64,000 nucleotides of DNA, from NCBI GenBank assembly GCA_003599145.1, contig QZIT01000005.1, positions 446,330-510,329 of the forward strand. The letters are read 5' to 3'. Positions 1-64,000 of the stretch are shown here, one piece after another. Numbering within the stretch: the stretch's first letter is position 1; the number at the start of each line of letters is the position of its first letter. The notes under the pieces are model-generated. The model had not been told where the DNA came from, searched no databases, and worked only from the letters and a program-made list of their open reading frames with translations. This DNA comes from Candidatus Woesearchaeota archaeon. GTDB lineage: Archaea; Nanobdellota; Nanobdellia; Woesearchaeales; UBA9642. Position numbers and translations under genes: made by a program.

Positions 1-2880
1 GCAGGATACCCTGGAACAAGCTATAGCTTACCGGGAATAAGAGTGGCAGATACTCAATTTATAGGCGATACTTATTTCACCCCAGGAGATACCTATACGG
101 TAATCAACAAAATAAGAATGGATTATCCAGGTAACTACGAGATTAACGCAGATATTGACAATACCAACATCTTTGCAGAAACAAATGAAAACAACAACAA
201 ACTGAAAAAAACATTTTCCATACAGGGACCCTCTCAATCTGCTGATTTAACGGTTGAAAGCATCACCCTTAACCCTAGCACTCCAAAAGTAGGAGAGCCT
301 GCAACCATGACTATAGTCTATAGAAATAATGGAAACATTGATGCAGCCTATCCTGGAGCAGGATGGTCAATGTTGCCTTCTTATTGGACAGATACGCAAA
401 TGCAATACATTGGTGATACCTATTTAACACCAGGAGATTCCTACACAGTCATTGCAAAGGTTATTTTCAGCAAGCCAGGAGAATACAAAGTCAATGCAGA
501 CATTGACAACACCAATCTTTTTGCAGAGAGCAATGAAAACAACAACAAACTTACCAAATCATTTAGTGTCATTGACAATGCAAATAAAAAGCCAGATTTT
601 ATTGTTGAAAGCATCGTCATGAGTCCCAACAATCCAAATAACGGAGATACTGTAAATGTTGCCTACACCTTTAAGAATATTGGAACAGTTTCTGCACAAG
701 CAGGCACCACTATAAGCTTCAAAGACTCAAACAATAATGAAATCCCTCAGGTCAGTGCACAAGTTACTGGGGATAGTTACTTAGACCCTCAGGAAGCCTT
801 TATCATAACGATAACCGTGAAACCATCAACAGGAACATACACAGCATCAGCAGAAATCGATAACAATTATGTCGTTGATGAATACAACGAAGATAACAAT
901 AAAATGCAGAACACATTTTATGTTGGAGGAACAGAAGGTTCAAAACCAGATTTTGGCATTGCAGCTATCGCGTATAGTCCGCAAAATCCAAAAGTAGGCG
1001 ACATTGTAACCGTCACCTACAGCTTAATCAACAATGGACCTACTGCAGGCAATATCAATTATCATTTGTATCTGAACAGCCCTGATAAAACACTTGAAGA
1101 ACTTAACAGAGAAGAAAGCGGCGATAATTACCTGCAATCAGGAGAAAAATTGTCAGTGAAAATAAAATACAATCTTGACAAGGCAGGATATCACACAGCA
1201 AACGCACTTATTGATGAAAGCAACAGTGTTGATGAGGGAAACGAGCACAACAATTACTACGCAACAAGCTTCTCTGTAAGCCCTGAAGGCTCATCAAATA
1301 TGCTTGTCTATCTGGATCAAAAATTCAAATTACAGGAAGACCAGACTGCAAATGTTATTGATTATAACAATATGGAGATTAAAGCATTAAGTGTTGAAGA
1401 CGATGAGGCAACCTTGCAAATCTCTGGAACAGAAAAGCAAAAAGGGAAAATCATCCTGCACAGGGATGTGTTGAAATGCGACGATGACAGCTACGACAAA
1501 TCTGCGCCAGATGACGGAAAACAAGTATTTGAGGTTGGAGAAGGAACTGATTATTGGAATTTCAACTGCCAGAACAGAAAGCAAGAGCAATGTTATGATG
1601 ATGGCAGCTTTGACACGTATTATAAAGAATGGTGCGAATATCCAACGTCAACAGGATTTTCAACAAAGATAGAGTTGGATGAAGGAGAAACAGAAACCGT
1701 TAACGGAGTGAAAATAACGCTTGTTGGCCTTCAAGATGACACGGCAATTCTGCTTGTTTCAAAAAAATATGTCGAGTATGGCGGAGTCAATATAGGCATA
1801 GAGCCAAGAGTCAATACTATAGATGAAGACGAAAAAGCAGAATATATCCTGACGGTAAAAGATACTCATCCGCAGGTTGCAGCAGTGTGCACTCCTGATG
1901 GCAGCAGCTGCACTTCTCCAAAGTACACGTACAATATTGCAATCTTCGGATTGCCCTTTGAAACGAATCTGCCATCAACAGTTACGTTGAATGCAGGTGA
2001 GAAGAAGGAAATAAAGTTTGTTGTTGACAGTTCTGAAGATAAACAAATACCGCTCATTCAAGACGTGAGCATTTCTGTAAACAGCGCAGGAAATGTCAAC
2101 AGCGGACAGGGAACAGCAAGCATAGTCTTTGAGAGCGAAACTGCTGCTCAAGAATATTGCTTGAACAATGCAGACAATGAGCAAAAGTACAACTCATGCA
2201 TCAAAAAAATTAACGTCAAAGAAGCAGTAACCAGAGAAACAAGCAGGTATCATAACACGTATAAATTTGCAGTCCGCGTTTATAATGGTGAAGCAAGCGA
2301 TGTGGCCTTTGCAACGCTGAATATCAAATCAACAGATATACCTTTTCCAGAATTTCCAACAGAAACTATGGAAATTCCCTTGGAAAAAGGATGGAACCTT
2401 GTCAGCTTTAAGGGCAGCAAATTTGTAGGGTTTGAAAGCAATACGTGCACGGACAGCAAAAAAATGATTGCCTTTGTCTACCTGCCTGAGCAAAAAAGAT
2501 ATGTGAACATTGTCAATGCAAAAGAAATCTTGGGAAACGCATTTGAAGAGTTTTTATCCAAAAATTCCTTTTGGGTGTACTCTTTCAATGACTGCGATAT
2601 TACTGTAAATATTGAATACTATGTTGTCTATAATGACCTGTCATTGTCAGAAGGATGGAACTTGCTTCCTATAACAGAAGACATGATAGGTAAGAGCACT
2701 GACGACATAGACAACAACTGCGAACTTGAAAAGCTGTATGTCTGGAAAGACCAGCAGTGGGAAAGAATCACTGAAGAGTACACGTTCAGCAGCAATGACT
2801 TGGGTGTTGTCATAAAATCAAGGAATTACTGCCAGCTTGGAGAAACCGTCATTGACAACCCTCCAGCACTGCCAAACTAA
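1..2880 (+). CDS. CARDB-repeat surface/adhesin-like protein (5' end cut by window)
   Basis: The frame is open from base 1, so the N-terminus lies outside the window; 959 residues are visible. The first ~410 residues are about four tandem CARDB-type Ig-like repeats, each ending in a D-N-x-N-x-V/F-x-E-x-N-E-x-N-N-x-K/Y pattern (D-I-D-N-T-N, E-N-N-N-K-L). A cysteine-containing beta-rich region follows, and then two copies of a G-W-N-L repeat (E-K-G-W-N-L-V-S-F near 800, S-E-G-W-N-L-L-P-I near 890). No C-terminal membrane anchor or sorting signal is visible. CARDB domains occur in extracellular proteins, so a secreted or cell-surface role is inferred; the ligand is unknown. A small lipoprotein gene starts one base after the stop. 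Confidence 0.85.
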   Translation, partial: AGYPGTSYSLPGIRVADTQFIGDTYFTPGDTYTVINKIRMDYPGNYEINADIDNTNIFAETNENNNKLKKTFSIQGPSQSADLTVESITLNPSTPKVGEPATMTIVYRNNGNIDAAYPGAGWSMLPSYWTDTQMQYIGDTYLTPGDSYTVIAKVIFSKPGEYKVNADIDNTNLFAESNENNNKLTKSFSVIDNANKKPDFIVESIVMSPNNPNNGDTVNVAYTFKNIGTVSAQAGTTISFKDSNNNEIPQVSAQVTGDSYLDPQEAFIITITVKPSTGTYTASAEIDNNYVVDEYNEDNNKMQNTFYVGGTEGSKPDFGIAAIAYSPQNPKVGDIVTVTYSLINNGPTAGNINYHLYLNSPDKTLEELNREESGDNYLQSGEKLSVKIKYNLDKAGYHTANALIDESNSVDEGNEHNNYYATSFSVSPEGSSNMLVYLDQKFKLQEDQTANVIDYNNMEIKALSVEDDEATLQISGTEKQKGKIILHRDVLKCDDDSYDKSAPDDGKQVFEVGEGTDYWNFNCQNRKQEQCYDDGSFDTYYKEWCEYPTSTGFSTKIELDEGETETVNGVKITLVGLQDDTAILLVSKKYVEYGGVNIGIEPRVNTIDEDEKAEYILTVKDTHPQVAAVCTPDGSSCTSPKYTYNIAIFGLPFETNLPSTVTLNAGEKKEIKFVVDSSEDKQIPLIQDVSISVNSAGNVNSGQGTASIVFESETAAQEYCLNNADNEQKYNSCIKKINVKEAVTRETSRYHNTYKFAVRVYNGEASDVAFATLNIKSTDIPFPEFPTETMEIPLEKGWNLVSFKGSKFVGFESNTCTDSKKMIAFVYLPEQKRYVNIVNAKEILGNAFEEFLSKNSFWVYSFNDCDITVNIEYYVVYNDLSLSEGWNLLPITEDMIGKSTDDIDNNCELEKLYVWKDQQWERITEEYTFSSNDLGVVIKSRNYCQLGETVIDNPPALPN

Positions 2881-2881
2881 C

Positions 2882-3061
2882 ATGAAAACCGTTTTTTTAT
2901 TTTTTTGTATGCTGCTCTTGATTACTGCATGCGTTCCTCTTGAACCTGTTCCTCAAGATACGAACGAATCAGAACAAAACTCGCAGGATAATCAGAGCAG
3001 TGATGCAATAGAAGATATTTTTGCAGACACCGACACCCCTCCCCCGGTAATGCCTTCTTAG
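2882..3061 (+). CDS. small lipoprotein, 59 aa
   Basis: The start is the ATG at 2882, one base after the surface-protein stop; a longer in-frame start inside that gene is unnecessary. Residues 1-18 are a basic-hydrophobic signal sequence ending in a lipobox (L-I-T-A-C), with the Cys near residue 18 as the predicted lipidation site. The rest is a short acidic, Asn/Gln/Ser-rich tail ending in a proline run, with no fold expected. It is probably co-transcribed with the CARDB protein and exported; its function is unknown. It converges on the RIO kinase gene, whose stop is 4 nt away. Confidence 0.65.
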   Translation: MKTVFLFFCMLLLITACVPLEPVPQDTNESEQNSQDNQSSDAIEDIFADTDTPPPVMPS

Positions 3062-3064
3062 GCA

Positions 3065-3745
3065 TTACTTTTTTATTTCTTTTAACAGCAGCTCTTCATC
3101 GGCATTATTCTTAAAAAAAGAAACAATATTGTGAATATCCCTCTGCAGTAATTCCACATGGTTTGGACTTTTTGTTGTTGTTGATTGCGAAAAATCAATA
3201 AAGACAGGCTTTTCTTTATCATTAAGAATGTTGTATTCTGATAAATCTCCATGCACCAATCCATGATGATATAATTTTTTCATAGTAAGCACAATCTCAT
3301 CAAAAAATGCCTTTGGATTTTTGGGAAATGCATTTTTTAAAGGCGGTGCTGGACCATCGTTTCCCACAACAGACATAACAATAATATTATACTTCAAGGC
3401 GATAGGCTTGGGAACGGCAATCACTTCCTGGGCCATAAGCAGATTTCTGTATTCTCTCTGGGTCCATGCAAAAACAATTTCTCGTTTGCTTTTTTTCAGG
3501 TGGATATATCGTTGATCAGCTTTGATGTAGGAATACATTCTATTAAAATTGCAATTTTCCAGACGGTAAATTTTAACGATGACTCGTTCATTGTCCTTAG
3601 TGAGAGCGGTCATGACATTCGATTCTTTTCCAATAAAGAGCGGACTTTCGAGCTCCTTAAAATAGCCCTCAGTGCTTAGTTTGAAAATGTTGGCTAAAGA
3701 AAACTGAGAGAATACGTTTTTATAGACTTTCCATGCTTCTCTCAT
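3065..3745 (-). CDS. rio1: RIO1-type serine/threonine protein kinase
   Basis: 226 residues. RIO hallmarks are in order: a Gly-poor P-loop (G-K-E-S-N-V, ~39-44), the ATP-binding Lys in V-K-I-Y-R (K58), the catalytic loop H-G-D-L-S-E-Y-N (D167) and the metal-binding I-D-F-S-Q (D184; many RIO1 proteins have I-D-V-S-Q). RIO1 kinases/ATPases act in late small-subunit ribosome maturation in archaea and eukaryotes. The protein is short but complete. Two tandem TATA-like elements at 3763-3788 lie at promoter distance from the ATG. Confidence 0.9.
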   Translation of the reverse strand: MREAWKVYKNVFSQFSLANIFKLSTEGYFKELESPLFIGKESNVMTALTKDNERVIVKIYRLENCNFNRMYSYIKADQRYIHLKKSKREIVFAWTQREYRNLLMAQEVIAVPKPIALKYNIIVMSVVGNDGPAPPLKNAFPKNPKAFFDEIVLTMKKLYHHGLVHGDLSEYNILNDKEKPVFIDFSQSTTTKSPNHVELLQRDIHNIVSFFKNNADEELLLKEIKK

Positions 3746-3762
3746 AGTAGTATGTTTATTTG

Positions 3763-3788
3763 TTTATTTTTATAGTTTATTTTTATAG
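3763..3788 (-). promoter_or_regulatory. tandemly duplicated TATA element upstream of rio1
   Basis: On the plus strand the 13-base unit TTTATTTTTATAG occurs twice with no gap (3763-3775 and 3776-3788). On the minus strand each copy reads CTATAAAAATAAA, a good archaeal TATA box. The proximal copy lies about 18-30 bases before the rio1 ATG, the distal one 13 bases further. The duplication could give two start sites or be simple slippage in AT-rich DNA. Confidence 0.5.
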
Positions 3789-3817
3789 CTTGTATGCTTC
3801 TTTTTATTCATTTTTCA

Positions 3818-3855
3818 ATTTCTTAAAAATAAAAAAAGAAAAAAAAATAAAAAAA
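3818..3855 (-). terminator. T-rich terminator after dnaG
   Basis: Immediately downstream of the dnaG stop the minus strand is a series of long T-runs broken by single A or C bases. Archaeal RNA polymerase terminates at such oligo-T stretches without a hairpin. It also separates dnaG from the rio1 promoter. Confidence 0.5.
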
Positions 3856-5151
3856 TTACAAGTCATCGCCTGTCAAAATACCTGTTTTTGGAGATGACGT
3901 TACTTTCGTACTCATGGCAACAAGATAGCTGACATTTGCAGATTCTGCCGCTGTCAAAAGCTCTTTGGTAGCTACACCGTCAAAAACAACAGCGAAGATA
4001 CCTGAAGTCATGCTTTTCAAGGTGCTTTCGAGTTCAGTCACAGGCAACTTTCCAAGAATGTTGAACTTTTCATCCAAGATGTAAGCGCCTCTAGTTCCTA
4101 TCAAATCTTCAAGCATATCTCTAAATAAGTCAAACTCTTCTTCTTTCAATTGCTTTTTCTTAACAGAGGTTTGCACAGGAACTGGCTTTTTCTGCTGCTT
4201 TGGATCAAACTTTGCATCTTGTTTTTGTTCAACTCTCTGCTCAGGCTTTACTTCAGTTCTTTGCTCTGTCCTTTGTTCAGGTCTTGCATCAGGACGCTTC
4301 TGCGGATTAGGTATGCTTAAAGAAAATTCCAATTTTGCCTGTTCACTGGCAATTCTGCTTCGCAGTGCCTTGTGAATTTCTTTCTTGGTAATTTCCTCTA
4401 CTTCTTTTCCGTCAGGAGCTTTTGCAACAAAGTCAATTTCAGAAACATTGTACAACTCCTGCAAAATCAGGTTTCCTCCTCTATCGCCATCGACAAATGC
4501 CGTCAACGTTTTCTTTTTTGACAGCTCTATGATGGTCTGGGGAACGCTGGTTCCATTTAAAGCAATGACGTTCTTAAATCCGTGTTTCAACAAGTTCAAG
4601 ACGTCTGCTCTTCCCTCTACTACAATAAGCTCATCACTGTCGTCAATCGAAGGTCCTGCAGGAAGTCGTTCTCTTCCATATTCTGTAATTTCCATTACCC
4701 TGACGCTGTAGGCAACTTCATCTGCCAGTTCCTGAGAATCAGGCATAACCTGATCCATAAGGTTTCTCAGCAGTTCTTTTGCCCTTTCAATGACAAACTC
4801 TCTCTTGCTAATTCTTACATCCTCTATTTTATCTACTTTTATTTTTGCATTGCATGGACCTATTCTTTGAATAATCTCCAATGCAGCTCCAACAATGGAT
4901 GTTTCTGCCTTATCAAGAGAACTTGGAAGTATGATTTCTCCAACGGTTTTTCCGCTTCGGATGTCTAAATTTACTTCAATTCTGCCAATTTTTCCTGAAC
5001 GTTGTAACTCTCTTAATTCTAAGTCTGCCCCCAATAAACCTTCTGTCTGGCCAAAAATAGCTCCAATGACATCTGGCTTGTCAACGACTCCTTCAATGCT
5101 TATTGTTGCGTGAACAATGTATTTTGCTGCTACCGGGCTTATTTTACCCAT
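3856..5151 (-). CDS. dnaG: archaeal DnaG primase-like TOPRIM protein (exosome-associated)
   Basis: 431 residues starting M-G-K-I-S-P-V-A-A-K-Y-I-V-H-A, the typical archaeal DnaG N-terminus. The TOPRIM domain spans about 172-250, with the catalytic Glu in V-V-E-G-R-A-D (E179) and the metal-binding D-G-D (221-223). Residues ~285-325 are a Pro/Gln/Arg/Glu-rich linker, then a conserved C-terminal domain. Archaeal DnaG synthesises RNA primers weakly and is a stable exosome subunit that binds poly(A). A strong SD (GGAGGG) lies 7 nt before the ATG. Upstream is the H/ACA-like RNA with no clear separate dnaG promoter, so a shared transcript is possible. Confidence 0.95.
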   Translation of the reverse strand: MGKISPVAAKYIVHATISIEGVVDKPDVIGAIFGQTEGLLGADLELRELQRSGKIGRIEVNLDIRSGKTVGEIILPSSLDKAETSIVGAALEIIQRIGPCNAKIKVDKIEDVRISKREFVIERAKELLRNLMDQVMPDSQELADEVAYSVRVMEITEYGRERLPAGPSIDDSDELIVVEGRADVLNLLKHGFKNVIALNGTSVPQTIIELSKKKTLTAFVDGDRGGNLILQELYNVSEIDFVAKAPDGKEVEEITKKEIHKALRSRIASEQAKLEFSLSIPNPQKRPDARPEQRTEQRTEVKPEQRVEQKQDAKFDPKQQKKPVPVQTSVKKKQLKEEEFDLFRDMLEDLIGTRGAYILDEKFNILGKLPVTELESTLKSMTSGIFAVVFDGVATKELLTAAESANVSYLVAMSTKVTSSPKTGILTGDDL

Positions 5152-5245
5152 AGTAATCCCTCCTTTGTATTCTTTAGAGAAGTAGGTATTGCAACGTTAT
5201 GCACTTTTCTTGTGAATCAGTGAATATGATGTGAATACCCCTTCT

Positions 5246-5304
5246 AGAACAAGATAGACCTATTCAATGAATAAGTGATATGGTGAATATGAGGATCTTG
5301 TTCT
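5246..5304 (-). repeat. long inverted repeat in the dnaG leader (possible third guide-RNA hairpin)
   Basis: A perfect 10-bp inverted repeat (AGAACAAGAT at 5246-5255, ATCTTGTTCT at 5295-5304) encloses a shorter one (TATTCA/TGAATA). Read on the minus strand, the inner stem ends 15 nt before an AGA that follows the outer stem, which resembles the spacing of an H/ACA hairpin with an ANA box. No kink-turn is apparent, so it may simply be a structured dnaG leader or a transcript-processing signal. Confidence 0.45.
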
Positions 5305-5312
5305 TTTTGAAA

Positions 5313-5467
5313 TGTCGCCCGATACACTAACTCTCCTGCTCAGAGCCTGATGTACATCACTGCTCACAGGAGGACTCTCGTGTCGGGCTGTCCTGTGTAA
5401 GAGTGTCTCCTAATCATGACCGAACCGAAGTTCGAGCTCATAAGAGGACCCATTCACACAAATCGGC
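5313..5467 (-). ncRNA. double-hairpin H/ACA-type guide RNA (candidate, 23S helix 69 target)
   Basis: On the minus strand two hairpins are each followed by ACA. Hairpin 1 (5394-5460) closes with TGTGT/ACACA, has a C-UUCG-G tetraloop at its tip and is followed by GG then ACA (5389-5391). Hairpin 2 (5317-5388) has a 9-bp lower stem (GCCCGACAC with GTG-TA-TCGGGC), an internal pocket (left GAGAGUC, right AGUUA), a 6-bp stem (CUCCUG/CAGGAG) and then a UGA/UGAG kink-turn-like element; the stem is followed by G and ACA (5313-5315). The upper stem lies 16-17 nt from ACA in both, near the archaeal H/ACA norm. Pocket 2 is complementary to UAACU and GACUCUC, which flank AU in the conserved archaeal/eukaryotic 23S/28S helix 69 segment. 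The 5' end is inferred from the TATA box at 5486-5500. Confidence 0.72.
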
Positions 5468-5485
5468 GTAATTTGGGGAAGTTGG

Positions 5486-5500
5486 AAGTATATATAAAGG
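5486..5500 (-). promoter_or_regulatory. TATA box for the H/ACA-like RNA
   Basis: The minus strand reads CCTTTATATATACTT, a strong archaeal TATA box. Its centre is about 26 nt upstream of position 5467, just before the first hairpin. No ORF follows for more than 300 nt, so it most simply serves the RNA (and perhaps dnaG by read-through). Confidence 0.7.
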
Positions 5501-5545
5501 TTGTGCAGTATAGAATTACTTTCTATATGGAAAATAATTAAGAAA

Positions 5546-6115
5546 TTAGGCATACACAAACTGCAATTCCATTTCCATAAGCCTTTTGAAATTTTTCTTG
5601 TTCTCATGCAGAGGTATCCATTCGTACAAAAGCAGATGAATAGGATGCCACAAGGTTACCCAAGAGCCTACAAAAAGGCTTTCAGAAACAATGTGCCAGA
5701 AAACGCTATCTGGAAAATAATGCTGTATTAAAAAAGAGAGCGCAATAAGGCTGATAAAAATAAAAAATGCGAAAAGCAAGATTCTTCTTGCCTTTATAAC
5801 CCGTCTATCTAAATGCAGTTGATTATCCAAATATTCAAATTCAAAATGATGATGGAAAGCTGTTCTTATATCCTGCTCATGCTTCTGCAATTTTTTGTTC
5901 ATATGCAGAACTGTTTTTACCTTATGACGGTGGGGGAAAAAAACAATCTGTTCAGCCAGTTCAGAGGCAATTCTAGGATTCAAATCCCTTTGATGCAAAG
6001 GAGAAGGATCGTGTTTTGCAAAGAGTTCATCCAACGAATCAGCAGCAATATCTACGCAGTAAGCATCATTTTCCTTGCGATAATGCCCCAATAAAAGGTG
6101 TTCCATAGTCTTCAT
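5546..6115 (-). CDS. conserved two-TM membrane protein with DPSP-x3-RDL motif
   Basis: 189 residues from the ATG at 6115 (GGTGA 7 nt upstream); ATG 6106 is the alternative, nearer the expected TSS from the TATA element at ~6131-6138. The longer open frame to 6184 crosses that TATA box and is not used. The soluble N-terminus carries D-S-L-D-E-L-F and D-P-S-P-L-H-Q-R-D-L, a pattern I associate with an uncharacterised bacterial/archaeal family, then a His-rich stretch and two hydrophobic segments (~115-135 and ~145-160). No enzymatic motif is visible and function is unknown. Confidence 0.7.
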   Translation of the reverse strand: MKTMEHLLLGHYRKENDAYCVDIAADSLDELFAKHDPSPLHQRDLNPRIASELAEQIVFFPHRHKVKTVLHMNKKLQKHEQDIRTAFHHHFEFEYLDNQLHLDRRVIKARRILLFAFFIFISLIALSFLIQHYFPDSVFWHIVSESLFVGSWVTLWHPIHLLLYEWIPLHENKKNFKRLMEMELQFVYA

Positions 6116-6218
6116 CAGATTCACCAGTATATAAATCTTGTTTACGATGGAAAAGTAAATAAACAGCTGAAAAAAGGTAATCAAAAGATTTTTATAGATG
6201 TTTGCCTAGAAAAAAGAA

Positions 6219-6830
6219 GTGTTACCCAAGAAATTCATCCTCTTATTGATAATTCTTCTGGCAGTAACTGGGTGCGAAATACATGATAATGATATTGCGT
6301 TTTATAATCTCACAGCCTGGGGTTATGTTTTTATATTGTGTGTAGGAGTCATTATACTAGCAATAAAACTACATAATAATTTACAAAAAGAGCAATTAGA
6401 TTATCAATTTAAAAAATACGTAATTATGGGCGGAGTAACAATTCTTGCGAATTATATCTTGCTCGTACTTTATTCGCCCACCTTCTCAAGCATTGTAGGC
6501 GTAATAATACTCTCGCTCATTAATATAGTTCCTGTTTTAGAATTCTTACCGCACATCCTGCTTATTTCTTACGTACTCTTTAAATTGTTGAATATGCTAC
6601 GATTATTAAAATTTCATTACTTCATTCCTTTAACCGTTTGGCTATTGTATGTTTTGCTTCACTTCCAAGGATTATTTTTTAATGAATTTCCCTATCTAAT
6701 TGATGAACTTTTACGCGGCAGTCATTTCACAAGCGTTATTTGGAAAACTACGGCTTTATGTGTTATTTTATTAGCAGTTCTAGAAATAAGCATATATATA
6801 ATGAAAAGAAAAAAGAATATAAACAGCTGA
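6219..6830 (+). CDS. polytopic membrane protein with N-terminal lipobox-like signal
   Basis: 203 residues beginning at a GTG. A TATA element at ~6184-6197 (GATTTTTATAG) lies about 25 nt upstream, so a leaderless GTG start is plausible. The N-terminus is K-K-F-I-L-L-L-I-I-L-L-A-V-T-G-C-E, a signal ending in a lipobox-like T-G-C. About five further hydrophobic segments follow and the C-terminus is Lys-rich and cytoplasmic. A lipobox followed by several TM helices is uncommon, so the first segment could just be a TM helix. No family is recognised. Confidence 0.6.
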   Translation: MLPKKFILLLIILLAVTGCEIHDNDIAFYNLTAWGYVFILCVGVIILAIKLHNNLQKEQLDYQFKKYVIMGGVTILANYILLVLYSPTFSSIVGVIILSLINIVPVLEFLPHILLISYVLFKLLNMLRLLKFHYFIPLTVWLLYVLLHFQGLFFNEFPYLIDELLRGSHFTSVIWKTTALCVILLAVLEISIYIMKRKKNINS

Positions 6831-6844
6831 AAGGTTCTGCAGGC

Positions 6845-7645
6845 ATGAACGTTTCAAAGTTGTACCCAACCATGGGCTTTAATCCAAAAGGGTTGCACTG
6901 TAGTTTTATTTTTCACCAGTTTATTGAGCTAGGAACTTTTCAGCCAGACATAGCTAAAAGCTTAGATGTGCTTATTGAAGAGCATAAGGCGTTTTATGAA
7001 CAGCTTGAAGCAAAGCTTCCCAGTGCAAAAGAAATAAGAGAAGCGTTTCCATGGCAGGAATGGCAATACTGTCAGGCATTTTCAGGCTTAAAAGAAGACA
7101 TTGCATATAACGGAGACAAGCATCAGGTAACTATAGACCATAAATCAATGCCTTATGCACCTTCTCTATTGCTGGAATCTGCAAGTGGCTTTCTCAATGT
7201 TCAACTGCATAACTGTGCAGTGCCTCAGCTTGCCATAATCATGTACAAGCACGGATTGCATGCATTGCAAAAAGTCTATCAGGCATATGGCTTTGATGAA
7301 AGTTTTCTTCCTACCTTGACCTTTGATATTTCCGGTGCTTCTTTAAGCGTTCCTTTTCCTGTTGTTTGCACACATTTACGCATAGTCGATGCAATCTTGG
7401 CATATGCAAAGGGTGTTCCTCACCACAAAATAGTCATCAGGGAGGATGCACAGTATCATGCACAAGCTGTTGTAGAGGGAATTCCCTTAGAAAGAAAAGC
7501 TGATGGAAAACAGGGAACATTCACCGCGTTTATTCCAAGAACAAAAAAGAAAAGAAATGAAATAGCAACAGACTTATTGCATATTGCTGTTCTGCAAAGC
7601 CAAGGTTTGTATTATGCGAATGACCATCAAGAGGAAGAACAATGA
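6845..7645 (+). CDS. uncharacterised soluble protein, 266 aa
   Basis: The start is placed at ATG 6845, 15 nt after the preceding stop; an upstream in-frame ATG at 6740 would overlap the membrane protein heavily. The sequence looks like a mixed alpha/beta globular protein, starting M-N-V-S-K-L-Y-P-T-M-G-F and with a basic K-K-K-R patch near the C-terminus. No catalytic motif or known family is recognised. Its stop overlaps the next gene's start by 4 nt (ATGA), so the two are translationally coupled. Confidence 0.7.
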   Translation: MNVSKLYPTMGFNPKGLHCSFIFHQFIELGTFQPDIAKSLDVLIEEHKAFYEQLEAKLPSAKEIREAFPWQEWQYCQAFSGLKEDIAYNGDKHQVTIDHKSMPYAPSLLLESASGFLNVQLHNCAVPQLAIIMYKHGLHALQKVYQAYGFDESFLPTLTFDISGASLSVPFPVVCTHLRIVDAILAYAKGVPHHKIVIREDAQYHAQAVVEGIPLERKADGKQGTFTAFIPRTKKKRNEIATDLLHIAVLQSQGLYYANDHQEEEQ

Positions 7646-8136
7646 GCTATCCCATCATGCATGAATTTTTGAGAGGACTGAGCAGAGACGTTTTAGATAC
7701 AACAGTGCAAGAGCTTATTGAAAAACTCATGCAAGATAAATTTTCTTTTGCCGTGCATCAGGTTGCCCCAGGAACATCTGATAATAATTATGCTGCGCAA
7801 GAAATAGGACCAATCTTTGGATATAACAGAACAGGATTGATACCCTTTTTTTCAGACCCTACAGGAGAGATCAAAGGCGGCATAATTCTTGTAGAGAAAA
7901 AGTTGATTTATTGTACGCGAGCAGCGCCGCTAGAAAGGCAAAGAGATAAATTCGTTTGGGATTACGCACATGACCACTACTATGCTCCTGTAGATTTCAA
8001 AACCGTTGTACAGGAATTTGTCGATGCAGGCTATACTTTGCACCGTTCATCTGAAATAGCATATGACCCTCAAAAATTATTTTTATTAAAAACAGAACCC
8101 ATAAGAGAAATGAATGTTTCTGAGCTCCATGCATAG
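7642..8136 (+). CDS. uncharacterised soluble protein, 164 aa
   Basis: It overlaps the preceding gene by ATGA. The protein has no signal or TM segment. A G-P-I-F-G-Y-N-R-T-G-L stretch and a C-terminal half rich in aromatic residues, His and Asp (W-D-Y-A-H-D-H-Y-Y) are visible, but I recognise no family. The tight coupling to 6845-7645 suggests a shared complex or pathway. It converges on the YdeI-like gene with a 2-nt gap. Confidence 0.65.
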   Translation: MSYPIMHEFLRGLSRDVLDTTVQELIEKLMQDKFSFAVHQVAPGTSDNNYAAQEIGPIFGYNRTGLIPFFSDPTGEIKGGIILVEKKLIYCTRAAPLERQRDKFVWDYAHDHYYAPVDFKTVVQEFVDAGYTLHRSSEIAYDPQKLFLLKTEPIREMNVSELHA

Positions 8137-8138
8137 AT

Positions 8139-8690
8139 TTATTCCCTTAGAAAGCCAAACCGTTTATTTTTTTCTGTCATTTTAAGAAAATAAGCAAGGC
8201 TTTTCTGAAATGCCACCTTGCTATGTTTTCTTTGCCCTTCAAGATAGCCTATTCTTACCCTTTTATAGCTATCAGGAAAGTTTTGAAAGTGCTTCCATGC
8301 TGCATGATTTTTCTTTAGTGCTGCAAGAATATCTTTTGCAATGGCAAAGCTTTCATCTGGATTAAAATTAACTGCCGTCAATCCAAAAGAGGTCATTTTT
8401 TTCTGACCAATCAGTTTCCTTATCCGTTCTTTATTCAGTTCAGAAACAGCCCTGCTTTTTCTTGGCGTGAATCTTTGTGCAAAAGATTCTTTATCAACAG
8501 ACTTTACCGTACTGTCTATCCATCCATAGCACAGCGCTTCTTCAACAGCGTCATTGTAAGGAATTCTTTTCTTGCCAGATAACTTTGCATAATAAATCAG
8601 CCATATGTCTTTTTCCTTACGATGATTTTTTTTAAGCCAAGCACGCCATGCTCTTCTGTCCTGAACATAAAGAGTTTTTCCTATGTTCAT
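8139..8690 (-). CDS. YdeI/OmpD-associated family protein
   Basis: 183 residues matching the YdeI-like family: N-terminal R-A-W-R-A-W-L-K-K-N-H, then I-W-L-I-Y-Y, Y-N-D-A-V-E-E-A-L-C-Y-G-W-I-D-S and R-F-T-P-R-K-S-R. The family is mostly bacterial and poorly understood, and some members affect stress or peptide sensitivity. The start overlaps the end of asnS by 4 nt, so it is the second gene of that operon. Lateral transfer from bacteria is possible but not demonstrated. Confidence 0.8.
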   Translation of the reverse strand: MNIGKTLYVQDRRAWRAWLKKNHRKEKDIWLIYYAKLSGKKRIPYNDAVEEALCYGWIDSTVKSVDKESFAQRFTPRKSRAVSELNKERIRKLIGQKKMTSFGLTAVNFNPDESFAIAKDILAALKKNHAAWKHFQNFPDSYKRVRIGYLEGQRKHSKVAFQKSLAYFLKMTEKNKRFGFLRE

Positions 8691-9973
8691 GGTGTCCAGC
8701 GCAGCATTGTCCTAGGAAAAGGTATGGCATCCTTAATGTTGTCCAACTTGCAAAGCCATGCAACAACTCTTTCTATTCCTAAACCATACCCTGAATGAGG
8801 CACTGAACCGTATTTTCTCAAGTCAAAATACCAGTCGTAATGTTTAGGATTCTCTCCCATTTTTTTTAATGCCTTTGTTAACTCTTCAATATCAGTATCT
8901 CTTTGGCTTCCTCCTATAATTTCTCCATAGCCTTCAGGAGCCAGCATGTCAAAGCATAAAGCTGTTTTTTCATCGTCAGGGTCTTTTGGCTTATAGAATG
9001 CCATAATTTCCTTTGGATAATGGGTCACAATCAAAGGCTTGTCAAATTCTTCCATGATGGTATCCTCTTCAACAGTTCTTAGGTCTTTTCCCCATTTTAC
9101 TTTATCGCCTTTTTTGGCTAATCTTTCCAAAACTTCTGTATAGGTTAATCTTGGAAATGGCGCCTTAATTTTTTTCAATTTTTCAACATCCTGTCCTAAT
9201 ACTTTTAATTCCTCTTCGTTTTCCTCAACAACTTTTTTTACAATAAAGGAAACACACTCCTCTGCACTTTGCGTTAATTCCTTTAAACCTATCCATGCTG
9301 CTTCCATTTCCGCCATCCAGAATTCGCTTAAATGCCTTGAGGTTTTTGATTTTTCTGCCCTGAAACAAGGACTGATGCAGTACAGCTTTTCCAAAGCAAA
9401 GATAGATGACTCTCCATACAACTGCCATGATTGCGTTAAAAAAGTTTTTGTCTGATAATATTTTACTTCAAATAAGGTTGAACCTCCTTCGCACTGGTTT
9501 GGTTGCAGAATAGGAGGACTGAATTCATAAAATCCATGTTTATTATAAAATTCCCTAAATGCAGATAAAACCGTATGCCTTACTTTCATGACTGCAGCCA
9601 TTTTTCTGCTTCTCAGCCATAAATGCCTGTTATCGAGCAAAAATTCAGGGCTTTGATCTTTGCTGATAGGATAGGTATCAGACCATCCAATAACTTTAAA
9701 ATCATTGACGCTAATTTCAAAACCTGTCGGAGCTCGTTTATCTTCTTTAATGGTTCCATGAATTTCCATAGATGCTTCTATCTGCAGTTTATCTGCTGTC
9801 TTGAACAATTCCTCTCCAACAATATCTTTTTCAATGACGCATTGTATTATTCCTGTTGCATCTCTCAGCGTAATAAATTTTAATTTGTTTGAGCCTCTTT
9901 CTCTATAGACCCAGCCTCGTATAGCAATTTCACCGTGCTTTTTTTCTTCAGCTTGTTTTATTGATATGAACAT
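8687..9973 (-). CDS. asnS: asparaginyl-tRNA synthetase
   Basis: 428 residues, class IIb synthetase. The N-terminal OB-fold anticodon-binding domain (~1-105) is followed by the catalytic core with motif 2 F-R-A-E-K-S...H-L-S-E-F-W and motif 3 G-Y-G-L-G-I-E-R. G-E-I-I-G-G-S-Q-R and the C-terminal P-F-P-R-T favour AsnRS over archaeal AspRS. It charges tRNA-Asn directly, so the tRNA-dependent amidation route for Asn is probably not needed. An AGGTGAT SD precedes the ATG, with a TATA element at ~10002-10012. Confidence 0.92.
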   Translation of the reverse strand: MFISIKQAEEKKHGEIAIRGWVYRERGSNKLKFITLRDATGIIQCVIEKDIVGEELFKTADKLQIEASMEIHGTIKEDKRAPTGFEISVNDFKVIGWSDTYPISKDQSPEFLLDNRHLWLRSRKMAAVMKVRHTVLSAFREFYNKHGFYEFSPPILQPNQCEGGSTLFEVKYYQTKTFLTQSWQLYGESSIFALEKLYCISPCFRAEKSKTSRHLSEFWMAEMEAAWIGLKELTQSAEECVSFIVKKVVEENEEELKVLGQDVEKLKKIKAPFPRLTYTEVLERLAKKGDKVKWGKDLRTVEEDTIMEEFDKPLIVTHYPKEIMAFYKPKDPDDEKTALCFDMLAPEGYGEIIGGSQRDTDIEELTKALKKMGENPKHYDWYFDLRKYGSVPHSGYGLGIERVVAWLCKLDNIKDAIPFPRTMLRWTP

Positions 9974-10023
9974 AGTATCACCTTGTGTTATTTTTATTTT
10001 GCTTATTTTAAATGTTGTTGTTT

Positions 10024-10078
10024 TAAGAAAAAATTAGCGATTAATCTTGCTGAATGCTGAACACTGCCATTTTGCAAG
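10024..10078 (-). terminator. hairpin plus T-run after aspS
   Basis: Downstream of aspS on the minus strand, CTTGC...GCAAG (10046-10050/10074-10078) encloses AATG/CATT, and a run of six T follows at about 10028-10033. This looks like an intrinsic terminator. A separate minus-strand TATA-like sequence at 10118-10127 lies next to the aspS stop, so a short independent transcript or a long asnS leader is an alternative. Confidence 0.4.
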
Positions 10079-10128
10079 TAAATAGTAAATGTACATGAAA
10101 AAAGAGAATAGGCAGGAGTATATAAAGC

Positions 10129-11499
10129 TTATTTTTTCAAGCTGATTTTCAAATCATCCAATTGTCCTGGTAACACTTCAGAAGGAGCATCCATCATGAC
10201 ATCTCGTGCTTCTTTATTTTTGGGGAAAGCAACGACATCTCGAATAGACTGCTTTCCCATGACAACCATTAACGTTCTATCTATGCCTGGTGCAATGCCT
10301 CCGTGAGGAGGGGTTCCATATTTAAAAGCTTCAAGCATGTGATGGAAGTATTTTGTTTCCTTTTCCTTAAAGCCTATTAACTTAAAGATTTTTGCCTGCA
10401 ATTCAGGATTATGAATTCTGACGCTACCGCCGCCAACTTCAAAGCCATTCAACACCAAATCGTGCTGATAGCTTCTTGCTTTTTCAGGATGCGTATCTAA
10501 CAAATGAATATCATCTTCATGAGGCATGGTGAACATATGATGCTTAGGAGCATAATGTCCATGTTCTAATTCTTCTTCAAATAAAGGAAAATTAATAACC
10601 CACGCAAATGCCAATTCATCTGGATCGTCTTTATTTTTTCTTAAATCCGGTTTGTCTGTTCCGTATTTTTTAACAACATCTGTATAATTCAGTCGCGGAA
10701 ATGGCTTCTGCAAAATCTTTTTTTCAGGAAAAACATGCTCAATCATTTTTATAAAAAGCTCTTCTGTTAAATCAAGAATGTCATTTTGATGAATGAAGCT
10801 CATTTCGATATCTAGCTGATAAAATTCTCCTGGTGCTCTATCTGCTCTTGCGTCTTCGTCTCTAAAGCAGGGAGCTATTTGAAAGTATTTATCCATGCCT
10901 GCAACCATTAATAACTGTTTATACTGCTGTGGTGATTGTGGCAATGCAAAAAACTTTCCAGGATAGACTCTAGATGGAACCAGATAATCTCTTGCTCCTT
11001 CAGGAGTGCTTTTGGTTAAAATAGGAGTGGTAATTTCATAAAATCCTTTTTTATCCAGAAAACTTCTCATGAATAAAATCAGGTCGTGTCTTTTTTTCAG
11101 TACTTGCTGCAACTCTGGTTTTCTTAAATCTAAATAACGGTATTTTAACCTAGTATCTTCTGTTGCAGATTCATCTAAAGGCAATGCTTCTGCAGAACTT
11201 AAAACCTTTAACGCTTTTACTTCCAATTCAATTTCTCCTGTCAATAACTCTTTTTTGATTTGATTATCTGGTCTTTTATTAACCAAACCTTCAATCTGCA
11301 CGACGGTTTCTTTTTTTAATGAAGAAGCCTGTTCAAGGATGTCTTTTCCCAAAAAGCACTGCGTTATGCCATACCTGTCTCTTAAGAGCAAAAAACCGAT
11401 TTTTCCTGATACTCTTAAGGTGTCTATCCATCCAGCTAACGTAACGGTTTTTCCTGCATGCTCCTTTCTTAATTCACCACAGGTATGAGTTCTGAACAT
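10129..11499 (-). CDS. aspS: bacterial-type aspartyl-tRNA synthetase lacking the GAD insertion domain
   Basis: 456 residues from ATG 11499. A TATA box (CTTTATAAAC, ~11524-11533) lies ~25 nt upstream, so the in-frame extension to 11583 is not coding. The start F-R-T-H-T-C-G-E-L and the OB fold G-W-I-D-T-L-R are those of bacterial AspRS, followed by motif 1, motif 2 F-R-D-E-D-A-R-A-D-R and motif 3 G-I-A-P-G-I-D-R. Bacterial enzymes are ~590 aa with a ~150-residue GAD insertion after Y-G-S/T-D-K-P-D-L-R; here only ~10 residues separate K-P-D-L-R from A-F-A-W-V-I-N-F-P. Catalytic motifs look intact. Confidence 0.93.
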   Translation of the reverse strand: MFRTHTCGELRKEHAGKTVTLAGWIDTLRVSGKIGFLLLRDRYGITQCFLGKDILEQASSLKKETVVQIEGLVNKRPDNQIKKELLTGEIELEVKALKVLSSAEALPLDESATEDTRLKYRYLDLRKPELQQVLKKRHDLILFMRSFLDKKGFYEITTPILTKSTPEGARDYLVPSRVYPGKFFALPQSPQQYKQLLMVAGMDKYFQIAPCFRDEDARADRAPGEFYQLDIEMSFIHQNDILDLTEELFIKMIEHVFPEKKILQKPFPRLNYTDVVKKYGTDKPDLRKNKDDPDELAFAWVINFPLFEEELEHGHYAPKHHMFTMPHEDDIHLLDTHPEKARSYQHDLVLNGFEVGGGSVRIHNPELQAKIFKLIGFKEKETKYFHHMLEAFKYGTPPHGGIAPGIDRTLMVVMGKQSIRDVVAFPKNKEARDVMMDAPSEVLPGQLDDLKISLKK

Positions 11500-11523
11500 A
11501 TGACCAGGAGTTATGTTTAAGTT

Positions 11524-11557
11524 TATAAAGTTTGTTTCGTAGCAAGATTTAAATAAA
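11524..11557. promoter_or_regulatory. divergent promoters for aspS and the coiled-coil gene
   Basis: The minus strand carries CTTTATAAACTT at about 11524-11533 for aspS (ATG 11499). The plus strand carries GATTTAAATAAATG at about 11546-11557 for the gene starting at 11577. The two TATA boxes are ~20 bp apart, so the promoters may compete or be co-regulated. Confidence 0.6.
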
Positions 11558-11576
11558 TGCGAGCAATCTGCATAGG

Positions 11577-12533
11577 ATGCCATCGATAAAAAGTATATGT
11601 GACACTATACGCGTTCACGTTACCGCGGTCAGAGAGCTTATCGATGAAGCTCCTGAGAAATATAAAAAAGTCATCGTTGCATCTGCGAAAGCAACCAGCT
11701 TAGTAGTAGGACTACTTCCGGGAGGAGCAATCATCAGCATGGTTGAAGCGTTTAAAAGTGCTAATGAGGCAAAAAAATCAATCAAAGAAGCCCATAGCGC
11801 TTTAAGAGGCATACCTCCAGAAGAGCATCAACGGCAACTCGAAAAACTCCGCGAGGAAACAGACCTCGAAATCCATAACTTAAAAACCATAGCTCGTGCA
11901 GAAGAAACAGAAAGAGAAGTGCTCCAATACATTCACGTGCGGATCATTGACGCGTTGCATACAGAACATAAAGCAATGGCTCTTTTAGAAAAAGATGAAG
12001 TTGGTGAAATATTGGAACTCACCCAACAAACCGTAAAGGACGCTTCAGGAAACATTGGCAATATTCGCCCTGACTCTATCATTGCAATGATACATATGGA
12101 GCTAAAACAATTTAACATTGTTATTCAAGAGCTTCAAAATATTCAGGCCATACCGGTCATTAGGCCTGTGCAGCTTGCATTTCAGAGACTAATACAAACG
12201 CGTCAACTTTTAAAAGAGAGAGTGATGCTACTTCAGGCTCAGCAGGAAATTGATCAGACTGTAGAGGCAGAAAAAACCGATTTTTATGACATACAAAACG
12301 CAAAAAACATTTTCCAAGCACAGCTGAAGGTTTTTATTGAACATAAAGCCGCCCTCGAAAGCTTGCTTAAAGACGCGCTGACCCTATCAGGCAGAACAAG
12401 GCAGTTAAGAATGATGCTGATTGACAAGTCTTATTTTGAAGAGTTGAATGCACTCAGAAAACGGCATGAGGAAATCAACGAAAAATTATTACGAAGCTTA
12501 CTGCACATCAAAGAACAATTTATTAGAGAATAA
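11577..12533 (+). CDS. coiled-coil protein with one hydrophobic segment
   Basis: 318 residues. A hydrophobic stretch at ~33-58 (V-I-V-A-S-A-K-A-T-S-L-V-V-G-L-L-P-G-G-A-I-I) may be a membrane-associated or amphipathic helix. The remaining ~260 residues are almost entirely charged helix with long heptad-like regions, near 95-135 and 200-300. There is no catalytic motif or recognised family. It has its own TATA box divergent from aspS and converges on the metallo-hydrolase gene. A structural or membrane-remodelling role is possible but speculative. Confidence 0.7.
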   Translation: MPSIKSICDTIRVHVTAVRELIDEAPEKYKKVIVASAKATSLVVGLLPGGAIISMVEAFKSANEAKKSIKEAHSALRGIPPEEHQRQLEKLREETDLEIHNLKTIARAEETEREVLQYIHVRIIDALHTEHKAMALLEKDEVGEILELTQQTVKDASGNIGNIRPDSIIAMIHMELKQFNIVIQELQNIQAIPVIRPVQLAFQRLIQTRQLLKERVMLLQAQQEIDQTVEAEKTDFYDIQNAKNIFQAQLKVFIEHKAALESLLKDALTLSGRTRQLRMMLIDKSYFEELNALRKRHEEINEKLLRSLLHIKEQFIRE

Positions 12534-12546
12534 CCTTAACGGCGTT

Positions 12547-13167
12547 CTAACAGAGAATCATCACTGTGCAATACTTCTCCGCTAACGATTTAAACTTTTC
12601 AGCGTCTGCTCTTGACCCGATAATGCTTCCATAATGCATAGGTATAGCAATGTTTGGTTTTATATCCTGACAGGCAAGCGCAGCTTCTTCTGCAGTCATG
12701 ACATAGGTTCCTGAAACAGGCAATAAGGCAACATCAACCTTGAATGTTTTCATTTCCGGTATTCTATCAGTGTCGCCTGCATGATAAATTCTTTTTCCGT
12801 TGACCGTAACAATATAGCCAACCCATTCCTCTGCTTTCTGATGAAATTGCTTGTTGGTGTTGTAAGCAGGAACAACTTCAATCAGCACGTCGTGCACTTT
12901 CAATTTATTTCCTGGCTGCACAGGAACGATCTGCTTTACTTTTAACGAATTGAATTTACTTATGCAGTCAGGAGTGCAAACAATAATCGTTTCAGACTTT
13001 GCAATTTTTTTTATGTCCTCGATGCTGCAGTGGTCGTAATGACCGTGGGTTATTAAAATAACGTCTGCAGGCTCTGCAGTTTTTAGCTGAAAAGGGTCGA
13101 TGTACACATGTTTATCTTTTTCTATCAATAAAAATCCATCATGCACTAATTTTTTTATGTTTTCCAT
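12547..13167 (-). CDS. metallo-beta-lactamase fold hydrolase (UPF0173-like)
   Basis: 206 residues. The metal-binding signature T-H-G-H-Y-D-H is at ~40-46, with later ligands in Y-H-A-G-D-T-D (~129) and M-H-Y-G (~177), as in the short single-domain UPF0173/L-ascorbate-lactonase-like branch of the MBL superfamily. Metal-dependent hydrolysis is expected; the substrate is unknown. The ATG directly follows the translin stop with no gap, so the pair is an operon. Confidence 0.85.
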   Translation of the reverse strand: MENIKKLVHDGFLLIEKDKHVYIDPFQLKTAEPADVILITHGHYDHCSIEDIKKIAKSETIIVCTPDCISKFNSLKVKQIVPVQPGNKLKVHDVLIEVVPAYNTNKQFHQKAEEWVGYIVTVNGKRIYHAGDTDRIPEMKTFKVDVALLPVSGTYVMTAEEAALACQDIKPNIAIPMHYGSIIGSRADAEKFKSLAEKYCTVMILC

Positions 13168-13677
13168 TCACATCAGCTCAAAAAGAATCTGCTCTACTTT
13201 TTTTAAATTCCACTTGATGGCATCAAACTTTCTTCTTACGTCGCCATTTTTCAAGTCTATTTTCATAAACTCTCCCATGACTTCATCAATGAAGTTTCTG
13301 ATGGCTTCAACGTCTTTTGTTTTCTTTTTGATGCCCAATAAAACAGCCCTTCTTTCCAATTCTCCTGTTAAATCTGCCAAAGCGCAAAAATAGCTTTCTG
13401 CAGGAATAGACAATTTTTCAAAAGGCAGTAGCGACTGTGTTTTGACAAAATGCAAAAACAAGCGTGCTTCTCCGTATTCTTCCATTGCAGGAGCCAGCAA
13501 AGGATGAGGTTTCATCTTGATGGTTTTTAATAATTGCTCTGCATTCTTGATTTCATCGCGATGAATATGATAAATGGCAGACTTTGATTTTTTTGTTAGC
13601 TCTCTAGATAGCTGAATAAGCTCTTCGCGTTCTTTTTCTGTTTTTTCTAAAGAAATTCGTGCTTTTTCAAGGTTCAT
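13168..13677 (-). CDS. translin/TRAX family protein
   Basis: 169 residues, all helical. It starts with R-E-E-L-I-Q-L-S-R-E-L-T-K-K-S-K-S-A-I-Y-H-I-H-like translin helices, has the E-Y-x-E-A-R-L-F acidic helix, and ends R-R-K-F-D-A-I-K-W-N-L-K-K-V-E-Q, the family's C-terminal motif. Archaeal translin-like proteins form oligomeric shells, and the TRAX-like members are RNases that cut small RNA. A TATA box (~13699-13708, CATTTATAAATC) lies at the usual distance. The downstream metallo-hydrolase may act on a related nucleic-acid product (inference). Confidence 0.85.
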   Translation of the reverse strand: MNLEKARISLEKTEKEREELIQLSRELTKKSKSAIYHIHRDEIKNAEQLLKTIKMKPHPLLAPAMEEYGEARLFLHFVKTQSLLPFEKLSIPAESYFCALADLTGELERRAVLLGIKKKTKDVEAIRNFIDEVMGEFMKIDLKNGDVRRKFDAIKWNLKKVEQILFELM

Positions 13678-13714
13678 GCAAGGAGATATTTATTAATGAT
13701 TTATAAATGTTTAG

Positions 13715-14185
13715 TCATCTCATTTCATGTTGCATAAGCAGCGCATACCACTTTTCATAATCAGCATCTCCTTTTTTTGTACTGACCGAGTAGGGAGGCA
13801 TAAACGCAGAGTTGTTTACTCTCAAAATGCGATCAATGCAGCTATCTCCATCGGTGTCTCCTCCAAAAAGAAACGTTCCGTAAAGCATACCGTCATCGTC
13901 TCTTGTATAGGCATAGTTCAAAAAAGCATCGCTTACCCCATAGGATTTTATGAAGTCTCTTGTTCGCTGCACCCGCGCTACGCTATAATGACGTTCAAAG
14001 TAGTCTTCCCAGTAGCTAGGATTTCGTTCAGGAATATACGCCTGAGAAACTGTTTGCTGAATGAATGCCTTTATTTTTTGCGAAGACTTCATATCCGCAT
14101 AGAGGGTAAATGCCAATCCTGCAAACGCTATAGCAAAAGAACCAACAAATTTCAAAGCTGAAACAACGCTTGGTTTTTCTTTCAT
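13715..14185 (-). CDS. membrane-anchored protein with DxDGDxxxD calcium-binding-like loop
   Basis: 156 residues: a short basic N-terminus, one hydrophobic helix (~10-30), then an extracytoplasmic or cytoplasmic domain. D-T-D-G-D-S-C-I-D near residue 110 resembles a dockerin/EF-hand-type Ca2+ loop. No catalytic motif is visible. It is divergent from the Lrp-like gene, with the paired promoter region between them, so that regulator may control it. Confidence 0.6.
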   Translation of the reverse strand: MKEKPSVVSALKFVGSFAIAFAGLAFTLYADMKSSQKIKAFIQQTVSQAYIPERNPSYWEDYFERHYSVARVQRTRDFIKSYGVSDAFLNYAYTRDDDGMLYGTFLFGGDTDGDSCIDRILRVNNSAFMPPYSVSTKKGDADYEKWYALLMQHEMR

Positions 14186-14227
14186 TTTATCACTTAAAAA
14201 GCGTAAATTTAGAAAGTATATTAAATC

Positions 14228-14281
14228 TTTTCACACTATTTTCACACAAAATGAAACATTTATATAGTAAAACTTCATTTT
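14228..14281. promoter_or_regulatory. Lrp-type operator candidates between divergent genes
   Basis: Two exact copies of TTTTCACAC (14228-14236 and 14239-14247) are spaced 11 bp apart, one helical turn. Next to them an 8-bp inverted repeat (AAAATGAA 14248-14255 and TTCATTTT 14274-14281) flanks the TATA box at ~14259-14268 of the Lrp-like gene, whose ATG is at 14291. The arrangement fits a regulator that binds its own promoter and blocks TBP/RNAP, and it could also act on the divergent gene. Confidence 0.5.
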
Positions 14282-14290
14282 AATAAGAAT

Positions 14291-15211
14291 ATGGACAAGA
14301 TTGATAAGAAAATTCTCTCTGCATTACTAGAAAATGCAAGGCTACCCTTGAAACAGATCGCAAAGAAAGCAAATGTAAGCAAGGAAGTTGCTTCATACAG
14401 GATAAAGCAACTTATTAAAAAAAGAATTATAAAAGAATTCATCACCCTTATCAATACAGAAGCACTGGGATTCTCAAGATACGCCTGTTTTTTTCAGCTC
14501 AACACAACAGAAGAAAAAGAATTTCTTGAATATTTGAAAGACCACGAGTTCATCACCTATGTCGGCATTACTGTAGGCAAATGGAACGTTGTTTTTGATA
14601 TATTAGCAAAAAGCCGAGAGCATTGCAATGAAATTATCAAAGATATTTTGAGCTTCGTGGAAGATAATCTTGAATCCTACATCGTCATTCCTGCTGCCTA
14701 TGAACAAGAGGTCTACCCTGCAAAACTCATAGGGTTAAAAAAAATAAACACCGTCAGACCTAAAATAAACAAACAATGTGATGACCTAGATTTTAAAATT
14801 TTAAGCATGCTCACGCAAAATGCAAGAATAGAATATGCAACGCTTGCCAAAAAAATTCATCTTTCAGGCAACGCAATCAAACAAAGAATTAAGGCATTGC
14901 AAGGAATTATTCAAGGATACACCATAAGCATCAATTGGAGAGCATTAAACTTAGAGTGGTACAATGTACAAATTAAAATTAAAAAAGAAACTGCTCTAAA
15001 GGAATTTTTAAGGGAACATGCAAAAGTACTCTATTTTTACCACTACCTTGGCCATAGCTGGGATATGGACATAGGAGTTATCGCAGAAGACTCTCTTGCT
15101 TTCAGGTCATTTCTTTTAGAACTCAGAAAGCAAAGCATCACTATTCAGGACATCTACCTGATAGCAGAAGAAATAAAAGGAAACTATGCTCCTTCTGGCG
15201 TGTTCAAGTAA
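14291..15211 (+). CDS. Lrp/AsnC-like regulator with two HTH domains
   Basis: 306 residues. The N-terminus is a classic AsnC-type HTH (D-K-I-D-K-K-I-L-S-A-L-L-E-N-A-R, residues 1-50) followed by an alpha/beta ligand-like domain. A second HTH of the same type appears at ~163-215 (D-L-D-F-K-I-L-S-M-L-T-Q-N-A-R), followed by another domain to the end. Ordinary Lrp proteins are ~150 aa, so this looks like a fused tandem dimer. Lrp proteins sense amino acids and act as activators or repressors. The upstream repeats suggest autoregulation. Confidence 0.88.
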   Translation: MDKIDKKILSALLENARLPLKQIAKKANVSKEVASYRIKQLIKKRIIKEFITLINTEALGFSRYACFFQLNTTEEKEFLEYLKDHEFITYVGITVGKWNVVFDILAKSREHCNEIIKDILSFVEDNLESYIVIPAAYEQEVYPAKLIGLKKINTVRPKINKQCDDLDFKILSMLTQNARIEYATLAKKIHLSGNAIKQRIKALQGIIQGYTISINWRALNLEWYNVQIKIKKETALKEFLREHAKVLYFYHYLGHSWDMDIGVIAEDSLAFRSFLLELRKQSITIQDIYLIAEEIKGNYAPSGVFK

Positions 15212-15245
15212 ACTATATAAACAAAACCAGCATTCCTGATTGCGC

Positions 15246-16220
15246 ATGAAGATAACGGACAGAGTCTATGGCGTAGTTGAAATAACTGAACCTGTACTGA
15301 TAGAGCTTATCAACAGCAAACCTGTGCAGAGATTAAAGGAAATTAACCAGCACGGAGCAATACAGTTTCTATCGAAACAGCACAATGTATCACGATTTGA
15401 GCATTCTATCGGCGTTATGCTCTTCTTAAAAAGCATCGGGGCATCTATGGAAGAGCAGATTGCGGGTTTATTGCATGATGTTCCCCATACTGCGTTTTCC
15501 CATGTCATAGATTGGGTTTTCCCTAGCGAAGAACACGACTTTCATGAGCAATACCATGAAAAAATCATCATGAATTCAGAAATTCCAGTCATTCTTGCAA
15601 AATACGGCTTTGCTGCCCAAAAGCTTTTTGACAAAAAAAGATTTCATTTATTGGAAAGCAAACTGCCTGATGTATGCGCTGACAGAATAGATTACAGCAT
15701 GCGGGACAGAATTGCAAAATTCGGGATGCAAAAACACATACCTGCATATTTGCAGAGTTTTACGGTACAAAATAACCAGATTATTATGAAAGACCGAAAA
15801 ACAGCAGAAGCATTTGCATTAGACTATCTGGAAATGGATAAAGTTCAATGGGGCTCTTCTTTATCTGTTGCAAGCTATAAAATTCTTTCAGACGCCTTTA
15901 AGATTGCCATTGCCAAAAACATACTGATTATGGAAGACTTTTTTGGGGACGACCAAAGCGTTATTGCAAAATTGAAAGCTTCAAAGAACCCTCAAATTCT
16001 TGAAAAACTCGAGTTATTAAACCCAAAACTTGCAGTTGAAGAAAATCAAAAAGAGCATGATTTTTATTCAAAAACAAAAATCAGATATGTTGACCCTTTG
16101 TTTCAAGAAAACGGCGTGGCAAGAAGAATTTCTGAAGTATCTAAGGTTTTTAAACAGCAATTAGAGGACCACATGCAAAAGGCAAAGAAGGGAACCTACA
16201 TTAAAATCGCGCGTAAATAA
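15246..16220 (+). CDS. HD-domain phosphohydrolase
   Basis: 324 residues from ATG 15246; a TATA box (AACTATATAAAC, ~15211-15222) lies at leaderless distance. Metal ligands of the HD superfamily are present: R-F-E-H-S-I-G-V (His ~56), L-L-H-D-V-P-H-T-A-F-S-H (HD ~79-80) and a later Asp in C-A-D-R-I-D-Y. This matches the dGTPase/SAMHD1-like branch, which hydrolyses (deoxy)nucleotides; the actual substrate is not evident. Confidence 0.85.
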   Translation: MKITDRVYGVVEITEPVLIELINSKPVQRLKEINQHGAIQFLSKQHNVSRFEHSIGVMLFLKSIGASMEEQIAGLLHDVPHTAFSHVIDWVFPSEEHDFHEQYHEKIIMNSEIPVILAKYGFAAQKLFDKKRFHLLESKLPDVCADRIDYSMRDRIAKFGMQKHIPAYLQSFTVQNNQIIMKDRKTAEAFALDYLEMDKVQWGSSLSVASYKILSDAFKIAIAKNILIMEDFFGDDQSVIAKLKASKNPQILEKLELLNPKLAVEENQKEHDFYSKTKIRYVDPLFQENGVARRISEVSKVFKQQLEDHMQKAKKGTYIKIARK

Positions 16221-16273
16221 GGCTATTTTTAAATCAAAACATTTAAATATCCCACCATGCAATAACAGAGATT

Positions 16274-16846
16274 ATGGCAGAGGAATCTGTATTCAGAGGA
16301 ACACTGGTCTTTTTTGAAAAACTAGGCATTTACGATGTCATTCTGCCATTTTTGCTTACGTTTACCTTGACGTTTGCCATTTTGGAAAAAACCAAGATTT
16401 ATGGCACAGAAAAAGATGAAAAAGGAAAGGATGTAACCAGAAAAAACTTAAACAGCATGACTGCGTTTTGCATAGCCTTTTTTGTGGTTGCAAGCTCAAA
16501 AATCGTTGCGGTCATTAATCAAACCCTTGCATACATTGTGCTGCTATTGCTATTATCCATCGGCTTCATGCTTTTGGCAGGCAGCTTTCACAAAGGAGAC
16601 AAAGAGTTTTTTTTGGTAAGCCCATGGAAAGAAATATTCATGGTCATTATGTTTGTCGGCATTGCCCTGATATTCCTTTACAGCCTAGGATGGCTGGATG
16701 TCATTTATGAATGGCTGAGAGACCACTGGGATACCAATGTTGTTTCAGGCATCATCTTGGTGGTTTTAGTCATCGTATTCATGCTCTATGTAACCAAAGA
16801 TAATAATAAGAAAGATAAGAAGAAAGAAGGTGATGAGAATGGCTAA
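16274..16846 (+). CDS. membrane protein A of a three-gene paralogous cassette
   Basis: 190 residues with about five TM segments. Near the N-terminus L-G-I-Y-D-V-I-L-P-F-L-L-T-F-T-L-T-F-A-I-L-E-K-T-K-I-Y-G is shared in pattern with the next two genes (aILEKTKxxG). The C-terminus is a Lys/Asp/Glu-rich cytoplasmic tail. No known transporter or enzyme motif is seen. TATA at ~16238-16250 starts the cassette. It overlaps the following gene by 8 nt. Confidence 0.75.
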   Translation: MAEESVFRGTLVFFEKLGIYDVILPFLLTFTLTFAILEKTKIYGTEKDEKGKDVTRKNLNSMTAFCIAFFVVASSKIVAVINQTLAYIVLLLLLSIGFMLLAGSFHKGDKEFFLVSPWKEIFMVIMFVGIALIFLYSLGWLDVIYEWLRDHWDTNVVSGIILVVLVIVFMLYVTKDNNKKDKKKEGDENG

Positions 16847-17438
16847 TTTTGAAGATGTAATCCTTTATTTAGAAGAGTGGAAATTGCTGGATGTGTTGCT
16901 TCCCTTTATTTTGATTTTCACCCTGGTTTTTGCGGTACTGCAAAAAACAAAAATTCTGGGGATGGATGCTGAAAAACACCCCAAGAAGAACTTTAATGTT
17001 ATTGTTGCATTTGTCATGGCAATGGCAACAATAATACCTCATGTAACAGGAGCCTACCCTCCTAACGCAGATGTTGTTAACATCATCAATGGCGCACTGC
17101 CAAATATTTCAGTTATTGTTGTAGCAATCATCATGCTCTTGCTGATTGTGGGGGTTTGGGGAAAAGAAATGGATATCTCCAAAAGCAATTTAGGCGGCTG
17201 GGTTGTTTTAGTGTCCATTGTTTTAGTTATCTTCATCTTTGGCTCCCAAGCTGGCTGGTTTGGATTGCCTGGATGGCTTGACTTTTTAAATGATGGAGCA
17301 ACACAGGCAACGATCATTACCATTTTAGTATTCGGAATCATCATCTGGTTTGTAACCAAAGACGACAAGAAAAAAGATGACAAAGATAAAAGCTTCATAT
17401 CCAGCTTTAGAGATGTGTTAAAGGGAGATAAGGAATAA
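16839..17438 (+). CDS. membrane protein B of the paralogous cassette
   Basis: 199 residues from ATG 16839, preceded by a GGTGAT SD; a GTG at 16830 is less likely. N-terminal F-E-D-V-I-L-Y-L-E-E-W-K-L-L-D-V-L-L-P-F and V-L-Q-K-T-K-I-L-G parallel protein A. Four to five TM helices and a Lys/Asp-rich tail follow. Similar proteins are familiar to me from DPANN genomes but have no assigned function. Confidence 0.75.
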   Translation: MANFEDVILYLEEWKLLDVLLPFILIFTLVFAVLQKTKILGMDAEKHPKKNFNVIVAFVMAMATIIPHVTGAYPPNADVVNIINGALPNISVIVVAIIMLLLIVGVWGKEMDISKSNLGGWVVLVSIVLVIFIFGSQAGWFGLPGWLDFLNDGATQATIITILVFGIIIWFVTKDDKKKDDKDKSFISSFRDVLKGDKE

Positions 17439-17455
17439 GGAGATGAAAAAATAAA

Positions 17456-18022
17456 ATGGCAAGCTTGCTCGACTTAAGCCTAGTATCATTTTTTGGCTCT
17501 GCATTCACCTTTATCTTAATCTGGGTGATAGTCTATGCATTGCTAGAAAAAACAAAGGCTTTGGGAGCAGACAAAAAAGGGCTCAACGGCATTATCGCAT
17601 TAGCAGTTGCAGTTTTGGTTCTGGCAAGCAAATTTGCATTGAAATTCGTCAACTTTATTGTGCCATGGTTCTTAATCATGGCGTTAGTTATTTTCCTTAT
17701 CATTTTTGTATTTAAGGTATTTGGCATTGGAGACAGCAGCATCATGGCTGCAGGAACAGAATCAAGAATGTGGATTATCACTATTTCTGTCATTATTTTG
17801 CTTTTTGGTTTTGGTGCAGTTTTTGGACAATCGGCATTGCAACAACAAGGGGACACCAACACCACCCAAGAAGATGCAACGGTTAATGAGGAAAATCCAG
17901 ATACCAACACGGGAAACTTCAATAAGAACTTATACAACACCTTGTTCCATCCAAAAGTGCTAGGTTTAATATTTCTGCTTATTATAGGCATTCTTGCACT
18001 GGTGTTTTTAACCAGTAAATAA
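17456..18022 (+). CDS. membrane protein C of the paralogous cassette
   Basis: 188 residues, 17 nt after protein B. The N-terminal A-L-L-E-K-T-K-A-L-G motif matches A and B, but the order is more divergent: three to four N-terminal TM helices, a hydrophilic Thr/Asn/Glu-rich loop (~140-165) and a final TM helix without a charged tail. It converges on 18023-18349 with no gap. Together the three look like duplicated subunits of one membrane complex (inference). Confidence 0.72.
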   Translation: MASLLDLSLVSFFGSAFTFILIWVIVYALLEKTKALGADKKGLNGIIALAVAVLVLASKFALKFVNFIVPWFLIMALVIFLIIFVFKVFGIGDSSIMAAGTESRMWIITISVIILLFGFGAVFGQSALQQQGDTNTTQEDATVNEENPDTNTGNFNKNLYNTLFHPKVLGLIFLLIIGILALVFLTSK

Positions 18023-18349
18023 CTAGCCAAAATACTGAGGCGTATTTGAAGAAGTAGCCTTGACTTGCTTTTCAGCGTGAAATTTCTTGTAGGTTTTCCA
18101 CACTTCATCTGCCTTTTTTCCTTTCAGCACTTTGATAATAACATGCCTTGGAACAGGTATTCGTTCATTAATAGGCCTGTAATCAACCAAAACAGTATCG
18201 CCTTCTTTCACTTTATCAACCAATTTTGGATGGACAGAAAACGTTAAAATGTTCTTATCCCACATTTCCACCACTGCCTGAATAGACTCGTCGCTATTGA
18301 TAACGTCTTTTCCCTGCAGCATATTGATGACTTTTCCAGGATGAAACAT
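18023..18349 (-). CDS. small beta-rich protein, 108 aa
   Basis: The start at 18349 (M-F-H-P-G-K-V) follows a TATA box at ~18366-18380; the long in-frame extension to 18640 runs across the divergent promoter and is not coding. The protein has beta-strand-like stretches (K-E-G-D-T-V-L-V-D-Y, V-P-R-H-V-I-I-K-V-L-K-G) resembling an OB/SH3-like barrel, then a basic helical tail. No family is recognised with confidence; a nucleic-acid or ribosome-associated role is only a guess. Confidence 0.65.
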   Translation of the reverse strand: MFHPGKVINMLQGKDVINSDESIQAVVEMWDKNILTFSVHPKLVDKVKEGDTVLVDYRPINERIPVPRHVIIKVLKGKKADEVWKTYKKFHAEKQVKATSSNTPQYFG

Positions 18350-18362
18350 GCTTTTGGAATAA

Positions 18363-18381
18363 TAAAAAGATTTATAAATAT
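18363..18381. promoter_or_regulatory. shared bidirectional TATA region
   Basis: GATTTATAAATATGC reads as a TATA box on both strands because its core TTTATAAA is palindromic. It is ~20-25 nt from the ATG at 18349 (minus) and ~35-45 nt from the ATG at 18413 (plus), so one TBP site may serve both genes. Confidence 0.5.
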
Positions 18382-18412
18382 GCTTATTTAAAGAAGACAA
18401 AAAGAGGTAAGC

Positions 18413-18997
18413 ATGGCAATATTCCCTAATAAAAAGACTCCTATCGACGCAGTGCTTTCCATGCGGGCAAAAGGACTTTCTAATACTCAAATCATTCAGA
18501 CATTGCAAAGAGACGGTTACAGTTATGGAGACATTCTCAATGCGCTTGATCAGGCAGACCAGCCAACAGGCGCGCCTATTATGGCACCGCAAGATCCTAT
18601 GAACCAAGGGTTCATGCCAGCAGCCATGAATATTCCACAACCAGTACAGGTAGCTCCCCAGCAGGATTTATCATCTTCAGAAGACCTGATAGAAGCAATC
18701 ATTGATGAAAAGTGGAACGAGCTTGTTAAAGACATAGAAAAGATTGTTGACTGGAAAAACAAGACAGAAAACAGGATAACAGGCTTGCAGCAGGAGTTTG
18801 CAGATTTAAAAAGTAATTTTGACAAAGTCCATCAGGCAGTCATTGGAAAAATAGGAGAATATGACAAAAACATTCTTGAAATAGGCAGTGATATAAAAGC
18901 AATGGAAAAGGCATTTTCAAAAGTGCTTCCTGTTTTTACCGATAATGTCAATGAACTTTCAAGAGTAGTTGATAAAGTAAAGAGAAAGAAAAAATAG
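18413..18997 (+). CDS. coiled-coil protein with N-terminal helical domain
   Basis: 194 residues. Residues 8-48 form a small helical unit (P-I-D-A-V-L-S-M-R-A-K-G-L-S-N-T-Q-I-I-Q-T-L) resembling an HTH or UBA-like motif. A Pro/Met/Gln-rich linker (~50-85) leads to a ~110-residue coiled coil with a basic end (K-R-K-K-K). An AGAGGTAAGC SD lies before the ATG. Proteins of this layout recur in DPANN genomes; the function is unknown. Confidence 0.68.
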   Translation: MAIFPNKKTPIDAVLSMRAKGLSNTQIIQTLQRDGYSYGDILNALDQADQPTGAPIMAPQDPMNQGFMPAAMNIPQPVQVAPQQDLSSSEDLIEAIIDEKWNELVKDIEKIVDWKNKTENRITGLQQEFADLKSNFDKVHQAVIGKIGEYDKNILEIGSDIKAMEKAFSKVLPVFTDNVNELSRVVDKVKRKKK

Positions 18998-19023
18998 TTA
19001 TTTTAAAAACTTAAAAAAAAGAA

Positions 19024-20553
19024 TTAGCAGGCAATCTGCTCTAATTCTGCCAACGTCTTAAATCCTTCATACGTTATTCCATCAATAACCCACGTTGGAT
19101 AGGTTGCAATGTCTTTTTCAGTACATTGATTTGCCTGCGAGTTTTCTATATTAGGGTCACATTCAATATAGTTCAGCTCAATAAAGGCATTTCCGAAAAC
19201 ATCCTTCTGCTTTTTTACATCTGCTTTCCAATAGGCACCATAAAGTTCTGCATTTTTGGCATTCAAGCAGGATGCAATTTCATCAGCAGTCTTTGTTTGT
19301 TGCTGAACTTGGATTGGCTCCTGAACCTGTTGCTGGCTTTGTTCAGTCTGTTTAATCACGTTTCCCTGAATTTGCACTCCATCAAAGCGCTCAACCACTG
19401 CAGAACGTCTTAGCTGCTCAACGAGCTCAACATAGGCCTGTTCCTGCTTTGTAAAAAGAATGGTTTCTCTTATTTTTTCCTCAACCTCTTCAAGAGGCAT
19501 TTGCACCTCTTCAGTTCTATCCAATAACTGCATAAAATGATGCCCAAATTGAGTCTGCACGATGGTTGTTTCATTGATGCCTAAATCAAATGCGGCATCT
19601 TCAAACTCTGCAACCATGACGCCTCTTGCAAATGTATACTGTCCGCAGTTGTCCATGCTTCCTGGATCTTCAGAATAGTCTGCTACAAGCTCACAAAAAT
19701 CAGTGCCATTGTCGAATTCCTTTTTGATCTGCTGTATCACTGCTGCACTGTCGTTTCCTGTAACCAAAACATGTCTTACTAAAACTTCTTCAGGCGTTAC
19801 AAATAAACTGCTTTGTTCATCATAGTAATCCTGAATCTCTGCATCAGTTACCGCAATATCCTTAAAAACAGTTTTATTCAGCAGCTTGTCTACAAGCATT
19901 CTTTTTCCAGAAAGCTCCTGAAAGTATTCTAGTGTAATGCCATTATTAGTAAGCTCTGTTTTGAACTGCTCAAAGGTTAAGTTGTTTTCTTCAAGAATAG
20001 CATCGATAAAGTCATCCACTTCAGTAGTCAGCACAACTCCTTGTTTCTTTGCTTCCTGCAGCAACAAAACCTCATCGATGGTCTGATTCAGCAAGATTTC
20101 AGGCGTAAACAACTGTTTGTACAGTGGATTTAACGCATTGTAACGTTTGTCTAAATCTGACTGCTTAATGGGCTCACCGTTCACTTTTGCAAGGGTTTTA
20201 TCATCAACAGCCGGAGCGCTGAATTTCCAGATGACAATGACAATAGCAATAACAATGGCTGCAATCAAAACAATCCATGGCCAGATAGGCGTAGATTTTT
20301 TTCTTTTTTCTTCTTTAGTTGCCTTCTTAACCACGACTTTTTTTCGAACGCTGTGCCTTTTTACAGGTTTAGCCTGTATAGGCTTCTGCTTCATAACTGG
20401 CTTAATGGGAGTTATTGGTTTTCTAACAGGTGCTTCCTGCGGCTCTTCATCAAGATCGATTTTTTCCGCATCAAAATCGGGCTCTTCAAATTCAACAGAA
20501 TTCTTATAGATATTGTCGTTTTCCTCGTAAGGAGCTTCTTTTTCCAATTTCAT
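19024..20553 (-). CDS. membrane-anchored SurA/PrsA-like parvulin with C-terminal thioredoxin-like domain
   Basis: 509 residues from ATG 20553; a GTG at 20571 lies within a strong GGGGGTGAGG SD. After an acidic-then-basic cytoplasmic N-terminus comes one TM helix (~90-112), a SurA-N-like helical chaperone domain, and a parvulin rotamase domain (V-L-V-R-H-V-L-V, D-F-C-E-L-V-A-D-Y-S-E-D-P-G-S, F-G-H-H-F-M-Q-L). The last ~85 residues resemble the thioredoxin-like region linked to VKOR proteins (T-Y-P-T-W-V-I-D-G, several Cys). It should assist folding of exported proteins outside the membrane. Confidence 0.85.
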   Translation of the reverse strand: MKLEKEAPYEENDNIYKNSVEFEEPDFDAEKIDLDEEPQEAPVRKPITPIKPVMKQKPIQAKPVKRHSVRKKVVVKKATKEEKRKKSTPIWPWIVLIAAIVIAIVIVIWKFSAPAVDDKTLAKVNGEPIKQSDLDKRYNALNPLYKQLFTPEILLNQTIDEVLLLQEAKKQGVVLTTEVDDFIDAILEENNLTFEQFKTELTNNGITLEYFQELSGKRMLVDKLLNKTVFKDIAVTDAEIQDYYDEQSSLFVTPEEVLVRHVLVTGNDSAAVIQQIKKEFDNGTDFCELVADYSEDPGSMDNCGQYTFARGVMVAEFEDAAFDLGINETTIVQTQFGHHFMQLLDRTEEVQMPLEEVEEKIRETILFTKQEQAYVELVEQLRRSAVVERFDGVQIQGNVIKQTEQSQQQVQEPIQVQQQTKTADEIASCLNAKNAELYGAYWKADVKKQKDVFGNAFIELNYIECDPNIENSQANQCTEKDIATYPTWVIDGITYEGFKTLAELEQIAC

Positions 20554-20627
20554 CACCTGCCATTTCCTCACCCCCTCGATGGGAAAAAAATGACAAGATA
20601 TATAAATATTTTGCTTTTAAAATAAGT

Positions 20628-21233
20628 ATGGTGAAAATAAGGGAAATTATGTGCAAAACCGTTCATACTCTGCCTAAAACTTCTTTGGTCAGTGATGCTG
20701 CAAAGATTATGCGGGAAAACAATATCAGCAGCATCGTAGTGCTCGAACAGGGAAATGCCATAGGCATTGTTACCGAGCGAGATATAACACAGAAATATGT
20801 TGCCTTGGCCATGAAGCCATCTGCAGCCATTGGAGAAATCATGAGCTCTCCTATTTATATCACCACGCCGGACAAAGATGCAGTAGGCATAGCATCAGTC
20901 ATGAAGCAGATGAACATTAAGAAAATACCAGTCATGGATAAAGGAAAGCTCATAGGCATTGTTACAGACACAGATTTAATCGATGGATTTGTCAAAGCAC
21001 TCTCTTCCTTAAGCAGGGATGTGGAAAAGTCAAAAATCAACAAAGCCCAGTATTATCAAAAAACACAGGACTTGCTGGATAATATCAACGCCAGCTTTAA
21101 AAGAACAAGAGTGTGGCATATGTTTTGCAAAACCTGCAGCAGAAAATTCTATTTGCAGGAAAATGACGGAAAAATGCAAAGTGACAACTGCCCTTACTGT
21201 GGCAGCATGGATATTGATTATAACAAGGGGTGA
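20628..21233 (+). CDS. CBS-pair protein with C-terminal zinc ribbon
   Basis: 201 residues from ATG 20628; a TATA box (GATATATAAATATT, ~20597-20608) lies ~25 nt upstream and the longer in-frame start is rejected. Two CBS domains (~8-60 and ~70-125; G-I-V-T-E-R-D-I-T and G-I-V-T-D-T-D-L-I) form an adenine-nucleotide-sensing Bateman module. A linker helix and a zinc ribbon (C-K-T-C ... C-P-Y-C-G) follow. Such proteins usually regulate other proteins or bind nucleic acid in response to energy charge. It is in an operon with the coiled-coil gene that starts 4 nt after the stop. Confidence 0.85.
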   Translation: MVKIREIMCKTVHTLPKTSLVSDAAKIMRENNISSIVVLEQGNAIGIVTERDITQKYVALAMKPSAAIGEIMSSPIYITTPDKDAVGIASVMKQMNIKKIPVMDKGKLIGIVTDTDLIDGFVKALSSLSRDVEKSKINKAQYYQKTQDLLDNINASFKRTRVWHMFCKTCSRKFYLQENDGKMQSDNCPYCGSMDIDYNKG

Positions 21234-21237
21234 GCGC

Positions 21238-21744
21238 ATGTTTGGTACAAAAAATAAAATGTTGATTATAGAAATCAACGATACAAAAATAAATAGGGAA
21301 GTGTGCAGGCTTGTTTTTCATGTAGAAAAGAACATCATCCTGCTGAAACGCATTTTGGAAGGAGCAGAACCAGGAGACAGAGATGCAGCACTTGAAGACT
21401 TGTACAAAACGTTTCTGCGCATTCATCGCGACGTAGACATGCTTTACAGGGACATCAGGCAGATTGTCAACAATGAACTACAGGAAAAAGACTACATCAG
21501 ATTAAATGATAAGAGTTATTTGAATGATAAACTAGTGCAGATTGCAAAAATAAAGGCAAATATTGAAAACATCATTCCCTTGATCGAAGATAGGCCGACT
21601 GACAGGGAATTAAAACAGGATTTGCTAAACACTATGATTGTTGATGTCAATAACATCATTCAGGCAGTCAACAGCATCATCAGCGACGATAAATCTTTGG
21701 AAAAAATCTACAAAGAGCTTAACAAAGCACCACCACAAGTTTAG
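21238..21744 (+). CDS. helical protein, 168 aa, downstream of CBS protein
   Basis: The ATG at 21238 overlaps no gene and has GGGGTGAGCGC just upstream, which is both the end of the CBS gene and a good SD. The protein is almost all alpha-helix with many charged residues and no Cys cluster or TM segment. Its 3' end overlaps the end of the convergent methyltransferase gene by 26 bp. No family is recognised; co-expression with the CBS protein suggests partnership. Confidence 0.65.
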   Translation: MFGTKNKMLIIEINDTKINREVCRLVFHVEKNIILLKRILEGAEPGDRDAALEDLYKTFLRIHRDVDMLYRDIRQIVNNELQEKDYIRLNDKSYLNDKLVQIAKIKANIENIIPLIEDRPTDRELKQDLLNTMIVDVNNIIQAVNSIISDDKSLEKIYKELNKAPPQV

Positions 21745-22663
21745 TCAAGCTTTTGTGCAAGTAAATAGGAAAAACCTTTTTTATGTTTTTGCCTGCTTTT
21801 TTTATGATTTTTCGATAGGGGATAAAATCAGGTATGCCTATGATGATTTTTTTTGCCTTTGTTCTTTGCAAAAAGGAAAGCAGTAATCGTTCAGCATTTT
21901 CGACTTTCGTATTTCTGCCATAGGGCATATCCGTAACAATGGCTTTTTGTTTTGGAATAGCCAGGGCGTCTTTTCGCTCTACGGTTCCAGATAAAGAGAA
22001 AGAATCGAGGTTTATTCTTGCCCTGCTGACCATGATACCATCAAGATCATAACCTTTCATTTTCAAATGCATCAATCCTGCTTCAATCAAAATACCTCCT
22101 GTTCCGCAAAAAGGGTCTGTAATTTCATCGCTGTCTGCAAGGTTTACCATGCAACGGGCAAGTTTTGGATGCAAAGAACTCGGATGAGGTTCAGGCCTTA
22201 AGTGAGCTTTTCTTTTTTCGAAATCTTCAGTATTCTCCCAAAGCTCTTTGGTGCAAAATGTTTTTTTATCAGCAAAAATAAAAACAAATTTTGTTTTGGG
22301 ATTTTTAAGATCGACCACAGGTTTTGTTTTATTTTTGAGATTATGATAAACAGCGTTGGCAAGAACTTCAGTGTTCAGCGTTTCAGGGTTAGTCAATACA
22401 ATTTTTTGCACTGCAAAAGACTGTTCGTAGGGAAAGTTGAAAGTCTTAATTTTTTTTAGAATGTTTTTTTGATGGACGGCGAACAAAACTTCATGACAGG
22501 ATTTTGTATAGGCTAATCTGGAAATTTTCTTGAGTTGATTCTTTGGAATGTTTTTAGCCAAAAGTACATTCTGCAGCCGTACAGGACTCTTAACGTGCAA
22601 AAGTGTGCACACTTCATAAACCGCAAGCTCCAGATGCTCTTTTGATAATAAAAAAAGATACAT
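21719..22663 (-). CDS. THUMP/Trm-G10-like tRNA (guanine-N2) methyltransferase
   Basis: 314 residues from ATG 22663; TATA (TTATATAG, ~22683-22690) supports this start over the long extension to 22795. The N-terminal ~150 residues form a THUMP-like RNA-binding region. The C-terminal Rossmann methyltransferase carries D-P-F-C-G-T-G-G-I-L-I-E-A-G (SAM motif) and T-D-M-P-Y-G-R-N, the D/N-P-P-Y catalytic motif with M in place of the first P. This fits archaeal TrmG10/Trm11-type enzymes that form m2G/m2,2G at position 10 of tRNA. Confidence 0.85.
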   Translation of the reverse strand: MYLFLLSKEHLELAVYEVCTLLHVKSPVRLQNVLLAKNIPKNQLKKISRLAYTKSCHEVLFAVHQKNILKKIKTFNFPYEQSFAVQKIVLTNPETLNTEVLANAVYHNLKNKTKPVVDLKNPKTKFVFIFADKKTFCTKELWENTEDFEKRKAHLRPEPHPSSLHPKLARCMVNLADSDEITDPFCGTGGILIEAGLMHLKMKGYDLDGIMVSRARINLDSFSLSGTVERKDALAIPKQKAIVTDMPYGRNTKVENAERLLLSFLQRTKAKKIIIGIPDFIPYRKIIKKAGKNIKKVFPIYLHKSLTKLVVVLC

Positions 22664-22843
22664 GGTACGGGGAAATAAGACGACTATATAATTATTTTCA
22701 ATAAAAAAAATCAAAATTCGAAAAAAGGCGCGATTATGCTGATTTTTAGAATTGAAAATTGCGTTTATCAACAATCGTTTCCACGATGCAAGCAATTTTC
22801 AATAATCACAAACTATATAAATACAGAAATGAAAGAAAGCACC

Positions 22844-23155
22844 ATGAAACGTGGTCGCCCAATTGGCTCTGACATCAGGCAGAACGTGATTGAAATTCTG
22901 CAGCACATGAAGAGAGGCAACGGCTACGGCATTTACAAAGTCTATAGGGAGATTTTTCCCAAAATCACTTTAAGAGTTATTTACTATCATCTAAAAAAGG
23001 GAGTTTTTCTCCACGAATTTGCTGTAGAGAAAGTCGAAAAGGAAAAAGGAGATTATTCCTGGGGCGGAGAGGCAGAGAAGATTTATTATGTGTTGGGAAA
23101 AAACGCAAAGCCGAAAGGCGACAGCAGAGTAAAGGAATTCTACGAGAAGAAATAA
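22844..23155 (+). CDS. winged-helix DNA-binding protein
   Basis: 103 residues from ATG 22844, placed ~25 nt after the TATA box (CTATATAAAT, ~22813-22821), so leaderless; ATG 22829 is closer than normal to that box. Starts M-K-R-G-R-P-I-G-S-D-I-R-Q-N, then a winged helix with R-V-I-Y-Y-H-L-K-K-G recognition helix and a basic C-terminus. This small wHTH type recurs in archaea, especially DPANN. Targets are unknown. Confidence 0.75.
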   Translation: MKRGRPIGSDIRQNVIEILQHMKRGNGYGIYKVYREIFPKITLRVIYYHLKKGVFLHEFAVEKVEKEKGDYSWGGEAEKIYYVLGKNAKPKGDSRVKEFYEKK

Positions 23156-23197
23156 AAAACCATCAACTATTTAAACAATTTCCTGTTTTAAAGTGCA

Positions 23198-24676
23198 ATG
23201 GAATTGCATGAGCTTGTTGGATTTTTGCAGCAAAAGGGATTTGTATGGGGTCCAGAGCCAGAGGTATATGGCGGTTTGGGAGGATTTTATACCTACGCGC
23301 CCTTAGGCAAACTCTTAAAAAATAACGTAGAGAAAGTAATGAAGAAAACACTTCAAGAACATGACTTCTGGGAAGTTGAATGTCCTACCATTATGCAGAA
23401 AAAAGTATGGGAAGCTTCTGGACACTTAAGCGGCTTTGCAGACGATGTTGTTACGTGCAGCAAATGCGGTGCGCAGTTTAAAGTTGACGCATTACTCAAA
23501 GAGCTCTATCCTGACGAAGCCATTGATGATTATAAAAAATTTTTTCAGGAAAAAAAAGTTTCCTGCCCTAACTGCACGCATGTCTTGGAAAAGAACATCA
23601 AACAATTAAATTTGATGATGAAAACAACCGTTGGTTTAGATATAGAGGCATATTGCAGGCCAGAAACAGCAACAACAACGTATCTGCCATTCATCAGATA
23701 TTATGATTTTTTCAGAAAAAATTTGCCTTTCAGCGTCTTTCAGATAGGAAAAGCCTACAGGAATGAAATCAGCCCGAGACAGCATATGATACGCATGAGA
23801 GAGTTTACTCAGGCAGAAGCACAAATGTTTATTTTTGCTGAACAAAAGAAAAAATTTGATGTAAAAGCTATTGAAGACGTTTCCTTAACCATCATTCCCA
23901 ATACAGGAAAAAAAGAAATTAAAACAACCGTCAAAGAAGCGTTGCATAAAAAATACTTTAAGAATCCTGCTTACTTATGGAATGTTGTCCTTGCATACAA
24001 AATATTCAAGCAATTGCAGATTAATCCAGACCATATCAGGATAAAGCAACATGCAAAAAGCGAAATGGCCTTTTACGCAGACGATGCGTGGGATATTGAG
24101 GTAAAAACAGAAACGCTGGGATGGATTGAATGCTGCGGGATTCATGACAGAACTAATTATGATTTAAAGCAGCATGAAAAATTCTCAGGAAAAAGCTTTG
24201 AAATTCTCGACGATGAAAGCAAAAAGCAATTGCCCCATGTTTTGGAAATTGCCTTTGGGGTTGACCGATTAGTTTTTTCATTGTTGGATCAGTGCTATGA
24301 AAAAAAAGAAAAAGGAGAAGGCAAAACCATTATGAAACTGCCTGCGTTTTTAAGCCCTATTACGGTAGCAGTATTTCCTTTAGTTAATAAGGAAAAGCTT
24401 CCTGAAATTGGTAAAAACATTTTTGATGATTTAAGCAAGGAATTTATCTGCGTTTATGACAGCTCGGGCAGCATAGGAAAAAGATATTTAAGAGAGGCTG
24501 AAAAAGGAACTGCGATTTGCTTGACTGTGGATTTTGACACTATGACTGATAATACGGTTACGTTAAGAGAAAGAGATACTGAAAAGCAGATAAGGGTAAA
24601 CATTGCTGATGTGCATGAAAAGATTCATGCATATGTTGCTGGAGAAAAGTTTGATTTGCTGGGGAGGAAAGCATAA
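23198..24676 (+). CDS. glyS: glycyl-tRNA synthetase (alpha2 type)
   Basis: 492 residues, class II synthetase of the archaeal/eukaryotic homodimeric type. The N-terminal G-F-V-W-G-P-E-P-E-V-Y-G-G-L-G-G-F-Y-T-Y-A-P-L-G motif, a Cys zinc-knuckle region (C-S-K-C-G ... C-P-N-C), motif 2 (F-R-N-E-I-S-P-R-Q), motif 3 (G-V-D-R) and the C-terminal anticodon-binding domain are all present. It is somewhat shorter than many homologues. TATA at ~23167-23176. Stop and the next ATG overlap (TAATG). Confidence 0.95.
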   Translation: MELHELVGFLQQKGFVWGPEPEVYGGLGGFYTYAPLGKLLKNNVEKVMKKTLQEHDFWEVECPTIMQKKVWEASGHLSGFADDVVTCSKCGAQFKVDALLKELYPDEAIDDYKKFFQEKKVSCPNCTHVLEKNIKQLNLMMKTTVGLDIEAYCRPETATTTYLPFIRYYDFFRKNLPFSVFQIGKAYRNEISPRQHMIRMREFTQAEAQMFIFAEQKKKFDVKAIEDVSLTIIPNTGKKEIKTTVKEALHKKYFKNPAYLWNVVLAYKIFKQLQINPDHIRIKQHAKSEMAFYADDAWDIEVKTETLGWIECCGIHDRTNYDLKQHEKFSGKSFEILDDESKKQLPHVLEIAFGVDRLVFSLLDQCYEKKEKGEGKTIMKLPAFLSPITVAVFPLVNKEKLPEIGKNIFDDLSKEFICVYDSSGSIGKRYLREAEKGTAICLTVDFDTMTDNTVTLRERDTEKQIRVNIADVHEKIHAYVAGEKFDLLGRKA

Positions 24677-25137
24677 TGTCAAAGATAAACTGGAAGGATA
24701 AATGCTGGGTAACGACAATTTTTCTCGTGCGAAAAGATGAAAAAGTTTTGTTAACATGGAATAAAAACCTGCAGACATGGATTCCTGTAGGTGGCCATAT
24801 TGATGAAGGTGAAACTCCTGAAGAGGCTGTTGCAAGGGAAGTTGCAGAGGAAACTGGGTTCAGCTTTGAATTTTTAACACCTCCTGAATTTGAAAACAGC
24901 CATCAAATAAAAATAATCCACCCTTATCGAGTGCAGATTGAAAACGTCCCCCATCACAACAAGCACATAAATATCGTCTTCTTTGGAAAATGCATTTCCT
25001 CTGATGATGCAGTAACCAAAACAGACGAAGATGAAAAGTTAAGATGGTTTTCTGAAAAAGAGCTGCTTGCGGAACCCATGCTCGAAGGTGTGAAGAAATC
25101 TGCATTGGCTGCGATTGAGAGATATAAAAAAGCTTAG
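24676..25137 (+). CDS. NUDIX hydrolase
   Basis: 153 residues. A complete Nudix box lies at ~35-57: G-G-H-I-D-E-G-E-T-P-E-E-A then R-E-V-A-E-E-T-G. The family hydrolyses nucleoside diphosphates linked to another group; this one resembles small general NUDIX enzymes and the substrate is not evident. It is translationally coupled to glyS. Confidence 0.9.
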   Translation: MSKINWKDKCWVTTIFLVRKDEKVLLTWNKNLQTWIPVGGHIDEGETPEEAVAREVAEETGFSFEFLTPPEFENSHQIKIIHPYRVQIENVPHHNKHINIVFFGKCISSDDAVTKTDEDEKLRWFSEKELLAEPMLEGVKKSALAAIERYKKA

Positions 25138-25153
25138 AAATAAAAAAATAATT

Positions 25154-27097
25154 CTAAAGAAACAACGGCACAAACACCAATGCAACAATCGCCATTAATT
25201 TTATCAGAATATTAATGGATGGCCCTGCAGTGTCCTTGAAAGGATCTCCAACCGTATCGCCGACAACTGCTGCCTTGTGAGTTTCTGAACCCTTTCCTCC
25301 ATAATTTCCTGCTTCAATGTACTTTTTTGCATTGTCCCACGCTCCGCCTGCGTTTGCCATCATGATGGCAAGCAAAACTCCTGAAAGCAATGAACCCACA
25401 AGCAACCCTCCTAATGCTTCTGGACCTAATAAAATTCCGATGATAAGAGGAGAAAGAATCGCGAGCAGTCCTGGCAAAATCATCTGATGCAACGCTGCAT
25501 TGGTTGAAATGGCAACGCACTTTTTATAATCAGGCTTTGCTTTGCCCTGCAAAATTCCTTTTTTAAACTGCCTTCTCACTTCCTCAATCATCTTATAGGC
25601 TGCCTTTCCCACAGACTGCATCAGCATGCTGGAAAACAAAAATGGCAATAACGCGCCTAAAAGCAGCCCTATCAAAACAGAAGGATCAATAAGCGAAATG
25701 AGTGAGATGTCAACAGCATCAGTATACGCAGAAAATAACGCTAAGGCTGCCAACGCTGCACTGCCTATGGCAAATCCCTTGCCCATGGCTGCAGTCGTAT
25801 TTCCTAAAGAATCAAGAGCATCAGTTCTCTTTCTTACCTGTTTATCTAATCCTGCCATTTGTGCAATGCCCCCTGCATTATCTGCTACAGGGCCATAGGC
25901 ATCAACAGCAAGGCTTATGCCAACAGTACTGAGCATTCCCAAAGAGGCGATAGCAATGCCATAAAGGCCTGCAAAATAGTAGGAAAGAAAGATGGCAAGA
26001 GCGATAACCAAAACAGGAAGGGCTGTGCTTAACATGCCTACGGAAAGTCCGCTGATGATGTTAGTTGCAGAGCCTGTTTGAGAGCTTTGAGCGATGCTTT
26101 TTACAGGCCTAAAATCAGCAGAAGTATAATACTCTGTAATCAATCCGATAGCAATCCCTGCAAACAGCCCTGAAAGAATTGCCCAGAAAACATTGATGTT
26201 TCCCAAATACGCTGTTGTTAAAAAATAACTTCCCACAATAACTAAAACGCTTGCCAAAAACAGTCCGTTGCGCAATGCACTGTGCAGTTTCTTTTCGTTG
26301 TTTGTTCTGACAACAAACGTTCCCATGATGGATGAAACAATGCCTATCGCAGCAATACCTAAGGGAAGCAAAAGACCTTTCATGCCGAACGTGGTAATGC
26401 CTAAGACCATGGTTGCGATGATACTGCCGACATAGCTTTCAAACAAATCTGCTCCCATGCCCATGACATCTCCTACATTATCGCCTACATTATCTGCAAT
26501 GACTGCAGGATTTCTAGGGTCATCTTCGGGAATATTTTTTTCTACTTTGCCTACCAGATCTGCACCGACGTCAGCTGCTTTGGTATAAATGCCCCCTCCA
26601 ACTCTTGCAAATAACGCAATGGAACTTGCTCCAAATCCGAATCCAAAAATGTAGGAGGTATCCTGAAAAATGACATAGAGCAGGACAATTCCCAGTATGC
26701 CTATGCTTGCAACACTCAATCCCATGACTGCGCCGCTGTTGAAGGAAATTTTCAGTGCACCATGCAAGCTTTTTATGGCAGCATGAGTTGTTCTGACATT
26801 CGCCTTTGTTGCAATATGCATGCCTATAAATCCTGCAAGGGCGCTTAGCAAAGCTCCTGCAAAAAAACAAACAGCTGTTTGATAGTTGATAAGAATCAAG
26901 AGAATAAAAAAGAAAACAACAACAAAGAGAGACAAAAACAAGTATTCTTTTTTCAAAAAAGCAACAGCACCTTCGTGAATTGCCTTTGCAATGTCTCTCA
27001 TTTTCTGATTGCCTTCTGGCTGTTTTATAATCCAGAGTGCAAAAGAGAGAGCAGTAATCAACCCGATAATTCCCATAATAAGCGCGAATGCTAGCAT
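25154..27097 (-). CDS. hppA: membrane-bound ion-translocating pyrophosphatase (K+-dependent type)
   Basis: 647 residues with 15-16 TM helices. The substrate-binding signatures are [11 protein letters not shown] and D-N-V-G-D-N-V-G-D, plus a C-terminal [10 protein letters not shown]. In [15 protein letters not shown] the residue that is Lys in K+-independent enzymes is Ala, so this belongs to the K+-dependent class; whether it pumps Na+, H+ or both cannot be settled by eye. It conserves energy from pyrophosphate as an ion gradient. SD GGGTGATG and a TATA box at ~27125-27135 precede it. Confidence 0.95.
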
Positions 27098-27199
27098 GTC
27101 ATCACCCTAACAGAAAGAAAAACAGGGAATATAAATAGTTTTCTTTTAGAACATAAGCCATGCAAAAAAGTACAGGGGAAATAGAGAATGCAAAAGAAA

Positions 27200-29332
27200 T
27201 CAATAAAAAAGAGGATAATAATCCTGCTCGGCAAACGGCAGCTTGATTTCCTTTAGGGCATCCAATGTTGCTAAATCATTCATTTTGATGTACTTTGCAC
27301 TTATCGTGTATAACACATCATCCATGAATAATGCCCTCTTTACCGCGGAAGGCGAACTCCAATACCACCTTGATTCTTCATCGCCTTCATAATGGCTTAT
27401 TTTTCCCTTTAAGCTGAAGCCATCTTCTGTTACGGTATAAACATAGGCTCCCTGCCACACTTTTTGCTGTGGATAGCCATAACGATACGTATAGGACTCT
27501 TTTAGTTCTCTTATAGGTATTACTAATAAATTTTTATTTTTGTCAAATAAAAATGCCTTATGGTCGTGAATGGCTTCTGAGTCTGTTCCCGGCAAACCAA
27601 TTTCGACCATGTCTACCTGTTTTGGATGGTCGACATCAGTAACATCAAACAATGCTAATTTTACTCCTTTTACTGATACGCCTCCCCATTCATTTCCTTC
27701 TGTTTCTTTTCCTAAACCTATGACATGATTTTCATCATAAGGATGAAGATAATCTGAAAATCCCGGAATTTTTAACATGCCCAAAACAGAAGGCTCTGTT
27801 GGATCTGAAAGATCAATAACAAATAAAGGATCAATTCTTTTGAAGGTTACCATGTATAATCTATCACCCATAAATCGTGTTGCATAAATTCTTTCATCTT
27901 CTGCAAGATTTTCTATTTTTCCCATAACATCCATGCCCTCATCAAGCACATAGACATTATTGTACAAAACAGAGCCTTTGTTTGTCCAGAATTCTGTTGT
28001 TGTTGCTATTCTGAAATAACCGTCGTTTTCATCCATGGAAAACTGATTTAATGGATAACCAGAAACTTCTCCTTTTGTTTGATAATCAATAGCGCCATTA
28101 TGAATTGCTATTTTCTGAATGACTGTTTTTCGCAATGCGCTTTCTCTTTTTACTTCAAATTCTTCTACAGATGCTTCAATGTCTTGAACCAGATTGTCTT
28201 TCTCTGACTCGCTCATGGTGTTGTACATAGCCTCAAGAACATCTCTGATGGCATCCCATTGTTCATAACTATTCAAGCTGCTGTCAGATTGTATGCTCTT
28301 AATGTCCCTCTGCACAGATTCCGGCAAGACAGGAACAACGGCAGTATTAAATCGGTCTTCTTTCAAAGATTCATAATACCTAGAGGAAGGATTTTTCTGA
28401 TACGTTAAGTAAATATTGTTTTCAGAAACATATACGCTATGAGTATACCCTGTCAAGAAGGTTTTTGCAAAAATATCTCTGCTCGACTTGATGTTGAAAG
28501 AGGCAACGGTCGTAAAAACATAATTGTCTTCTGGATTGTCAAAGTAATAAACATCAGGCCTTAAAATGGTTGTTCCTGCTTCTTTCACTAATGGCATGTC
28601 GATGTAAGGGCCGTAATAATAAGGATATTCCTGAACAATAAAATAGACATAGTCTCCTATCATTCTTGATTGATAATAGCTTCCTGTTAAAGCATAATCA
28701 TCAACTTCTTCTGGATTCTCCCTGTCGCTAATGTCATAAATGTAAACATGTGTTGTCTGCGTTGTTCTTGGCCTTGGCACAAAATCATAATCCTCTATAG
28801 TATAAACATCATCATAGTCCTGCACAAAAATTGCAAGTCTATCTTCGTTTAAGAAAAGATTGACAGGGGTTCCTTTTAAGTCTACCTGGGAAAGAATTTT
28901 TCCCTGCTCTGCAGGAAATGCATCAACAATAACGAATTTATCCTGGGTCAAAACATAGATGTATTTTCCATCATTTTTTACAAAATCTGCTTCATCAACG
29001 CCTGCTACCTGAACATTTGTTTGTGAGTAATCACCTGCAGAATCGCTTTCTGCGCGAGGCGCTGCGACTGCGGTCTCCATCATAGCACTTCCTTTCAGCA
29101 TCATACCATCATAACCTGCATAATAACTATTTCGAGTGTTCTGGCTTAAAAATGCAACAAGTTCTTGTCTATTATTGAACTTTTTCAGTTCTTGCGTTGC
29201 ATCACCAGAAAAGGGTGTTGCGTTGTCATCGTTATTTGCATTATCAGTCTGCTGATTAATCTGTTGTTGTATGGGAGTGCAAGCTATTGCAATCAGTATC
29301 AAGGGAATAATCAATAACAGGGTTTTATTCAT
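27200..29332 (-). CDS. secreted beta-propeller lipoprotein
   Basis: 710 residues from ATG 29332, which has GGTGAGACA as SD; the extra 10 residues in the longer frame fall in the promoter. The N-terminus is a signal peptide with lipobox (L-I-A-I-A-C). The body is beta-rich with repeated R-M-I-G-D-Y-V-Y-F, R-F-M-G-D-R-L-Y-M-V-T-F and D-P-L-F-V-I-D-L-S-D-P elements, as in the archaeal/bacterial family of secreted proteins with C-terminal beta-propellers. A charged ~60-residue insertion lies mid-protein. It is probably lipid-anchored on the cell surface; ligand unknown. Confidence 0.82.
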   Translation of the reverse strand: MNKTLLLIIPLILIAIACTPIQQQINQQTDNANNDDNATPFSGDATQELKKFNNRQELVAFLSQNTRNSYYAGYDGMMLKGSAMMETAVAAPRAESDSAGDYSQTNVQVAGVDEADFVKNDGKYIYVLTQDKFVIVDAFPAEQGKILSQVDLKGTPVNLFLNEDRLAIFVQDYDDVYTIEDYDFVPRPRTTQTTHVYIYDISDRENPEEVDDYALTGSYYQSRMIGDYVYFIVQEYPYYYGPYIDMPLVKEAGTTILRPDVYYFDNPEDNYVFTTVASFNIKSSRDIFAKTFLTGYTHSVYVSENNIYLTYQKNPSSRYYESLKEDRFNTAVVPVLPESVQRDIKSIQSDSSLNSYEQWDAIRDVLEAMYNTMSESEKDNLVQDIEASVEEFEVKRESALRKTVIQKIAIHNGAIDYQTKGEVSGYPLNQFSMDENDGYFRIATTTEFWTNKGSVLYNNVYVLDEGMDVMGKIENLAEDERIYATRFMGDRLYMVTFKRIDPLFVIDLSDPTEPSVLGMLKIPGFSDYLHPYDENHVIGLGKETEGNEWGGVSVKGVKLALFDVTDVDHPKQVDMVEIGLPGTDSEAIHDHKAFLFDKNKNLLVIPIRELKESYTYRYGYPQQKVWQGAYVYTVTEDGFSLKGKISHYEGDEESRWYWSSPSAVKRALFMDDVLYTISAKYIKMNDLATLDALKEIKLPFAEQDYYPLFY

Positions 29333-29412
29333 TGTCTCACCAACATCAGCAAAGTCAGCCATATATAAATAGCTATTGATGGTTGCAATCTCAATGGAAG
29401 CTATGAACGCAA

Positions 29413-29522
29413 CCTTTATAAACCCCCTATTGTTCCTTACATAAAACCAAAGTCATAGTTTATGACGTTGCCTGAGGTAAAAAAAACGGCAATAACCATA
29501 TTCTATTGATTTAGGAAAAAAC
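29413..29522 (+). promoter_or_regulatory. rpsB promoter and structured 5' leader
   Basis: A TATA box (CCTTTATAAACC, ~29411-29421) predicts a transcript starting near 29441-29445, about 80 nt before the rpsB ATG, unusually far for this window. The leader can form GTCATA-GTT-TATGAC (29452-29466) and TTGCC...GGCAA (29468-29472/29488-29492), and includes a 15-codon ORF at 29462-29509. A ribosomal-protein autoregulatory leader is possible but unproven. Confidence 0.45.
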
Positions 29523-30119
29523 ATGAATGAAGAATTAATTGTCTCAAATGATGACTACCTAAAATCTGGCATCCATATAGGTACCAAGTTCAAGACAAAG
29601 TATATGGAGCGGTTTATTTACAAAACCAGAAGCGATGGACTTTCTGTACTGAATATCCAGCAAATCAACGAGCGCATCAAACAGGCTATCAACATGCTGA
29701 GCAATTATGCTCCTCAAGATATCATTGTTGTTTCCAGAAGGGAAAATGGATGGAAGCCTGTAAAATTGTTTGGAAAATTAACAGGTGCAAAAGTATTTGC
29801 AGGCAGATACCCTCCAGGAATACTGACGAATCCTGCATTGGAAAACTTTATTGAAGGTAAAATCATGCTCGTAACTGATGCATGGCCTGATAAAAATGCA
29901 GTGCTTGACGCTTTAAAAGTAGGCATTCCCGTTATTGCCTTATGCGATACCAACAATCAAAGCAATAATATTGATTTAGTGGTTCCCTGCAACAACAAGG
30001 GAAAGAAAAGCCTTGGCTTGTTCTTCTGGATAGTAACCAAGCAGTATATGCTTAAAAGGGAATTGATAAAAAGCGCTGAAGAGTTTACCTATAAAATAGA
30101 TGATTTCACAGAAGATTAA
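29523..30119 (+). CDS. rpsB: 30S ribosomal protein S2 (uS2)
   Basis: 198 residues with archaeal/eukaryotic S2 features: Y-L-K-S-G-I-H-I-G-T-K near the N-terminus, the G-R-Y-P-P-G-I-L-T-N-P segment and V-T-D-A-W-P-D-K-N-A-V-x-D-A. It binds at the small-subunit head-body junction and is needed for S1/mRNA-side function. In many archaea rpsB sits with rpoN/rpoK/eno; here it stands alone, convergent with radB. Its last codons overlap the radB 3' end by 4 nt. Confidence 0.95.
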   Translation: MNEELIVSNDDYLKSGIHIGTKFKTKYMERFIYKTRSDGLSVLNIQQINERIKQAINMLSNYAPQDIIVVSRRENGWKPVKLFGKLTGAKVFAGRYPPGILTNPALENFIEGKIMLVTDAWPDKNAVLDALKVGIPVIALCDTNNQSNNIDLVVPCNNKGKKSLGLFFWIVTKQYMLKRELIKSAEEFTYKIDDFTED

Positions 30120-30787
30120 GCTTCTATAATACCTTCATCAACAATCTTAAAAATGACACTTTTTCCTTCTTCAATAGAGCGATGTTTTTGAATCGTTGCC
30201 TTGCGCAACCCAGGTGAAATTTTTTGCAATTCAATAAGGCACTTGCTCTGGTACCTTAATAAATCCCCGCCAACCATGTGAACTTTTTCTTTGTTTTCAA
30301 AATCCGCGTACACCTGATTGGTAATAAGAACAGGAATGTTTCTTTTTCTGGCTATTTCCGTAATATACCCTAACTGCAGCCCTAGTGTTCTATTGACCGT
30401 GTACACATCGTTTGCTTGCCCCAATTCCAGTCTGTACAGCATGGCAATGCTATCAACAACAATCAACCCGACTTTATCATCAACAATTTTTTTGAGCAGT
30501 TCAAATGCCTTCTTCTGTTCATCATAGGTCGTAGGATTTAAAAAAACAACCCGCTTCAAGGCTTCTTTATAATCCGGACAAATCTGCTTGAATCTTGCTA
30601 TGCTAAACGAGCCTTCTGTGTCAATATAAATAACTTTTTTAGTAGAACTCGCTATGCATAAAAGACACAAATTAGTTTTGCCGCTTCCTGCAGGGCCGTA
30701 AATAGTGGTAATGGCGTCTTTTTCATAGCCTCCTTCTAACAGCCAGTCCATGGCTGTTGTTCCTGTGCTCACTTTTGTTTCTTTCAT
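30116..30787 (-). CDS. radB: RadB, RecA/RadA-family recombination protein
   Basis: 223 residues, the core-only archaeal RadA paralogue. Walker A is G-P-A-G-S-G-K-T-N (~31-39), Walker B is L-I-V-V-D-S-I-A-M (~105-113), with a D-Y-K-E-A-L region and loop L2 (G-G-D-L-L-R-Y-Q). It lacks the N-terminal HhH domain of RadA. RadB assists homologous recombination and may mediate RadA loading. Confidence 0.92.
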   Translation of the reverse strand: MKETKVSTGTTAMDWLLEGGYEKDAITTIYGPAGSGKTNLCLLCIASSTKKVIYIDTEGSFSIARFKQICPDYKEALKRVVFLNPTTYDEQKKAFELLKKIVDDKVGLIVVDSIAMLYRLELGQANDVYTVNRTLGLQLGYITEIARKRNIPVLITNQVYADFENKEKVHMVGGDLLRYQSKCLIELQKISPGLRKATIQKHRSIEEGKSVIFKIVDEGIIEA

Positions 30788-30905
30788 GGTAAAGGTAATG
30801 AACAGGTCCTTTTAAAGTTTTATGGTTGCCCTTATAAGCATTATGCTTATAGGTATAAGCCACACTCTGAAAAACTATTTAAACTTCATAAACAAACTCA
30901 AGGCT

Positions 30906-32381
30906 ATGAAAGTAGGAAAGCATGAAATTATTCTTGCAGTCATTTTTTGTCTTGTATTAACTGCAAGGTTGCTGTTGGCATTCTCATCAAGCGAATTCAC
31001 GTTTGAAAGCTATTTCTCCATCAGGCAAATTGAGCATATCAAGGAAACAGGATTGCCGCTCTACCATGATGCCCTGAGTTATGGAGGCAGGGAGTATTTT
31101 TTCCCCCCTTTATTTCATTACCTGCTTGCAGGGTTCAGCTTTCTCATTCCCTTTTTTTACACGCTTAAAATCATTCCTAACATCTTTGCAGCATCCCTTG
31201 TGCTTATTGTCTATTTTTTTTCGCTCAAGCTTACAGAGAACAGGACTGTCGCTCTCATCACCTGTTTTTTTGCAGGGTTTATTCCTATTTTTCTTGCAGA
31301 AAGCCTTTCTGTATCGCTTGAATCATTTTATCTTCCTGTTTTTTTCCTGATTCTCTATTTATGCGTCGACATGACTGAAAAGAACATCACGATTATTTTG
31401 CTGTTAACCATCGTACTGGTACTCACGAGCGCAATCTCTATTATTCTGGTTATCTCTCTTTTGCTCTACCTGCTTTTTACAAAAATAGAGGGCATGAGCC
31501 CCTCAAAAAGAGAAGTTGAAGTTGTGCTTTTTTCAACGTTTCTTGCAGTCTGGGCAAATCTCATCCTCTATAAAAAAGCACTGATAGCACACAACGTGCT
31601 TATTATCACGCAAAACATACCAACAACCATCATCACTCAATTTTTTAGCAATCTGACGTTTGTTGAGTCTTTTTATACCATAGGCATTGTCACCCTGTTG
31701 CTAGGCCTTTATGGCATTTACTATGCACTAAAAACAAAAAAGAAAGAGGCATTTGCACTCACAAGCTCTGTTGCAACGTTTTTTGTACTACTGCTTGTCA
31801 AGCTTATTCCTCTTCATATAGGCCTGATGTTTATAGGCATTGCGCTGGTGCTTCTTTCTTCTCTCGCACTCAAAGAAATCATGGAAAAGCTAAGCAACGT
31901 TAAATTTACCAAAGCACCATCTACATTCATTGCATTTATCCTTATGCTCTTTATTGGATTGACCATACTTCCGGGATTGAGCCTTACCGTAAACACGGCA
32001 ATTCCGACAGCAGAGGAAAAAGAGGCATGGCTCTGGCTCAAAGAAAACAGTCCGGAAGATGCAACCATACTTGCTTCAGAAGTTGAAGGCCACGCCATAA
32101 ATTATTACACCCATCGAAAAAACGTCATCGATACTAACTTTTTGTTGGTGAGGGATATTGACAAAATAGTTTCAGATGTCCACACCCTGTACGCTACGCC
32201 GTTTTTAACAGAGGCATTGCCTCGCTTGCAACTGTATCACATAAGCTATATCATGATGAGCCCTCGCATTACAGAGCACATGAACATAGAGAAATTACAG
32301 TACGGCGATGCCCGATGCATCACGCCTGTTTATACGACAACAATAACTATTTATAAGGTGGGTTGCGATGAAAATTCCTGA
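30906..32381 (+). CDS. STT3/AglB-like GT-C membrane protein without WWDxG
   Basis: 491 residues from ATG 30906; a TATA box at ~30873-30885 supports it and opens the glycan locus. About ten TM helices are followed by a ~100-residue soluble tail. The first loop (E-S-Y-F-S-I-R-Q-I-E-H-I-K-E-T-G-x-P-L then D-A-L-S-Y-G-G-R and P-P-L-F-H-Y-L-L-A) and the tail start (A-W-L-W-L-K-E-N-S-P-E-D-A) resemble AglB/STT3 oligosaccharyltransferases. At the place of the catalytic-domain WWDYG motif it reads A-S-E-V-E-G-H-A. A different or lost transferase activity on a lipid-linked sugar is inferred. Confidence 0.75.
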   Translation: MKVGKHEIILAVIFCLVLTARLLLAFSSSEFTFESYFSIRQIEHIKETGLPLYHDALSYGGREYFFPPLFHYLLAGFSFLIPFFYTLKIIPNIFAASLVLIVYFFSLKLTENRTVALITCFFAGFIPIFLAESLSVSLESFYLPVFFLILYLCVDMTEKNITIILLLTIVLVLTSAISIILVISLLLYLLFTKIEGMSPSKREVEVVLFSTFLAVWANLILYKKALIAHNVLIITQNIPTTIITQFFSNLTFVESFYTIGIVTLLLGLYGIYYALKTKKKEAFALTSSVATFFVLLLVKLIPLHIGLMFIGIALVLLSSLALKEIMEKLSNVKFTKAPSTFIAFILMLFIGLTILPGLSLTVNTAIPTAEEKEAWLWLKENSPEDATILASEVEGHAINYYTHRKNVIDTNFLLVRDIDKIVSDVHTLYATPFLTEALPRLQLYHISYIMMSPRITEHMNIEKLQYGDARCITPVYTTTITIYKVGCDENS

Positions 32382-33759
32382 AAAAACGCAAGTCTTTCTG
32401 CTCATTGTGCTGTGCACGCTCGTTTTGTTAGCTCCTGGAACAATAAGAACCTTGCAAAAGAATCCTCTGCCCTACGGAGCAGAAACAGCGTACGCAAGCA
32501 GAATCCTTCAGCAGAATCAATATGACCCTGTCCAAGAGAGGCCGACAACATTCAATCTTCTTTTTTACGGAGTTTCCCGCATATCGTTTATGGAACAAGC
32601 CATGCTCTTGAAGCTTCTGCCATTTGTCTTGGGAATGCTCTCTATGTTAATGCTTTTCCTGCTGCTGCGGAAAGAAAGGAACTACCTGTTTATTATTTTT
32701 CTATTCATTGCCTCGCCCGTGTTTATTTACGTGTTCTCGTCACTCAACGCATTAAGTGCAATCATCTTCCTCAATCTTTTAGGATTTTTCATTTTTCTTC
32801 AGAAACGCGGATGGCTTTCCTGTTTCGTGTTTGCCATCATACCCTTTATTGATGTTCTGGCTTTTTTCCTGACAGCAATTCTGCTCATGAGTTATGCAGT
32901 CTATCAAAAGTACAAAATTAGAGATGTATACATCATCATTGTAGTATCGCTTCTTCCGCTCATGTACATGATTACCCAAAATACCATCAGCATCCACCAG
33001 TATTTCGACCTTACAGGCATTCATGAATTATTTGTTGAATTTGGAGTTCTTGCAGGCATTTCCCTGCCTCTTTTGATCCTTGCCATTATAGGAATTGCCA
33101 TCAAGTGGCCGCAGCAGCGACTGCTTTTTGCAGCATATCTGCTGTTGATACTTTTTTTCATAGGCGCTATGTATTCAACCATGATAACCATCTATCTTGG
33201 GTTTTTGCTTCCTTTTTTCGGAGGATTTGCCTTGAGGTATTTTCTGGAGCGAAAATGGTCCATTCAAGTGCTGCGAAACATCACCCTTTTACTGATATTC
33301 TGCAGCCTGCTGTTCTCCGTCATTTCGTTTGTAGATCAAACAACGCAGGAAAAACCAAATCCTGAGATGGTTCATGCCTTAACTATCCTTAAAGACTTTT
33401 CAGACAAGCAGGAACTTGTTTTTTCTTCTCCTCAAAACGGCTTCTTCATAGAGAAATATGCAGAGCGTAAAGCATTCCTTGACGGAAAATCCTATGAATA
33501 TCCTGATTACACTATAAAAAAAGAAACATACGAAACGCTCATTGCATCAAGAAACTTTGAAACGACCAGTGCGCTTCTTGAAAAAAACAACATCCAGTAT
33601 TTCTATATAGATACGCAGATGAAGCAACAACTTTGGAATAACAGAGAGGACGGATTGCTTTTTTTGCTGATGCGCAGCAGAAACTTTGTCAGGATTTATG
33701 CATCTGCAGATATCGAAATATACCAATATGTAAAGCTATCTGAACAGCAAAATATATAA
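32368..33759 (+). CDS. second GT-C-like membrane protein of the STT3-like pair
   Basis: 463 residues. It overlaps the previous gene by 14 nt. The same layout is seen: one N-terminal TM helix, a loop with P-Y-G-A-E-T-A-Y-A-S-R, about nine further TM helices and a ~120-residue C-terminal soluble domain. The WWDxG motif is absent. It is probably a diverged relative of the preceding gene and may form a heteromer with it. No substrate can be assigned. Confidence 0.68.
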   Translation: MKIPEKTQVFLLIVLCTLVLLAPGTIRTLQKNPLPYGAETAYASRILQQNQYDPVQERPTTFNLLFYGVSRISFMEQAMLLKLLPFVLGMLSMLMLFLLLRKERNYLFIIFLFIASPVFIYVFSSLNALSAIIFLNLLGFFIFLQKRGWLSCFVFAIIPFIDVLAFFLTAILLMSYAVYQKYKIRDVYIIIVVSLLPLMYMITQNTISIHQYFDLTGIHELFVEFGVLAGISLPLLILAIIGIAIKWPQQRLLFAAYLLLILFFIGAMYSTMITIYLGFLLPFFGGFALRYFLERKWSIQVLRNITLLLIFCSLLFSVISFVDQTTQEKPNPEMVHALTILKDFSDKQELVFSSPQNGFFIEKYAERKAFLDGKSYEYPDYTIKKETYETLIASRNFETTSALLEKNNIQYFYIDTQMKQQLWNNREDGLLFLLMRSRNFVRIYASADIEIYQYVKLSEQQNI

Positions 33760-33781
33760 AGCACGGGGAACAAAGAGAACC

Positions 33782-34222
33782 ATGCTTATTGAAATTTTTA
33801 TCATCACCATTCTTGCCATGATTGCTACAGGATTTTGGGAAGCGTACATGGAAGGGGCACACCCATGGGCAGAGCAGCAGGTCGGATGGACAATACAAAT
33901 TACGAAAAGCTACTCCTTAACCGCATATCATTTTTTTGCTTTTTGGATTATGTTTCCCTTGCTTCTCATAGTATTTCCGATGGTGCTGTTGGGATTTTCG
34001 TGGCAACTTCTAGGAATAACCATCAGCGCTTTCAGTGTGGGATTACTCGTTGAGGATTTTACCTGGTTTTTAGTAAATCCAAAATTTCCTCTCAGAAATT
34101 TTAACAGCGCAAACGTGAAATGGTACAGCTGGTTAAAATTAGGAAAATTTGAAATTCCCCTTGGCTACGTGATAGGCATAGTCATCAGTATTGCATCCTG
34201 GTTTTTTCTTTGGAGACCATGA
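33782..34222 (+). CDS. four-TM membrane protein, 146 aa
   Basis: It follows the GT-C gene by 22 nt, with a TATA-like sequence overlapping the preceding stop. Four TM helices are visible (roughly 1-20, 42-65, 70-90, 122-143), with conserved-looking W-E-A-Y-M-E-G-A-H-P-W-A-E between the first two and an aromatic loop (V-K-W-Y-S-W-L-K-L). No family is recognised; its place in the locus suggests a role in envelope assembly. Confidence 0.65.
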   Translation: MLIEIFIITILAMIATGFWEAYMEGAHPWAEQQVGWTIQITKSYSLTAYHFFAFWIMFPLLLIVFPMVLLGFSWQLLGITISAFSVGLLVEDFTWFLVNPKFPLRNFNSANVKWYSWLKLGKFEIPLGYVIGIVISIASWFFLWRP

Positions 34223-34659
34223 ATACCGACTTTCTTGACTTCAACAAGCAAATTTTTTTTGGCGAACTGGGCTCTCTGCTGGGAGCTCCTCTCTTTGGAG
34301 TGCTATGCTCAAGGCTGAATAACAGCCCTACAGCGATTGCAACATGGAGTGTTCTTGGCTCTTTAGCAGGAGCTGCAGTGTTTTGGCTTGCGGTAAGAAT
34401 CATCGATGAAAAAAGAAAAAAAAGATTATCAGTGAAAAACATCGCTGAAACCATCGCATGGTATACGCCTATTGCATTTATTTTAGCCATTTTTCTGTAC
34501 CAGCCAGTATTATTTTTCTTGAGCAAACACTTTTTAGAGCAAAGCGGCTTGGTCATTGTTTCCATCATAGGCGCACAAGCGCTTGCCTTTTTGAGTTTTT
34601 TAATAGTCATCAATGCTTACCGGATAATTATTAACCGATACACGGGAAAAAAGCTCTGA
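34219..34659 (+). CDS. four-TM membrane protein, 146 aa (GtrA-like layout)
   Basis: The start at ATG 34219 overlaps the previous stop as ATGA; a TTG nine bases upstream is in frame but not needed. Four TM helices separated by short basic loops (K-R-K-K-R-L) follow an acidic N-terminus (D-F-L-D-F-N-K-Q-I-F-F-G-E-L-G). The arrangement recalls the GtrA/flippase-like group in glycan loci, but there is no decisive motif. Confidence 0.62.
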   Translation: MNTDFLDFNKQIFFGELGSLLGAPLFGVLCSRLNNSPTAIATWSVLGSLAGAAVFWLAVRIIDEKRKKRLSVKNIAETIAWYTPIAFILAIFLYQPVLFFLSKHFLEQSGLVIVSIIGAQALAFLSFLIVINAYRIIINRYTGKKL

Positions 34660-34711
34660 GAACAGAAAACTATATAAGAAGTGCTGTGCTCCAGTAGTTC
34701 TGTGAACTGCT

Positions 34712-35980
34712 ATGGAATTTTTTAAGATTATCATCTGGATAGCGTACTTTATCGGATTATATATTGCCATCTTTTTCCTGATGCATTTTCTTGATGTCAA
34801 GGCTTCATTAAAAAAAGACAAAGAGCAAAAGCCTCTGCTCAAAACACACCCTTTGGTTTCTGTTGTTATTCCTGCATTCAATGAAGAGAAAAGCATACGC
34901 ATGACCCTTGAATCTGCGCTTGCGCTTGATTATCCAAAAGACAAAGTGGAAATCCTTGTCATCAATGATTGTTCAACAGACAGGACAGCAGAGATTGTCA
35001 AAGCAGTTATCACAGAGCATAGCAATAGGTCCATCAAGCTGGTCAATAACCCTGTCAACAAAGGCAAAGCAACGTCTATGAACCTTGCCATGAACATGCT
35101 CAAAGGAGAGTATTTTGCCTGTCTTGACGCAGATTCCATCGTAGATAAAGATGCACTTAAAAACAGCATGTATACGCACCAGCAAGAAAAGCCTGCAATA
35201 GTCACGCCCGTCATGAAAGTAAACAACCCAAAAACGCTGTTGCAGAAATTCCAAAGACTGGAATATGTAACGGCGATGTTCGTCGCAAATCTTGTCGGCT
35301 ACTTGGATTGCAATTATGTCGCACCAGGGCCTTTTTCCGTCTATAAAACAAAAATCATCAAAGACGTTGGAGGGTTTGACGAAAAAAGCATTGTAGAAGA
35401 CCAAGAAATAGCCTACAGAGTGCAGGCAAAGCATTATAAAATAAAACAATGCCCGAGAGCATTTGTCAATACCATCACCCCCGAAAATTTTGAAGGGTTC
35501 AAGAAGCAAAGGAACCGGTGGTCTAAGGGAACGCTGTTAAACCTGCTGAAGTATAAACGGATGTTTTTAAATAAAAAATACGGCGATTTCGGAGTGTTTC
35601 AACTTCCTCTTAATGTACTTTACTTTTTGCTTTCCATGCTCGTCATGACTTCCTTCTTTTATTATATTGTCAGACCTTTTTTCAACGCAATCTATAATCT
35701 TTATCTCATCAATTTTGACGTCCTGCCTTATCTGAAAAGCTTCACCTATTCTTTTAATCCTCTTCAGATCGATATCACCAGCACCTTCATCATTTATCTC
35801 AGCCTTATCCTTAGCATCATGGTTCTGTATTTAGCAAGCAGGATGGGCAACGAAAGTGTAAAAAAATACGGGCTCGTATCTATCATCCCTTATTTCATTA
35901 TGTACTTCGTGATTACGAGTTTTATCAATGTCCAAGTATTATGGGAGCTTGCTGTGGGAAGGAAAACGCAAAAATGGTAA
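34712..35980 (+). CDS. processive-type GT2 glycosyltransferase with TM helices
   Basis: 422 residues: one N-terminal TM helix, a GT-A domain (V-V-I-P-A-F-N-E-E-K-S ~50-60; D-A-D-S metal-binding ~140; E-D-Q-E-I-A-Y-R-V ~230; Q-R-N-R-W, the QxxRW motif, ~270) and three or four C-terminal TM helices. This is the architecture of cellulose synthase/hyaluronan synthase-like GT2 enzymes, which polymerise and export a polysaccharide. Product unknown. TATA at ~34667-34677 gives it its own promoter within the locus. Confidence 0.88.
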   Translation: MEFFKIIIWIAYFIGLYIAIFFLMHFLDVKASLKKDKEQKPLLKTHPLVSVVIPAFNEEKSIRMTLESALALDYPKDKVEILVINDCSTDRTAEIVKAVITEHSNRSIKLVNNPVNKGKATSMNLAMNMLKGEYFACLDADSIVDKDALKNSMYTHQQEKPAIVTPVMKVNNPKTLLQKFQRLEYVTAMFVANLVGYLDCNYVAPGPFSVYKTKIIKDVGGFDEKSIVEDQEIAYRVQAKHYKIKQCPRAFVNTITPENFEGFKKQRNRWSKGTLLNLLKYKRMFLNKKYGDFGVFQLPLNVLYFLLSMLVMTSFFYYIVRPFFNAIYNLYLINFDVLPYLKSFTYSFNPLQIDITSTFIIYLSLILSIMVLYLASRMGNESVKKYGLVSIIPYFIMYFVITSFINVQVLWELAVGRKTQKW

Positions 35981-36669
35981 GAAAGGTAAAAAGGAAAATC
36001 AGCACAGAAAAGTTTGTTCTTGTAGGCATTATTGCACTCATTATTTTTTTGCTGGGCCTCAGTTTAGGCATGATTATCGACAATGAACGCGTGCGCTGGG
36101 CAAATATGGAGTATCGCAATCAACAGCTAGACTATGAAAGCATTCAGTTGCAGTATCTTTATCTGCAGGCAACTGATGATAAGAATGAAAGCTGCTCAGC
36201 ACTCTATACCAGCCTTGAACAGGCCTTGACTGATTTAGGAACTTCACTGGAAGAAGTGCTTGGCTATCAAAAGGATACGACGCTGAATAAGGACGAGTTC
36301 CTCAACATTGAGAGACGATACATGATTGACAATTTCAAGTATTGGCTCCTCGTTAAAAAGGCAAAGACAGAATGCTCGGTTGATGCCATAACCGTTCTTT
36401 ATTTCTATTCTGAAACCAACTGCGAAATTTGTTCAGAACAGGGAATTATTTTAACGCTCTTCAAGAAAAAATACGGGGAAAAGCTTTTGATTTTTCCCAT
36501 TAATGTAGACTTAGAGAGCCAAGAGCCGTTCATAACCATCATCAGGGAAACCTATGATGTCGAACAATATCCAAGCATCGTTGTTGAAGGAGAAACCTAT
36601 TCTGGAATTGTTGCCAAAGACCAATTGGCGAACATTTTTTGCAATGAAAACAGCGGATTTTGTGAGTAA
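35974..36669 (+). CDS. membrane-anchored thioredoxin-fold protein (CxxC)
   Basis: 231 residues from ATG 35974, overlapping the GT2 stop. A basic N-terminus leads to one TM helix (~15-37) and a helical stretch, then a thioredoxin-like domain with active-site-like C-E-I-C (~155) and a cis-Pro-like Y-P-S-I-V-V (~205). Further Cys near the C-terminus (F-C-N-E-N-S-G-F-C) could pair. It may form or isomerise disulfides in exported proteins, and its place in the glycan locus ties it to surface-protein maturation. Confidence 0.72.
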   Translation: MVRKVKRKISTEKFVLVGIIALIIFLLGLSLGMIIDNERVRWANMEYRNQQLDYESIQLQYLYLQATDDKNESCSALYTSLEQALTDLGTSLEEVLGYQKDTTLNKDEFLNIERRYMIDNFKYWLLVKKAKTECSVDAITVLYFYSETNCEICSEQGIILTLFKKKYGEKLLIFPINVDLESQEPFITIIRETYDVEQYPSIVVEGETYSGIVAKDQLANIFCNENSGFCE

Positions 36670-36670
36670 C

Positions 36671-37381
36671 ATGAACCTGAGCGTTGTCATTCCAACCTAC
36701 AATGAATCTGAGAACATCAAAAAGCTCATCGCGGAAATTGCAAAAGTTCTCAAGAAGCAGTATGCCATTATCATAGTAGATGATAGCAGCCCTGATGGCA
36801 CTGCAAAACTCGCAGAAGAGATGAGCAGGAAATTTCCTATCACCGTCATCAAGAGAAAAGGGAAGAAAGGGCTGAGCAGTGCTGTTATAGCAGGCATCAA
36901 CGGCTCGAAAAGCAATCTTGTTTGCGTCATGGATGCAGATTCGAGCCACCCTCCGGCATTGCTGAAAAAAATGAGAACTGCATTTGAAAACGATTCCTCT
37001 TTGGAAATGGCTATTGCCAGCAGGCACGTCTCGGGAGGAGGAGTGAAACAATGGCCTCTGCACCGAAAGCTCACTTCTGCAATAGCCGCAGTCCTCGCCA
37101 GGCCGTTGACGGAAATAAAAGACCCGCTTTCCGGATTTTTCATGTTCAAAAAAAGCATTATCAAAAACAAAAAGCTGCATGACCGCGGATTTAAAATACT
37201 CTTAGACATTATTGTTAAATCCAACGCAAAACGCATTATAGAAATTCCTTATCTCTTTGAAAACAGAAAAAGAGGAAAAAGCAAGCTTAAAATAAAAGTC
37301 TATGGAGAATATCTTGCTCACCTCGGAGCATTGTACCTCTATGCGCTCAAAAAAAAGAGAATGAACCGTGGAAGAACTTAA
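36671..37381 (+). CDS. DPM1-like dolichyl-phosphate sugar synthase (GT2)
   Basis: 236 residues from ATG 36671, which follows the previous stop; the extension to 36554 lies inside that gene. The GT-A domain has V-V-I-P-T-Y-N-E-S-E-N-I, V-D-D-S-S-P-D-G-T and M-D-A-D-S-S-H-P-P, and D-P-L-S-G-F-F near 158. It closely follows soluble DPM1 without TM helices. It should transfer mannose or another hexose to dolichyl phosphate, supplying lipid-linked sugar to the GT-C enzymes of the locus. Confidence 0.88.
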   Translation: MNLSVVIPTYNESENIKKLIAEIAKVLKKQYAIIIVDDSSPDGTAKLAEEMSRKFPITVIKRKGKKGLSSAVIAGINGSKSNLVCVMDADSSHPPALLKKMRTAFENDSSLEMAIASRHVSGGGVKQWPLHRKLTSAIAAVLARPLTEIKDPLSGFFMFKKSIIKNKKLHDRGFKILLDIIVKSNAKRIIEIPYLFENRKRGKSKLKIKVYGEYLAHLGALYLYALKKKRMNRGRT

Positions 37382-38813
37382 AAAAATATTTCAAGAAAAC
37401 AAGGAAATCATCATTATTGTTGCTATTTTTCTCGCCCTCAGAATAGCATCGATGTTCAGATACCATATTCCCATATGGGATGAGGCAGTATACTATGGCA
37501 TGGGAAAATATCTCTATTCCTTAGGAAGCATGGGGCTGTGGGAAGATATACGGCCTATTGTTCTTCCCTTGATTCTGGGTTTTTTCTGGAAAATAAACAT
37601 GCCCTGGGCACTTACAGAGATTGTTCCTGTATTTTTTTCAACAGCAACATTGCTTATGACGTACATCCTCGGAAAAAAACTTTTCAACAAGGATGTTGGC
37701 GCACTTGCTGCTTTTTTGCTTGCCATCACACCTATTTTTCACCTCTATACGCCATATTATCTGACAGAAATTCCTGCAACATTCTTTTCTCTTCTTGCAC
37801 TGTACTGGTTTCTTGAGGCACGATATTTTTTATCAGGGATTGCCGCAGGCGTTGCATTTCTCACCAAGTTTTATGTCGGGCTTATCGTTGTCAGCATAGG
37901 ATTGCTCATCATCAGCCAAGCATTCCAAAAAACGAAAAAAGCAATCCTGCGAAACATAATGAAAACAGGCCTTCTTTTTTGCCTTGGTTTTTTCATTCTC
38001 TTTTTTCTTTTCGGGCTATTTAATTATTTTATGTATCCGAGGGAAAATTTTGCCCATTCTGCATTTCACACGTTCATCATGGCATTTCCCCATCAGGCAA
38101 ACCCGTTTGAAACTATCGCCATGACCGATACTGCATCAACGCTGTTCAATATTTTTTATTATCCTCTAGAACTTTTTAAAAGCAACTACATCATTCTTGC
38201 GGCCATCCCTGCACTATTCTTTCTGCTCAGAAAAAAGCACCTTGAAAAAACACTTCCCGTGCTCCTTCCTTTGCTCATAGGCATTGCCTATTTAAGCGTC
38301 ATTCCCAATAAACAATTGCGATTTGCAATAATGGTTGTTCCCTTCCTCTGCATGCTCGTCAGTGTTGGAATGCTGCGAATAGTCCAGCAGTTGAAAAAAA
38401 GAACCGTGGTGAAGGCAACCGTGGTCATTATTTTTTCAATGCTCATCATGGCAAACCTTATCACCCTGTCAGGGTATTTTTTCTGGAAACCTGCAACACA
38501 GCCGCTTGTTGTTCAGGAACTCTACAGCAATCTTCCCCAAGGCACGGTGCTCACTTCAGACCCCGTTTTTTCCGTCTATAACAACAATCGCTTCATTCCC
38601 TACTACTATTCTGCCGAAGCTGCAGAAAAGATTTTTCAGGAAGAGCTGAAAAAAACAAGCATCATTATCTACGACGACCGTTCCTTGACCTGCTATGGAG
38701 AAGATCCTGCCTGCACAGGCAAGGTAGCCGATGTAAAAGCAATAATAGGACAGCACGTCTTGTTCAAAAAATATGAATATCAAAGCAACACATATTATCT
38801 GTATACCGTATGA
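37368..38813 (+). CDS. ArnT/PMT-like GT-C glycosyltransferase
   Basis: 481 residues with a GTG start overlapping the DPM1-like gene by 14 nt. About eleven TM helices are seen. Loop 1 has P-I-W-D-E-A-V-Y-Y, matching the catalytic D-E of PMT/ArnT proteins, and Y-Y-L-T-E-I-P-A-T-F-F the second conserved helix motif. A soluble C-terminal domain has paired Cys (C-Y-G-E-D-P-A-C). It should use dolichyl-phosphate sugar, plausibly from the adjacent DPM1-like protein, to modify lipid or surface protein. Confidence 0.82.
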   Translation: MEELKKIFQENKEIIIIVAIFLALRIASMFRYHIPIWDEAVYYGMGKYLYSLGSMGLWEDIRPIVLPLILGFFWKINMPWALTEIVPVFFSTATLLMTYILGKKLFNKDVGALAAFLLAITPIFHLYTPYYLTEIPATFFSLLALYWFLEARYFLSGIAAGVAFLTKFYVGLIVVSIGLLIISQAFQKTKKAILRNIMKTGLLFCLGFFILFFLFGLFNYFMYPRENFAHSAFHTFIMAFPHQANPFETIAMTDTASTLFNIFYYPLELFKSNYIILAAIPALFFLLRKKHLEKTLPVLLPLLIGIAYLSVIPNKQLRFAIMVVPFLCMLVSVGMLRIVQQLKKRTVVKATVVIIFSMLIMANLITLSGYFFWKPATQPLVVQELYSNLPQGTVLTSDPVFSVYNNNRFIPYYYSAEAAEKIFQEELKKTSIIIYDDRSLTCYGEDPACTGKVADVKAIIGQHVLFKKYEYQSNTYYLYTV

Positions 38814-38995
38814 AAAAAAACAACACCTTAAAGAAAGTTTTCTGGCTTCTGCTCATCTTGCTTTTGCTTTTTATATTGCTGAAAGTGCTCGTAGAGGTGT
38901 TCAAATGGTTTAGGGCAGATACCATTCAAATATCGATTCTTGTTTTGCTCATTGTTTTCTTTCTTTGGATGATGGGAAGGGACAGCAAGCTTTAA
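38810..38995 (+). CDS. small two-TM membrane protein, 61 aa
   Basis: The start overlaps the GT-C stop as ATGA. The layout is a basic N-terminus (K-K-N-N-T-L-K-K), TM helix ~11-30, a short loop and TM helix ~40-55. Coupled translation implies a role in the glycan locus, perhaps as an accessory subunit to the GT-C protein. No family is recognised. Confidence 0.6.
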   Translation: MKKNNTLKKVFWLLLILLLLFILLKVLVEVFKWFRADTIQISILVLLIVFFLWMMGRDSKL

Positions 38996-39016
38996 AAAGA
39001 GCAAAGAGGACCGGCT

Positions 39017-39757
39017 ATGATGCTTTCCGTTATTATCCCTGCAAAGAACGAACAGCGCTATTTGCAGAGACTTCTTGAATCCCTCAAACAACAATCACTG
39101 CAACCATCTCAAATCATCATCGCAGATGCGCAATCCAAAGATAAAACGATCAGTTTGGCAAAACGCTACGGCTGCGCGATTGTCAAAGGAGGTTTCCCAT
39201 CTGTAGGAAGGAATCGAGGCGCAAGCATCGCAAAAGGCAAATGGCTGCTCTTTCTCGATGCAGATACCCTGCTCATAAACAAAGGGTTCTTAAAGAACAT
39301 GATTGCCTATCTGCAAAAAAAAGAGATTGATCTTGCATTATTTGACAATATCCCCGTCTATAAAGAAAATGAGAAAGGATACGCCTCACGTATGATACGA
39401 ATAGCAGATGCTCTTATTTATTTTTTTCACAACACAGCACAAAAGGTTTTTTCCGCAACGCCTTTTCCTTTTGGAACAGGAACAGGCATCGTGTGCAGCA
39501 ACGCGCTGTTCAAAAAAACACAGTTTGACGAGCGCATAGAGGCGTTTGAAGATTGTGATTTTATAACCAGAGCGTCCTGGCACGGCAAGCTCAGGGTTAT
39601 TCCGCGGACGCTCTGCAGCTTGGGAGTTTCAACAAGGAGGTATGACAAAAAAGGAAGGATTTTTTTCCCAGTAAAAATCGCATTCGCAGGATTAATAGGA
39701 AGATTCTTAGTGGGCAGAAGCTGCGGCAGAGGCTATTTTAAAAATGCTAAATCTTGA
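39017..39757 (+). CDS. GT2 family glycosyltransferase
   Basis: 246 residues. GT-A signatures are S-V-I-I-P-A-K-N-E at the start, D-A-D-T in L-F-L-D-A-D-T-L (~87) and E-A-F-E-D-C-D-F (~175). It fits the short soluble GT2 group that adds a sugar to a lipid carrier or protein. A TATA-like element at ~38990-38999 precedes it. The 3' end overlaps the convergent MBF1 gene by 11 bp. Confidence 0.85.
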   Translation: MMLSVIIPAKNEQRYLQRLLESLKQQSLQPSQIIIADAQSKDKTISLAKRYGCAIVKGGFPSVGRNRGASIAKGKWLLFLDADTLLINKGFLKNMIAYLQKKEIDLALFDNIPVYKENEKGYASRMIRIADALIYFFHNTAQKVFSATPFPFGTGTGIVCSNALFKKTQFDERIEAFEDCDFITRASWHGKLRVIPRTLCSLGVSTRRYDKKGRIFFPVKIAFAGLIGRFLVGRSCGRGYFKNAKS

Positions 39758-40205
39758 TGATATCTCCTATAGTTAAGGCATCTGAAGGCTTTCCCTTAGA
39801 CTGCTCAAAATCTTCTCTGTAAAGTTCAACGAGCTTTATTTTTAACTGCTTTTCGAATCGCTTTGCAAGCTCCACATTCGGCTTGAACTTTTTTTGCTCA
39901 ATGTGCTGCATGAGGGATAGCTTTATATTCATTACCTTTGCAAGGTCTTCCTGCTTCAAGCCTAATTGCTCTCGCTTATTCCTGATAAGAATATGATATG
40001 TATCAACCACCACCTCTGAAACAGCAGCTGATGGCGCTGGATGCTCAAGCATTGATTTTTCGTTAGCTATTAGCTGTAATTTTTTGACAGCAACTCGCTT
40101 CATGACTTTGCCATAGCCTGAACATGCTGAACAAACCTGCATCTCAACTCCTTCAATAAGCGTGCTGTACAAAACGTCCTGTTTCCCGCAGATATCACAT
40201 TGCAT
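39747..40205 (-). CDS. MBF1-like transcription factor (zinc ribbon + XRE HTH)
   Basis: 152 residues from ATG 40205; the longer in-frame N-terminus lies inside the upstream methyltransferase gene. A zinc ribbon (C-D-I-C-G ... C-S-A-C, ~3-30) is followed by an XRE-type HTH (R-E-Q-L-G-L-K-Q-E-D-L-A-K-V-M-N, ~85-140). This is the archaeal MBF1 layout, a TBP-associated coactivator homologue thought in archaea to act at the ribosome/translation interface. It is coupled to the methyltransferase gene by an 11-nt overlap. Confidence 0.9.
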   Translation of the reverse strand: MQCDICGKQDVLYSTLIEGVEMQVCSACSGYGKVMKRVAVKKLQLIANEKSMLEHPAPSAAVSEVVVDTYHILIRNKREQLGLKQEDLAKVMNIKLSLMQHIEQKKFKPNVELAKRFEKQLKIKLVELYREDFEQSKGKPSDALTIGDIIKI

Positions 40206-41241
40206 GTTTCCACACCATAACCGTATACGGCAGAGCGCCTGCATCAATAGTTCTTTGGTGAACGCATTTCCATTTATATTTTTTTGCAATTTTTTTCACC
40301 ATGGCTTCTTTAGTAGTGATGATAGCAATGGATTCCTTCACAATAAAAAAGGCTCCGTGAAAAAAATCGTTGTAAATCTTTTCCACTTTTTTTTCAGAGA
40401 CGTTATGTGATGCGGCGATAGGCTTGGTGATGATATAATCTACTGCCTCAAATTTAGTATCAAGCCATTCTGCATCTAGTTTTACAAGGGAAAAATCAAC
40501 TCCCGCAATGATTGCATTTTTCTTTGCAGCTACAAGATACTTTTGGCTGGCGTCAAATGCGTAAATGTTCTGTACTTGTTTAGCTTTAGGAATATTTTTT
40601 TTAGGCTTTGCATAAACAGGACTCTCCCGCTGGTACAATGCAGCTTCAATGGGGATGGTTCCCGTATTGCAAAAAGGATCTAGCAAGGTCTTATTTTTTG
40701 AAAATCCCGCAACGCGCAGCAATGCATAGGCAATGGTTCCTTTTAAAGAGCTTCCATAGTTGAATAACTTGTAGTCTCTTCTGCTTAAATCCTTGCGAAC
40801 CGTGTCCAGAGAAACATAGCAGTCATCATGATAGATATAAATATAAAATTGAACATGGGGATGCTTATACTCAACACGAAGAACTTTTTTTGCCAGGCTT
40901 TTATGGAGCTCTCCTTCTATATCTACACTTTTAAATCCATGCTCTCCAATGCGCTCACAGGAAACGCAGAACGATTTCTTCAGTATTTTTTTTTGAGTGA
41001 CTATTATTTTTTCAATTGCCTTTGCTGTTTTTTCTAGCGAGGAAACTTTCGTTTTTCCTAAAAAGACCAATACGCGCTTTGCACTTCTTGCATAGAAAGA
41101 AAGCTTTTCGACATCTTTGATTTTTTTTATGGGAAAAACAATCAATGACGGATGTATTTCAGATTTGACGTTGAGCAATTCCTTTACATCCAATGCCGCG
41201 ATGTCTTCAATGCCCCTATGGGTTATGATGCATCCTTTCAT
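40195..41241 (-). CDS. THUMP-domain RNA methyltransferase with degenerate catalytic motif
   Basis: 348 residues. The N-terminus (G-C-I-I-T-H-R-G-I-E-D-I) and ~50-160 match a THUMP/Trm14-like layout. The Rossmann domain has L-L-D-P-F-C-N-T-G-T-I-P-I-E-A-A-L (SAM motif). The N/D-P-P-Y/F catalytic motif reads T-K-P-I-A-A-S, so Pro-Pro-aromatic is lost. A tRNA m2G6 methyltransferase (Trm14/TrmN) is the closest known role; with this motif it could be inactive or modified in function. Confidence 0.78.
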   Translation of the reverse strand: MKGCIITHRGIEDIAALDVKELLNVKSEIHPSLIVFPIKKIKDVEKLSFYARSAKRVLVFLGKTKVSSLEKTAKAIEKIIVTQKKILKKSFCVSCERIGEHGFKSVDIEGELHKSLAKKVLRVEYKHPHVQFYIYIYHDDCYVSLDTVRKDLSRRDYKLFNYGSSLKGTIAYALLRVAGFSKNKTLLDPFCNTGTIPIEAALYQRESPVYAKPKKNIPKAKQVQNIYAFDASQKYLVAAKKNAIIAGVDFSLVKLDAEWLDTKFEAVDYIITKPIAASHNVSEKKVEKIYNDFFHGAFFIVKESIAIITTKEAMVKKIAKKYKWKCVHQRTIDAGALPYTVMVWKHAM

Positions 41242-41273
41242 ACTTGGAGAGAACTTGCTGTTTATTTAAATGT

Positions 41274-41951
41274 TTAGGGAATGACATACTTTGAGAGGGA
41301 GATAAATGCTTGGGATGCTTTGCAATGAGGATTCATATCGACAACAGGCACTTGCCTCATGATAGATTTAGGTATGCCATTATCTTCAGGAATAACGCCA
41401 AGCACAGGGAGCTGCAAGAATTGCTCTATATGTTTCTGGGCTAATTCATAATGGTGGCTATTGACCCTGTTTAACACAACACCCAATACTTCAACACCCA
41501 GTGATGCTGTTGTCTGCAATGTTCTATAAGCTTCTGCAACGCTTACTCTATCAGGAGTTGCAACAAGGATGCCCTGCTGACAGTGCTTGAGAATATGCTC
41601 TGCATTTCCCGGAGGGCAATCAACAATTATTTTTTCTCCATAACCATACAGAGCAGCAAGCTGTTTTTCGAGTGCTGCAAAAGAAATATTTTTGTTCAGG
41701 CTTCCGGTAACCACCTTCATGCCCTGGACGTCATACACTGCCTTGGAAACATGATGATGGCCTAGCATTGCAGTATGGAGGGTCTGTTCTTTATTATGAA
41801 CTCCCAAATGCAGCCCTATATGGGGATTATGAAGATTTCCGTCAACAAGCAAAATATCATGATGGTCTTTCAGGCAGAACGCTAAGTTAATGGCAGTAAC
41901 GGTTTTGCCTACACCTCCTTTTCCTGAAACAACTGCTAAAAATTTATTCAT
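41274..41951 (-). CDS. MinD/ParA-like P-loop ATPase
   Basis: 225 residues. The deviant Walker A G-K-G-G-V-G-K-T (~10-17) and switch/Walker-B region D-G-N-L-H-N-P-H and V-D-C-P-P-G-N (~110) are typical of the SIMIBI MinD/Mrp group. There is no C-terminal amphipathic membrane-targeting helix. It overlaps the upstream helical gene by 8 nt and is the last of three coupled genes, so its partners are probably those helical proteins rather than MinC/E. Confidence 0.85.
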   Translation of the reverse strand: MNKFLAVVSGKGGVGKTVTAINLAFCLKDHHDILLVDGNLHNPHIGLHLGVHNKEQTLHTAMLGHHHVSKAVYDVQGMKVVTGSLNKNISFAALEKQLAALYGYGEKIIVDCPPGNAEHILKHCQQGILVATPDRVSVAEAYRTLQTTASLGVEVLGVVLNRVNSHHYELAQKHIEQFLQLPVLGVIPEDNGIPKSIMRQVPVVDMNPHCKASQAFISLSKYVIP

Positions 41952-42396
41952 GTGGAACCATGGCTTTTATTTTTTCATAAAACTTCAGCTGGTTTTCATA
42001 GTACATGGAAATAATATCTATATTGACTATTTCACGTTTGCCATTTATATAGGTTACCATTGTTACATGTCGTCTATATTCATTTTCTGATTTGTATTCT
42101 GCTTTCAACAGCTGGCGCAATAAGAAATACAGATCCACATGCTCTTGAATGTCTTTATCTTCATAGAGTTTTTTTACTAAAGCTCCTTGCTCTTTAGGCG
42201 TTGAGGGAATCTCGCTGATTTTGTTTTCATCAAGAGCTTTTTTGAGCAGGCATAAAAAGAGAAAGTGATAGGCATCAACCATCCTGTTGATAATGTTGAT
42301 GATAACATCAACCGTTCGGGTGTACTTCAAACTAACGTAAATCATATGATCAACACGCTTTAGCTCGTCTTTAGCGTCTTCTATACATTGTATCAT
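41944..42396 (-). CDS. helical protein of the MinD operon (HEPN-like paralogue B)
   Basis: 150 residues, all alpha-helical. It shares D-H-M-I-Y-V-S-L-K and a long hydrophobic helix with the upstream gene, so the pair are likely paralogues. An R-R-H near 110 is the only candidate for an Rx4-6H-like active site, and it is weak. The 26-nt overlap with the upstream gene and 8-nt overlap with the ATPase gene show a tightly coupled operon. Confidence 0.68.
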   Translation of the reverse strand: MIQCIEDAKDELKRVDHMIYVSLKYTRTVDVIINIINRMVDAYHFLFLCLLKKALDENKISEIPSTPKEQGALVKKLYEDKDIQEHVDLYFLLRQLLKAEYKSENEYRRHVTMVTYINGKREIVNIDIISMYYENQLKFYEKIKAMVPHE

Positions 42397-42865
42397 TTTT
42401 CGTCGTTAATGCAGAGAGTTGTTCAAGGAACGCTTTTGACCGCACAATGTAATCTCTGACTTTTACAGGGTCTAGTTTTTTTACATTATACTGATCATCG
42501 CTTAAGACAACACTTCCTTTTCTGACAAATTCCATGGCGCTTTGCTTATGCCCATGCATCAGCTCTCGTATCTCCATAATCATGCGAATATCTTTTTCGT
42601 TTAAGGAATATTTTCTGACAATTTCCTTCCTGAACATGCTGAACTGCCCTTCCACGGTTTTTCCAAAAGGAGGTATTTGCTTGTAAAGCAATTCATGCTC
42701 AAGGACAGAACCAATGCCTGCTTCCAAAGCTTGCAGGACGTTTTCCAGAATAGTGATCAAGAGTTTAGGGTCCTTGACTAACGGATAGGTTGTTATGAGC
42801 ATGTGATCGGCAATGCCAATTTTCTTTTTAGCCTCCTCTCTCTGCTCCGCATACCGTTCCATCAA
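42371..42865 (-). CDS. helical protein of the MinD operon (HEPN-like paralogue A)
   Basis: 164 residues, all helical. The motif R-E-L-M-H-G-H (~110-116) has the Arg-x(5)-His spacing of HEPN ribonucleases, followed by a basic helix (K-Q-S-A-M-E-F-V-R-K-G). The N-terminal part includes A-D-H-M-L-I-T-T-Y and a long amphipathic helix matching paralogue B. A TATA element at ~42886-42896 starts the operon. Function is unknown; HEPN assignment is tentative. Confidence 0.68.
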   Translation of the reverse strand: MMERYAEQREEAKKKIGIADHMLITTYPLVKDPKLLITILENVLQALEAGIGSVLEHELLYKQIPPFGKTVEGQFSMFRKEIVRKYSLNEKDIRMIMEIRELMHGHKQSAMEFVRKGSVVLSDDQYNVKKLDPVKVRDYIVRSKAFLEQLSALTTKNDTMYRRR

Positions 42866-42937
42866 AATGGTAAGTCTCAGTGAATATAAAAACTTTTGTT
42901 TTTTGTATATATTTTATATGCTTTTTGTAGCATATTT

Positions 42938-42953
42938 TCAATAAAAAAAAGAA
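42938..42953 (-). terminator. T-run after NAC gene
   Basis: The minus strand just after the NAC stop has CTTCTTTTTTTTATTG, an oligo-T tract typical of archaeal termination. It separates the sec61-beta/NAC operon from the next promoter. Confidence 0.5.
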
Positions 42954-42956
42954 GCA

Positions 42957-43292
42957 TTAGCTCAAACTCAAAATAGCCTCAGCCAAATCTCCTTTTGCAT
43001 TTTCAATGGCTTTTTTTGCCTCTTCCTTTGTGCAAGTGGTCTGTTCCATGACCATTTCAATGTCTTCTTCGCTGATTTCTGGCATGGTGTCTAACGAACG
43101 TTCGTGGTCATTGCCAATAACCTGATAGGTCTGTTGGCCCATCATATTCACTTTAGAAACCTGTGGATTATCTATAATAATCTCTCTTGTTTTGCATTTG
43201 ATAATGACCTGCAAGGCATCATCAATTTCAGCCTGCTGAATACCCATGCGCTTCATCATCTGCTGCATCTGTCTTGGATTAATACCGTTCAT
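42957..43292 (-). CDS. nac: nascent polypeptide-associated complex protein (alpha-NAC)
   Basis: 111 residues: N-terminal M-N-G-I-N-P-R-Q-M-Q-Q-M-M-K-R-M-G, the beta-barrel NAC domain (I-I-D-N-P-Q-V-S-K-V-N-M-M-G-Q-Q-T-Y-Q-V, ~37-60) and a C-terminal UBA domain (E-D-I-E-M-V-M ... A-K-G-D-L-A-E-A-I-L-S-L). It binds nascent chains at the ribosome exit tunnel. The start overlaps the sec61-beta stop (ATGA), so ribosome-exit and translocon components are made together. Confidence 0.95.
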   Translation of the reverse strand: MNGINPRQMQQMMKRMGIQQAEIDDALQVIIKCKTREIIIDNPQVSKVNMMGQQTYQVIGNDHERSLDTMPEISEEDIEMVMEQTTCTKEEAKKAIENAKGDLAEAILSLS

Positions 43293-43462
43293 GCCAACCA
43301 GCTATTTCCCCATGCGCTGAGCACAAGGACAAGAATAATGACCACAATAATCAAGACAATGACCACTTCTGGCTTGATAGAAATCTTGCTTTTATAGTCA
43401 TCAAAGTATCGGGTAATTCCTGCTGTCGATGCAGGCATATTGACTTTATTGTCTCTTGACAT
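43289..43462 (-). CDS. secG: preprotein translocase subunit Sec61-beta
   Basis: 57 residues, too short for the usual length cut-off. It has the archaeal Sec61-beta signature: P-A-S-T-A-G-I-T-R-Y-F-D-D-Y then K-I-S-I-K-P-E-V-V, followed by a single C-terminal TM helix (~32-50). It is the small tail-anchored subunit of the SecY channel. ATG 43462 has a TATA element ~20-25 nt upstream; the stop TGA (43289-43291) overlaps the NAC start. Confidence 0.95.
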   Translation of the reverse strand: MSRDNKVNMPASTAGITRYFDDYKSKISIKPEVVIVLIIVVIILVLVLSAWGNSWLA

Positions 43463-43526
43463 GTTTTTAGGAATAGGGGTTTATTTAAAAAGTTTATTTA
43501 TAGCATAATTATTTTCCATATAGAAA

Positions 43527-43970
43527 TTAAATACTATGCAACACCAGCATAGTCTGCGTTTTGTCAACACCATCAACATTTCTCAATTTCTTAATAATAA
43601 AGTCATTAAGCTCTTCAACGTCTTTTGTTCTTAATGTTATTAAAATATCAGTGCCTCCTGTTACAATGTAAACTGTTTCTGCTCCCAATTTCTTTATGCT
43701 TTTGGCTATATCTTCCTGCTGAATTTTTTTCCCTCCAGGCAAAAGATAATTGACGCTGATAAGAATAACTGCCAGAATTCCTTTTCCTAATTTCTGATGA
43801 TTGAGTGCAATAGTGTACTGCTGAATAATGCCCTCTTTCTCAAGCTTTTTTATTCTATTATGGATTGTGGTGATAGGAATATTCAGTTTTTTTGCTATTT
43901 TTTGCGTTGTGAGTTTGCTATTTTGCCGTAAAACTTCCAGAATGCGCTTGTCTTTATCATCAATATGCAT
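43527..43970 (-). CDS. Lrp/AsnC family transcription regulator
   Basis: 147 residues from ATG 43970 (M-H-I-D-D-K-D-K-R-I-L-E-V-L); the in-frame extension to 44105 crosses a TATA box and palindrome and is not used. An AsnC-type HTH (1-50, with I-P-I-T-T-I-H-N-R-I-K-K-L) is followed by the RAM ligand/oligomerisation domain. It is likely autoregulated through the palindrome just upstream, and may control the divergent gene pair at 44111. Confidence 0.9.
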   Translation of the reverse strand: MHIDDKDKRILEVLRQNSKLTTQKIAKKLNIPITTIHNRIKKLEKEGIIQQYTIALNHQKLGKGILAVILISVNYLLPGGKKIQQEDIAKSIKKLGAETVYIVTGGTDILITLRTKDVEELNDFIIKKLRNVDGVDKTQTMLVLHSI

Positions 43971-43972
43971 AA

Positions 43973-43991
43973 AATGGAAAAATATTCCATT
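43973..43991. promoter_or_regulatory. palindrome overlapping the Lrp-like promoter
   Basis: AATGGAA (43973-43979) and TTCCATT (43985-43991) form a 7-bp inverted repeat with a 5-bp spacer. It lies between the minus-strand TATA-like sequence (~43994-44003) and the ATG at 43970, so binding there would block initiation. Its position fits an autoregulatory operator. Confidence 0.5.
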
Positions 43992-44110
43992 TTTTAAATA
44001 TTTTTCGGTATTTTCAGAATAATTTTCCTTTTTTTCAAGAATATATTTTAATAAAAGTGTAATTTCACAGTAGTAAATTCCTTTTATAACGAAAGGAGGA
44101 GGCAAACAAA

Positions 44111-44518
44111 ATGAAATATGACATTAGAGACATTGGAACAAGAATAGGCGAGGACTTTTTCAAAGAAGGTCAAAAGTTCGTGCTGAGTTTAGAGGGAGAT
44201 TGTTTAGTGTACGTTGCAGGAGATACTGAACATATGGAACCTTTGCACCAGGTCATTGCAGAAACTGCAGGGCTTACGCAAGTGCTTGGAGGGGGTCATC
44301 TGTGGGTGAAACAACAAGAACTGATTTTTTTTGACCGTTCAGGAACCTATGGGGGAGTTCCTCCTGAAGTAATGCGAAGTCTTGCACAACCCTTGCTTGA
44401 AAAATACAGGACGCTGAAAGAGGACATAGCAACTGTAGCAGTGTTTACTCAAGCAGACAGAGAAACATACCAAAAATGGCAAAGCGTATTGAAAAAGTTG
44501 CCATTTGAAACAGGGTGA
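44111..44518 (+). CDS. uncharacterised protein, 135 aa
   Basis: A strong SD (GGAGGAGG) lies 9 nt before the ATG. The protein is a small alpha/beta domain beginning M-K-Y-D-I-R-D-I-G and including V-A-G-D-T-E-H-M-E-P-L-H. G-G-G-H-L-W-V near 60 is glycine-rich. No family is recognised. The next gene begins 4 nt after its stop and is read in the same direction. Confidence 0.65.
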   Translation: MKYDIRDIGTRIGEDFFKEGQKFVLSLEGDCLVYVAGDTEHMEPLHQVIAETAGLTQVLGGGHLWVKQQELIFFDRSGTYGGVPPEVMRSLAQPLLEKYRTLKEDIATVAVFTQADRETYQKWQSVLKKLPFETG

Positions 44519-44522
44519 GACT

Positions 44523-45083
44523 ATGGACTTCAAAACAACAAAAAAACCAAAGCACCCTTTCCTGTATGTAGCAGGAAGACCATATGCGCCTTTGCAACAG
44601 GAACGTCCACTGGGCTCAGAAGCATTGACAGAAGAAAGAGGAGACAGAATAATCGCATTAAAGGGCAGAACGCTTGATGTTATTGCAGATTATGGACTGG
44701 AAAGTCTTATTGTTGCATCAGCAAAGGCAACATTGACAGACTATGCCAAAATTCCTTTTGATGGAACAGGTTGCGGATTATCTTTTGAAGTTTTTGACTG
44801 GGTATATCGGTTTCATCTCGATACTGTTCCGGAGTTTATGGAAAAATTGTATGCTTGCAGAGACCAATATATCAAAAGCGATCAGGGATTTGATCAGGCA
44901 ATGGCGCATTGGGGAACAGAACGATGGAGCGGTTTGTATCTGCGTTTGCAACATGAACAAGAACTGCTGTTGTCAACAAAAATAGATGTATTTGCACCAA
45001 AGCAGGAACCCATCAGTATTGTTGCAGGAATATACAGTCATAAACCTGAATTGTTAAGAAAGCTTCATAAGATAATGAGATAA
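44523..45083 (+). CDS. uncharacterised protein, 186 aa
   Basis: ATG 44523 with SD GGGTGAG; an upstream in-frame start overlaps the previous gene. The sequence is a mixed alpha/beta globular protein, with several Trp and acidic stretches, including A-H-W-G-T-E-R-W-S-G-L-Y. No family or active site is recognised. It ends 2 nt before the 3' end of RNase P RNA, which is read in the opposite direction. Confidence 0.65.
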   Translation: MDFKTTKKPKHPFLYVAGRPYAPLQQERPLGSEALTEERGDRIIALKGRTLDVIADYGLESLIVASAKATLTDYAKIPFDGTGCGLSFEVFDWVYRFHLDTVPEFMEKLYACRDQYIKSDQGFDQAMAHWGTERWSGLYLRLQHEQELLLSTKIDVFAPKQEPISIVAGIYSHKPELLRKLHKIMR

Positions 45084-45084
45084 G

Positions 45085-45387
45085 TGCAGGGCAGCTATAA
45101 GCCACCTTTGGTAAACCCCCATTCATGGAAGGGTTTTCTTAACATTCAACTAAGCCCTTTCGGTTGCACCAGTCAGGACTCACCGTTTCATCCATTCCTT
45201 GACAGACGTCAAAGGGTAACTCATCCCTGTCGCCAGAGACTTCGCCATTATCATTCCCTTGTCAAGGTGGTATCGTTTCTGCGTGGTTGCCCTCCCTTAC
45301 AGGAGCTCTTTCGAGTGACGCTTTCCCCTTGCGGTTCGGTGGGTGGACTTTCCTGAGCATACGCCCAACGTTAAGCACTGCCCTGCA
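45085..45387 (-). ncRNA. rnpB: RNase P RNA (archaeal type)
   Basis: On the minus strand the ends pair as P1 (GCAGGGCAG with CTGCCCTGC; plus 45378-45386 and 45086-45094). The universal core motifs follow: AGGAAAGUCC near the 5' end (P4 side), CCACGCAGAAACGAUACCACC (CR-II/III), and GGCUUAUAGC near the 3' end. The ~300-nt length is typical. RNase P removes the 5' leader of pre-tRNA, with the RNA as catalyst. A minus-strand TATA box (CCTTTAAAAACAG) precedes it. The short plus-strand ORF in this span is not coding. Confidence 0.94.
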
Positions 45388-45409
45388 GAGATAAGGAATG
45401 ATTGACTGT

Positions 45410-45421
45410 TTTTAAAGGTTA
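45410..45421 (-). promoter_or_regulatory. TATA box for rnpB
   Basis: The minus strand CCTTTAAAAACAG is about 25 nt upstream of the predicted RNA 5' end near 45387. A separate plus-strand TATA-like element (GTTTAAAAAG, ~45430-45439) serves the gene at 45461, so the two promoters are back to back. Confidence 0.65.
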
Positions 45422-45460
45422 TGCAAAAGTTTAAAAAGCTCAAAAAGGTTCTGCAGAAGT

Positions 45461-46255
45461 ATGGCTGAAACACGCTCAGGCATTGAAACGCTCATTACTC
45501 CATTGCCAGAAGATAGAACATCGCCGGGTTACATATCTGATCTTGATAATGGAATAAATCTTATCATCAGCGCTTATGATCTTTTTGCAGAAGAAAAGCA
45601 TCAATATCTTGCAAATCTGCAAAGGCACATGGAAGCATTTTTCAAGAAAATGAAATTAGACGTTACGATAACGCCAGAAAAAGGATTTAGAAAAGATGGA
45701 CTATCTGTAAGATACTTTGGAGTTGATTCTGTAAGCAAGGATAAAGAAGCAATAGGAGCAATAAAGGAAGCAGCATGGAGCTTCAGAGTGCTCTATGATA
45801 CGCAAATGCTTATGTTTGAAAGAACGTATCTTGAGCTTGAAAGAAGCAGGGATGCCTTTGTTGATGCTGCTCTTGATGCTACGGTTATAGCTCCTATGAC
45901 AACAGAGCTTGCTTATCCTGAAAGTGTTCATATTTTTGTCGTTCAAGGCTCTAACGTATATGAAGGACACAGGAATCATACTTCAAATGAAGATGTTATG
46001 ACTTTCACGAGGAGCACAAATGTAACGCCTGAAGACTTCAGAGAAATAGGTACAGTGACTCTCCAAGCACACTTTCCAGAGAGCAACATTTACCTTGTCC
46101 ACAGCCTTTCTGATGCTATCCCAATAGATATGGTTACGCAATATGCAATAGGCAAAATTGAAGAGAAAAGACAAGAGCTTATTAAAGCAGAAATGGTAAG
46201 AGAAGTAAGCCCCTTCCAAAAAATTCAAGGAACAATAAACAGAGCTACTTTTTAA
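45461..46255 (+). CDS. uncharacterised soluble protein, 264 aa
   Basis: It is transcribed from its own TATA (~45430-45439) divergently from rnpB. The protein looks like an N-terminal helical region (~1-140, with long helices around 85-140) and a C-terminal alpha/beta region; no TM helix. No motif or family is recognised. The last 11 nt overlap the end of the convergent HAD gene. Confidence 0.65.
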   Translation: MAETRSGIETLITPLPEDRTSPGYISDLDNGINLIISAYDLFAEEKHQYLANLQRHMEAFFKKMKLDVTITPEKGFRKDGLSVRYFGVDSVSKDKEAIGAIKEAAWSFRVLYDTQMLMFERTYLELERSRDAFVDAALDATVIAPMTTELAYPESVHIFVVQGSNVYEGHRNHTSNEDVMTFTRSTNVTPEDFREIGTVTLQAHFPESNIYLVHSLSDAIPIDMVTQYAIGKIEEKRQELIKAEMVREVSPFQKIQGTINRATF

Positions 46256-46883
46256 GAACGTTTAACAATTCTTCAGGTTTATCAACAATAAAATCAGGTT
46301 TTTCTGTCCTTAATTCTTTTTTTGTTAAAAATCCCCAAGTTACCGCAATCGTTTTTACTCCTGCTGCTTTTCCTGCAATAATGTCTGTATAGAAATCTCC
46401 AATGTAGCAGGTTTCGGAAGGTTTTGTTTGCAATACACTCATGCACTTGAATAAGCATTCAGGATTTGGCTTTAGATTTTTTACATCGTCATGTGCAACA
46501 ACAATTTCAAAACAATCTTGCAATCCTTCTTCTGCTAATTTTTTTAGAATAAATGGATGAGATCCTGAAGATGCTATGGCCAATTTAAATCCTGAATTAT
46601 GCAATTGCTTGATGACAGAAACAACGTCAGGAAAAAAATCAATCTTTCCAGAATTCATAAACTCGTGATAATACTTGCTTATTTTTGGTCTATCCTCTGG
46701 CCATGTAAATCCTGATAGTTCGTAAATCTGATAAAACGGCTCTCTGAAATTTTTTTTCAATTCTTCTGCAGTCTTATAAGGATAGTGCTTTCCATTGTTT
46801 TTTGAAATAAATTGATACATTTCGTGAAAAAATCTTGGAGAATCGACAATGACTCCATCCCAGTCAAAAATAACTGCCTTCAT
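46245..46883 (-). CDS. HAD-superfamily phosphatase (phosphoglycolate phosphatase-like)
   Basis: 212 residues. Motif I is D-W-D-G-V-I-V-D-S (D8), motif II A-S-S-G-S (~110), motif III K-P-N-P-E (~140) and motif IV I-G-D-F-Y-T-D (~165). The helical cap after motif I (C1) places it near Gph/PGP/beta-phosphoglucomutase types. It likely removes phosphate from a small metabolite; the substrate is not evident. Confidence 0.88.
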   Translation of the reverse strand: MKAVIFDWDGVIVDSPRFFHEMYQFISKNNGKHYPYKTAEELKKNFREPFYQIYELSGFTWPEDRPKISKYYHEFMNSGKIDFFPDVVSVIKQLHNSGFKLAIASSGSHPFILKKLAEEGLQDCFEIVVAHDDVKNLKPNPECLFKCMSVLQTKPSETCYIGDFYTDIIAGKAAGVKTIAVTWGFLTKKELRTEKPDFIVDKPEELLNVLKK

Positions 46884-46982
46884 GCTAGAGCGATTGTTAA
46901 AAGCTATTTATAGTTTTGGATTAACTTCAACTCAACTCAAAATCATCATCAACTATTTAAATAAAAAGACATTACAAACAGT

Positions 46983-47540
46983 ATGGCAGAAGAATCATTC
47001 ATGCTTGTTTCTCTGGAAGAAAGCAAGGCTAAGCAATTAGCGCAGGTTATCAGCAATGACACCTCAAGAAAAATTCTTGATTTTTTGGCAAAAAAAGAGG
47101 CATCAGAAACAGAAATAAGCAAAGCATTGAATGTTCCGTTGTCAACCATTCATTACAATCTTCAGCAGTTGCAAACAGCAAACCTTGTCAAAGTAGAAGA
47201 ATTTCACTATAGCAAAAAAGGAAAGGAGATAAACCACTACAAGTTGAGCAATAAGCTCATCATTATTGCACCAAAAGAAACGTTTGGTTTGAGGGAAGCT
47301 TTAAAAAAAATACTTCCTATAACCATTCTGACGCTTGGAGCTGCAGCAATCATTCACGTTGTACAGCAAGCAAAACCAGTCATGTTTGCAGCAAAGGCAG
47401 ATTTTGCAGCGGAAAATACTCTTGCAATGGTTCAAGCTGCTCCTGAAGCAGGATTGCCTTTTAGCCTTTGGTTTTTATTTGGAGCGTTGTTTGTGATTGC
47501 CCTGTATTTGTTATTTGCATTAATTAAGCCAAAACAATAA
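46983..47540 (+). CDS. membrane-tethered winged-helix regulator next to ABC exporter
   Basis: 185 residues. The N-terminal ArsR-type wHTH (~20-85: S-R-K-I-L-D-F-L, S-E-T-E-I-S-K-A-L, S-T-I-H-Y-N-L-Q-Q-L) is followed by two TM helices (~110-130 and ~155-180). DNA-binding domains fixed to the membrane can couple envelope stress to transcription. The ABC exporter starts 31 nt after the stop. TATA at ~46949-46960. Confidence 0.75.
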   Translation: MAEESFMLVSLEESKAKQLAQVISNDTSRKILDFLAKKEASETEISKALNVPLSTIHYNLQQLQTANLVKVEEFHYSKKGKEINHYKLSNKLIIIAPKETFGLREALKKILPITILTLGAAAIIHVVQQAKPVMFAAKADFAAENTLAMVQAAPEAGLPFSLWFLFGALFVIALYLLFALIKPKQ

Positions 47541-47571
47541 CTTTAAAAATCCAGTATGTATAAATAAGCCT

Positions 47572-48546
47572 ATGGCTCATACCGTATTCAAGGTCAATAA
47601 CATTACCAAAGTTTTTGGCAAGCACGTTGTTCTGAAGGATTTGACGTTTGATATTAACGCAGGAGAAATCTTTGGCATTATAGGAACAAGCGGAAGCGGA
47701 AAGACTACGCTATTAAACACAATCATAGGCTTTTTAAGGCCTGAAATAGGAAATATCCTATTCAGGGAAGAGCATCTGTTAAACTTTAAAGATGAAGATG
47801 CCTTTGTCTCTGTCAGCGAAAAGCCCTTTGACTTAAAGCGCATCATTGGTTTTGCTGCTCAAACGCCTTCGTTTTATGGAGAGCTAACTGCCTTAGAAAA
47901 TCTAGAATATTTTGGAACCCTTCACGGTTTATCGTACGATGCATTAAGAACAAATATCAACACGCTATTAAAACTCATGGAATTAGAGGAATTCAAAAAT
48001 ACCAAATCAAAAAATCTTTCAGGAGGCATGGCCCGACGTTTGGATATTGCCTGTGCATTAGTCCATGATCCTAAAGTGCTCATTCTCGATGAACCAACAG
48101 CAGATTTAGACCCTATTCTAAGAAACCACATTTGGAAGTTGATTCAGAAAATCAACAATAAAGGGACAACAATCATTCTGTCAAGCCATTTATTGAATGA
48201 AATAGAATTGCTTTGCCACAGAATCGCAATTTTACATGAAGGAACCATTATCGATATTGGAACCATGGAAGAAATCAAGAACAAATTTTCCAAAAATGAA
48301 GAAATCCACATTGAAACCTATCCTGGAAATTACAAAGAGCTTGCAAAGCTTGCTGATGCAGACATTGCAAGAATTGAAAACAAAGGCCATGAACTGGTCA
48401 TTTACACGAAAAAACCGTCAAAAGTACTGAAACTCATGCTTAGCAAGATAGAAACTATGAATGAAAAAATTATTGATTTAAAAGTCAACAAACCTTCGCT
48501 AGATGATGTTTTCATGTCATTGGCAAAGAAAAAGGAGGAAAAATGA
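47572..48546 (+). CDS. ABC transporter ATPase (ABC-2 exporter type)
   Basis: 324 residues. Walker A G-T-S-G-S-G-K-T-T (~37-45), signature L-S-G-G-M-A-R-R (~148), Walker B V-L-I-L-D-E-P-T-A-D (~170) and the switch His (S-S-H-L-L) are intact. A ~25-residue insertion after the Q-loop side and a C-terminal regulatory domain (~235-324) follow. It pairs with the next gene, which it overlaps as ATGA. Confidence 0.92.
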   Translation: MAHTVFKVNNITKVFGKHVVLKDLTFDINAGEIFGIIGTSGSGKTTLLNTIIGFLRPEIGNILFREEHLLNFKDEDAFVSVSEKPFDLKRIIGFAAQTPSFYGELTALENLEYFGTLHGLSYDALRTNINTLLKLMELEEFKNTKSKNLSGGMARRLDIACALVHDPKVLILDEPTADLDPILRNHIWKLIQKINNKGTTIILSSHLLNEIELLCHRIAILHEGTIIDIGTMEEIKNKFSKNEEIHIETYPGNYKELAKLADADIARIENKGHELVIYTKKPSKVLKLMLSKIETMNEKIIDLKVNKPSLDDVFMSLAKKKEEK

Positions 48547-50507
48547 AACTCCTAGGCATATTAAAAAAGAACTTCAAACTGTTATTGCGCTCCAAAATGA
48601 CTGCATTGGTGGTCATTTTAGGGCCTTTGCTCATCATTCTTTTAGTGGGATTTGCGTTTAACAACAGCAGCACGTCAACCTTCACTATAGGGGTTTACGA
48701 AAACCATTCAACAGAGCTTTCTGCTTCGTTTATCGCCCAACTGCACAATGGCAGCTTTGAAGTTATCAATTATACGAATGAACAAGAATGTTTGCAAAGC
48801 ATCAAGCAGGGCATAACGCAGGCCTGTTTAGTATTTCCGGAAAATTTCGTCATTGAAGAAGGAACAACAAAAGAAATGAAAGTGTATGCAGATTACTCTA
48901 GAACAAATTTTGTTTTTTATCTTGTTGAAACTGTCTCAAGCAATTTAAACATTAAAAAAACAGAATTAAGCGTTGACCTTACCAATCAAATTCTTAATGC
49001 ACTGAATGCTGCAAAAACAACAAACCAGCAGGCTATCGAAAAACTCAACCAGCTGAAAGGCGATGCAGAGTCAACGAGGGTTTCTCTTGACCAGATTTCG
49101 AAAAATCTCAACGCGTTGAACTTTGAATCTGAAAATGTCGACCTTTCTGCACTTGAAGCAAGTATTAAACAAATTAATACAAGTGTAAAGTCACTCTATG
49201 AAGGAGGATTGAGCACTATGGCAGAGGGTATCGATGCATTGCAGGTTGCCATTGATACAGGAAGTTACCCCAATTCCTCGGTAGAAGACCAAATTGAAGA
49301 TGCCCATCAATTGCTTTCGAACCACTCAAGCTATACGAATAAGTACAATGACACCTTAGAAACCATCAGCAACACGCTGTTGAGCATTAACAGCACCACA
49401 AAAAAAGTAGCAGAATTACAAACAAAACTCGAAAACGCAAAATCGTTCAAAACAAGTGCATCAACATCCTTCACAACCATACTCGCAAACTTAAACACCA
49501 TGAAAACTGCATTAGAAGAGCAGAAGAATGCACTGCAGACCGTCAATGACAACATAGAAAATATACGGGTAAAATCTGCAGAAAGCATTGTAAGCCCTAT
49601 AACAACAAACGTAGAACCTGTGGTTACTGAAACCACCAGCATCAATTACATGTTTCCTTATTTAATCATGCTTATTGTCATGTTCATCAGCATTCTGCTT
49701 TCAAGCACGCTTATTATTATGGAAAAAAAGTCAGAAGCGTATTTCAGAAATTTCACAACGCCAACAAGCGACATTCTCTTTATTTTTGCGACGTATTTAA
49801 CGAATATCATCGTCATGATTGTGCAACTTACCGTGCTTTTATCATTGGCATATTTCGGATTGCAGGTGCCTGTCTTAAACAACATATGGCTGGTGCTTTT
49901 GATGCTTTTCATAGGCATGACCCTTTTTACCGTTATCGGGATGGGTATAGGGTATTGGTTTTCATCGCAGGAAGCAGCAATTATGCTTTCCATGTCTGTT
50001 GCAAGCATTCTGCTGCTGATATCCAATTTCATACTTCCTCTAGAAACCATGCCTGCATATATACAAACTATTGCATCCTACAATCCGTATGTGATGCTCT
50101 CTGAATTGCTCAGACAGCTCATCATTTTCAACGTCATTCCCCATGCAATCTATGAGCCTATAGGGCTACTTGCCGGCGCTGCCATCGTTATTTTCATGCT
50201 TATCCTGGCGATTCAAAAAATATCCAAAATGAAATATTTCAAGAGGCTGCCTCATACTGAAAAGCAGAAAAACGAGAAGAAAAAAGTAGCCCACAAATCG
50301 TTTAAGCTGTACGAAAAATCAATCGAAAGCGAATTCGACTTGCTCAAGGAATTAAAAGCGATGGATGATGCAACGTTTGAAACGTATGTCAATAAAGACA
50401 AGAACGATTTTTACAACTGGGCAAAATACATCCTGAAAGACAAAAAACTCGCTGGCAAATTAAAAACAAAATCTCGAAAAGAAATGGTTGCAAACATGGA
50501 AAAATGA
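48543..50507 (+). CDS. ABC-2 type permease with large coiled-coil extracytoplasmic domain
   Basis: 654 residues. TM1 is ~20-40, then ~330 residues of mainly helical, Asn/Thr/Ser/Lys-rich sequence with long coiled coils (~140-360), and five or six TM helices from ~370 to 560. The cytoplasmic tail is Lys-rich. The fold matches the ABC-2/LtaA-like exporters of membrane lipids, toxins or polysaccharides. The coiled coil between TM1 and TM2 resembles Phage-infection-protein (YhgE/Pip) type. Substrate unknown. Confidence 0.85.
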   Translation: MKLLGILKKNFKLLLRSKMTALVVILGPLLIILLVGFAFNNSSTSTFTIGVYENHSTELSASFIAQLHNGSFEVINYTNEQECLQSIKQGITQACLVFPENFVIEEGTTKEMKVYADYSRTNFVFYLVETVSSNLNIKKTELSVDLTNQILNALNAAKTTNQQAIEKLNQLKGDAESTRVSLDQISKNLNALNFESENVDLSALEASIKQINTSVKSLYEGGLSTMAEGIDALQVAIDTGSYPNSSVEDQIEDAHQLLSNHSSYTNKYNDTLETISNTLLSINSTTKKVAELQTKLENAKSFKTSASTSFTTILANLNTMKTALEEQKNALQTVNDNIENIRVKSAESIVSPITTNVEPVVTETTSINYMFPYLIMLIVMFISILLSSTLIIMEKKSEAYFRNFTTPTSDILFIFATYLTNIIVMIVQLTVLLSLAYFGLQVPVLNNIWLVLLMLFIGMTLFTVIGMGIGYWFSSQEAAIMLSMSVASILLLISNFILPLETMPAYIQTIASYNPYVMLSELLRQLIIFNVIPHAIYEPIGLLAGAAIVIFMLILAIQKISKMKYFKRLPHTEKQKNEKKKVAHKSFKLYEKSIESEFDLLKELKAMDDATFETYVNKDKNDFYNWAKYILKDKKLAGKLKTKSRKEMVANMEK

Positions 50508-50683
50508 ACAAGGGAGTTGTTTATTTAAAATTTGGATTGTTCAGCATTATCGGAATACTGGGCATGTTCCTGCTTAAAGATAAGGCCTTATGGAATTTGT
50601 CCCTGCTCATTTTTATTCTCTCAACACTCATCTATACCATCGCATGGATAACTCCCTCGCGCGAAAGGGCAACACTACCATGA
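50504..50683 (+). CDS. small two-TM membrane protein, 59 aa, of the ABC exporter operon
   Basis: Below the usual length cut-off. ATG 50504 overlaps the permease stop as ATGA. Two hydrophobic segments (L-K-F-G-L-F-S-I-I-G-I-L-G-M-F-L-L, ~8-24; and ~33-49) are linked by K-D-K-A-L-W-N. The stop in turn overlaps the kinase ATG at 50680 (ATGA), so all three genes are coupled. Probably an accessory subunit of the exporter. Confidence 0.68.
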   Translation: MNKGVVYLKFGLFSIIGILGMFLLKDKALWNLSLLIFILSTLIYTIAWITPSRERATLP

Positions 50684-51351
50684 TTATCGCTATTTCTGGA
50701 ACTCCAGGAACAGGAAAAACAGCTTTGGGAAAAAAACTGGCTCTTTTTTTTGGGCTGAAACATGTTAATTTAAATAAAAACATAAAGCAAAAAAAAATCT
50801 ATGACCGTTATGATGAAAAAAGAAAGTGCTATGTTGTAGATACAGACAAGCTCAATAAGCATCTCATCGCCTTGATTGAAGCATATAAGAAAAAAACAGC
50901 AAAAAAAATAGAAAGCATAGAAAAAAACAGAGAGCGTTACGCTGCATTAGTGCATAAACTTATAGAGAAACAAAAAAAGGAAAAAATAAGACAGAAACTC
51001 AAAAAACTCGAGACCCTTCTTGTATATCATGAGCTTTCTGAAAAAATGCTTAAGGAGATCATTCAAGACTATCTCGACGGACAAAAAGTAAAAAAACATC
51101 CATCGCTAAGGCATTTGCACGGCCTGATTCTTGATTCGCATTTAAGCCACCACCTTCCCAAAAGATATGTTGATTTATGCATTATAACGAAGTGCCATAC
51201 TGATGAACTCCACCAGCGTTTGAAAAAAAGAAGATACAGCAAAGAAAAAATAATGGAAAATGTTCAGGCGGAAATTTTTGATGTTTGCCTTGAAGAAGCC
51301 AAAAAGAATAAGCACACGATTCTTATACAGGATACGAGCAAAGATTTATAA
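50680..51351 (+). CDS. AK6/Fap7-like adenylate kinase/ATPase with coiled-coil insertion
   Basis: 223 residues from ATG 50680 (M-I-I-A-I-S-G-T-P-G-T-G-K-T, P-loop at 7-14). The family motifs D-E-K-R-K-C-Y-V-V-D-T-D-K-L (~45-58) and L-D-S-H-L-S-H-H-L-P (~151-160) identify the AK6/Fap7 group, which joins small-subunit ribosome maturation. Between them, ~62-145, is a Lys/Glu-rich coiled-coil insertion not usual in archaeal AK6 (typically ~180 aa). A different kinase-like role cannot be excluded. Confidence 0.8.
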   Translation: MIIAISGTPGTGKTALGKKLALFFGLKHVNLNKNIKQKKIYDRYDEKRKCYVVDTDKLNKHLIALIEAYKKKTAKKIESIEKNRERYAALVHKLIEKQKKEKIRQKLKKLETLLVYHELSEKMLKEIIQDYLDGQKVKKHPSLRHLHGLILDSHLSHHLPKRYVDLCIITKCHTDELHQRLKKRRYSKEKIMENVQAEIFDVCLEEAKKNKHTILIQDTSKDL

Positions 51352-51374
51352 AATCAAATTTATTCTCTCCAAAC

Positions 51375-52238
51375 ATGGATTTAGAAAAGATTATAGCAAA
51401 CGGCATCGAAGTAACCGTAAGCAACGGACAGATCGTCAGCATGCGCAAATCAGGCTTTGAATATATGCACGGCGGAGGAAAGCCGGATGAGAGCAAAACA
51501 GACGGCGACAGAAAAGGATGGCAGAATTCTGAAATAGTCATGTTTCCTGTTATTGGAGCACTCCAGCGCTATGCGCTTTTAGTCGACCACCAAGTATGCC
51601 TTATGGACCAGCATGGCGTTGCAAGAAACATACCGTTTGTGGTAAAAGAAAAAGAGGCTCATAAGATAACGCTTCTACAATCTCACGATGGAATAACTCC
51701 TATTGAGAATCAGAAATATGCACAAAGCACAGACAACCCGCAACAATTAGCGTGGCCCTTTGCGTACACTTTAGAAAAGAGCGTCAGCATTCTAACGAGG
51801 CATGACGTTACCGTCACCTTTACGCTTACCAATGCATCAGAAAGAGCAATGCCTTATGAATTCGGATGGCACCCTGCGTTCAGATGTATGGGTCCTGCAG
51901 AGAAAGGCGTATTTGAGTATCACGGAACAAAGAAGCCTCTAACAAAAAGAACTCAAGAAGACGAGGGTTTGCTGCCCTCTGGCGGAATGTCTCTATTAAG
52001 CACAGACAAGGTGACCTATAGCAATCAAGACACACTCAGAGGGGTAACGCTCACTTCAGAAGGATTTACAGACATAACGTTATGGTGTCCTGCAGCAGAA
52101 AGCGGCATGTTCTGCATCGAACCCGTAACCAGACATGAACACAGACTTCAGGATGAAAACTATTTTCATGACGGCCATCAGTTACTGCTGCCTAAACAAT
52201 CTGCAACGTACAGGGCAAACATCCGCCTTCATTACTGA
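51375..52238 (+). CDS. aldose 1-epimerase/mutarotase-like protein
   Basis: 287 residues with the galactose-mutarotase beta-sandwich pattern: F-P-V-I-G-A-L near 56, F-G-W-H-P-A-F-R (conserved His ~165) and C-I-E-P-V-T-R near 250. These enzymes interconvert alpha and beta anomers of free sugars or sugar phosphates. It precedes glmS, so amino-sugar or hexose metabolism is plausible. Confidence 0.8.
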   Translation: MDLEKIIANGIEVTVSNGQIVSMRKSGFEYMHGGGKPDESKTDGDRKGWQNSEIVMFPVIGALQRYALLVDHQVCLMDQHGVARNIPFVVKEKEAHKITLLQSHDGITPIENQKYAQSTDNPQQLAWPFAYTLEKSVSILTRHDVTVTFTLTNASERAMPYEFGWHPAFRCMGPAEKGVFEYHGTKKPLTKRTQEDEGLLPSGGMSLLSTDKVTYSNQDTLRGVTLTSEGFTDITLWCPAAESGMFCIEPVTRHEHRLQDENYFHDGHQLLLPKQSATYRANIRLHY

Positions 52239-52313
52239 TTTATAAGCGTTATGAATTTTCTCTATATACTGTAAGTAAACAACGTATTTAAAAGCAGATG
52301 CGAAGAAAATAAC

Positions 52314-54104
52314 ATGTGTGGCATTTTTGGCTATTTGGGAAATAAGCAGGCTTCAGAGATTATTTTTCAAGGACTGCAAAGACTTGAATACAGAGGCTAT
52401 GACAGCGCAGGAATTGCAGTCAAAAACGGAACAGGGATTGCTCTAGAAAAGAAAAAGGGAAGAATTCACAATTTACAGGAGTTATCAAAAAACCTTAAAG
52501 GAACTCTAGGCATAGGTCATACTCGCTGGGCAACGCACGGAGAGCCCAATGACGTCAATGCCCATCCTCATCACAGCACTGATAAAAAAATAATGATTGT
52601 GCATAATGGCATTATCGAGAATTTTTCTGCATTGAAAGAATTTTTAAACTGCAGTTGCATTTCTGCGACAGACAGCGAGGTGCTTGCTCATCTAATCCAG
52701 CATCATTATAAGGGCAATTTGCTTGAGGCAGTCCGTTTAAGCTTGTTGCAGGTAGAAGGAACCTATGGATTAGCCGTCATGCATCAACATCACGACGAAA
52801 TTATTATTGCCCGAAATGGGAGCCCTTTAGTTGTTGGATTAGGCAAAAATGAGTACATCATTTCTTCCGATCTTGCCGCAATAGCTCCCCATACAAAAAA
52901 ATATTTTTGCCTTGATGACAAACAGATAGGAAAGCTCACACCATCAGGATATGAAGTAAAAGACCTTGAAAATAGCGCAATTACCAAAGAATTAGAAAGG
53001 ATAACCTGGGATGTCAAAAGCATAGAAAAAAAAGGGTTTAGCCATTTCATGTTAAAAGAAATATTTGAACAGCCAGCGTCATTAAAAAACTGTTTTCGGG
53101 GAAGAATAACCAACGATGAAATAAAAGTAACGCTGAATCTTGATGATGCATTCATAAAAAGCATCAACAGAATAATTCTTGTTGGCTGCGGCACGTCATG
53201 GCATTCCGCATTAGTTGCAGAGTACGCTATGGAAAAAACGCTCAACATTCCTGTTGAAGTAGAATACGCATCTGAATTCAGATACAGGAATCCCATCTTA
53301 CATGAAAATGATTTGGTTGTGGTTATCAGTCAGAGCGGAGAAACTGCCGATACGTTAGCTGCCCTAAAAGAAGCAAAAAAGCACTGCAAAACCATAGGCA
53401 TTATCAATGTTGTAGGAAGCACGATTGCAAGAGAAGCAGGTTCTGGAATCTATATTCACGCAGGACCTGAAATCGGCGTTGCCAGCACCAAAGCATTTAC
53501 AGGGCAGATATTAGGATTGCTCCTCTTAGCATTATATATTGATGAAAAAAGAGAAAAAACTGCAAACCTTAAAACCATAAAAGATGCATTAGACAACCTT
53601 GAAGAGCATATAAAAGCTATTTTGGAAAAAAATGAGGATATTAAAAAAATTGCAGAAGCCTATTATAACAGCACCAACTTTTTATTTTTAGGAAGAGGCT
53701 CTAATTTTCCTGTTGCCTTAGAAGGTGCCTTAAAGCTCAAGGAAATTAGCTATATCCACGCAGAAGGCTATCCTGCAGCGGAAATGAAGCACGGACCTAT
53801 TGCGCTCATTGATGAACATATGCCAGTCGTGTTTATCGCAAATCAAAACGGATTGCATGACAAAATAATCAGCAACATGGAAGAAGTTTATGCAAGAAAA
53901 GGAAGCATTATTGCCCTTACGACAGATGACAGAGAACTAAAAAAATACACAAAGCATATCATCACGGTTCCTGAAACCATAGATCTGCTCCAGCCTATTC
54001 TGAATAGTATTCCCTTGCAGTTATTAGCGTATCATATCGCTGTTTTAAAAAATCTTGACCCTGACAAGCCAAGAAATCTTGCAAAATCAGTAACTGTAGA
54101 ATAG
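52314..54104 (+). CDS. glmS: glutamine:fructose-6-phosphate aminotransferase
   Basis: 596 residues. The N-terminal glutaminase domain begins M-C-G-I-F-G-Y-L-G-N (catalytic Cys2 after Met removal), with R-W-A-T-H-G and a central G-N/D motif. Two SIS isomerase domains follow (V-G-C-G-T-S-W, S-Q-S-G-E-T-A-D-T; later L-G-R-G-S-N-F-P-V-A). The C-terminus A-K-S-V-T-V-E carries the conserved Lys. It makes glucosamine-6-phosphate for UDP-sugar synthesis, feeding surface glycans. TATA near 52281. Confidence 0.95.
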   Translation: MCGIFGYLGNKQASEIIFQGLQRLEYRGYDSAGIAVKNGTGIALEKKKGRIHNLQELSKNLKGTLGIGHTRWATHGEPNDVNAHPHHSTDKKIMIVHNGIIENFSALKEFLNCSCISATDSEVLAHLIQHHYKGNLLEAVRLSLLQVEGTYGLAVMHQHHDEIIIARNGSPLVVGLGKNEYIISSDLAAIAPHTKKYFCLDDKQIGKLTPSGYEVKDLENSAITKELERITWDVKSIEKKGFSHFMLKEIFEQPASLKNCFRGRITNDEIKVTLNLDDAFIKSINRIILVGCGTSWHSALVAEYAMEKTLNIPVEVEYASEFRYRNPILHENDLVVVISQSGETADTLAALKEAKKHCKTIGIINVVGSTIAREAGSGIYIHAGPEIGVASTKAFTGQILGLLLLALYIDEKREKTANLKTIKDALDNLEEHIKAILEKNEDIKKIAEAYYNSTNFLFLGRGSNFPVALEGALKLKEISYIHAEGYPAAEMKHGPIALIDEHMPVVFIANQNGLHDKIISNMEEVYARKGSIIALTTDDRELKKYTKHIITVPETIDLLQPILNSIPLQLLAYHIAVLKNLDPDKPRNLAKSVTVE

Positions 54105-54162
54105 TTTTAAAGGTGATTGAAATTTAGAATACCTTTATATATGAGTTTTTCTTACCAACTAT

Positions 54163-54744
54163 ATGGAATTCAAAAAAGTACTGGTCACCATCGCCATAGC
54201 AGTACTGTTTACGTTATTTGTCATCACGCTTGTTCATGCTCTTTATAAAAATCCGAAGTATGAAGATTTTTGCAATAATCCGTATTCGTATCCTCTAAAA
54301 ATAGCTCCAGAAGATCAATGCCCTAACATCAGCTTTCCTCAGAATGAAACAGCGCAGTGCACTGCACAGCGTGGCTATCTGGAAGCACGTTATGACGCAG
54401 ACGGTTGTGTAAGCAGTTATGAATGCAACACCTGCCAAAATCTCTATGAAAACGCAAGAGCTGAATTTTTCCTGTATATTTTTATCTATGCAGCAATCTT
54501 TGGCATAGCAGGCATCATTTTCGGATTGTATTATAAAGGAAGCGACTGGTTATCTTCAGGATTTTTATTCGGCGGTTTAATAACATTATTTACAGGGACT
54601 ATAATCTACTTCAGCGAATTAAATAGATTAGCAAAGCCTATAGTTATGGTCATAGAACTTGCCATTGTTATTTTTGTTGCCCTGAAGAAATTTGGAGACA
54701 ACGGAACAGCAAAGAATGTAGAAAGGATGAAGAAAGGCAAATAA
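54163..54744 (+). CDS. membrane protein with Cys-rich extracytoplasmic loop
   Basis: 193 residues. TM1 ~8-28, then a ~75-residue loop with six Cys (F-C-N-N, Q-C-P-N, Q-C-T-A, G-C-V-S, E-C-N-T-C) that likely form disulfides, then four TM helices (~108-180) and a basic tail. The layout recurs in DPANN genomes. No function is known. Strong TATA (CCTTTATATATGAG, ~54130-54142). Confidence 0.7.
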   Translation: MEFKKVLVTIAIAVLFTLFVITLVHALYKNPKYEDFCNNPYSYPLKIAPEDQCPNISFPQNETAQCTAQRGYLEARYDADGCVSSYECNTCQNLYENARAEFFLYIFIYAAIFGIAGIIFGLYYKGSDWLSSGFLFGGLITLFTGTIIYFSELNRLAKPIVMVIELAIVIFVALKKFGDNGTAKNVERMKKGK

Positions 54745-54772
54745 AAAATTTCGTTCTCGCAGTATTCTTTTA

Positions 54773-56134
54773 TTATTCTTTGATAAGCGCGCTCATCGCC
54801 CTGACTGCCCTTAAAGGATCATTGAAATTGACAATGCCATTCTTTTCCAATAAAGCAACAGCATCTTTTGAGTGTTCTCCTCCCATAAAACAGCAGATTA
54901 TCGGTTTTTGTTTTCCTTTATGCCTTTGCTTTGCATCAAAAATAACTTTTGCATTTTCATAAGGGTTGGTCATCACTTGTATGGTTTGCATGATGATGAT
55001 GCCTGAAACATAGCTTTCATTGATTAAAACATCAATTGCTGCTTTATACGTTTCTGCAACTGCATCGCCGACTAAATCAAGAGGATTATGTTTTGAATAA
55101 GACTTGCTCATTTTTCCTGTATTTTCAAGTTTCTGCAACGTGCTGTCCTTTAGCTCCACAAGATGAAGGCCGTATTTTTCGCAGTAATCCGTAGCCAACA
55201 CTCCAGGACCTCCTGCATTCGTGATGATCGCTATATTATTGTTGCATGTTGGTTCTTTAGCAAGTGTTTTTGCAATATCAAACATTTCTTCCATGCTTTC
55301 TGCAAGAATGACGCCTGCTTGTTTCATTGCTGTTTTATAGATTTCTGCACTGCCTGCTAAACTTCCTGTATGAGAACTTGCCGCTTTTGCTCCTGCATTC
55401 GACAATCCTGCCTTTAATGCAATGATTGGTTTTTTGCATTTCTTCGCAGCATCTATAAATTTCCTTCCGTCTTTTAATCCTTCAATGTACAGCGTTAGAA
55501 CTTTTGTCTGTTTGTCATTGCTTAAGTACTCTAGAAAATCATGAAACTGCAATCCCGCCATGTTTCCTAAAGAGACTATTTTGCTGAATCCAAAATTTTC
55601 TGCATTTGCCCAGTCAATAATGCTGTCAACTAAAGCGCCTGACTGACTGATAAAGGCAACGTCTCCTTGGGGAGTTAACGAAGGTGCAAAACTTGCATTG
55701 AGATGGTTATGCGCATTTAACAATCCTAAGCAATTAGGTCCAAGCAATAAAATATTTGTCTCTTTTGCAGTGTTTACCAGCTCTTGCTCAAGATTTTTTT
55801 CTCCAACTTCAGAAAATCCTGCAGAAATAACAACAGCTGCATTTACTTTTCCCTTGCACTGTTTAAGAATTTCAGGCACTGTTTTTGCAGGCGTGGCAAT
55901 AACTGCCAAATCTATTTTTTCTTTTATTTCAGAGAGAGATTTATAACAGCGAATGCCTTCGATGCTTTCTGTATTTGGGTTAACTAAAAATAGTTTTCCA
56001 TCAAAAGGAATGTCTGCTGCTGTTTTGTATTTTGGATTGCCGGTTAAGTTTTTCACTAAACCATTTCCAACAGTATTCTCTTTAGCTGAAGCTCCAATAA
56101 TAACAACTGATTTTGGTTCAAATAATGCTTTCAT
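54773..56134 (-). CDS. acdA: ADP-forming acyl-CoA synthetase, alpha subunit
   Basis: 453 residues. CoA-binding domain with I-G-A-S-A-K-E-N-T-V-G-N-G near the N-terminus, then the succinyl-CoA-ligase-like domains with the active-site His in S-S-H-T-G-S-L-A-G-S (~255). With the beta subunit it converts acyl-CoA + ADP + Pi to acid + ATP + CoA, the main substrate-level ATP step in fermentative archaea. It follows acdB by 4 nt, in the opposite order to the domains in single-chain forms. Confidence 0.94.
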   Translation of the reverse strand: MKALFEPKSVVIIGASAKENTVGNGLVKNLTGNPKYKTAADIPFDGKLFLVNPNTESIEGIRCYKSLSEIKEKIDLAVIATPAKTVPEILKQCKGKVNAAVVISAGFSEVGEKNLEQELVNTAKETNILLLGPNCLGLLNAHNHLNASFAPSLTPQGDVAFISQSGALVDSIIDWANAENFGFSKIVSLGNMAGLQFHDFLEYLSNDKQTKVLTLYIEGLKDGRKFIDAAKKCKKPIIALKAGLSNAGAKAASSHTGSLAGSAEIYKTAMKQAGVILAESMEEMFDIAKTLAKEPTCNNNIAIITNAGGPGVLATDYCEKYGLHLVELKDSTLQKLENTGKMSKSYSKHNPLDLVGDAVAETYKAAIDVLINESYVSGIIIMQTIQVMTNPYENAKVIFDAKQRHKGKQKPIICCFMGGEHSKDAVALLEKNGIVNFNDPLRAVRAMSALIKE

Positions 56135-56138
56135 AGGT

Positions 56139-56783
56139 TCACGTTATAAATCTAAAGTCGACCGCTATTGCTTTTTTATCATCTGCTATAACGGGATTTA
56201 AATCAATTTCCTGAATTGTATTATTTTTAACCATGATGTCAGAAATGCTGGCTAAAATTGCTGCAACAGCATCGATATTCAACGGTTTTTTTCCTCGCAC
56301 TCCATAAAATATTTTTTTTGCCTTGAGCTCGTCTATCATTGCTTTAGCATCTGTTTTCGTAAGAGGAGCAACTCTGAAGGAAACATCTTTCAATACTTCA
56401 ACAAAGATGCCTCCTAAACCAAGCAAAACAACTGGTCCAAATGTCGGATCTCTTTTTGCTCCAACAATAAGTTCTGTTCCTTCTGCCATTTCCTGCACTA
56501 AAATGCCTTCCACTTTTGCAGCAGGAAACTTCTTCTGCAAGGTTAAAGTCATTGTTTCATAGGCATTCCTTAAATCGCCTATGTTTGCAATCCCTATAAC
56601 AACTCCACCTGCATCTGATTTATGAATAATATCCTGAGAAATAACCTTCATAGCTAGAGGAAATTTTGCCTTTTTTGCAAACGTTAACGCATCATCTAAC
56701 GTTGCACACAATTGCTGATTGCAGTAGGGAATACGATATTTCTGTAACAGCACGCTCACCTCAGAGAAAGACAAAAGCCCCAT
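56139..56783 (-). CDS. acdB: ADP-forming acyl-CoA synthetase, beta subunit
   Basis: 214 residues, ATP-grasp domain. The second active-site His lies in I-I-H-K-S-D-A-G-G-V (~54), with G-A-K-R-D-P-T-F-G-P-V-V-L-L-G-L-G-G downstream and E-I-D-L-N-P-V near the C-terminus. It is first in the acdB-acdA operon, with a TATA element at ~56797-56813. Confidence 0.94.
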   Translation of the reverse strand: MGLLSFSEVSVLLQKYRIPYCNQQLCATLDDALTFAKKAKFPLAMKVISQDIIHKSDAGGVVIGIANIGDLRNAYETMTLTLQKKFPAAKVEGILVQEMAEGTELIVGAKRDPTFGPVVLLGLGGIFVEVLKDVSFRVAPLTKTDAKAMIDELKAKKIFYGVRGKKPLNIDAVAAILASISDIMVKNNTIQEIDLNPVIADDKKAIAVDFRFIT

Positions 56784-56834
56784 AGAAAAAAATGATGTTT
56801 TATACTATATATAGTTTTCGAAAAGCAAGTGAAA

Positions 56835-57689
56835 CTAACACATTTTGTCCATTGCTTTTTGAATATCGACAAAAGAAATATCATGCTGGCTTAATGGCTT
56901 TTTTGCAATTTGAGGATATTTTTCTTCAAAAGTCTTTCTTTCTTCTTTATAGATAATGCCTATAGGAATTTTTTCTCCCCATTCGAGGGCTTTTTCAAAC
57001 GCCTTTGTCTTATTCTTAAAATCATGCCCTTCTTTCTGCAGGTCATAAATCCTCTGCCTAAAAAAGTCATAAGTGTTATGATGGTTAAAAGTAACACAAG
57101 GCTGCGCGATATCAATTAATGCAAATCCTTTATGCTGTATTGCCTGCTTTATTAAATCAGTTAAATGTGGAACATTCCCTGCAAATCCTCTAGCAACAAA
57201 CGTTGCACCATTGGCAACAGCAATAGCTAACGCCTGTATAGGCCTTTCGATAACTCCATGAGGATACACTTTATTTTTATCTCCTTCTTCTGTTGATGGC
57301 GATGCCTGCCCCGTAGTTAATGCATAAATTTGATTGTTGTGAACAAGATAGGTGATGTCAATATTTCTTCTCATGGCATGCAAAAAGTGATTTCCTCCCT
57401 CTCCATAGCCATCACCGTCTCCTCCTGCAACAACGACGTTGAGTTTATTATTTGCAAGTTTTGCTCCTATGGCTACAGGCAATGCCCTTCCATGCAAACT
57501 GTTAAACCCATATACTTTAACCCAATAAGGAATTTTGCTGCTGCAGCCTATACCTGAAACCAAAAGCAAGTTATGCTGTTCAATATTTAATTCTGCTATT
57601 GCCTGTTGTAAAGAAAGCAGAATACCAAAATCTCCGCAGCCAGGACACCAATTAGGCGTTGCAAGGTTTAAAAATTTGATATTCGTCAT
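56835..57689 (-). CDS. korB: 2-oxoacid:ferredoxin oxidoreductase, beta subunit
   Basis: 284 residues. TPP-binding G-D-G-D-G-Y-G-E-G-G...N (~92-112) and W-C-P-G-C-G with a later C (G-I-G-C-S-S-K-I), the ligands of the catalytic-subunit 4Fe-4S cluster. It oxidatively decarboxylates a 2-oxoacid to acyl-CoA, reducing ferredoxin. Overlaps korA as ATGA. Confidence 0.94.
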   Translation of the reverse strand: MTNIKFLNLATPNWCPGCGDFGILLSLQQAIAELNIEQHNLLLVSGIGCSSKIPYWVKVYGFNSLHGRALPVAIGAKLANNKLNVVVAGGDGDGYGEGGNHFLHAMRRNIDITYLVHNNQIYALTTGQASPSTEEGDKNKVYPHGVIERPIQALAIAVANGATFVARGFAGNVPHLTDLIKQAIQHKGFALIDIAQPCVTFNHHNTYDFFRQRIYDLQKEGHDFKNKTKAFEKALEWGEKIPIGIIYKEERKTFEEKYPQIAKKPLSQHDISFVDIQKAMDKMC

Positions 57690-59422
57690 TTTTTCAAAAT
57701 ACTCCTCACTTTATCGTGAATTTCTTCCGGATAAATAGGCCTGCCGTCATACTTATATAAGGTATTTTCAAAGACAAATCCTGTTTTTTCCCTGATAACA
57801 TCTGCAAGCTGTCCGTTTTTTGTTGCTTCAATAATCAAAGTTTTCTTGGCTTTTTTCAAAATAGCTAAAACAGCTTCATCGGGAAATGGACTGAAATAAA
57901 TAATCTGCAAATAATTGACTTTTATGCCTGCATTCCTTAGCCATTTCATGGAATCAAGAATTGCTCCTCTCGTTGAACCCCAGCTTACCAACGTAATCTC
58001 TGCATCTGCATCTCCTTCCAAAGCAGGAAGGGGAATTTCTTTTTTGCAGTTTTCAAGCTTTCTAAAACGCTTGTCCATCATTTTTATTCTGTTATCGATA
58101 TGTTCATCATACAATCCATACTCTGTATGCTCGTCGCTTGTTGCTATAAACAGTCCATTAGGCATTCCAGGAACTGAACGAGGAGAGACTCCTGAATCTG
58201 TAAATTTGAATCTGAGATAATTTCCTTTGTTTAACTCATCTTGGCTTGCAAAGCCATAGCGTATATTTTTCAGAGTGTTATCAAAAAAGTTCAGGCTTTT
58301 CTTGCTTTCACAAATATTTTTATCAGTAATAAGCAAAACAGGGTTTTGATATTTTTCTGCAAGCTCAAAAGCATGCCTTGTGAGATAATAAGACTGCTCA
58401 ATGTCTCCTGGAGCGAGAACTATTCTAGGAAATTCTCCATGACCTGTATTCAAAACGAATTTTAAATCTCCCTGTTCATTCCACGTTGGCATTCCTGTGC
58501 TTGGGCCTCCTCTCATGCCTTCAATAACAACCAAAGGAGTTTCTGTAATGCCTGCCATGCCTATTGCTTCTGTCATTAAGCAATAGCCTCCTCCTGAAGT
58601 TGCCGTCATGGCTCTTACACCCATATGCGATGCTCCTATGGCCATATTGATGCCAGAAAGTTCATCTTCAGGTTCTTTGACAATGATGCCATACTCTTCA
58701 TCATAGCCTGCTAAAAATGTCAAGATGTTTGAAATAGGAGTCATTGGATAAATAACTACAAATTTTACTCCTGCTTTGATAGCTCCCAATCCTATTGCTT
58801 CGTTTCCTGTAAGCACCATCTTTTTTTCGTCGCTGATTTTTTCCATTTTCCAGGGAAAGTCAAAAATATTGTAATTGCTTTTTACATAATCATACCCTGC
58901 TTTTGCCGCCTTGACATCTTCAAGGGCTATATCTTTTCCTTTTTCTCCAAAGGCATCCCTGATGGTTTTTTCAACAATATTCCAGTCATGATTTAACAAT
59001 CCAAAGCTTGCTCCCAATGCAACGCTATTTCGCATGACCATTAAACCGCCAATTTCTTTTTCTAATTTTAAAAGAGGAACATGATATAATTTCAGATCGT
59101 TTCTTCCCAAATCGCTTAAGTTTATCTGCTCACCATCAAAAATAATACCCCCATTAGGTGTTAATTCATGCTTGTGCAAATCGACAGTTTCTTTATTTAA
59201 GGCAACGAGAAGATTGATAGGCCTTATAGGGCTATTGATGTCTTCATCTTCAACTCTTACCTGATAGGCATTATGGCCTCCGCGGATTAAAGAAGGATAT
59301 TCAATGTAGTCATACGTGTATAATCCAATTCTTGTGCATGCCTTTGAAAAAATCAGACCAGTAGTCATGATACCATAGCCTGCTTCTCCACCTAACTTCC
59401 AAGAAAACTTATTCTTTTCCAT
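57686..59422 (-). CDS. korA: 2-oxoacid:ferredoxin oxidoreductase, gamma-alpha fused subunit
   Basis: 578 residues from ATG 59422 (GTG at 59428 is possible; SD GGGGTGAG). The gamma domain is ~1-185 and starts G-G-E-A-G-Y-G-I-M, followed by the alpha domain (N-E-A-I-G-L-G-A-I-K-A-G, Y-P-M-T-P-I-S, P-S-T-G-M-P-T). This fusion is typical of the KGOR/VOR-like two-gene type. No separate ferredoxin-like delta subunit is in the operon. TATA at ~59452-59462. Confidence 0.93.
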   Translation of the reverse strand: MEKNKFSWKLGGEAGYGIMTTGLIFSKACTRIGLYTYDYIEYPSLIRGGHNAYQVRVEDEDINSPIRPINLLVALNKETVDLHKHELTPNGGIIFDGEQINLSDLGRNDLKLYHVPLLKLEKEIGGLMVMRNSVALGASFGLLNHDWNIVEKTIRDAFGEKGKDIALEDVKAAKAGYDYVKSNYNIFDFPWKMEKISDEKKMVLTGNEAIGLGAIKAGVKFVVIYPMTPISNILTFLAGYDEEYGIIVKEPEDELSGINMAIGASHMGVRAMTATSGGGYCLMTEAIGMAGITETPLVVIEGMRGGPSTGMPTWNEQGDLKFVLNTGHGEFPRIVLAPGDIEQSYYLTRHAFELAEKYQNPVLLITDKNICESKKSLNFFDNTLKNIRYGFASQDELNKGNYLRFKFTDSGVSPRSVPGMPNGLFIATSDEHTEYGLYDEHIDNRIKMMDKRFRKLENCKKEIPLPALEGDADAEITLVSWGSTRGAILDSMKWLRNAGIKVNYLQIIYFSPFPDEAVLAILKKAKKTLIIEATKNGQLADVIREKTGFVFENTLYKYDGRPIYPEEIHDKVRSILKK

Positions 59423-59519
59423 ACTCACCCCTTTGCTCTAAAGGAGTTGCTGATGTTTATATAGTTTTCTATTGCCTAAAAAGGAAAAACTATATATTGC
59501 GTAAAGGAAATGGAGGAGT

Positions 59520-60695
59520 ATGGTTGTTGAAAACATCTTGATAAAGTTTTTTGTCATACTCACTGTTTTATTTTTCATTCCAAAACTCATCACTAAATAC
59601 ACCAAAATATCCCCTATTTTAATAGAAGTCATCCTTGGAATACTCTTAGGCATAGCGCTTCCGAGCATTTTTTTCCTTGATGACATGCTCCAGATTTTAG
59701 GAACATTGGGAATCATTACGCTTTTCGTTTTCGCAGGAATGGAAGTTAACCCTTCGTTCATTTTCTCCAGAAAGAGAGTTTTTATAGAAAATATTTTCAT
59801 CTTTATTGTCCTTCTGGCAATTGTTGGAGTTTCGGCAACGCTCGTGTTTAGAATTCCCGTGCAAGTAGGACTGCTCACAGGCCTCGCGCTTATCACACCA
59901 TCTGCAAGCTTTATCATCGCATCTTCAAAGGGATTTGGAGAGCAAGAAAAAAAATGGATAGAATCAAAAGCAATCACAGGAGAAGTTGCAGCTCTGTTCA
60001 TCATGATTATTCTGCTCAAATGGGGCGAGTGGATTGAACTGCTCACCACTTTTGCGGCAATCATGGTTCTGGTCGTTCTCATGCCTTTGTTGCTCAAGCT
60101 CCTTTACAGAAAAATATTCAGCAAACTCATAGAAACAGAATTTTCGTTTATCTTTGTCATCGCCATCATCTCCGCGTTCATTACTGAATTTTTTGGAGTG
60201 CATTTCTTAATAGGTGCATTTATTGCAGGAATTGTTGCCAAGCGGTTTATTTCAGAAGTGGTTGCAAGTCCTGAATATGCAAAAATCAGAAAGACCCACG
60301 GGAAACAAATCATAACAGGCTTTAACTTTTTTGCAATCGTTTTTACGCCGTTCTATTTTTTCACTATCGGATTGAAATTAACACCAGACATCTTTACTGT
60401 CACGAATGTCTTGATCGCTCTGGCTTTAGTAGTGGTTATCACTCTTATACGCACGGCATTCATGACCGCTCACAGAATGACGAGAGTGAAAGAGTCATTT
60501 CTCAAAGCTACAAAAGTCAGCATTTCTCTTGTTCCCACGTTAGTAATCACGTTTGTGCTTGCGGAAATTTTGAGGAAAGAATTTTCTATTTCCCTGCAAA
60601 TCTTCGGCATTCTGCTGCTTTACGGAGTTTTTACGGCAATTGTAAACACGATACTGCTCAACGTACATCTCCGCAAAGAGCACAAAAAGACATAA
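59520..60695 (+). CDS. CPA2-type monovalent cation:proton antiporter
   Basis: 391 residues, about twelve TM helices. The N-terminal P-K-L-I-T-K-Y-T-K-I-S-P-I-L-I-E-V-I-L-G and G-I-T/A-L-F-V-F-A-G-M-E-V motifs are those of CPA2 exchangers; no TrkA-N domain follows. The ion-binding region reads A-L-I-T-P-S-A-S-F, without the paired Asp of electrogenic NapA-type members, so ion and stoichiometry are uncertain. SD GGAGGAG; TATA ~59487-59495. Confidence 0.85.
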   Translation: MVVENILIKFFVILTVLFFIPKLITKYTKISPILIEVILGILLGIALPSIFFLDDMLQILGTLGIITLFVFAGMEVNPSFIFSRKRVFIENIFIFIVLLAIVGVSATLVFRIPVQVGLLTGLALITPSASFIIASSKGFGEQEKKWIESKAITGEVAALFIMIILLKWGEWIELLTTFAAIMVLVVLMPLLLKLLYRKIFSKLIETEFSFIFVIAIISAFITEFFGVHFLIGAFIAGIVAKRFISEVVASPEYAKIRKTHGKQIITGFNFFAIVFTPFYFFTIGLKLTPDIFTVTNVLIALALVVVITLIRTAFMTAHRMTRVKESFLKATKVSISLVPTLVITFVLAEILRKEFSISLQIFGILLLYGVFTAIVNTILLNVHLRKEHKKT

Positions 60696-60740
60696 CATTT
60701 TTATATAATAAGCAATGGAATAGAGAAAAAGAGGTGCACA

Positions 60741-61436
60741 ATGGACTGTACAGTAGTAGAGATCATTCAAGAAACGCACGATTGCAGAACGTTTGTATTT
60801 AAACCAGAAAAGATGTTTTCCTATGTTCCAGGGCAATTTATCATTATGCATCTCAAAAATACAGAAATGTTATTGCAAAGGTCCTATTCCTTTTCTTCTG
60901 CTCCTGATAATGCAGACACCTTTTCCATAACCGTAAAAGAAAAACTTGACGGCAGGTTTACTCCTTTGCTATGGAACCTGAAAATAGGCGATGTTCTTGA
61001 AGGCAGAGGGCCCTTTGGCAGTTTTAAATTAGATAGGGAACCAAAGCCAAATGGAAGATATGTGTTTATTGCAGGTGGCGCAGGCATTACTGCACCATGG
61101 AGCATGATCCAGAATTTATTGAACCAAAAAACACCATTTCCCATAACCCTTATTTTTGGAAACAGAAGCATGAACGATATCATCTTTTTAAGCAAGCTGC
61201 ATCAGTTATGCGAAAGCAATCCTAATTTTAAACTAGTGCATGTGCTCGAAAAAAAACCAGACAACTGGAATTGCTACCAGGGATATATAACAAAAACAGT
61301 CATTGCAGAAGCTGTTCCTAATTACGCCGACTGTATGTTTGCACTCTGCGGCCCTCCTGTCATGATAACTGCTGTTGTAAAAGAATTGCAATCTTTAGGA
61401 GTTCCTCCTGACCAAATCAGGCAGGAAAAATGGTAG
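60741..61436 (+). CDS. FNR/DHOD-electron-transfer-like flavoprotein
   Basis: 231 residues. An FAD-binding barrel (R-S-Y-S-F-S-S, ~50) and NAD(P)-binding Rossmann domain (G-G-A-G-I-T-A-P-W, ~113) end with C-G-P-P-V-M (~213). The C-terminal Cys-rich [2Fe-2S] domain of PyrK/NfnA is missing. It should pass electrons between NAD(P)H and a partner such as the ferredoxin at 62161. TATA at ~60699-60708. Confidence 0.84.
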   Translation: MDCTVVEIIQETHDCRTFVFKPEKMFSYVPGQFIIMHLKNTEMLLQRSYSFSSAPDNADTFSITVKEKLDGRFTPLLWNLKIGDVLEGRGPFGSFKLDREPKPNGRYVFIAGGAGITAPWSMIQNLLNQKTPFPITLIFGNRSMNDIIFLSKLHQLCESNPNFKLVHVLEKKPDNWNCYQGYITKTVIAEAVPNYADCMFALCGPPVMITAVVKELQSLGVPPDQIRQEKW

Positions 61437-61523
61437 TTATTTCTGCACTCTCAAGGCGCCACCTTTTCTATAGCGAGCTTTGTATTTTTTCTTTTTTCGC
61501 TCTTCAGGAAACGCATCTTCCAT
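61437..61523 (-). CDS. 28-aa basic microprotein with its own promoter
   Basis: ATG 61523 opens a 28-codon ORF: M-E-D-A-F-P-E-E-R then a highly basic K/R/Y-rich tail ending G-G-A-L-R-V-Q-K. It lies exactly ~27 nt downstream of a strong TATA box (61545-61555), the leaderless spacing seen for longer genes here. Its stop abuts the flavoprotein stop. The composition suits an RNA- or ribosome-binding peptide. It matches no small ribosomal protein I recall. Confidence 0.5.
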   Translation of the reverse strand: MEDAFPEERKKKKYKARYRKGGALRVQK

Positions 61524-61544
61524 AATACAACAGTATTTTTTTTG

Positions 61545-61556
61545 TTTATATAGTTG
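61545..61556 (-). promoter_or_regulatory. TATA box upstream of the 28-codon ORF
   Basis: The minus strand reads AACTATATAAAC, just after the LigT stop at 61558. No other minus-strand ORF lies within 300 nt downstream, so it serves the small ORF or an unannotated RNA of about 100 nt. Confidence 0.6.
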
Positions 61557-61557
61557 C

Positions 61558-62088
61558 TTATTTTAGCATATATGTTTCTAAGGCAGTGTGCACTGCACCG
61601 CTTTTTTGGAGTTCGCTGCTATACAGAATAATAGAATCTACAGAAAAAGGTATTGTCTGGTTATTTTTGTTTATTTGCTGTATCGTATTCTTGAGCACTG
61701 TTCTTTCATCTTCAGACAAATACTTTATTCTTGCTAACGTCAAATGAGGAAAAAATGGCTTGTCTTTCTTCACAGGCAGTGTTTTTTCAATGGCAGTTAC
61801 CAAGTTTTTTAATTCAGACGAGTCTTTCAGCGCAAGGTACACAATTCTTAAAAAATGCGTTGAACCCAAGACGCCGACAGCATCTGTTGTTAATGAAAAT
61901 GGTTCATGGTTGATTGATTTCAATTTATTCTTTATAAGCTCAACATCATCGAAATCGCCAATAAAAAAGAGAGTAAGATGCATTGCTTCTTTTTTGGGAA
62001 AGCTCATGCTTCCATGAAGGTTGCCTTGCAGTTCTTCCATGTAGTTTTTTACCGCATCAGGCAAAGGAATGGCAATGAAGAGTCTCAT
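61558..62088 (-). CDS. thpR: RNA 2',3'-cyclic phosphodiesterase (LigT/ThpR)
   Basis: 176 residues. Both HxTx motifs are present: M-H-L-T-L (H37) and P-H-L-T-L (H115), with conserved R-L-F-I-A-I at the N-terminus. Archaeal members hydrolyse 2',3'-cyclic phosphates or ligate tRNA halves in vitro. TATA at ~62110-62120. Confidence 0.92.
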   Translation of the reverse strand: MRLFIAIPLPDAVKNYMEELQGNLHGSMSFPKKEAMHLTLFFIGDFDDVELIKNKLKSINHEPFSLTTDAVGVLGSTHFLRIVYLALKDSSELKNLVTAIEKTLPVKKDKPFFPHLTLARIKYLSEDERTVLKNTIQQINKNNQTIPFSVDSIILYSSELQKSGAVHTALETYMLK

Positions 62089-62160
62089 AGTTACTGTAAT
62101 TTTTTCATTTTTATAAACGTATTGGAAAGCTATTTAAATCAAAAACCAATCATTAAAAAA

Positions 62161-62409
62161 ATGAGCTATCAAATCCAGCATAACAGACGAGAATGCATCG
62201 GCTGCGGAGCATGTGCTGCAGTTGCTCCAGAACACTGGGAGATGAATGCAGATGGAAAATCAGACTGCAAGAACAGCAAGAAAAATGAGAAGGAATGGGA
62301 AATAAAGGATATTGCTGATGCTGATTTTGAAATCAACAAAGAAGCTGCAGAAGCGTGTCCTGTCAACGTCATTCATATTGTAGATAAAGATAAAAAACAA
62401 ATTATCTAA
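62161..62409 (+). CDS. single-cluster ferredoxin, 82 aa
   Basis: ATG 62161 with TATA (AGCTATTTAAATC, ~62128-62140) at ~25 nt upstream. One [4Fe-4S] site is C-I-G-C-G-A-C (three Cys in CxxCxxC) plus C-P near residue 68; a long acidic/basic helical insertion lies between. It is the likely electron acceptor for the 2-oxoacid oxidoreductase in the same region. Confidence 0.88.
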   Translation: MSYQIQHNRRECIGCGACAAVAPEHWEMNADGKSDCKNSKKNEKEWEIKDIADADFEINKEAAEACPVNVIHIVDKDKKQII

Positions 62410-62415
62410 CGCGCC

Positions 62416-63255
62416 ATGGTACCGAAAATAACCAAACTGCATTTTGGAACAGGAGGCATTCCTCTTTCTACAGAGCCTAGAAATATCGACAACGGCATAA
62501 GGCAGATTAAGCAATTAGGATTGAGCTGCATGGAAATGGAATTCGTGCAAAGCGTATTTATCACCAAAGAAACAGCGCCTAAAGTTAAAGAGAGCGCAAA
62601 AAAAGAAGAAGTTGTTTTAACAGCCCACGGTTCTTATTACATTAATTTAAACGCAAAAGAGAAAGATAAATTAGATGCAAGCATACAGAGAATTCTTGCT
62701 GCGGCGAGGATAACCTCTTTATGCGGTGGCTACAGCATCACGTTTCATCCAGCATTTTATTTGAAAGATGCAAAAGAGCAAGTGTATGAAACCGTAAAGC
62801 AACAGTTAAAAACCATCATCAAGACATTACAAAATGAAAGTGTAGATGTATGGATAAGGCCTGAAACAACAGGAAAGCCAACGCAATTTGGAGATTACCT
62901 TGAATTGTTAAAACTTTCTTCTGAAATTGAACAAATAATGCCCTGTGTTGATTTTGCACATCTCCATGCAAGGTCTAACGGAAAATTTAACACCTATGAG
63001 GAATTTGCAGAGGTATTGACTGATATTGAAAAATTTTTGGGAAAAGAAGGACTGCAAAACATGCACATTCATATGTCAGGCATTAACTATGGAGAAAAAG
63101 GAGAAAAGAATCATCTGGAATTAAAAGACAGTGATTTTCAGTATAAAGAGCTTATGAAAGCGTTTAAAGAGTTTAAGATAAAAGGAGTTGTCATCTGCGA
63201 AAGCCCAAATCTTGAAAAAGATGCGTTATTGATGAAAAAAGAATATGAACGTTAG
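62416..63255 (+). CDS. nfo: endonuclease IV-like AP endonuclease
   Basis: 279 residues, TIM barrel. Metal ligands in order: H-G-S-Y-Y (~70), H-P-A-F-Y (~111), R-P-E-T-T-G (~145), V-D-F-A-H (~178-183), H-I-H-M-S-G (~215) and a final Glu (I-C-E-S-P). The enzyme cuts DNA at abasic sites in base-excision repair. It is 6 nt after the ferredoxin and overlaps the SDR start by 11 nt. Confidence 0.9.
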   Translation: MVPKITKLHFGTGGIPLSTEPRNIDNGIRQIKQLGLSCMEMEFVQSVFITKETAPKVKESAKKEEVVLTAHGSYYINLNAKEKDKLDASIQRILAAARITSLCGGYSITFHPAFYLKDAKEQVYETVKQQLKTIIKTLQNESVDVWIRPETTGKPTQFGDYLELLKLSSEIEQIMPCVDFAHLHARSNGKFNTYEEFAEVLTDIEKFLGKEGLQNMHIHMSGINYGEKGEKNHLELKDSDFQYKELMKAFKEFKIKGVVICESPNLEKDALLMKKEYER

Positions 63256-64000
63256 CCTGAAAAACAACGTTGCAATTGTTACGGGAGCATCGAGAGGCAT
63301 AGGCCGTGCAATAGCTATTGCGCTGGCAAAAGAAGGCTGCAAAACCGTTCTTGTAGGGAGAAATAAAAGAAAGCTTCAGGAAACGCAAAAAGGAGTAGAA
63401 AAATACAGTGATGCAATCATAAGTATTGGTGATGTAAGCAATGCACATACTGCAAAAGAAGTTGTTGCAGGAGCCTTAAAAAAGTTTGGAAGAGTGGACA
63501 CCCTCGTCAACAATGCAGGCTTCGGAATATACAAGGACTTTGAAGATTGTTCTCTAGAAGAGATAGAATCTCTGATAAAAACCAACTTTTTAGGCACTGT
63601 TTATTTTATCAAGGCTGTATTGCCTGTCATGAAAAAGCAAAAATCAGGGAGCATTATCAATATTGCAAGTCTGGCCGGAATGGCGGGAACTCCTTCTCAT
63701 GCAGGGTATGCCGCAAGCAAATTTGCTGTTCTTGGCTTGAGCGAAAGCCTTTACTTTGAGTTTAAGCCTGACATTTTTATAGGCGTTATTTGCCCTGGAC
63801 CTATCGATACAGAGTTTTTTATGAACAAGGGCTATGAAATAAGAAATTTTCCTGTAAAAAAGATATCCCCTGAAAAAGTCGCAGTGGAGACAGTAATCTC
63901 TTTGAAAAGGAAAAGATTTTTCGTTGCCGTTCCGAAATGGCAAGGCCATATACTTGCGTTAAAGTCGGTATTGCCTGGCATGTACCGCAAAGGCATAGAA
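63245..64000 (+). CDS. short-chain dehydrogenase/reductase (3' end outside window)
   Basis: 252 codons visible, still open at base 64000. NAD(P)-binding T-G-A-S-R-G-I-G (~13-20), N-N-A-G (~90) and the catalytic Ser with Y-A-A-S-K (Tyr ~157) are intact. This is a classical SDR; the substrate is unknown. ATG 63245 overlaps the nfo stop by 11 nt, so they are coupled. Confidence 0.9.
   Translation, partial: MNVSLKNNVAIVTGASRGIGRAIAIALAKEGCKTVLVGRNKRKLQETQKGVEKYSDAIISIGDVSNAHTAKEVVAGALKKFGRVDTLVNNAGFGIYKDFEDCSLEEIESLIKTNFLGTVYFIKAVLPVMKKQKSGSIINIASLAGMAGTPSHAGYAASKFAVLGLSESLYFEFKPDIFIGVICPGPIDTEFFMNKGYEIRNFPVKKISPEKVAVETVISLKRKRFFVAVPKWQGHILALKSVLPGMYRKGIE

Follow-up and report, generated by a model that had tools for sequence, protein, structure and literature searches.

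A tandem pair of predicted STT3-like GT-C proteins lacking the WWDxG motif in Woesearchaeales, and its GT2 and thioredoxin neighbours

Two adjacent genes of a Candidatus Woesearchaeota archaeon encode membrane proteins that resemble STT3 and AglB, the catalytic subunits of oligosaccharyltransferases (OSTs), and neither carries the WWDxG motif of these enzymes. What might such a pair do? The genes lie in a stretch of 64,000 nucleotides (the window, to which all coordinates refer) from a genome of 1.3 Mb. They are designated as P1 (30822..32381, +; 519 aa in the longest ORF), an STT3-like GT-C protein that has about 11 transmembrane (TM) helices and whose C-terminal domain is external, and P2 (32368..33759, +; 463 aa), a second STT3-like GT-C protein and paralogue of P1. 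The answer preferred here, which is given about an even chance of being right, is that they are an old GT-C pair with the STT3 fold, in which P1 would be catalytic on polyprenyl-phosphate-linked donors and P2 would be its non-catalytic partner, within a module for surface glycans.

The last 14 bases of P1, its stop codon among them, also belong to P2. The true start of P1 is probably the in-frame ATG at 30906 (residue 29), the start given in a sequence-only reading of this DNA, because most of its homologues start at about this position and model confidence is lower in the first 30 residues; from there, P1 has 491 aa. No Pfam or NCBIfam model was matched over its cut-off by P1 or P2 of the window, the NCBIfam search returned no family match for either protein, and a search of titles and abstract openings found no paper on the pair.

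Predicted fold and relatives of P1 and P2

P1 and P2 were each modelled singly with AlphaFold, P1 from an alignment of 36 family members and P2 from one of 32. The P1 alignment (A4) consists of the window protein and 35 of 36 loci, with L095 left out, and the P2 alignment (A5) of the window protein and 31 of the 36 loci, P2 being cut or missing in the others. The models have pLDDT 90.8 and pTM 0.87 for P1, and pLDDT 91.1 and pTM 0.88 for P2. In Foldseek searches, the top 22 matches of the P1 model were all STT3, AglB, PglB, or DPY19. The best match was an OST catalytic subunit for both proteins: 7oci_F for P1 (E 3.5e-13) and 8age_A for P2 (E 7.7e-9). With VIA-align, P1 matched STT3 8agb_A with Z 27.5 (rmsd 3.5, 461 aligned), followed by AfAglB (Z 24.6), PglB (22.9), DPY19 (21.6), ArnT (21.4), and PMT (20.9). 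For P2, STT3 8age_A scored Z 23.5 (rmsd 4.0, 444 aligned), and Z 13.1 was obtained with the C-terminal domain of AglB-S2. Independently of the models, profile searches against all PDB sequences also placed STT3, AglB, and PglB first, with best E 3.9e-9 for P1 and 4.9e-5 for P2. Together, these results give good support to a predicted STT3-like GT-C fold of both proteins from end to end, with the C-terminal core domain included. The sequence-only reading had described two genes with many TM helices and a soluble tail and had proposed a GT-C fold of the STT3 type. Both ORFs are confirmed, both single-chain models have the GT-C fold, their matches to STT3, AglB, and PglB include the tail, and the fold searches and PDB profile searches bear the proposal out.

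Profile-profile comparison of the families built here placed P1 and P2 nearest to each other (E 1.3e-63). The next nearest family was GTC3 (E 4.3e-22 for P1 and 5.8e-25 for P2), and then AglB (E 1.4e-13 and 6.5e-18). GTC3 is a third GT-C protein of the locus, of the PMT_2 type (37368..38813, +; PF13231 with E 2.9e-8, over the cut-off). Since the profiles of P1 and P2 are nearer to GTC3 than to AglB, descent from an OST does not follow from the STT3-like fold. Among 25 P1 and 25 P2 members, PF02516 was not matched at E 0.01, and the AglB/STT3 core models PF22627 and PF21436 were matched by two and one of the 25 P2 members, with best E 0.0018. PMT_2 was the commonest Pfam match of P1 members (10/25; 4/25 for P2 members), and these matches are weak: P1 of the window scores 15.5 bits with PF13231, below the cut-off of 26.1, and other P1 members reach E down to 7.7e-7.

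These matches bear on the reading that P1 and P2 are ordinary PMT_2-type (GT39-like) GT-C enzymes that decorate a lipid or surface glycan, their pairing having no special meaning. It would explain the PMT_2 matches and the nearness to GTC3. The GT-C fold is shared with PMT_2 proteins and ArnT, a polyprenyl-phosphate donor would be expected in either case, and C-terminal tails of this kind are common to many GT-C proteins. However, P1 and P2 of the window both stay below the PMT_2 cut-off, the fold score of P1 is lower with ArnT and PMT than with STT3, and the loop-1 acid of P1 is looser in its column than the strict Asp of GTC3. The pair is also kept inside and outside the order, with each partner forming one clade, as described below. 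The PMT_2 reading is considered improbable.

The last ~65 residues of P1 relatives resemble Chlor_Arch_YYY (TIGR03662), a family for which we know of no function and on which nothing to the point was found in the literature. The match was seen in 18 of 25 members with best E 1.8e-11, but it is restricted to the tail in the members examined and is far below the 300-bit cut-off of the family.

Motif state of P1 and P2

Conserved residues were counted in 80 P1 homologues of at least 450 aa and 77 P2 homologues of at least 400 aa; low scorers and sequences with identical C-terminal stretches had been removed. The loci L062-L097 were found with the motif [YF][NHD]DxLSYGGR and are therefore biased in those columns, and 50 P1 rows chosen without that motif were counted separately.

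In P1, W-L-K-E-N-S-P-E-D-A is followed by A-S-E-V-E-G-H-A (residues 418-425), and the profile alignment places A-S-E-V-E-G (32073..32090, +) at the position of AglB WWDxG. This site was aligned with S-W-W-D-Y-G of STT3 when the P1 profile was compared with PDB sequences, in agreement with the sequence-only reading, which had expected W-W-D-Y-G here. WWDxG is found in none of the 80 P1 homologues at this site or further along. The family consensus is x-x-E-E-G-H, with an acid at 421 in 51/80 and at 422 in 67/80. In P2, S-S-P-Q-N-G (33424..33441, +) stands in place of WWDxG in the profile alignment, while the P2 profile compared with PDB aligns S-H-Y-S-N-G with W-W-D-Y-G of PglB. The closer alignment thus revealed no hidden motif in P2 homologues either (0/77). 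Among AglBs of the same order, 30/31 have WWDxG, the exception (L102) being the shortest ORF with 592 aa. The absence of WWDxG from P1 and P2 is therefore a family-wide state rather than a chance loss, and a loss peculiar to this genome was rejected.

A canonical AglB, which the sequence-only reading had suggested looking for, is present elsewhere in the genome: the one PF02516 match over the cut-off is an AglB (G000:C4) that is 996 aa long and carries WWDFG. The idea that P1 and P2 substitute for a missing AglB was rejected on this ground. Among the 11 relatives without a PF02516 match, nine have P1; the pair is thus independent of AglB, and a role as obligate AglB subunits was rejected as well. 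The pair also differs from the AglBs of the order in its architecture, two tandem paralogues of ~490 and 463 aa versus proteins of mostly 900-1200 aa.

The available passages of PMC8342417 give the OST motifs as two DXD motifs, TIXE/SVSE, and WWDYG, and describe AfAglB as binding the metal with D47, D161, and H163, with E360 joining through water. The first DXD has a counterpart in P1. Profile alignments place E62 (31005..31007, +) at its Asp in STT3 and AglB, in line with the loop-1 resemblance to AglB noticed in the sequence-only reading. The acid occupies the exact column in 62/80 and lies within columns 57-63 in 79/80, being absent in L163. Acid-bearing seven-column windows as good as this one number 25 of 483 and are clustered at five places. 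As a counterpoint, the P1 acid is looser in its column than the loop-1 Asp of GTC3, which is present in 37/37 rows. A YxxxR helix is shared with AglB, STT3, and PglB, and profile alignment shows a loop-5 W-x-N both in P1 and in the order's AglBs.

The other OST sites are lost. Neither the loss of the second DXD and of the TIXE Glu nor the recurring GT2 and thioredoxin neighbours described below had been noticed in the sequence-only reading. At the second DXD, P1 has S165-L-E167 (31314..31322, +). Its first acid is missing across the family, with 0/80 at column 165, where S or T is found in 72/80, and 11/80 have an acid at 167. The site of the AglB TIXE loop is occupied by T-Q-N-I-P (family WQNIP; 31608..31622, +), in which N265 is conserved in 79/80 and P267 in 80/80, and the TIXE Glu column holds an acid in 7/80. 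The string T[VI]xE (x = A, G, S, or Q) was found in 4/80 P1 and 2/77 P2 homologues, versus 31/31 AglBs. The loss of the second DXD, the TIXE Glu, and WWDxG speaks against a metal-dependent transfer of pyrophosphate-linked glycans. P1 should therefore not attach such a glycan to the Asn of N-x-S/T, and judging from these sites the pair should not be an N-oligosaccharyltransferase.

The same losses weigh on a true OST variant, in which a pyrophosphate-linked glycan would be passed to a protein acceptor without a sequon and the thioredoxin of the locus would serve as an Ost3/Ost6-like helper. A fold nearest to STT3 and AglB, a like domain layout, the adjoining extracellular thioredoxin, and a GT2 neighbour whose nearest PDB match is 6yv7 would suit such an enzyme, but two of the lost acids fall at metal-binding sites of the kind described for AfAglB, and this variant is judged hardly probable. 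A parallel for P1 is DPY19, a tryptophan C-mannosyltransferase. It is described in the available passages of PMC10154233 as a metal-independent GT-C enzyme that uses Dol-P-Man with the catalytic loop-1 Glu71; it thus works without the OST metal site. P1 shares with it the STT3-like GT-C fold and the loop-1 acid, whereas the sequence match is weak (PF10034 in one of 25 P1 members, E 0.0043).

The two families are conserved in different ways. Six P1 residues are invariant (80/80 each): D83, Y64, P155, P267, C499, and C515. D83 of DxLSYGGR (31068..31070, +) is also present in 50/50 of the rows that were not selected by motif. R49, K116, and E233 are near-invariant, and the model suggests that R49, R68, R90, and K116 are basic residues on the external side. 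At least 90% conservation is reached by 31 columns of P1, seven of them charged, and by nine columns of P2, none of them charged. This asymmetry suggests one catalytic and one non-catalytic subunit and supports two different roles for P1 and P2. P2 may nevertheless not be inert, because its loop-1 acid is kept in 66/77, and E224 (33037..33039, +), the acid of the external-loop S-D-L-G motif in loop 5, is D or E in 64/77.

Another possibility is that both proteins are non-enzymatic GT-C scaffolds that hold a lipid-linked glycan or substrate for GT2 and GTC3. PIG-U is such a GT-C-fold scaffold in GPI transamidase, and the U subunit of GPI transamidase is among the fold matches of P1 and P2 with Z 12-13. 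The loss of the three OST hallmark sites in P1 and the lack of a conserved charged residue in P2 would be understandable in scaffolds. The match to the U subunit is, however, far weaker than that to STT3, and the conservation of D83, R49, K116, and E233, together with a loop-1 acid in 79/80, exceeds what a bare scaffold needs. A scaffold role for both proteins is thus considered somewhat unlikely.

Pairing, phylogeny, and gene neighbours

After removal of five duplicates, 71 non-redundant P1 loci were obtained. P2 is the next gene after P1 in 67 of them; L062, L077, and L152 end less than ~1 kb past P1, and L064 has other genes next. All 67 pairs are on the same strand, and 61 have a gap of fewer than 30 bases or an overlap. 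Among 99 relatives, 82 have P1 and 80 have P2. In a sample of the phylum, the P1 profile matched 314 of 371 genomes, many of them weakly. Outside the order, P2 adjoins P1 in all of the 20 loci inspected, which are the strongest listed of ~37 strong ones (counted by eye). In a midpoint-rooted tree of 46 hand-chosen rows, P1 and P2 each form one side of a branch with support 100/99. Each clade holds members inside and outside the order, and on this tree the duplication is thus older than the order and predates its split from the other orders of the class. The grouping of P1 and P2 against AglB is weak (81/36). P2 branches are longer than P1 branches. The heteromeric pair proposed from sequence gains indirect support from the gene overlap, the constant adjacency, and the parallel trees. 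According to PDB titles, Pmt1-Pmt2 and EmbA-EmbB are complexes built from a pair of related GT-C chains. A P1-P2 complex would be comparable to these, although P1 and P2 are not close to them in sequence.

Downstream of P2, the window encodes GT2a (34712..35980, +), a membrane GT2 of the cellulose-synthase/PgaC type with DxD, ED, and QxxRW motifs; a protein with an N-terminal TM anchor and a thioredoxin-like domain (TRX; 35974..36669, +), with C-E-I-C at 36421-36432; and GT2b (36554..37381, +), a GT2 that weakly matches AglJ and ArnC-type polyprenyl-phosphate sugar transferases and whose true start is probably later than 36554. GTC3 follows. Neighbours were counted in the 60 loci with at least four downstream genes, the other 11 of the 71 having too few. 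A GT2 was found within five genes in 56 of the 60 loci, a thioredoxin in 54, and both in 53. Outside the order, 17 of the 20 loci have a strong GT2 and a thioredoxin; of the other three, L170 is without a thioredoxin, and the contig ends at the locus in L174 and L179. In some loci, the GT2 and thioredoxin genes lie together on the opposite strand from the pair, and the link thus survives inversion. GTC3 is within six genes of the pair in 29 of the 60 loci, and its presence there, with its strict Asp, is a further point for the scaffold reading.

QxxRW is conserved in 58 of 59 GT2 proteins, and DxD and ED are invariant. The best NCBIfam model is PgaC, below the cut-off, and the nearest PDB sequences are 6yv7, which we take to be a crenarchaeal GT2, and then bacterial cellulose synthase. 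The title of the 6yv7 paper reportedly speaks of a minimal cellulose-synthase-like fold. The thioredoxins have an N-terminal anchor, with CxxC in 47/55 and none in 8/55, and a phmmer search of the thioredoxin against PDB gave nothing better than E 0.05.

A P1 match is lacking in 17 of the 99 relatives, and the thioredoxin family (E <1e-25) is present in 14 of these 17. The thioredoxin is thus not tied to the pair, and its specificity to P1-P2 was rejected. In the P1-less loci, the GT2 and thioredoxin genes are mostly adjacent and have a GTC3-like gene next to them. Nine of 13 such loci (L188-L199 and L201) contain GTC3; the fourteenth, L200, has a P2 fragment at its contig end. Judging from gene order, the core of the module is GT2-thioredoxin with GT-C enzymes, of which P1-P2 is the commonest but not the sole GT-C part.

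A possible role at the external membrane face

On the preferred reading, P1 and P2 would form a complex that acts at the external membrane face. P1 would be the catalytic subunit, keeping the loop-1 acid and R49, Y64, R68, D83, K116, and N265 on the external face. It would use a polyprenyl-phosphate donor to place a sugar or chain on an acceptor other than the Asn of N-x-S/T and, like DPY19, would do so without the OST metal site. The fast-evolving P2 is most likely non-catalytic and would shape the binding of the acceptor. The company of GT2 and thioredoxin points to a surface-glycan machine: the QxxRW-type GT2 would make a chain or a lipid-linked precursor inside, which P1-P2 would transfer outside, with GT2b as a possible source of polyprenyl-phosphate sugar. 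Of the roles suggested in the sequence-only reading, transfer to a non-sequon acceptor may be compatible with these findings, and a lipid-linked glycan processor fits the GT2 neighbours.

A more speculative proposal, regarded as rather unlikely, is that archaea of this DPANN lineage have a second, OST-shaped glycosylation machine for something other than N-glycosylation. It would be composed of a heterodimer of STT3-fold paralogues with one catalytic and one non-catalytic subunit, an Ost3/Ost6-like thioredoxin, and a cellulose-synthase-like GT2 as supplier, and would attach a chain to a non-sequon acceptor, either protein or lipid. If true, the OST architecture of STT3 fold and thioredoxin would have originated, or been retained, for a different chemistry.

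P1-P2 is close to universal in the order and older than it, yet no curated family names the pair. Many DPANN archaea probably depend on contact with other cells. Their surface glycans are hardly known, and this surface chemistry becomes testable through a conserved module whose genes are defined; how the GT-C fold changes donor and acceptor can be learned by comparison with the genome's own AglB.

The exported thioredoxin may tend disulfides of GT-C tails or of acceptors. A possible client is in P1 itself, where C499 and C515 (32316..32366, +) flank the last beta hairpin (500-513 in the model) and are likely to form a disulfide.

C-terminal tail of the P1 family

The NCBIfam family TIGR03662 (Chlor_Arch_YYY), a membrane family without known function, was matched by 18 of 25 members of the family of the STT3-like protein P1 (best e-value 1.8e-11), and P1 of the window is not among them. 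The matching segment is the C-terminal ~65 residues, corresponding to the end of 30822-32381 in the window, and in the P1 members looked at it aligns with the C-terminal end of the family.

Genes around the P1-P2 pair

A gene which we take to be RadB-like (30116-30787, - strand) lies upstream of P1 in divergent orientation, an arrangement found in 41 of 67 loci; in the neighbourhood comparison, a gene presumed to encode uS2 often follows beyond it, seen from P1. Between P2 and the membrane glycosyltransferase GT2a are two short hydrophobic ORFs (33782-34222 and 34210-34659, both + strand), for which the Pfam search returned nothing above the cut-off and relatives were absent from the 76 neighbourhoods compared. 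An additional GT2 (39017-39757, + strand) adjoins the module; its top NCBIfam model is TIGR04283, with a score half of the family cut-off. In relatives without P1 (L188-L201), the GT2 and thioredoxin genes remain together, mostly next to a gene for a GT-C protein similar to GTC3.

Other genes of the window

Two class II aminoacyl-tRNA synthetases of the D/K/N family are encoded side by side (8687-9973 and 10129-11583, both - strand). A SurA-like prolyl isomerase of the PPIC type is encoded at 19024-20571 (- strand), and the 945-aa protein at 43-2880 (+ strand), with four CARDB repeats, is probably a surface protein.
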